Assembly (NCBI GenBank): GCA_002189035.1
Contig: NEEC01000249.1
Span: 1 to 25,086 of the forward strand
DNA length: 25,086 nucleotides
Source: Utricularia gibba
Lineage: Eukaryota > Streptophyta > Magnoliopsida > Lamiales > Lentibulariaceae
Direction of reading: 5' to 3'
Below are positions 1 through 25,086 of the stretch, piece after piece (positions within the stretch are counted from its first letter, which is position 1; every line of letters starts with the position of its first letter). The notes beneath the pieces were generated by a model that was given only the letters and a program-made list of their open reading frames with translations, searched no databases and had not been told where the DNA came from. Made by a program: the position numbers and the translations under genes.

Positions 1-160
1 ATCGTGATGCATTTAATGAAGTTAGGATGTCATGAGCGCCCCAAATGGTTTTCTCAACAACCTGATTTATATTTGACGAGGTGCTCTAGGCTGGCACTAG
101 TATCGAGCAAATGGTCGAGTCGCGCTCTGGCCCATAGTCATTTGTAGCCCGGCCAAAAAA
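1..160 (+). repeat. Partial unit U0: end of b1 plus b2, L type
   Basis: The window opens in the last three bases of a b1 monomer (ATC), followed by a full 157-bp b2 at 4-160 with the L marker GTTAGGATG. The unit continues upstream of the window. Confidence 0.9.
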
Positions 161-782
161 GTGATGCATTTATTAACGTTGGGTTTTCGGCGGCTGCCTA
201 CATGCTTTTTCAAGGAAAAGTTGTCGTTTTTTGGCGGGTGCTGTTGTTGGGAACTTCGTCCGGACCCAAGGTTCGGTCTGACTTCACAGCACAATAAGGT
301 CCCATTCGACGAAAATCGTGATACCTTTATTGAAGTTAGGATCTCATGACCACCCCAAATGCTTTTTTCAACAGCATGCTATACACTTGAGAAGGCGCTT
401 TTGTGGGTCACCGAGATCGGGCCGGAATTCGGGTCGAGCTCGGGCCAAAGTCAGCTGTAGCCCGACAAAAGAAGTGATGCATTTATTAACGTTGGGTTGT
501 CGGCGGCTGCCCACATGGTTTTTCAAGCAACAGCTTGCCGTTTTAAGGCGGGTGCTGTCGTTGGCAGCTTTGTAAGGGCCCAAGGTTTGGTCTGGCTCCT
601 GAGCCCAATCGGGTCCTACTCGATGAAAATCGTGATGCATTTAATGAAGTTAGGATGTCATGCGCCCCAAATGGTTTTCTCACAACCTGATTTTATTTGA
701 CGAGGTGCTCTAGGCTGGCTCTAGTATCGAGCAAATGGTCGAGTCGCGCTCTGGCCCATAGTCATTTGGCCCGGCCAAAAAA
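161..782 (+). repeat. Unit U1, 622 bp, L type
   Basis: Monomers start at 161, 318, 474 and 632. All L markers are present. a2 has GAGCTCGGGCC (a SacI word). b2 is unusual: it has several small deletions (TCATGCGCC, CTCACAACC, TTGGCCCGG) and GGCTCTAG for GGCACTAG, which removes the SpeI word. Confidence 0.92.
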
Positions 783-939
783 GTGATGCATTTATTAACG
801 TTGGGTTTTCGGCGGCTGCCTACATGCTTTTTCAAGGAAAAGTTGTCGTTTTTTGGCGGGTGCTGTTGTTGGGAACTTCGTCCGGACCCAAGGTTCGGTC
901 TGACTTCACAGCACAATAAGGTCCCATTCGACGAAAATC
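783..939 (+). repeat. Reference monomer a1 (157 bp)
   Basis: First monomer of the tetramer, shown in a complete L-type unit. It opens with GTGATGCATTTATTAACG and then TTTTCGGCGGCTGCCTACATG. The middle holds GTTGTCGTTTTTTGGCGGGTGCTG in two overlapping words, then TTCGTCCGGACCCAAGG, and it ends in CCCATTCGACGAAAATC. The first ~50 bp match monomer b1 closely; the rest differs from b1. By hand count it has 11 CpG against about 9 expected from its C and G content. It is the best preserved monomer, near-identical even in most degenerate-core copies. A one-codon-shifted open frame of 62 codons crossing into a2 recurs in most copies but is a consequence of repetition. Confidence 0.93.
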
Positions 940-1096
940 GTGATACCTTTATTGAAGTTAGGATCTCATGACCACCCCAAATGCTTTTTTCAACAGCATG
1001 CTTTACACTTGAGAAGGCGCTTTTGTGGGTCACCGAGATCGGGCCGGAATTCGGGTCGGGCTCGGGCCCAAAGTCAGCTGTAGCCCGACAAAAGAA
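940..1096 (+). repeat. Reference monomer a2 (156-157 bp)
   Basis: Second monomer. It opens with GTGATACCTTTATTGAAG, followed by the L/R diagnostic site (GTTAGGATCTC in L, GTGAGGATCTC in R). Next come ACCACCCCAAATGC, TTTTTTCAACAGCATGC, TTGAGAAGGCGC, GTGGGTCACCGAGATC, GGGCCGGAATTCGGG, AAAGTCAGCTGTAGCCCG and finally ACAAAAGAA (L) or TCAAAAGAA (R). It contains one EcoRI word (GAATTC), one SphI word (GCATGC) and one PvuII word (CAGCTG). Together with b1 it carries most of the copy-to-copy variation, especially at CTATACAC/CTTTAAAC, at CCGAGATC/CCAGATC, and in the G run of GGGCTTGGGG. Its start resembles b2, not a1. Confidence 0.92.
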
Positions 1097-1254
1097 GTGA
1101 TGCATTTATTAACGTTGGGTTGTCGGCGGCTGCCCACATGGTTTTTCAAGCAACAGCTTGCCGTTTTAAGGCGGGTGCTGTCGTTGGCAGCTTTGTAAGG
1201 GCCCAAGGTTTGGTCTGGCTCCTGAGCCCAATCGGGTCCTACTCGATGAAAATC
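1097..1254 (+). repeat. Reference monomer b1 (158 bp)
   Basis: Third monomer. It opens like a1 (GTGATGCATTTATTAACG, then TTGTCGGCGGCTGCCCACATGG) and then diverges: TTTTTCAAGCAACAGCTTGCC, GTTTTAAGGCGGGTGC (GGTGGG or GGTGG in R), TGTCGTTGGCAGCTTTG, TAAGGGCCCAAGG, TTTGGTCTGGCTCC, then TGAGCCC (L) or TTAGCCC (R), and CTCGATGAAAATC. The last segment contains a CGAT-GAAA-ATCG four-base stem, too short to argue for a structure. A five-copy deletion form, GTTTTATGC in place of GTTTTAAGGCGGGTGC, is confined to 6.1-11.4 kb. Confidence 0.92.
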
Positions 1255-1411
1255 GTGATGCATTTAATGAAGTTAGGATGTCATGAGCGCCCCAAATGGT
1301 TTTCTCAACAACCTGATTTATATTTGACGAGGTGCTCTAGGCTGGCACTAGTATCGAGCAAATGGTCGAGTCGCGCTCTGGCCCATAGTCATTTGTAGCC
1401 CGGCCAAAAAA
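1255..1411 (+). repeat. Reference monomer b2 (157 bp)
   Basis: Fourth monomer. It opens GTGATGCATTTAATGAAG, then GTTAGGATG (L) or GTTATGATG (R), TCATGAGCGCCCCAAATGG, TTTTCTCAACAACCTG, ATTTATATTTGACGAGG, TGCTCTAGGCTGGCACTAG, TATCGAGCAAATGGTCGAG, TCGCGCTCTGGCCC, and ends ATAGTCATTTGTAGCCCGG, CCAAAAAA. The first ~60 bp align with a2. It holds one SpeI word (ACTAGT). Its last ~100 bp and the adjoining start of a1 form the most invariant stretch of the array. Confidence 0.92.
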
Positions 1412-2036
1412 GTGATGCATTTATTAACGTTGGGTTTTCGGCGGCTGCCTACATGCTTTTTCAAGGAAAAGTTGTCGTTTTTTGGCGGGTGCTGTTGTTG
1501 GGAACTTCGTCGGACCCAAGGTTCGGTCTGACTTCACAGCACAATAAGGTCCCATTCGACGAAAATCGTGATACCTTTATTGAAGTTAGGATCTCATGAC
1601 CACCCCAAATGCTTTTTTCAACAGCATGCTTACACTTGAGAAGGCGCTTTTGTGGGTCACCGAGATCGGGCCGGAATTCGGGTCGAGCTCGGGCCAAAGT
1701 CAGCTGTAGCCCGACAAAAGAAGTGATGCATTTATTAACGTTGGGTTGTCGGCGGCTGCCCACATGGTTTTTCAAGCAACAGCTTGCCGTTTTAAGGCGG
1801 GTGCTGTCGTTGGCAGCTTTGTAAGGGCCCAAGGTTTGGTCTGGCTCCTGAGCCCAATCGGGTCCTACTCGATGAAAATCGTGATGCATTTAATGAAGTT
1901 AGGATGTCATGAGCGCCCAAATGGTTTTCTCAACAACCTGATTTATATTTGACGAGGTGCTCTAGGCTGGCACTAGTATCGAGCAAATGGTCGAGTCGCG
2001 CTCTGGCCCATAGTCATTTGTAGCCCGGCCAAAAAA
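1412..2036 (+). repeat. Unit U3, 625 bp, L type
   Basis: L markers throughout. Small losses: one C in TTCGTCGGACCC (a1), two bases in CATGCTTACACTTG (a2) and one C in GAGCGCCCAAATGG (b2). Confidence 0.92.
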
Positions 2037-2659
2037 GTGATGCATTTATTAACGTTGGGTTTTCGGCGGCTGCCTACATGCTTTTTCAAGGAAAAGTTGT
2101 CGTTTTTTGGCGGGTGCTGTTGTTGGGAACTTCGTCCGGACCCAAGGTTCGGTCTGACTTCACAGCACAATAAGGTCCCATTCGACGAAAATCGTGATAC
2201 CTTTATTGAAGTTAGGATCTCATGACCACCCCAAATGCTTTTTTCAACAGCATGCTATACTTGAGAAGGCGCTTTTGTGGGTCACCGAGATCGGGCCGGA
2301 ATTCGGGTCGAGCTCGGGACAAAGTCAGCTGTAGCCGTCAAAAGAAGTGATGCATTTATTAACGTTGGGTTGTCGGCGGCTGCCCACATGGTTTTTCAAG
2401 CAACAGCTTGCCGTTTTAAGGGGGTGCTGTCGTTGGCAGCTTTGTAAGGGCCCAAGGTTTGGTCTGGCTCCTTAGCCCAATCGGGTCCTACTCGATGAAA
2501 ATCGTGATGCATTTAATGAAGTTATGATGTCATGAGCGCCCAAATGGTTTTCTCAACAACCTGATTTATATTTGACGAGGTGCTCTAGGCTGGCACTAGT
2601 ATCGAGCAAATGGTCGAGTCGCGCTCTGGCCCATAGTCATTTGTAGCCCGGCCAAAAAA
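2037..2659 (+). repeat. Unit U4, 623 bp, L-to-R chimera
   Basis: The start of a2 is L (GTTAGGATCTCATG, GAGCTCGGGACAAAG). From the a2 end onward the markers are R (CCGTCAAAAG, CCTTAG, GTTATGATG). b1 has the intermediate AAGGGGGTG form, also seen in U8 and U15. The exchange interval lies roughly between 2312 and 2340. Confidence 0.88.
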
Positions 2660-3286
2660 GTGATGCATTTATTAACGTTGGGTTTTCGGCGGCTGCCTAC
2701 ATGCTTTTTCAAGGAAAAGTTGTCGTTTTTTGGCGGGTGCTGTTGTTGGGAACTTCGTCCGGACCCAAGGTTCGGTCTGACTTCACAGCACAATAAGGTC
2801 CCATTCGACGAAAATCGTGATACCTTTATTGAAGTGAGGATCTCAGACCACCCAAATGCTTTTTTCAACAGCATGCTATACACTTGAGAAGGCGCTTTTG
2901 TGGGTCACCGAGATCGGGCCGGAATTCGGGTCGGGCTTGGGGACAAAGTCAGCTGTAGCCCGTCAAAAGAAGTGATGCATTTATTAACGTTGGGTTGTCG
3001 GCGGCTGCCCACATGGTTTTTCAAGCAACAGCTTGCCGTTTTAAGGTGGGTGCTGTCGTTGGCAGCTTTGTAAGGGCCCAAGGTTTGGTCTGGCTCCTTA
3101 GCCCAATCGGGTCCTACTCGATGAAAATCGTGATGCATTTAATGAAGTTATGATGTCATGAGCGCCCCAAATGGTTTTCTCAACAACCTGATTTATATTT
3201 GACGAGGTGCTCTAGGCTGGCACTAGTATCGAGCAAATGGTCGAGTCGCGCTCTGGCCCATAGTCATTTGTAGCCCGGCCAAAAAA
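2660..3286 (+). repeat. Unit U5, 627 bp, R type
   Basis: R markers throughout: GTGAGGATCTC, GGGCTTGGGG, CGTCAAAAG, AAGGTGGG, CCTTAG, GTTATGATG. a2 has TCAGACCACCCAAATG, lacking one C and the TG of TCATGACC. Confidence 0.92.
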
Positions 3287-3915
3287 GTGATGCATTTATT
3301 AACGTTGGGTTTTCGGCGGCTGCCTACATGCTTTTTCAAGGAAAAGTTGTCGTTTTTTGGCGGGTGCTGTTGTTGGGAACTTCGTCCGGACCCAAGGTTC
3401 GGTCTGACTTCACAGCACAATAAGGTCCCATTCGACGAAAATCGTGATACCTTTATTGAAGTGAGGATCTCAAGACCACCCCAAATGCTTTTTTCAACAG
3501 CATGCTATACACTTGAGAAGGCGCTTTTGTGGGTCACCGAGATCGGGCCGGAATTCGGGTCGGGCTTGGGGACAAAGTCAGCTGTAGCCCGTCAAAAGAA
3601 GTGATGCATTTATTAACGTTGGGTTGTCGGCGGCTGCCCACATGGTTTTTCAAGCAACAGCTTGCCGTTTTAAGGTGGGTGCTGTCGTTGGCAGCTTTGT
3701 AAGGGCCCAAGGTTTGGTCTGGCTCCTTAGCCCAATCGGGTCCTACTCGATGAAAATCGTGATGCATTTAATGAAGTTATGATGTCATGAGCGCCCCAAA
3801 TGGTTTTCTCAACAACCTGATTTATATTTGACGAGGTGCTCTAGGCTGGCACTAGTATCGAGCAAATGGTCGAGTCGCGCTCTGGCCCATAGTCATTTGT
3901 AGCCCGGCCAAAAAA
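3287..3915 (+). repeat. Unit U6, 629 bp, complete R-type reference
   Basis: All R markers are present, with CTCAAGACC in a2. Monomers have full length, so it serves as the R reference. Confidence 0.93.
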
Positions 3916-4543
3916 GTGATGCATTTATTAACGTTGGGTTTTCGGCGGCTGCCTACATGCTTTTTCAAGGAAAAGTTGTCGTTTTTTGGCGGGTGCTGTT
4001 GTTGGGAACTTCGTCCGGACCCAAGGTTCGGTCTGACTTCACAGCACAATAAGGTCCCATTCGACGAAAATCGTGATACCTTTATTGAAGTGAGGATCTC
4101 ATGACCACCCCAAATGCTTTTTTCAACAGCATGCTATACACTTGAGAAGGCGCTTTTGTGGGTCACCGAGATCGGGCCGGAATTCGGGTCGGGCTTGGGG
4201 ACAAAGTCAGCTGTAGCCCGTCAAAAGAAGTGATGCATTTATTAACGTTGGGTTGTCGGCGGCTGCCCACATGGTTTTTCAAGCAACAGCTTGCCGTTTT
4301 AAGGTGGGTGCTGTCGTTGGCAGCTTTGTAAGGGCCCAAGGTTTGGTCTGGCTCCTAGCCCAATCGGGTCCTACTCGATGAAAATCGTGATGCATTTAAT
4401 GAAGTTATGATGTCATGAGCGCCCCAAATGGTTTTCTCAACAACCTGATTTATATTTGACGAGGTGCTCTAGGCTGGCACTAGTATCGAGCAAATGGTCG
4501 AGTCGCGCTCTGGCCCATAGTCATTTGTAGCCCGGCCAAAAAA
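3916..4543 (+). repeat. Unit U7, 628 bp, R type
   Basis: R markers, but with CTCATGACC in a2 as in L units. b1 has CTCCTAGCCC, one T short of the R form. Confidence 0.92.
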
Positions 4544-5168
4544 GTGATGCATTTATTAACGTTGGGTTTTCGGCGGCTGCCTACATGCTTTTTCAAGGAA
4601 AAGTTGTCGTTTTTTGGCGGGTGCTGTTGTTGGGAACTTCGTCCGACCAAGGTTCGGTCTGACTTCACAGCACAATAAGGTCCCATTCGACGAAAATCGT
4701 GATACCTTTATTGAAGTTAGGATCTCATGACCACCCCAAATGCTTTTTTCAACAGCATGCTATACACTTGAGAAGGCGCTTTTGTGGGTCACCGAGATCG
4801 GGCCGGAATTCGGGTCGGCTCGGGCCCAAAGTCAGCTGTAGCCCGACAAAAGAAGTGATGCATTTATTAACGTTGGGTTGTCGGCGGCTGCCCACATGGT
4901 TTTTCAAGCAACAGCTTGCCGTTTTAAGGGGGTGCTGTCGTTGGCAGCTTTGTAAGGGCCCAAGGTTTGGTCTGGCTCCTTAGCCCAATCGGGTCCTACT
5001 CGATGAAAATCGTGATGCATTTAATGAAGTTATGATGTCATGAGCGCCCCAAATGGTTTTCTCAACAACCTGATTTATATTTGACGAGGTGCTCTAGGCT
5101 GGCACTAGTATCGAGCAAATGGTCGAGTCGCGCTCTGGCCCATAGTCATTTGTAGCCCGGCCAAAAAA
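4544..5168 (+). repeat. Unit U8, 625 bp, second L-to-R chimera
   Basis: a2 is L (GTTAGGATCTCATG, CTCGGGCCCAAAG, CGACAAAAG), whereas b1 and b2 are R (CCTTAG, GTTATGATG) with AAGGGGGTG between. The exchange lies between about 4853 and 4978. a1 has the private deletion CGTCCGACCAAGG. Confidence 0.88.
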
Positions 5169-5775
5169 GTGATGCATTTATTAACGTTGGGTTTTCGGCG
5201 GCTGCCTACATGCTTTTTCAAGGAAAAGTTGTCGTTTTTTGGCGGGTGCTGTTGTTGGGAACTTCGTCCGGACCCAAGTTCGGTCTGACTTCACAGCACA
5301 ATAAGGTCCCATTCGACGAAAATCGTGACCTTTATTGAAGGGATCTCAACCACCCCAAATGCTTTTTCAACAGCATGCTATACACTTGAGAAGGCGCTTT
5401 TGTGGGTCACAGATCGGGCCGGAATTCGGGTCGAAAAGTCAGCTGTAGCCCGCAAAAGAAGTGATGCATTTATTAACGTTGGGTTGTCGGCGGCTGCCCA
5501 CATGGTTTTTCAAGCAACAGCTTGCCGTTTTAAGGCGGGTGCTGTCGTTGGCAGCTTTGTAAGGGCCCAAGGTTTGGTCTGGCTCCTGAGCCCAATCGGG
5601 TCCTACTCGATGAAAATCGTGATGCATTTAATGAAGTTAGGATGTCATGAGCGCCCAAATGGTTTTCTCAACAACCTGATTTATATTTGACGAGGTGCTC
5701 TAGGCTGGCACTAGTATCGAGCAAATGGTCGAGTCGCGCTCTGGCCCATAGTCATTTGTAGCCCGGCCAAAAAAA
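5169..5775 (+). repeat. Unit U9, 607 bp, L type with trimmed a2
   Basis: b1 and b2 are L. a2 has lost several short pieces (GTGACCTTTATTGAAGGG, TCACAGATC, GGGTCGAAAAGTC, CCGCAAAAG). This begins the shortening that continues toward the core. Confidence 0.9.
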
Positions 5776-6351
5776 GTGATGCATTTATTAACGTTGGGTT
5801 TTCGGCGGCTGCCTACATGCTTTTTCAAGGAAAAGTTGTCGTTTTTTGGCGGGTGCTGTTGTTGGGAACTTCGTCCGGACCCAAGGTTCGGTCTGACTTC
5901 ACAGCACAATAAGGTCCCATTCGACGAAAATCGTGATACCTTTACTCATGACCACCCCAAATGCTTTTTTCAACAGCATGCTATACACTTGAGAAGGCGC
6001 TTTTGTGGGTCACCGAGATCGGGCCGGAATTCGGGTCGGCTAAAGTCAGCTGTAGCCCGGAAGTGATGCATTTATTAACGTTGGGTTGTCGGCGGCTGCC
6101 CACATGGTTTTTCAAGCAACAGCTTGCCGTTTTATGCTGTCGTTGGCAGCTTTGTAAGGGCCCAAGAGCCCAATCGGGTCCTACTCGATGAAAATCGTGA
6201 TGCATTTAATGAAGTTAATGTCATGAGCGCCCCAAATGGTTTTCTCAACAACCTGATTTATATTTGACGAGGTGCTCTAGGCTGGCACTAGTATCGAGCA
6301 AATGGTCGAGTCGCGCTCTGGCCCATAGTCATTTGTAGCCCGGCCAAAAAA
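5776..6351 (+). repeat. Unit U10, 576 bp, deleted
   Basis: The a2 start is cut (ATACCTTTACTCATG) and its end reduced (TCGGCTAAAG, CCCGGAAGTG). b1 starts at 6063 and has the deletion allele GTTTTATGC plus a second deletion (GCCCAAGAGCCC). b2 has GTTAATGTC. A seventh A lies before a1. Confidence 0.9.
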
Positions 6352-6964
6352 GTGATGCATTTATTAACGTTGGGTTTTCGGCGGCTGCCTACATGCTTTT
6401 CAAGGAAAAGTTGTCGTTTTTTGGCGGGTGCTGTTGTTGGGAACTTCGTCCGGACCCAAGGTTCGGTCTGACTTCACAGCACAATAAGGTCCCATTCGAC
6501 GAAAATCGTGATACCTTTATTGAAGGGATCTCATGACCACCCCAAATGCTTTTTTCAACAGCATGCTATACACTTGAGAAGGCGCTTTTGTGGGTCACCG
6601 AGATCGGGCCGGAATTCGGGTCGAGCTAAAGTCAGCTGTAGCCCGAAAAAGAAGTGATGCATTTATTAACGTTGGGTTGTCGGCGGCTGCCCACATGGTT
6701 TTTCAAGCAACAGCTTGCCGTTTTAAGGTGCTGTCGTTGGCAGCTTTGTAAGGGCCCAAGGTTTGGTCTGGCTCCTGAGCCCAATCGGGTCCTACTCGAT
6801 GAAAATCGTGATGCATTTAATGAAGTTATGATGTCATGAGCGCCCCAAATGGTTTTCTCAACAACCTGATTTATATTTGACGAGGTGCTCTAGGCTGGCA
6901 CTAGTATCGAGCAAATGGTCGAGTCGCGCTCTGGCCCATAGTCATTTGTAGCCCGGCCAAAAAA
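6352..6964 (+). repeat. Unit U11, 613 bp, mixed markers
   Basis: L-like b1 (CCTGAG) but R-like b2 (GTTATGATG). a2 is trimmed (GAAGGGATCTC, GAGCTAAAG, CCCGAAAAAG), and b1 has AAGGTGCTG. Confidence 0.88.
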
Positions 6965-7534
6965 GTGATGCATTTATTAACGTTGGGTTTTCGGCTGCCT
7001 ACATGCTTTTTCAAGGAAAAGTTGTCGTTTTTTGCGGGTGCTGTTGTTGGGAACTTCGTCCGGACCCAAGGTTCGGTCTGACTTCACAGCACAATAAGGT
7101 CCCATTCGACGAAAATCGTGATACCTTATTGAAGTTAGGATCGACCACCCCAAATGCTTTTTTCAACAGCATGCTATACACTTGAGAAGGCGCTTTTGTG
7201 GGTCACCAGATCGGGCCGGAATTCGGGTTGGAAAGTCAGCTGTAGCCCGTGATGCATTTATTAACGTTGGGTTGTCGGCGGCTGCCCACATGGTTTTTCA
7301 AGCAACAGCTTGCCGTTTTAAGGCGGGTGCTGTCGTTGGCAGCTTTGTAAGGGCCCAAGGTTTGGTCAGCCCAATCGGGTCCTACTCGATGAAAATCGTG
7401 ATGCATCATGAGCGCCCCAAATGGTTTTCTCAACAACCTGATTTATATTTGACGAGGCTCTAGGCTGGCACTAGTATCGAGCAAATGGTCGAGTCGCGCT
7501 CTGGCCCATAGTCATTTGTAGCCCGGCCAAAAAA
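6965..7534 (+). repeat. Unit U12, 570 bp, L type, several deletions
   Basis: Deletions in a1 (TTTCGGCTGCC), a2 (GGATCGACC, GGGTTGGAAAG, CCCGTGATGC), b1 (GGTCAGCCC) and b2 (GATGCATCATGAGC, which loses the marker site). The second half of b2 is intact. Confidence 0.88.
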
Positions 7535-8091
7535 GTGATGCATTTATTAACGTTGGGTTTTCGGCGGCTGCCTACATGCTTTTTCAAGGAAAAGTTGTCG
7601 TTTTTTGGCGGGTGCTGTTGTTGGGAACTTCGTCCGGACCCAAGGTTCGGTCTGACTTCACAGCACAATAAGGTCCCATTCGACGAGAAATCGTGATACC
7701 TTTATTGAAGTGAGGATCTCAGACCAAAGTCAGCGCAACAACAGCTTGCTGATGCACACTTGAGAAGTGTTGGGTTGGGTCGGCGGCTGCCCACCATCGG
7801 GCCGGAATTCGGGTCGGGCTTGGGGACCGTCAGCTGTGGCCCGTCAAAAGAAGTGATGCATTTATTAACGTTGGGTTGTCGGCGGCTGCCCACATGGTTT
7901 TTCAAGCAACAGCTTGCCGTTTTAAGGTGGGTGCTGTCGTTGGCAGCTTTACTCGATGAAAATCGTGATGCCATGAGCGCCCCAAATGGTTTTCTCAACA
8001 ACCTGGACGAGGTGCTCTAGGCTGGCACTAGTATCGAGCAAATGGTCGAGTCGCGCTCTGGCCCATAGTCATTTGTAGCCCGGCCAAAAAA
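7535..8091 (+). repeat. Unit U13, 557 bp, R-like, internally shuffled
   Basis: a1 is complete with an extra G (ACGAGAAATCG). a2 begins R (GTGAGGATCTC), then 7724-7795 carries pieces of a2 and b1 out of order. a2 resumes at the EcoRI word, followed by GTCAAAAG and b1 with AAGGTGGG. b1 and b2 are then fused through a deletion (GGCAGCTTTACTCGATG, GTGATGCCATGAGC), and b2 has CCTGGACGAGG. Confidence 0.85.
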
Positions 8092-8622
8092 GTGATGCAT
8101 TTATTAACGTTGGGTTTTCGGCGGCTGCCTACATGCGGAAAAGTTGAACTTCGTCCGGACCCAAGGTTCGGTCTGACTTCACAGCACAATAAGGTCCCAT
8201 TCGACGAAAATCGTGATACCTTTATTGAAGTTAGGATGATGCTTTTTTCAACAGCATGAGAGAAGGCGCTTTTGTGGGTCACCAGATCGGGCCGGAATTC
8301 GGGTTTCAGCTGTAGCTGATGCATTTATTAACGTTGGGTTGTCGGCGGCTGCCCACATGGTTTTTCAAGCAACAGCTTGCCGTTTTATGCTGTCGTTGGC
8401 AGCTTTGTAAGGGCCCAAGGTTTGGTCTGGCTCCTGAGCCCAATCGGGTCCTACTCGATGAAAATCGTGATGCATTTAATGAAGTTAGATGTCATGAGCG
8501 CCCCAAATGGTTTTCTCAACAACCTGATTTATATTTGACGAGGTGCTCTAGGCTGGCACTAGTATCGAGCAAATGGTCGAGTCGCGCTCTGGCCCATAGT
8601 CATTTGTAGCCCGGCCAAAAAA
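8092..8622 (+). repeat. Unit U14, 531 bp, L-like, deleted
   Basis: a1 lost about 40 bp (ACATGCGGAAAAGTTGAAC). a2 is trimmed (GGATGATGC, GCATGAGAGAAGG), and its end is the short allele GTAGCTGATGC. b1 has GTTTTATGC and CCTGAG, and b2 has GTTAGATG. The b2 tail is intact. Confidence 0.87.
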
Positions 8623-9251
8623 GTGATGCATTTATTAACGTTGGGTTTTCGGCGGCTGCCTACATGCTTTTTCAAGGAAAAGTTGTCGTTTTTTGGCGGG
8701 TGCTGTTGTTGGGAACTTCGTCCGGACCCAAGGTTCGGTCTGACTTCACAGCACAATAAGGTCCCATTCGACGAAAATCGTGATACCTTTATTGAAGTTA
8801 GGATCTCATGACCACCCCATGCTCAAGACCACCCCAAATGCTTTTTTTCAACAGCATGCTATAACTTGAGAAGGCGCTTTTGTGGGTCACCGAGATCGGG
8901 CCGGAATTCGGGTCGAGGCTTGGGGGAAAGTCAGAGCTGTAAATTAAGTTGGGTTGCGGCGGGTTGGGTTGGTTTTTCATGGTTTTTCAAGCAACAGCTT
9001 GCCGTTTTAAGGGGGTGCTGTCGTTGGCAGCTTTGTAAGGGCCCAAGGTTTGGTCTGGCTCCTGAGCCCAATCGGGTCCTACTCGATGAAAATCGTGATG
9101 CATTTAATGAAGTTAGGATGTCATGAGCGCCCCAAATGGTTTTCTCAACAACCTGATTTATATTTGACGAGGTGCTCTAGGCTGGCACTAGTATCGAGCA
9201 AATGGTCGAGTCGCGCTCTGGCCCATAGTCATTTGTAGCCCGGCCAAAAAA
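8623..9251 (+). repeat. Unit U15, 629 bp, with duplicated a2 word and degenerate b1 start
   Basis: a1 is complete. In a2 an L-type TCATGACCACCCCA is followed by a second, R-type TCAAGACCACCCCAAATG (8801-8840), a small duplication across an L/R junction. The a2-b1 boundary (8925-8985) is degenerate and G/T-rich (GGTTGCGGCGGGTTGGGTTGG). b1 resumes at TTTTTCAAGCAAC with AAGGGGGTG and CCTGAG, and b2 is L. Total length equals a normal unit despite the changes. Confidence 0.86.
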
Positions 9252-9696
9252 GTGATGCATTTATTAACGTTGGGTTTTCGGCGGCTGCCTACATGCTTTT
9301 TCAAGGAAAAGTTGTCGTTTTTTGGCGGGTGCTGTTGTTGGGAACTTCGTCCGGACCCAAGGTTCGGTCTGACTTCACAGCACAATAAGGTCCCATTCGA
9401 CGAAAATCGTGATACCTTTATTGAAGTTAGGATCTCATGACCACCCCAAATGCTTTTTTCAACAGCATGCTTATATTTTGACTTGAGAAAGTCAGCTGTA
9501 GCTGATGCATTGTACCATTGCCGTTTTATGCTGTCGTTGGCAGCTTTGTAAGGGCCCAAGGTTTGGTCTGGCTCCTTAGCCCAATCGGGTCCTACTCGAT
9601 GAAAATCGTGATGCATTTAATGAAGCCGCAAATGGTCTCAGCTGCTCTAGGCTGGCAGTATCGAGCAAAGAAGTCATTTGTAGCCCGGCCAAAAAA
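9252..9696 (+). repeat. Unit U16, 445 bp, deleted
   Basis: a1 and the first half of a2 are L and intact. a2 then jumps (ATGCTTATATTTTGAC, GAGAAAGTCAG) to the short end GTAGCTGATGC. b1 is mostly lost, resuming at GCCGTTTTATGC with CCTTAG. b2 is reduced to a few words (AATGAAGCCGCAAATGG, GCTGGCAGTATCG). Confidence 0.85.
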
Positions 9697-10097
9697 GTGA
9701 TGCATTTATTAACGTTGGGTTTTCGGCGGCTGCCTACATGCTTTTTCAAGGAAAAGTTGTCGTTTTTTGGCGGGTGCTGTTGTTGGGAACTTCGTCCGGA
9801 CCCAAGGTTCGGTCTGACTTCACAGCACAATAAGGTCCCATTCGACGAAAATCGTGATACCTTTATTGAAGTTAGGATCTCATGGCTTTTAACAGCATGC
9901 TCACTTGAGAAGGCCACCCAAAGCTGCTTTTTTCAACAACATGCTGGCAGCCCAAGGCGGGTCGGGTCCTACTCGATGAAAATCGTGATGCATTTAATGA
10001 AGTTAGGATGTCATGAGCGCCCCAAATGGTTTTCTCAACAACCTGATTTATACGGGCCGACTAGTATCGAGCAAATGGTCGAGTCGCGCTCTGGGGC
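9697..10097 (+). repeat. Unit U17, ~401 bp, deleted and reordered
   Basis: a1 is complete. a2 is cut, with a middle piece (CACTTGAGAAGG) preceding an early piece (CACCCAAAGC, TTTTTTCAACAACATGC). b1 is nearly absent (GGCAGCCCAAGGCGGG), and b2 is L with TTATACGGGCCGACTAG. The right border is set at a degenerate a1 start (TGATGCACG, 10098). Confidence 0.8.
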
Positions 10098-10412
10098 TGA
10101 TGCACGTAGCTGGAAAAGTTGTCGTTTTTTGGCGGGTGCTGTTGTTGGGAACTTCGTCCGGACCCAAGGTTCGGTCTGACTTCACAGCACAATAAGGTCC
10201 CATTCGACGAAAATCGTGATACCTTTATTGAAGCTCATTGCTAACAGCATGCTATACACTTGTTTTGTGGGTTCGGGCCGGAATTCGGGTCGAACAAGTG
10301 ATGCATTTATTAACAATGCGCAGCTTGCCGTTTTAAGGCATGCGGTTTTCAGCTCGGACTCGATGAAGTGATGCATCGTGGTTTGGTGCTGGCTTTAGAG
10401 CCGAATAGTCAT
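10098..10412 (+). repeat. Partial unit U18a, degenerate
   Basis: It holds a1 from GGAAAAGTTGTCG to its end, then a reduced a2 (GAAGCTCATTGC, CACTTGTTTTGTGGG, EcoRI word, GGTCGAACAAGTG). A 40-bp remnant of b1 follows (TTAACAATGCGCAGC, TTTTAAGGCATGCGG) and scraps of b2 (ACTCGATGAAGTGATGC). It ends in a broken b2 tail (GAATAGTCATTC). About 60 bp near 10330-10400 are only loosely traceable to the consensus. Confidence 0.72.
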
Positions 10413-10794
10413 TCCCGTCCGTACCCAAGGTTGAACTTCACCCAAGGTTCGGTCTGACTTCACAGCATAAGGTCCCATTCGACGAAAATCGTGATACCTT
10501 TATTGAAGTTAGGATCTCATGATGCTTTTTTCAACAGCATGATACACTTGAGAAGGCGCTTTTGTGGGTCACCGAGATCGGGCCGGAATTCGGGTCGGCT
10601 CGGGCCCAAAGTCAGCTGTAGCTGATGCATTTATTAACGTTGGGTTGTCGGCGGCTGCCCACATGGTTTTTCAAGCAACAGCTTGCCGTTTTATGCTGTA
10701 GCTTTGTAAGGGCCCAAGGTTTGACGAGCGCATCCGCGGCAACTGAGTATCGATAGCAAATGGTCGAATAGTCATTTGTAGCCCGGCCAAAAAA
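10413..10794 (+). repeat. Partial unit U18b, 5'-truncated
   Basis: Starts in the middle of a1 (CCGTCCGTACCCAAGG, with a short local duplication of ACCCAAGGTT). a2 from 10491 is nearly whole but lacks the ACCACCCCAA segment and ends in the short allele GTAGCTGATGC. b1 carries the GTTTTATGC allele, then jumps into b2 at AAGGTTTGACGAG. The words CATCCGCGGCAACTG (10730-10745) are not from the consensus. The b2 tail is intact. Confidence 0.8.
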
Positions 10795-11218
10795 GTGATG
10801 CATTTATTAACGTTGGGTTTTCGGCGGCTGCCTACATGCTTTTTCAAGGAAAAGTTGTCGTTTTTTGGCGGGTGCTGTTGTTGGGAACTTCGTCCGGACC
10901 CAAGGTTCGGTCTGACTTCACAGCACAATAAGGTCCCATTCGACGAAAATCGTGATACCTTTATTGAAGTTAGGATGGGCATGCTGAGAAGGCGCACCGA
11001 GATTTCGGGTCGGCTTTGTAGCCCGACAAAAGAAGTGATGCCACATGGTTTTTCAAGCAACAGCTTGCCGTTTTAAGGCTAGCCCCAAGGTTTGGTCTGG
11101 CTCCTGAGAATCGGGTCCTACTCGATGAAAATCGTGATGCATTTAATGAAGTTAGGATGTCATGTGATCGCCGGAAATCGGGGTCGAGTCGCGCTCTGGG
11201 TCAAGCCCGGCCAAAAAA
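10795..11218 (+). repeat. Unit U19, 424 bp, deleted
   Basis: a1 is complete. a2 is condensed to under half (GGATGGGCATGCTGAG, GAGATTTCGGGTCGG) but keeps CGACAAAAGAAG. b1 lacks its first 30 bp (GTGATGCCACATGG) and has AAGGCTAGCCCCAAGG. b2 lost its middle (CATGTGATCGCCGGAAATC, CTGGGTCAAGCCCGG). Confidence 0.83.
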
Positions 11219-11514
11219 GTGATGCATTTATTAACGCGGCGGCTGCCTACATGCCAAGGAAAAGTTGTCGTTTTTTGGCGGGTAAAAAGACTTCACAGTA
11301 TCGACGCATACCTTTATTGAAGTTAGGATCGACGCGCATGCTGTTTTGTGGGTCATCGGCCCGGAATTCGGGTCCTTTGTAGTGATGCATTTCAAAGCAA
11401 CAGCTTGCCGTTTTATGCATTTATTAGCTTTACTCGATGAAAATCGTGATGCATTTAATGAAGTTAGGATGTCATGAGCGGGTTTGGACCTCTACATCTT
11501 TCCGCAAGGTAAAA
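11219..11514 (+). repeat. Unit U20, 296 bp, strongly reduced
   Basis: Small pieces of all four monomers in consensus order: a1 start with TTAACGCGGCGG, GGCGGGTAAAAAGAC, an a2 core around the EcoRI word, b1 reduced to CAAAGCAACAGC and GTTTTATGC, then the b2 start with GTTAGGATG. The last ~35 bp (11480-11514) do not match the consensus. Confidence 0.8.
11480..11514. other. Short sequence not derived from the satellite consensus
   Basis: After GTCATGAGCG the expected b2 body is replaced by about 35 bp containing TTTGGACCTCTACATC and TTTCCGCAAGGTAAAA. The decamer GACCTCTACA (11487-11496) recurs at 12908-12917, also in a non-consensus position, and I find it nowhere in intact units. The stretch is too short to assign to any family. 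Confidence 0.55.
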
Positions 11515-11923
11515 GTGATGCCGTACATCGTTGTCGTTTTTTGGCGGGTGCTGTTGTTGGGAACTTCGTCCGGACCCAAGGTTCGGTCTGACTTCACAGC
11601 ACAATAAGGTCCCATTCGACGAAAATCGTGATACCTTTATTGAAGTTAGGATCTCATGACCACCCCAAATGCTCAACAGCATGCTAGAGAAGGCGCCACC
11701 GAAATTTTTTCTCAACATGCTATGCTGTAGCATTTGAGCCCAATCGGGTCCTACTCGATGAAAATCGTGATGCATTTAATGAAGTTAGGATGTCATGAGC
11801 GCCCCAAATGGTTTTCTCAACAACCTGATTTATATTTGACGAGGTGCTCTAGGCTGGCACTAGTATCGAGCAAATGGTCGAGTCGCGCTCTGGCCCATAG
11901 TCATTTGTAGCCCGGCCAAAAAA
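11515..11923 (+). repeat. Unit U21, 409 bp, deleted
   Basis: A degenerate a1 start (GTGATGCCGTACATCG) leads into an intact a1 second half. a2 is L but shortened (ATGCTCAACAGC, GGCGCCACCGAAATTTTTTC). b1 keeps only its end (GAGCCCAATC to GAAAATC), and b2 is complete and L. Confidence 0.83.
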
Positions 11924-12179
11924 GTGATGCATTTATTAACGTTGGGTTTTCGGCGGCTGCCTACATGCTTTTTCAAGGAAAAGTTGTCGTTTTTTGGCGG
12001 GTGCTGTTGTTGGGAACTTCGTCCGGACCCAAGGTTCGGTCTGACTTCACAGCACAATAAGGTCCCATTCGACGAAAATCGTGATACCTTTATTGAAGTG
12101 AGGATCTCAAGACCACCCCAAATGCTTTTTTCAACAGCATTGCCGTTTTAAGGTGCTGAGAAGGGCGGTTGAGCCCAAT

Positions 12180-12198
12180 CGGGTGCGTGATGCACCCG
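12180..12198. other. Short perfect inverted repeat (7-bp arms, 5-base loop)
   Basis: CGGGTGC (12180-12186) and GCACCCG (12192-12198) are exact reverse complements separated by GTGAT. The flanks partly extend it (AT before, TT after, each with mismatches), and GCCC lies before and GGGC after at a distance. It sits in the least repeat-like part of the array. There is no T run after it, so I do not call it a terminator. It probably arose by chance at a rearrangement join, or it may mark the breakpoint. Confidence 0.5.
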
Positions 12199-12318
12199 GT
12201 TTGATCGGGCTCGGACTATATCGGCCGGTCGCGCTTGGGGGAAAGTCAGTAGCTGTAAAAAGAACAGCAGATACGATGATAGCTCATGATGCTCATGGTT
12301 GTGGGTTGTGGTTTCACA
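12199..12318. other. About 120 bp with weak or no match to the satellite consensus
   Basis: Contains GGACTATATCGGCCGGTCG, a short a2-like word (CGCTTGGGGGAAAGTCAG), AAAAAGAACAGCAGATACG and GATAGCTCATGATGCTCATGG, then GTTGTGGGTTGTGG. No open frame, structural RNA or transposon end is evident. It is the longest run of unexplained sequence in the window. Confidence 0.55.
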
Positions 12319-12467
12319 TGATGCATTTATTAACAAGCAACAGCTTGCCGTTTTAAGGCGGGTGCTGTCGTTGGCAGCGTAAGGGCGGTTTGGTCTGGCT
12401 AGCTAGCCCATGAGCAAATGGTCGGGTCGCTCCTCTGGCCCATAGTCATTGTAGCCCGGCCAAAAAA

Positions 12468-12665
12468 GTGATGCATTTATTAACGTTGGGTTTTCGGCGG
12501 CTGCCTACATGCTTTTTCAAGGAAAAGTTGTCGTTTTTTGGCGGGTGCTGTTTATGCATTCTTCGTCGCCCCATGGTTCGAGTCAAAACTTTTTCAACAG
12601 ATTTATAAAATGCACTAGGCGATTGTCGAGTCGACCGCCTGGCCCATAGTCATCCGGCCAAAAAA
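12468..12665 (+). repeat. Unit U23, 198 bp, the shortest
   Basis: a1 start is intact to GGCGGGTGCTG. About 100 bp of altered sequence follow (TTTATGCATTCTTCG, CAAAACTTTTTCAACAG, ATTTATAAAATGC, GTCGAGTCGACCGCC), then the b2 tail reduced to CATAGTCATCCGGCC. Essentially a1 head plus b2 tail. Confidence 0.8.
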
Positions 12666-12959
12666 GTGATGCATTTATTAACGTTGGGTTTTCGGCGGCT
12701 GCCTACATGCTTTTTCAAGGAAAAGTTGTCGTTTTTTGGCGGGTGCTGTTGTTGGGAGACGGCGGGTTTTCGGAGCCGCAAGGAAAAAAGTTGTAGCGTC
12801 CATTTATTAACGTTGGGTTGTCGGCGGCTGCCCACATGGTTTTTCAAGCAACAGCTTGCCGTTTTAAGAATTCGGCTCCGGACCCATGCAGAAGTTCATG
12901 GTCTCATGACCTCTACACCAGCAAATGGTCGAATAGTCATTTGTAGCCCGGCCAAAAAA
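12666..12959 (+). repeat. Unit U24, 294 bp, a1-b1-b2 fragments
   Basis: a1 start is intact to GTTGTTGGGAGACGG, then CGGAGCCGCAAGG and a headless b1 (CATTTATTAACGTTGGG to GTTTTAAG). It ends AATTCGGCTCCGGACCC, GGTCTCATGACCTCTACACC and the b2 tail GAATAGTCATTTG. a2 is absent as a monomer. The GACCTCTACA decamer recurs here (12908-12917). Confidence 0.8.
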
Positions 12960-13559
12960 GTGATGCATTTATTAACGTTGGGTTTTCGGCGGCTGCCTAC
13001 ATGCTTTTTCAAGGAAAAGTTGTCGTTTTTTGAACTTCGTCCGGACCCAAGGTTCGGTCTGACTTCACAGCACAATAAGGTCCCATTCGACGAAAATCGT
13101 GATACCTTTATTGAAGTTAGGATCTCATGACCACCCCAAATGCTTTTTTCAACAGCATGCGGAATTCGGGGCTTCGGTTTGGGGACAAAGTCAGCTGTAG
13201 CCCGTCAAAAGAAGTGATGCATTTATTAACGTTGGGTTGTCGGCTTGAAGAACGCTTTTAGCAAGGGTCACTCGATGAAAATCATTTAATGAAGCCGGAA
13301 TTTTTAACGGGTCGGCTGTCGGGGACAAATTTGTCAGCTGTAGCCCGTCAAAAGAAGTGATGGGTTTATTAACGTTGGGTTGTGATGCGGCTGCCCACAA
13401 GGTTTTTCAAGCATGAGCTTGCCGTTTTAAGGTGGGTGCTGTCGTTTCTCAGCTTTGTAAGGGCCCAAGGTTTGACGAGGTGCTCTAGGCTGGCACTAGT
13501 ATCGAGCAAATGGTCGAGTCGCGCTCTGGCCCATAGTCATTTGTAGCCCGGCCAAAAAA
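12960..13559 (+). repeat. Unit U25, 600 bp, with duplicated a2 tail
   Basis: a1 lacks GGCGGGTGCTGTTGTTGGG. a2 is L at its start and R at its end (GGGGACAAAG, CGTCAAAAG). The a2 tail plus b1 head appears twice (about 13180-13244 and 13321-13380), separated by GCTTGAAGAACGC and a fragment of b1/b2. The second b1 head is altered (GTGATGGGTTTATTAACG, GTTGTGATGCGGC). b1 then joins b2 at AAGGTTTGACGAGG, and the b2 tail is intact. Confidence 0.82.
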
Positions 13560-13805
13560 GTGATGCATTTATTAACGTTGGGTTTTCGGCGGCTGCCTAC
13601 ATGCTTTTTCAAGGAAAAGTTGTCGTTTTTTGGCGGGTGCTGTTCGTGATGCATTTACTGAAGTTATGATGTCATGAGCGCCCCAAATGGTTTTCTCAAC
13701 AACCTGACAATAAGGTTTGACGAGGTGCTCTAGGCTGGCGTGATACGAGCAAATGGTTATTGAAGTCGGATCTGGCCCATAGTCATTTGTAGCCCGGCCA
13801 AAAAA
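13560..13805 (+). repeat. Unit U26, 246 bp, a1 head fused to b2
   Basis: a1 runs to GGCGGGTGCTGTT and jumps directly to b2 (CGTGATGCATTTACTGAAG, R marker GTTATGATG). b2 contains CCTGACAATAAGGTTTGACG and a foreign word GTTATTGAAGTCGG, then its normal tail. It forms the right edge of the core. Confidence 0.84.
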
Positions 13806-14434
13806 GTGATGCATTTTATTAACGTTGGGTTTTCGGCGGCTGCCTACATGCTTTTTCAAGGAAAAGTTGTCGTTTTTTGGCGGGTGCTGTTGTTGGGAAC
13901 TTCGTCCGGACCCAAGGTTCGGTCTGACTTCACAGCACAATAAGGTCCCATTCGACGAAAATCGTGATACCTTTATTGAAGTGAGGATCTCAAGACCACC
14001 CCAAATGCTTTTTCAACAGCATGCTATACACTTGAGAAGGCGCTTTTGTGGGTCACCGAGATCGGGCCGGAATTCGGGTCGGGCTTGGGGGACAAAGTCA
14101 GCTGTAGCCCGTCAAAAGAAGTGATGCATTTATTAACGTTGGGTTGTCGGCGGCTGCCCACATGGTTTTTCAAGCAACAGCTTGCCGTTTTAAGGTGGGT
14201 GCTGTCGTTGGCAGCTTTGTAAGGGCCCAAGGTTTGGTCTGGCTCCTTAGCCCAATCGGGTCCTACTCGATGAAAATCGTGATGCATTTAATGAGTTATG
14301 ATGTCATGAGCGCCCCAAATGGTTTTCTCAACAACCTGATTTATATTTGACGAGGTGCTCTAGGCTGGCACTAGTATCGAGCAAATGGTCGAGTCGCGCT
14401 CTGGCCCATAGTCATTTGTAGCCCGGCCAAAAAA
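13806..14434 (+). repeat. Unit U27, 629 bp, R type
   Basis: First intact unit right of the core. a1 has one extra T (GCATTTTATTAAC). a2 has CTCAAGACC, CTATACAC and five G before ACAAAG. b2 has AATGAGTTATG. Confidence 0.92.
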
Positions 14435-15062
14435 GTGATGCATTTATTAACGTTGGGTTTTCGGCGGCTGCCTACATGCTTTTTCAAGGAAAAGTTGTCG
14501 TTTTTTGGCGGGTGCTGTTGTTGGGAACTTCGTCCGGACCCAAGGTTCGGTCTGACTTCACAGCACAATAAGGTCCCATTCGACGAAAATCGTGATACCT
14601 TTATTGAAGTGAGGATCTCAGACCACCCCAAATGCTTTTTTCAACAGCATGCTTTAAACTTGAGAAGGCGCTTTTGTGGGTCACCCAGATCGGGCCGGAA
14701 TTCGGGTCGGGCTTGGGGACAAAGTCAGCTGTAGCCCGTCAAAAGAAGTGATGCATTTATTAACGTTGGGTTGTCGCGGCTGCCCACATGGTTTTTCAAG
14801 CAACAGCTTGCCGTTTTAAGGTGGGTGCTGTCGTTGGCAGCTTTGTAAGGGCCCAAGGTTTGGTCTGGCTCCTTAGCCCAATCGGGTCCTACTCGATGAA
14901 AATCGTGATGCATTTAATGAAGTTATGATGTCATGAGCGCCCCAAATGGTTTTCTCAACAACCTGATTTATATTTGACGAGGTGCTCTAGGCTGGCACTA
15001 GTATCGAGCAAATGGTCGAGTCGCGCTCTGGCCCATAGTCATTTGTAGCCCGGCCCAAAAAA
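14435..15062 (+). repeat. Unit U28, 628 bp, R type
   Basis: a2 has CTCAGACC, CTTTAAAC and CACCCAGATC. b1 lost a G (TTGTCGCGGC). There is an extra C before the A run (CGGCCCAAAAAAG). Confidence 0.92.
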
Positions 15063-15690
15063 GTGATGCATTTATTAACGTTGGGTTTTCGGCGGCTGCC
15101 TACATGCTTTTTCAAGGAAAAGTTGTCGTTTTTTGGCGGGTGCTGTTGTTGGGAACTTCGTCCGGACCCAAGGTTCGGTCTGACTTCACAGCACAATAAG
15201 GTCCCATTCGACGAAAATCGTGATACCTTTATTGAAGTGAGGATCTCAAGACCACCCCAAATGCTTTTTTCAACAGCATGCTTTACACTTGAGAAGGCGC
15301 TTTTGTGGGTCACCAGATCGGGCCGGAATTCGGGTCGGGCTTGGGGGACAAAGTCAGCTGTAGCCCGTCAAAAGAAGTGATGCATTTATTAACGTTGGGT
15401 TGTCGGCGGCTGCCCACATGGTTTTTCAAGCAACAGCTTGCCGTTTTAAGGTGGGTGCTGTCGTTGGCAGCTTGTAAGGGCCCAAGGTTTGGTCTGGCTC
15501 CTTAGCCCAATCGGGTCCTACTCGATGAAAATCGTGATGCATTTAATGGAGTTATGATGTCATGAGCGCCCCAAATGGTTTTCTCAACAACCTGATTTAT
15601 ATTTGACGAGGTGCTCTAGGCTGGCACTAGTATCGAGCAAATGGTCGAGTCGCGCTCTGGCCCATAGTCATTTGTAGCCCGGCCAAAAAA
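15063..15690 (+). repeat. Unit U29, 628 bp, R type
   Basis: a2 has CTCAAGACC, CTTTACAC, CACCAGATC and a five-G run. b1 has CAGCTTGTAAG. b2 has AATGGAGTTATG. Confidence 0.92.
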
Positions 15691-16313
15691 GTGATGCATT
15701 TATTAACGTTGGGTTTTCGGCGGCTGCCTACATGCTTTTTCAAGGAAAAGTTGTCGTTTTTTGGCGGGTGCTTGTTGGGAACTTCGTCCGGACCCAAGGT
15801 TCGGTCTGACTTCACAGCACAATAAGGTCCCATTCGACGAAAATCGTGATACCTTTATTGAAGTGAGGATCTCAGACCACCCCAAATGCTTTTTTCAACA
15901 GCATGCTATACACTTGAGAAGGCGCTTTTGTGGGTCACCGAGATCGGGCCGGAATTCGGGTCGGGCTTGGGGACAAAGTCAGCTGTAGCCCGTCAAAAGA
16001 AGTGATGCATTTATTAACGTTGGGTTGTCGGCGGCTGCCCACATGGTTTTTCAAGCAACAGCTTGCCGTTTTAAGGTGGGTGCTGTCGTTGGCAGCTTTG
16101 TAAGGGCCCAAGGTTTGGTCTGGCTCCTTAGCCCAATCGGGTCCTACTCGATGAAAATCGTGATGCATTTAATGAGTTATGATGTCATGAGCGCCCCAAA
16201 TGGTTTTCTCAACAACCTGATTTATTTGACGAGGTGCTCTAGGCTGGCACTAGTATCGAGCAAATGGTCGAGTCGCGCTCTGGCCCATAGTCATTTGTAG
16301 CCCGGCCAAAAAA
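15691..16313 (+). repeat. Unit U30, 623 bp, R type
   Basis: a1 lost three bases (GGGTGCTTGTTGGG). a2 has CTCAGACC and CTATACAC. b2 has AATGAGTTATG and GATTTATTTGACG. Confidence 0.92.
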
Positions 16314-16941
16314 GTGATGCATTTATTAACGTTGGGTTTTCGGCGGCTGCCTACATGCTTTTTCAAGGAAAAGTTGTCGTTTTTTGGCGGGTGCTGTTGT
16401 TGGGAACTTCGTCCGGACCCAAGGTTCGGTCTGACTTCACAGCACAATAAGGTCCCATTCGACGAAAATCGTGATACCTTTATTGAAGTGAGGATCTCAA
16501 GACCACCCCAAATGCTTTTTTCAACAGCATGCTATACACTTGAGAAGGCGCTTTTGTGGGTCACCAGATCGGGCCGGAATTCGGGTCGGGCTTGGGGACA
16601 AAGTCAGCTGTAGCCCGTCAAAAGAAGTGATGCATTTATTAACGTTGGGTTGTCGGCGGCTGCCCACATGGTTTTTCAAGCAACAGCTTGCCGTTTTAAG
16701 GTGGGTGCTGTCGTTGGCAGCTTTGTAAGGGCCCAAGGTTTGGTCTGGCTCCTTAGCCCAATCGGGTCCTACTCGATGAAAATCGTGATGCATTTAATGA
16801 AGTTATGATGTCATGAGCGCCCCAAATGGTTTTCTCAACAACCTGATTTATATTTGACGAGGTGCTCTAGGCTGGCACTAGTATCGAGCAAATGGTCGAG
16901 TCGCGCTCTGGCCCATAGTCATTTGTAGCCCGGCCAAAAAA
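16314..16941 (+). repeat. Unit U31, 628 bp, R type
   Basis: Essentially the R reference with CTCAAGACC and CACCAGATC in a2. Confidence 0.93.
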
Positions 16942-17563
16942 GTGATGCATTTATTAACGTTGGGTTTTCGGCGGCTGCCTACATGCTTTTCAAGGAAAAG
17001 TTGTCGTTTTTTGGCGGGTGCTGTTGTTGGGAACTTCGTCCGGACCCAAGGTTCGGTCTGACTTCACAGCACAATAAGGTCCCATTCGACGAAAATCGTG
17101 ATACCTTTATTGAAGTGAGGATCTCAAGACCACCCCAAATGCTTTTTCAACAGCATGCTATACACTTGAGAAGGCGCTTTTGTGGGTCACCGAGATCGGG
17201 CCGGAATTCGGGTCGGGCTTGGGGACAAAGTCAGCTGTAGCCCGTCAAAAGAAGTGATGCATTTATTAACGTTGGGTTGTCGGCGGCTGCCCACATGTTT
17301 TTCAAGCAACAGCTTGCCGTTTTAAGGTGGGTGCGTTGGCAGCTTTGTAAGGGCCCAAGGTTTGGTCTGGCTCCTTAGCCCAATCGGGTCCTACTCGATG
17401 AAAATCGTGATGCATTTAATGAAGTTATGATGTCATGAGCGCCCCAAATGGTTTTCTCAACAACCTGATTTATATTTGACGAGGTGCTCTAGGCTGGCAC
17501 TAGTATCGAGCAAATGGTCGAGTCGCGCTCTGGCCCATAGTCATTTGTAGCCCGGCCAAAAAA
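16942..17563 (+). repeat. Unit U32, 622 bp, R type
   Basis: Losses in T runs (GCTTTTCAAGG in a1, ATGCTTTTTCAAC in a2) and in b1 (CACATGTTTTTC, GGTGGGTGCGTTGG). Confidence 0.92.
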
Positions 17564-18185
17564 GTGATGCATTTATTAACGTTGGGTTTTCGGCGGCTGC
17601 CTACATGCTTTTTCAAGGAAAAGTTGTCGTTTTTTGGCGGGTGCTGTTGTTACTTCGTCCGGACCCAAGGTTCGGTCTGACTTCACAGCACAATAAGGTC
17701 CCATTCGACGAAAATCGTGATACCTTTATTGAAGTGAGGATCTCATGACCACCCCAAATGCTTTTTTCAACAGCATGCTTATACACTTGAGAAGGCGCTT
17801 TTGTGGGTCACCAGATCGGGCCGGAATTCGGGTCGGGCTTGGGGGACAAAGTCAGCTGTAGCCCGTCAAAAGAAGTGATGCATTTATTAACGTTGGGTTG
17901 TCGGCGGCTGCCCACATGGTTTTTCAAGCAACAGCTTGCCGTTTTAAGGTGGTGCTGTCGTTGGCAGCTTTGTAAGGGCCCAAGGTTTGGTCTGGCTCCT
18001 TAGCCCAATCGGGTCCTACTCGATGAAAATCGTGATGCATTTAATGAAGTTATGATGTCATGAGCGCCCCAAATGGTTTTCTCAACAACCTGATTTATAT
18101 TTGACGAGGTCTAGGCTGGCACTAGTATCGAGCAAATGGTCGAGTCGCGCTCTGGCCCATAGTCATTTGTAGCCCGGCCAAAAAA
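17564..18185 (+). repeat. Unit U33, 622 bp, R type
   Basis: a1 lost GGGA (GTTGTTACTTCG). a2 has CTCATGACC, CTTATACAC and five G. b1 has AAGGTGGTG, the first in the right array. b2 has GACGAGGTCTAGG. Confidence 0.92.
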
Positions 18186-18811
18186 GTGATGCATTTATTA
18201 ACGTTGGGTTTTCGGCGGCTGCCTACATGCTTTTTCAAGGAAAAGTTGTCGTTTTTTGGCGGGTGCTGTTGTTGGAACTTCGTCCGGACCCAAGGTTCGT
18301 CTGACTTCACAGCACAATAAGGTCCCATTCGACGAAAATCGTGATACCTTTATTGAAGTGAGGATCTCAGACCACCCCAAATGCTTTTTTCAACAGCATG
18401 CTATACACTTGAGAAGGCGCTTTTGTGGGTCACCGAGATCGGGCCGGAATTCGGGTCGGGCTTGGGGACAAAGTCAGCTGTAGCCCGTCAAAAGAAGTGA
18501 TGCATTTATTAACGTTGGGTTGTCGGCGGCTGCCCACATGGTTTTTCAAGCAACAGCTTGCCGTTTTAAGGTGGGTGCTGTCGTTGGCAGCTTTGTAAGG
18601 GCCCAAGGTTTGGTCTGGCTCCTTAGCCCAATCGGGTCCTACTCGATGAAAATCGTGATGCATTTAATGAAGTTATGATGTCATGAGCGCCCCAAATGGT
18701 TTTCTCAACAACCTGATTTATATTTGACGAGGTGCTCTAGGCTGGCACTAGTATCGAGCAAATGGTCGAGTCGCGCTCTGGCCCATAGTCATTTGTAGCC
18801 CGGCCAAAAAA
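18186..18811 (+). repeat. Unit U34, 626 bp, R type
   Basis: First unit with GTTGTTGGAAC in a1, and it also has GGTTCGTCTG. a2 has CTCAGACC. b1 has AAGGTGGGTG. Confidence 0.92.
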
Positions 18812-19439
18812 GTGATGCATTTATTAACGTTGGGTTTTCGGCGGCTGCCTACATGCTTTTTCAAGGAAAAGTTGTCGTTTTTTGGCGGGTGCTGTTGTTG
18901 GAACTTCGTCCGGACCCAAGGTTCGGTCTGACTTCACAGCACAATAAGGTCCCATTCGACGAAAATCGTGATACCTTTATTGAAGTGAGGATCTCAAGAC
19001 CACCCCAAATGCTTTTTTCAACAGCATGCTTTACACTTGAGAAGGCGCTTTTGTGGGTCACCGAGATCGGGCCGGAATTCGGGTCGGGCTTGGGGGACAA
19101 AGTCAGCTGTAGCCCGTCAAAAGAAGTGATGCATTTATTAACGTTGGGTTGTCGGCGGCTGCCCACATGGTTTTTCAAGCAACAGCTTGCCGTTTTAAGG
19201 TGGTGCTGTCGTTGGCAGCTTTGTAAGGGCCCAAGGTTTGGTCTGGCTCCTTAGCCCAATCGGGTCCTACTCGATGAAAATCGTGATGCATTTAATGAAG
19301 TTATGATGTCATGAGCGCCCCAAATGGTTTTCTCAACAACCTGATTTATATTTGACGAGGTGCTCTAGGCTGGCACTAGTATCGAGCAAATGGTCGAGTC
19401 GCGCTCTGGCCCATAGTCATTTGTAGCCCGGCCAAAAAA
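18812..19439 (+). repeat. Unit U35, 628 bp, R type
   Basis: TTGTTGGAAC, CTCAAGACC, CTTTACAC, a five-G run and AAGGTGGTG. Confidence 0.92.
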
Positions 19440-20062
19440 GTGATGCATTTATTAACGTTGGGTTTTCGGCGGCTGCCTACATGCTTTTTCAAGGAAAAGT
19501 TGTCGTTTTTTGGCGGGTGCTGTTGGAACTTCGTCCGGACCCAAGGTTCGGTCTGACTTCACAGCACAATAAGGTCCCATTCGACGAAAATCGTGATACC
19601 TTTATTGAAGTGAGGATCTCAAGACCACCCCAAATGCTTTTTTCAACAGCATGCTTTAACTTGAGAAGGCGCTTTTGTGGGTCACCGAGATCGGGCCGGA
19701 ATTCGGGTCGGCTTGGGGACAAAGTCAGCTGTAGCCCGTCAAAAGAAGTGATGCATTTATTAACGTTGGGTTGTCGGCGGCTGCCCACATGGTTTTTCAA
19801 GCAACAGCTTGCCGTTTTAAGGTGGGTGCTGTCGTTGGCAGCTTTGTAAGGGCCCAAGGTTTGGTCTGGCTCCTTAGCCCAATCGGGTCCTACTCGATGA
19901 AAATCGTGATGCATTTAATGAAGTTATGATGTCATGAGCGCCCCAAATGGTTTTCTCAACAACCTGATTTATATTTGACGAGGTGCTCTAGGCTGGCACT
20001 AGTATCGAGCAAATGGTCGAGTCGCGCTCTGGCCCATAGTCATTTGTAGCCCGGCCAAAAAA
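19440..20062 (+). repeat. Unit U36, 623 bp, R type
   Basis: a1 lost one GTT (TGCTGTTGGAAC). a2 has CTTTAAC and GGTCGGCTTGGGG. b1 has AAGGTGGGTG. Confidence 0.92.
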
Positions 20063-20690
20063 GTGATGCATTTATTAACGTTGGGTTTTCGGCGGCTGCC
20101 TACATGCTTTTTCAAGGAAAAGTTGTCGTTTTTTGGCGGGTGCTGTTGTTGGAACTTCGTCCGGACCCAAGGTTCGGTCTGACTTCACAGCACAATAAGG
20201 TCCCATTCGACGAAAATCGTGATACCTTTATTGAAGTGAGGATCTCAAGACCACCCCAAATGCTTTTTTCAACAGCATGCTATACACTTGAGAAGGCGCT
20301 TTTGTGGGTCACCGAGATCGGGCCGGAATTCGGGTCGGGCTTTGGGGACAAAGTCAGCTGTAGCCCGTCAAAAGAAGTGATGCATTTATTAACGTTGGGT
20401 TGTCGGCGGCTGCCCACATGGTTTTTCAAGCAACAGCTTGCCGTTTTAAGGTGGTGCTGTCGTTGGCAGCTTTGTAAGGGCCCAAGGTTTGGTCTGGCTC
20501 CTTAGCCCAATCGGGTCCTACTCGATGAAAATCGTGATGCATTTAATGAAGTTATGATGTCATGAGCGCCCCAAATGGTTTTCTCAACAACCTGATTTAT
20601 ATTTGACGAGGTGCTCTAGGCTGGCACTAGTATCGAGCAAATGGTCGAGTCGCGCTCTGGCCCATAGTCATTTGTAGCCCGGCCAAAAAA
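20063..20690 (+). repeat. Unit U37, 628 bp, R type
   Basis: TTGTTGGAAC, CTCAAGACC and CTATACAC. A T run is expanded in GGGCTTTGGGG. b1 has AAGGTGGTG. Confidence 0.92.
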
Positions 20691-21316
20691 GTGATGCATT
20701 TATTAACGTTGGGTTTTCGGCGGCTGCCTACATGCTTTTTCAAGGAAAAGTTGTCGTTTTTTGGCGGGTGCTGTTGTTTGGGAACTTCGTCCGGACCCAA
20801 GGTTCGGTCTGACTTCACAGCACAATAAGGTCCCATTCGACGAAAATCGTGATACCTTTATTGAAGTGAGGATCTCAAGACCACCCCAAATGCTTTTTTC
20901 AACAGCATGCTTTAAACTTGAGAAGGCGCTTTGTGGGTCACCCAGATCGGGCCGGAATTCGGGTCGGGCTTGGGGACAAAGTCAGCTGTAGCCCGTCAAA
21001 AGAAGTGATGCATTTATTAACGGGTTGTCGGCGGCTGCCCACATGGTTTTTCAAGCAACAGCTTGCCGTTTTAAGGTGGTGCTGTCGTTGGCAGCTTTGT
21101 AAGGGCCCAAGGTTTGGTCTGGCTCCTTAGCCCAATCGGGTCCTACTCGATGAAAATCGTGATGCATTTAATGGAGTTATGATGTCATGAGCGCCCCAAA
21201 TGGTTTTCTCAACAACCTGATTTATATTTGACGAGGTGCTCTAGGCTGGCACTAGTATCGAGCAAATGGTCGAGTCGCGCTCTGGCCCATAGTCATTTGT
21301 AGCCCGGCCAAAAAAA
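20691..21316 (+). repeat. Unit U38, 626 bp, R type
   Basis: a1 has GTTGTTTGGGAAC. a2 has CTTTAAAC, GCGCTTTGTGG and CACCCAGATC. b1 lost GTT (TTAACGGGTTGTCGG) and has AAGGTGGTG. b2 has AATGGAGTTATG. Seven A lie before the next unit. Confidence 0.92.
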
Positions 21317-21942
21317 GTGATGCATTTATTAACGTTGGGTTTTCGGCGGCTGCCTACATGCTTTTTCAAGGAAAAGTTGTCGTTTTTTGGCGGTGCTGTT
21401 GTTGGAACTTCGTCCGGACCCAAGGTTCGGTCTGACTTCACAGCACAATAAGGTCCCATTCGACGAAAATCGTGATACCTTTATTGAAGTGAGGATCTCA
21501 AGACCACCCCAAATGCTTTTTTCAACAGCATGCTATACACTTGAGAAGGCGCTTTTGTGGGTCACCAGATCGGGCCGGAATTCGGGTCGGGCTTGGGGAC
21601 AAAGTCAGCTGTAGCCCGTCAAAAGAAGTGATGCATTTATTAACGTTGGGTTGTCGGCGGCTGCCCACATGGTTTTTCAAGCAACAGCTTGCCGTTTTAA
21701 GGTGGGTGCTGTCGTTGGCAGCTTTGTAAGGGCCCAAGGTTTGGTCTGGCTCCTTAGCCCAATCGGGTCCTACTCGATGAAAATCGTGATGCATTTAATG
21801 AAGTTATGATGTCATGAGCGCCCCAAATGGTTTTCTCAACAACCTGATTTATATTTGACGAGGTGCTCTAGGCTGGCACTAGTATCGAGCAAATGGTCGA
21901 GTCGCGCTCTGGCCCATAGTCATTTGTAGCCCGGCCAAAAAA
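21317..21942 (+). repeat. Unit U39, 626 bp, R type
   Basis: a1 has GGCGGTGCTG and TTGTTGGAAC. a2 has CTATACAC and CACCAGATC. b1 has AAGGTGGGTG. Confidence 0.92.
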
Positions 21943-22567
21943 GTGATGCATTTATTAACGTTGGGTTTTCGGCGGCTGCCTACATGCTTTTTCAAGGAAA
22001 AGTTGTCGTTTTTTGGCGGGTGCTGTTGTTGGAACTTCGTCCGGACCCAAGGTTCGGTCTGACTTCACAGCACAATAAGGTCCCATTCGACGAAAATCGT
22101 GATACCTTTATTGAAGTGAGGATCTCATGACCACCCCAAATGCTTTTTTCAACAGCATGCTTTAAACTTGAGAAGGCGCTTTGTGGGTCACCCAGATCGG
22201 GCCGGAATTCGGTCGGGCTTGGGGACAAAGTCAGCTGTAGCCCGTCAAAAGAAGTGATGCATTTATTAACGTTGGGTTGTCGGCGGCTGCCCACATGGTT
22301 TTTCAAGCAACAGCTTGCCGTTTTAAGGTGGTGCTGTCGTTGGCAGCTTTGTAAGGGCCCAAGGTTTGGTCTGGCTCCTTAGCCCAATCGGGTCCTACTC
22401 GATGAAAATCGTGATGCATTTAATGAAGTTATGATGTCATGAGCGCCCCAAATGGTTTTCTCAACAACCTGATTTATATTTGACGAGGTGCTCTAGGCTG
22501 GCACTAGTATCGAGCAAATGGTCGAGTCGCGCTCTGGCCCATAGTCATTTGTAGCCCGGCCAAAAAA
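21943..22567 (+). repeat. Unit U40, 625 bp, R type
   Basis: TTGTTGGAAC, CTCATGACC, CTTTAAAC, GCGCTTTGTGG, CACCCAGATC, AATTCGGTCGGG and AAGGTGGTG. Confidence 0.92.
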
Positions 22568-23192
22568 GTGATGCATTTATTAACGTTGGGTTTTCGGCGG
22601 CTGCCTACATGCTTTTTCAAGGAAAAGTTGTCGTTTTTTGGCGGTGCTGTTGTTGGGAACTTCGTCCGGACCCAAGGTTCGGTCTGACTTCACAGCACAA
22701 TAAGGTCCCATTCGACGAAAATCGTGATACCTTTATTGAAGTTGAGGATCTCAAGACCACCCCAAATGCTTTTTTCAACAGCATGCTTTAAACTTGAGAA
22801 GGCGCTTTTGTGGGTCACCAGATCGGGCCGGAATTCGGGTCGGGCTTGGGGACAAAGTCAGCTGTAGCCCGTCAAAAGAAGTGATGCATTTATTAACGTT
22901 GGGTTGTCGGCGGCTGCCCACATGGTTTTTCAAGCAACAGCTTGCCGTTTTAAGGTGGTGCTGTCGTTGGCAGCTTTGTAAGGGCCCAAGGTTTGGTCTG
23001 GCTCCTTAGCCCAATCGGGTCCTACTCGATGAAAATCGTGATGCATTTAATGAAGTTGATGTCATGAGCGCCCCAAATGGTTTTCTCAACAACCTGATTT
23101 ATATTTGACGAGGTGCTCTAGGCTGGCACTAGTATCGAGCAAATGGTCGAGTCGCGCTCTGGCCCATAGTCATTTGTAGCCCGGCCAAAAAA
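22568..23192 (+). repeat. Unit U41, 625 bp, R type
   Basis: a1 has GGCGGTGCTG with three-G TTGGGAAC. a2 has GAAGTTGAGGATC, intermediate between the L and R words, plus CTTTAAAC and CACCAGATC. b1 has AAGGTGGTG. b2 lost a TA (GAAGTTGATGTC). Confidence 0.92.
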
Positions 23193-23814
23193 GTGATGCA
23201 TTTATTAACGTTGGGTTTTCGGCGGCTGCCTACATGCTTTTTCAAGGAAAAGTTGTCGTTTTTTGGCGGGTGCTGTTGTTGGAACTTCGTCCGGACCCAA
23301 GGTTCGGTCTGACTTCACAGCACAATAAGGTCCCATTCGACGAAAATCGTGATACCTTTATTGAAGTGAGGATCTCAGACCACCCCAAATGCTTTTTTCA
23401 ACAGCATGCTTTAACTTGAGAAGGCGCTTTTGGGGTCACCGAGATCGGGCCGGAATTCGGTCGGGCTTGGGGACAAAGTCAGCTGTAGCCCGTCAAAAGA
23501 AGTGATGCATTTATTAACGTTGGGTTGTCGGCGGCTGCCCACATGGTTTTTCAAGCAACAGCTTGCCGTTTTAAGGTGGGTGCTGTCGTTGGCAGCTTTG
23601 TAAGGCCAAGGTTTGGTCTGGCTCCTTAGCCCAATCGGGTCCTACTCGATGAAAATCGTGATGCATTTAATGAAGTTATGATGTCATGAGCGCCCCAAAT
23701 GGTTTTCTCAACAACCTGATTTATATTTGACGAGGTGCTCTAGGCTGGCACTAGTATCGAGCAAATGGTCGAGTCGCGCTCTGGCCCATAGTCATTTGTA
23801 GCCCGGCCAAAAAA
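23193..23814 (+). repeat. Unit U42, 622 bp, R type
   Basis: TTGTTGGAAC, CTCAGACC, CTTTAAC, CTTTTGGGGTCACC, AATTCGGTCGGG, AAGGTGGGTG and GTAAGGCCAAGG. Confidence 0.92.
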
Positions 23815-24431
23815 GTGATGCATTTATTAACGTTGGGTTTTCGGCGGCTGCCTACATGCTTTTTCAAGGAAAAGTTGTCGTTTTTTGGCGGGTGCTGTTG
23901 TTGGAACTTCGTCCGGACCCAAGGTTCGGTCTGACTTCACAGCACAATAAGTCCCATTCGACGAAAATCGTGATACCTTTATTGAAGTGAGGATCTGACC
24001 ACCCCAAATGCTTTTTTCAACAGCATGCTTTAAACTTGAGAAGGCGCTTTTGTGGGTCACCGAGATCGGGCCGGAATTCGGGGGCTTGGGGACAAAGTCA
24101 GCTGTAGCCCGTCAAAAGAAGTGATGCATTTATTAACGTTGGGTTGTCGGCGGCTGCCACATGGTTTTTCAAGCAACAGCTTGCCGTTTTAAGGTGGTGC
24201 TGTCGTTGGCAGCTTTGTAAGGCCCAAGGTTTGGTCTGGCTCCTTAGCCCAATCGGGTCCTACTCGATGAAAATCGTGATGCATTTAATGAGTTATGATG
24301 TCATGAGCGCCCCAAATGGTTTTCTCAACAACCTGATTTATATTTGACGAGGTGCTCTAGGCTGGCACTAGTATCGAGCAAATGGTCGAGTCGCGCTCTG
24401 GCCCATAGTCATTTGTAGCCCGGCCAAAAAA
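23815..24431 (+). repeat. Unit U43, 617 bp, R type
   Basis: Shortest unit of the right array. It has ATAAGTCCC, GAGGATCTGACC, CTTTAAAC, TTCGGGGGCTTGGGG, GGCTGCCACATGG, AAGGTGGTG and AATGAGTTATG, all one- to four-base losses. Confidence 0.92.
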
Positions 24432-25056
24432 GTGATGCATTTATTAACGTTGGGTTTTCGGCGGCTGCCTACATGCTTTTTTCAAGGAAAAGTTGTCGTT
24501 TTTTGGCGGGTGCTGTTGTTGGAACTTCGTCCGGACCCAAGGTTCGGTCTGACTTCACAGCACAATAAGGTCCCATTCGACGAAAATCGTGATACCTTTA
24601 TTGAAGTGAGGATCTCATGACCACCCCAAATGCTTTTTTCAACAGCATGCTTTAAACTTGAGAAGGCGCTTTTGTGGGTCACCGAGATCGGGCCGGAATT
24701 CGGGTCGGCTTGGGACAAAGTCAGCTGTAGCCCGTCAAAAGAAGTGATGCATTTATTAACGTTGGGTTGTCGGCGGCTGCCCACATGGTTTTTCAAGCAA
24801 CAGCTTGCCGTTTTAAGGTGGTGCTGTCGTTGGCAGCTTTGTAAGGGCCCAAGGTTTGGTCTGGCTCCTTAGCCCAATCGGGTCCTACTCGATGAAAATC
24901 GTGATGCATTTAATGAAGTTATGATGTCATGAGCGCCCCAAATGGTTTTCTCAACAACCTGATTTATATTTGACGAGGTGCTCTAGGCTGGCACTAGTAT
25001 CGAGCAAATTGTCGAGTCGCGCTCTGGCCCATAGTCATTTGTAGCCCGGCCAAAAA
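24432..25056 (+). repeat. Unit U44, 625 bp, R type
   Basis: a1 has an extra T (GCTTTTTTCAAGG) and TTGTTGGAAC. a2 has CTCATGACC, CTTTAAAC and GGTCGGCTTGGGAC. b1 has AAGGTGGTG. b2 has a substitution, GCAAATTGTCGAG. Only five A lie before the next unit. Confidence 0.92.
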
Positions 25057-25086
25057 GTGATGCATTTATTAACGTTGGGTTTTCGG
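25057..25086 (+). repeat. Partial unit U45: first 30 bp of a1
   Basis: The window ends inside the a1 head (GTGATGCATTTATTAACG and TTGGGTTTTCGG), so the array continues to the right. Confidence 0.9.

Follow-up and report, generated by a model that had tools for sequence, protein, structure and literature searches.

The irregular core of the Utricularia gibba satellite array described here is best explained, with a probability of about 0.9, by a failure of the long-read assembly consensus within a tandem array rather than by the decay of a chromosome, a reading that the anatomy of the sequence strongly supports, although it falls short of proof. Since the island is unlikely to be genuine DNA sequence, the expectation of a homogeneous centre for satellite arrays, against which the sequence-only reading had set it, is left uncontradicted, and the core would acquire biological import only if it were confirmed by real reads.

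The window, that is, the whole stretch of 25,086 bp under analysis, coincides with one entire contig (C106) of the 516 that form the 100.1 Mb genome. It is wholly satellite, with ~314-bp monomers of two alternating forms, A and B, that make up a dimer of ~629 bp (consensus length, 629 bp). Exact copies of the satellite abound genome-wide: by searching for short exact patterns, one 40-mer was found 875 times and one 29-mer 1,520 times. Two subtypes, H1 and H2, were distinguished at eight differing sites chosen from the alignment, and the contig was aligned to the H1 and H2 dimers with a copying model that allows skips and jumps. In the right orderly array this model returned 2.0 substitutions, 0.8 insertions and 4.4 deletions per kb, the recurring 1-bp deletions lying at phases 244 and 546. 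With respect to monomer length, A/B dimer and blocks of H1 and H2, the flanks are like an ordinary plant satellite whose higher-order unit is a dimer, whereas the core departs from satellite evolution in showing no build-up of substitutions. The coordinates of the features are collected in table 1.

Table 1. Features of the satellite contig, in the order in which they occur along the forward strand.
Feature	Start	End	Strand	Observations
Satellite contig C106	1	25,086	+	TRF period-314 arrays at 1-7,949 and 13,644-25,086; A/B anchor words
Left orderly array	1	5,000	+	Five 1-kb bins with 0 deletions >5 bp; marker words: H1 to ~2.3 kb, H2 from ~2.47 to ~4.4 kb
Graded decay zone	5,001	7,534	+	Deletions enlarging; 1 of 1,683 interior bases substituted; spacings 607, ~576, ~611 and ~570 bp
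Scrambled core	7,535	13,805	+	217 junctions; blocks of up to 458 bp, median 8 bp; 4,130 of 6,082 counted bases in blocks of at least 30 bp
Worst part of the core	9,500	13,643	+	26.1 deletions >5 bp per kb
Longest run of unique 14-mers (126 bp)	10,327	10,452	+	Short words of several repeat phases strung together; unique within the satellite set
Return to ~629-bp register and switch to pure H2	13,151	13,805	+	First H2-only marker at 13,201; spacing 628 bp from the 13.5-kb bin
Right orderly array	13,806	25,086	+	0 deletions >5 bp; H2 only; 1-bp deletions recur every ~625 or ~1,250 bp

The distance from a 15-mer to its next copy is 622-629 bp up to ~5 kb and then takes values of 607, 575-578, 610-613, 570-574, 557, 521, 445 and 362 bp, down to 198 bp, before it is found back at 627-630 bp from ~13.8-14.0 kb, with 628 bp already from the 13.5-kb bin. 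The fall of the unit length and its return, as described in the sequence-only reading, are therefore borne out, but in a corrected form: the loss of length is graded, with an onset at ~5.0-5.6 kb, ahead of position 7,535, and the value of 198 bp is not a full unit length, being the spacing between two partly kept copies in the 12.0-13.0 kb bins. The same profile emerges from the copying model, by which the deletions >5 bp in successive 1-kb bins number 0 in each of the first five, followed by 2, 5, 10, 10, 14, 30, 29, 30 and 9, and 0 again from 14 kb onwards.

The irregularity of the core is beyond chance and is real in the sequence text. By comparison with 143,743 satellite bases, 26 runs of at least 40 bp in which every 14-mer is unique were found to start between positions 7,000 and 13,805, and 0 elsewhere in the contig. 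In the same satellite set, the share of unique 21-mers is 0.20-0.54 per kb bin at 7-14 kb, as opposed to 0.00-0.15 in the other bins of the contig. The core is also uneven, in that consensus-matching blocks (8,488-8,818, 9,013-9,470 and 11,735-12,139, of 331, 458 and 405 bp, respectively) alternate with scrambled stretches.

What the core has lost is sequence length rather than identity. Substitutions were counted in the interior of blocks of at least 30 bp, after trimming 8 bases from each end, and amounted to 8 in 3,522 bases of the core (2.3 per kb), to be compared with 5 in 4,617 (1.1 per kb) in the left and 30 in 10,049 (3.0 per kb) in the right orderly array, where they fall mostly at a few unit-variable sites (342, 376, 379 and 408). 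Raw substitutions in the copying model do climb in the core, to a maximum of 36 per bin (at 12-13 kb), but most of them belong to the filler words that separate the blocks, and the placement of these words is uncertain. These values bear directly on the proposal that the core is an old array edge or relic, decayed with age and enclosed by newer expansions. Such an edge would agree with irregular lengths between two orderly arrays and with a right array of a single, homogeneous subtype, such as would result from a recent expansion. However, many point substitutions, in excess of those of the homogeneous array, would be expected of it, and the long blocks retained in the core carry substitutions at no higher a rate than the orderly arrays, which is the ground on which the old edge, put forward in the sequence-only reading, is set aside. 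Long blocks without substitution excess, two of them of 405 and 458 bp, are retained in the core, and deletions prevail over substitutions, so that this origin deserves next to no credence. The excess of deletions and jumps over substitutions (217 junctions against 8 substituted interior bases in 3,522), together with the presence of consensus-like blocks, is instead what an assembly artefact would be expected to leave.

The junctions, whether deletions or jumps, mostly keep the order of the repeat: 188 of the 217 are forward skips and 29 are backward. Among the 16-mers and 12-mers of the core, 0 of either length were found as reverse-strand-only words. Within the contig, 161 of 186 core deletions are private to one site (25.7 private deletions per kb; in the orderly arrays, 2.0 and 1.8), and in a genome-wide search two junction words were present in this contig only. 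Some junctions do recur: three units share a deletion of 13 bp at phase 458 and four share one of 7 bp at phase 542, the two being linked in three units, a recurrence that could reflect inheritance. Microhomology at the clean junctions averages 0.81 observed against 0.61 at random in a small sample (n=16). Thus neither a clear excess of microhomology, in these 16 junctions, nor, among the 16-mers of the core, the inversions that may accompany a cluster of microhomology-mediated rearrangements were found, and microhomology as a signature of repair was discarded. It was also considered whether type mixing (A on B, H1 on H2) alone might decide which bases are lost; phase retention is uneven (6 to 13 copies) and, as judged by eye, shows no simple fit to the subtype differences, and this idea was likewise abandoned.

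A genuine burst of small deletions and template switches, of the break-induced or replication-slippage type and so recent that substitutions have not had time to build up, has to be weighed at this point. The combination of few substitutions and many junctions would suit a young event, and so would the few linked junctions that recur inside the contig. However, inverted pieces are absent, microhomology is not clearly raised, and the graded onset is unexpected from a single event. A further difficulty, namely that the process would have to strike two unrelated families, comes from the 5S rDNA, and with this taken into account we regard such a burst as quite unlikely.

The 5S rDNA of the same assembly served as the main control. 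A search for 5.8S rRNA had given no match in the readable sequence. It forms a tandem array with a unit of 549 bp, unrelated to the satellite, and 5S genes ought to be under constraint. The search for 5S rRNA relied on the best 47 scored matches of 3,467 first-look candidates, which lie on C222, C223, C224, C227 and C229, and the control covered 32.5 kb of readable sequence, in stretches of 300 or more bases, in C222, C223, C224 and C229, where damage was strong in one case and mild in another. This sequence comes from 110 kb, comprising all of C222, C224 and C229 and 40,000 of the 66,327 bases of C223, of which 75 kb consists of N (70 kb in C222-C224 and 5 kb in C229). The strong case is a 2.5-kb stretch of C222 (22,501-25,000), which contains 101 junctions, 87 of them forward, with a median block of 8 bp and a longest block of 359 bp, to be set against 217 junctions (188 forward), 8 bp and 458 bp in the satellite core. 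The mild one, at C223:19,501-22,500, is a decay dominated by deletions, of which there are 46, against 4 substitutions. Elsewhere in C223, and in C224 and C229, the sequence that can be read is mostly orderly 5S. A point against the artefact is that interior substitutions in the C222 scramble are 9 in 1,174 bases, as opposed to 0 in 6,592 in an orderly 5S stretch, so that some of the blocks retained there are imperfect.

The same damage is thus found in unrelated tandem arrays of one assembly, strongly in C222 and mildly in C223, and small scrambles occur in two further satellite contigs (see below), all of which argues for the assembly failure that the sequence-only reading had listed among its options. 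The biological counterpart would be that in this plant both the satellite and the 5S rDNA arrays truly bear young, dense islands of microdeletions that keep the order of the repeat and are free of substitutions, by a process confined to long tandem arrays; we hold this to be very improbable.

Scrambled runs of at least 40 bp were also counted in four other satellite contigs and were found in two of them, with 3 in C92 (all 41,173 bases) and 4 in C99 (30,000 of 44,933 bases), whereas 0 were found in C68 (all 17,484 bases) and 0 in C47 (30,000 of 79,478 bases). C50 (10,000 of 17,991 bases), a more diverged form under the copying model, was left out of this count. By eye, the islands of C92 and C99 look alike. 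In the parts of the satellite contigs that were read, a second rendering of the C106 locus was not found, the rare shared 25-mers being scattered and non-collinear.

The distribution of the subtypes adds a possible clue to the position of the core. Marker words for H1 and H2 number, respectively, 17 and 0 at 1-2,400, 0 and 16 at 2,401-4,500, 7 and 3 at 4,501-7,534, 15 and 5 at 7,535-13,150, and 0 and 83 at 13,151-25,086, and the core ends at the point at which H2 becomes pure. A fusion of two arrays, which was another of the earlier suggestions, may therefore hold in a weak sense, in that the core is mostly H1 and everything to the right of 13,151 is H2. Its stronger form, a true junction between two real arrays, H1 on the left and H2 on the right, whose boundary is truly rearranged over some kb, draws on this same passage from H1-rich sequence to pure H2. 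However, the other H1/H2 switches are clean, both in C106 (2,305-2,468) and in C92 (~16.2-17.1 kb), showing that a subtype switch alone need not scramble the sequence, and the scrambled islands of C92 (at 5.7, 10.6 and 19.7 kb) lie away from the switch of that contig. A real junction of this kind is extremely improbable. Within the assembly-failure reading, the core may instead mark where reads from two places or subtypes were joined and the consensus broke.

According to its description in PMC5793159, the long-read assembly of U. gibba was obtained with HGAP from PacBio reads of 10,385 bp mean length at 88x, with a contig N50 of 3.4 Mb. With reads of this length, a 6-kb zone in a 25-kb contig of pure repeat is left without a unique anchor. 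We infer that noisy reads from different array copies or subtypes were aligned out of register to one seed read or contig, and that bases without majority support were discarded, which would leave exact blocks linked by short words from mixed phases. Since the array offers reads no unique placement, polishing would then have been unable to repair the core. The onset, gradual at 5 kb, and the end, abrupt at 13.8 kb, would correspond to alignments leaving, and then regaining, register, and this may have happened where H1-type and H2-type sequences join.

Comparable difficulties are on record. In the account of the human X assembly given in PMC7484160, ambiguous mapping made standard long-read polishing worsen the largest tandem repeats. 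The GAGE and DXZ1 arrays discussed there are like C106 in that ambiguous placement of reads in tandem arrays cuts consensus quality and unique anchors are sparse; they differ in that coverage and allele plots were used by those authors, whereas for C106 the failure is deduced from the anatomy of the sequence and the scrambling is severe. The errors in tandem repeats of public databases treated in PMC6868369 also arise, as would be the case here, when repeats exceed the read length and yield wrong public sequence, although what that review describes is mainly collapse and wrong lengths, from which scrambling at the level of words, as in C106, differs.

A toy simulation reproduced part of this behaviour. 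The majority consensus of 15 noisy reads kept in register gave 0.5 substitutions, 0.9 insertions and 8.2 deletions per kb, and was thus biased towards deletions and poor in substitutions, resembling the orderly arrays. Forcing 8 of the 14 reads out of register by one monomer produced 10 deletions >5 bp, none of them beyond base 276, so that a core-like density of deletions was reached only over ~280 bp, where the registers conflict. Substitutions and insertions in this misregister setting were 9.2 and 9.7 per kb, against 1.6 and 0.4 in the real decay zone. Across 12 conditions, deletions >5 bp did not exceed 4.9 per kb, whereas the core has 26.1, and the 6-kb scramble was not reproduced. From this outcome, the class of failure can be considered well supported, but not the exact step that failed.

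The case also carries a warning, since a decay of unit length in a satellite contig from a noisy long-read assembly can mimic satellite ageing. Ageing and artefact can be told apart by counting the substitutions in the retained blocks and by asking whether an unrelated tandem array of that assembly shows such a pattern too.

Two organellar sequences were met in the same assembly. The first exon of cox1 on C515 reads LLLLCCSALVEVG and encodes two adjacent cysteines in COX1, a pair that we take to occupy the position of the published Utricularia motif. A COX with two adjacent cysteines is reported in PMC3141634 for Utricularia and some Genlisea. The plastid rbcL frame, of 484 residues, is carried by C516.

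Within the right orderly array, which carries only the H2 subtype of the satellite, 1-bp deletions recur between 17,951 and 24,820 at phases 244 and 546 of the 629-bp dimer consensus (eight units each), often approximately 1,250 bp apart. This spacing hints at a repeat unit made of two dimers or, alternatively, at a systematic error in the consensus. A second set of deletions consists of a 13-bp deletion at phase 458 linked to a 7-bp deletion at phase 542, the pair being repeated in three units of the contig, while the 7-bp deletion is found without its 13-bp partner in a further, fourth unit. Searches for the phase-458 and phase-542 deletions gave matches in this contig only.

Positions of the recurrent deletions in the window
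Feature	Position (bp)
Recurrent phase-458/542 deletions	6,135; 8,317–8,388; 9,503–9,529; 10,623–10,694

Five of the contigs that carry the satellite (C106, studied here, C92, C99, C68 and C47) are 17–79 kb long. A diverged form of it was seen in C47, for which positions 1–30,000 (L013–L015) were read, and pattern matches are spaced by approximately 1,250 bp, or four monomers, across much of the contig, suggesting a longer higher-order unit. In C92 (L003–L007, turned to the strand of the window), a clean subtype switch was found at approximately 16.2–17.1 kb, with H2 on the left and H1 on the right, the two sides being separated by approximately 1 kb of mosaic units.

Scrambled and deletion-rich stretches are also present in an unrelated tandem array, that of the 5S rDNA (unit of approximately 549 bp) on C222 (L026–L028) and C223 (L018–L021), as seen in the readable sequence, which is the minor part of both contigs.

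On C515 (L017:583–2226), the first exon of cox1 continues in frame into a reading frame with two LAGLIDADG-like motifs, the arrangement that a homing endonuclease encoded in a group I intron would be expected to show.

Genome-wide, at least 1,520 exact copies of a 29-mer from the satellite were counted, whereas satellite repeats are described as absent from the putative centromeres of U. gibba in one paper on the species (PMC8333044).
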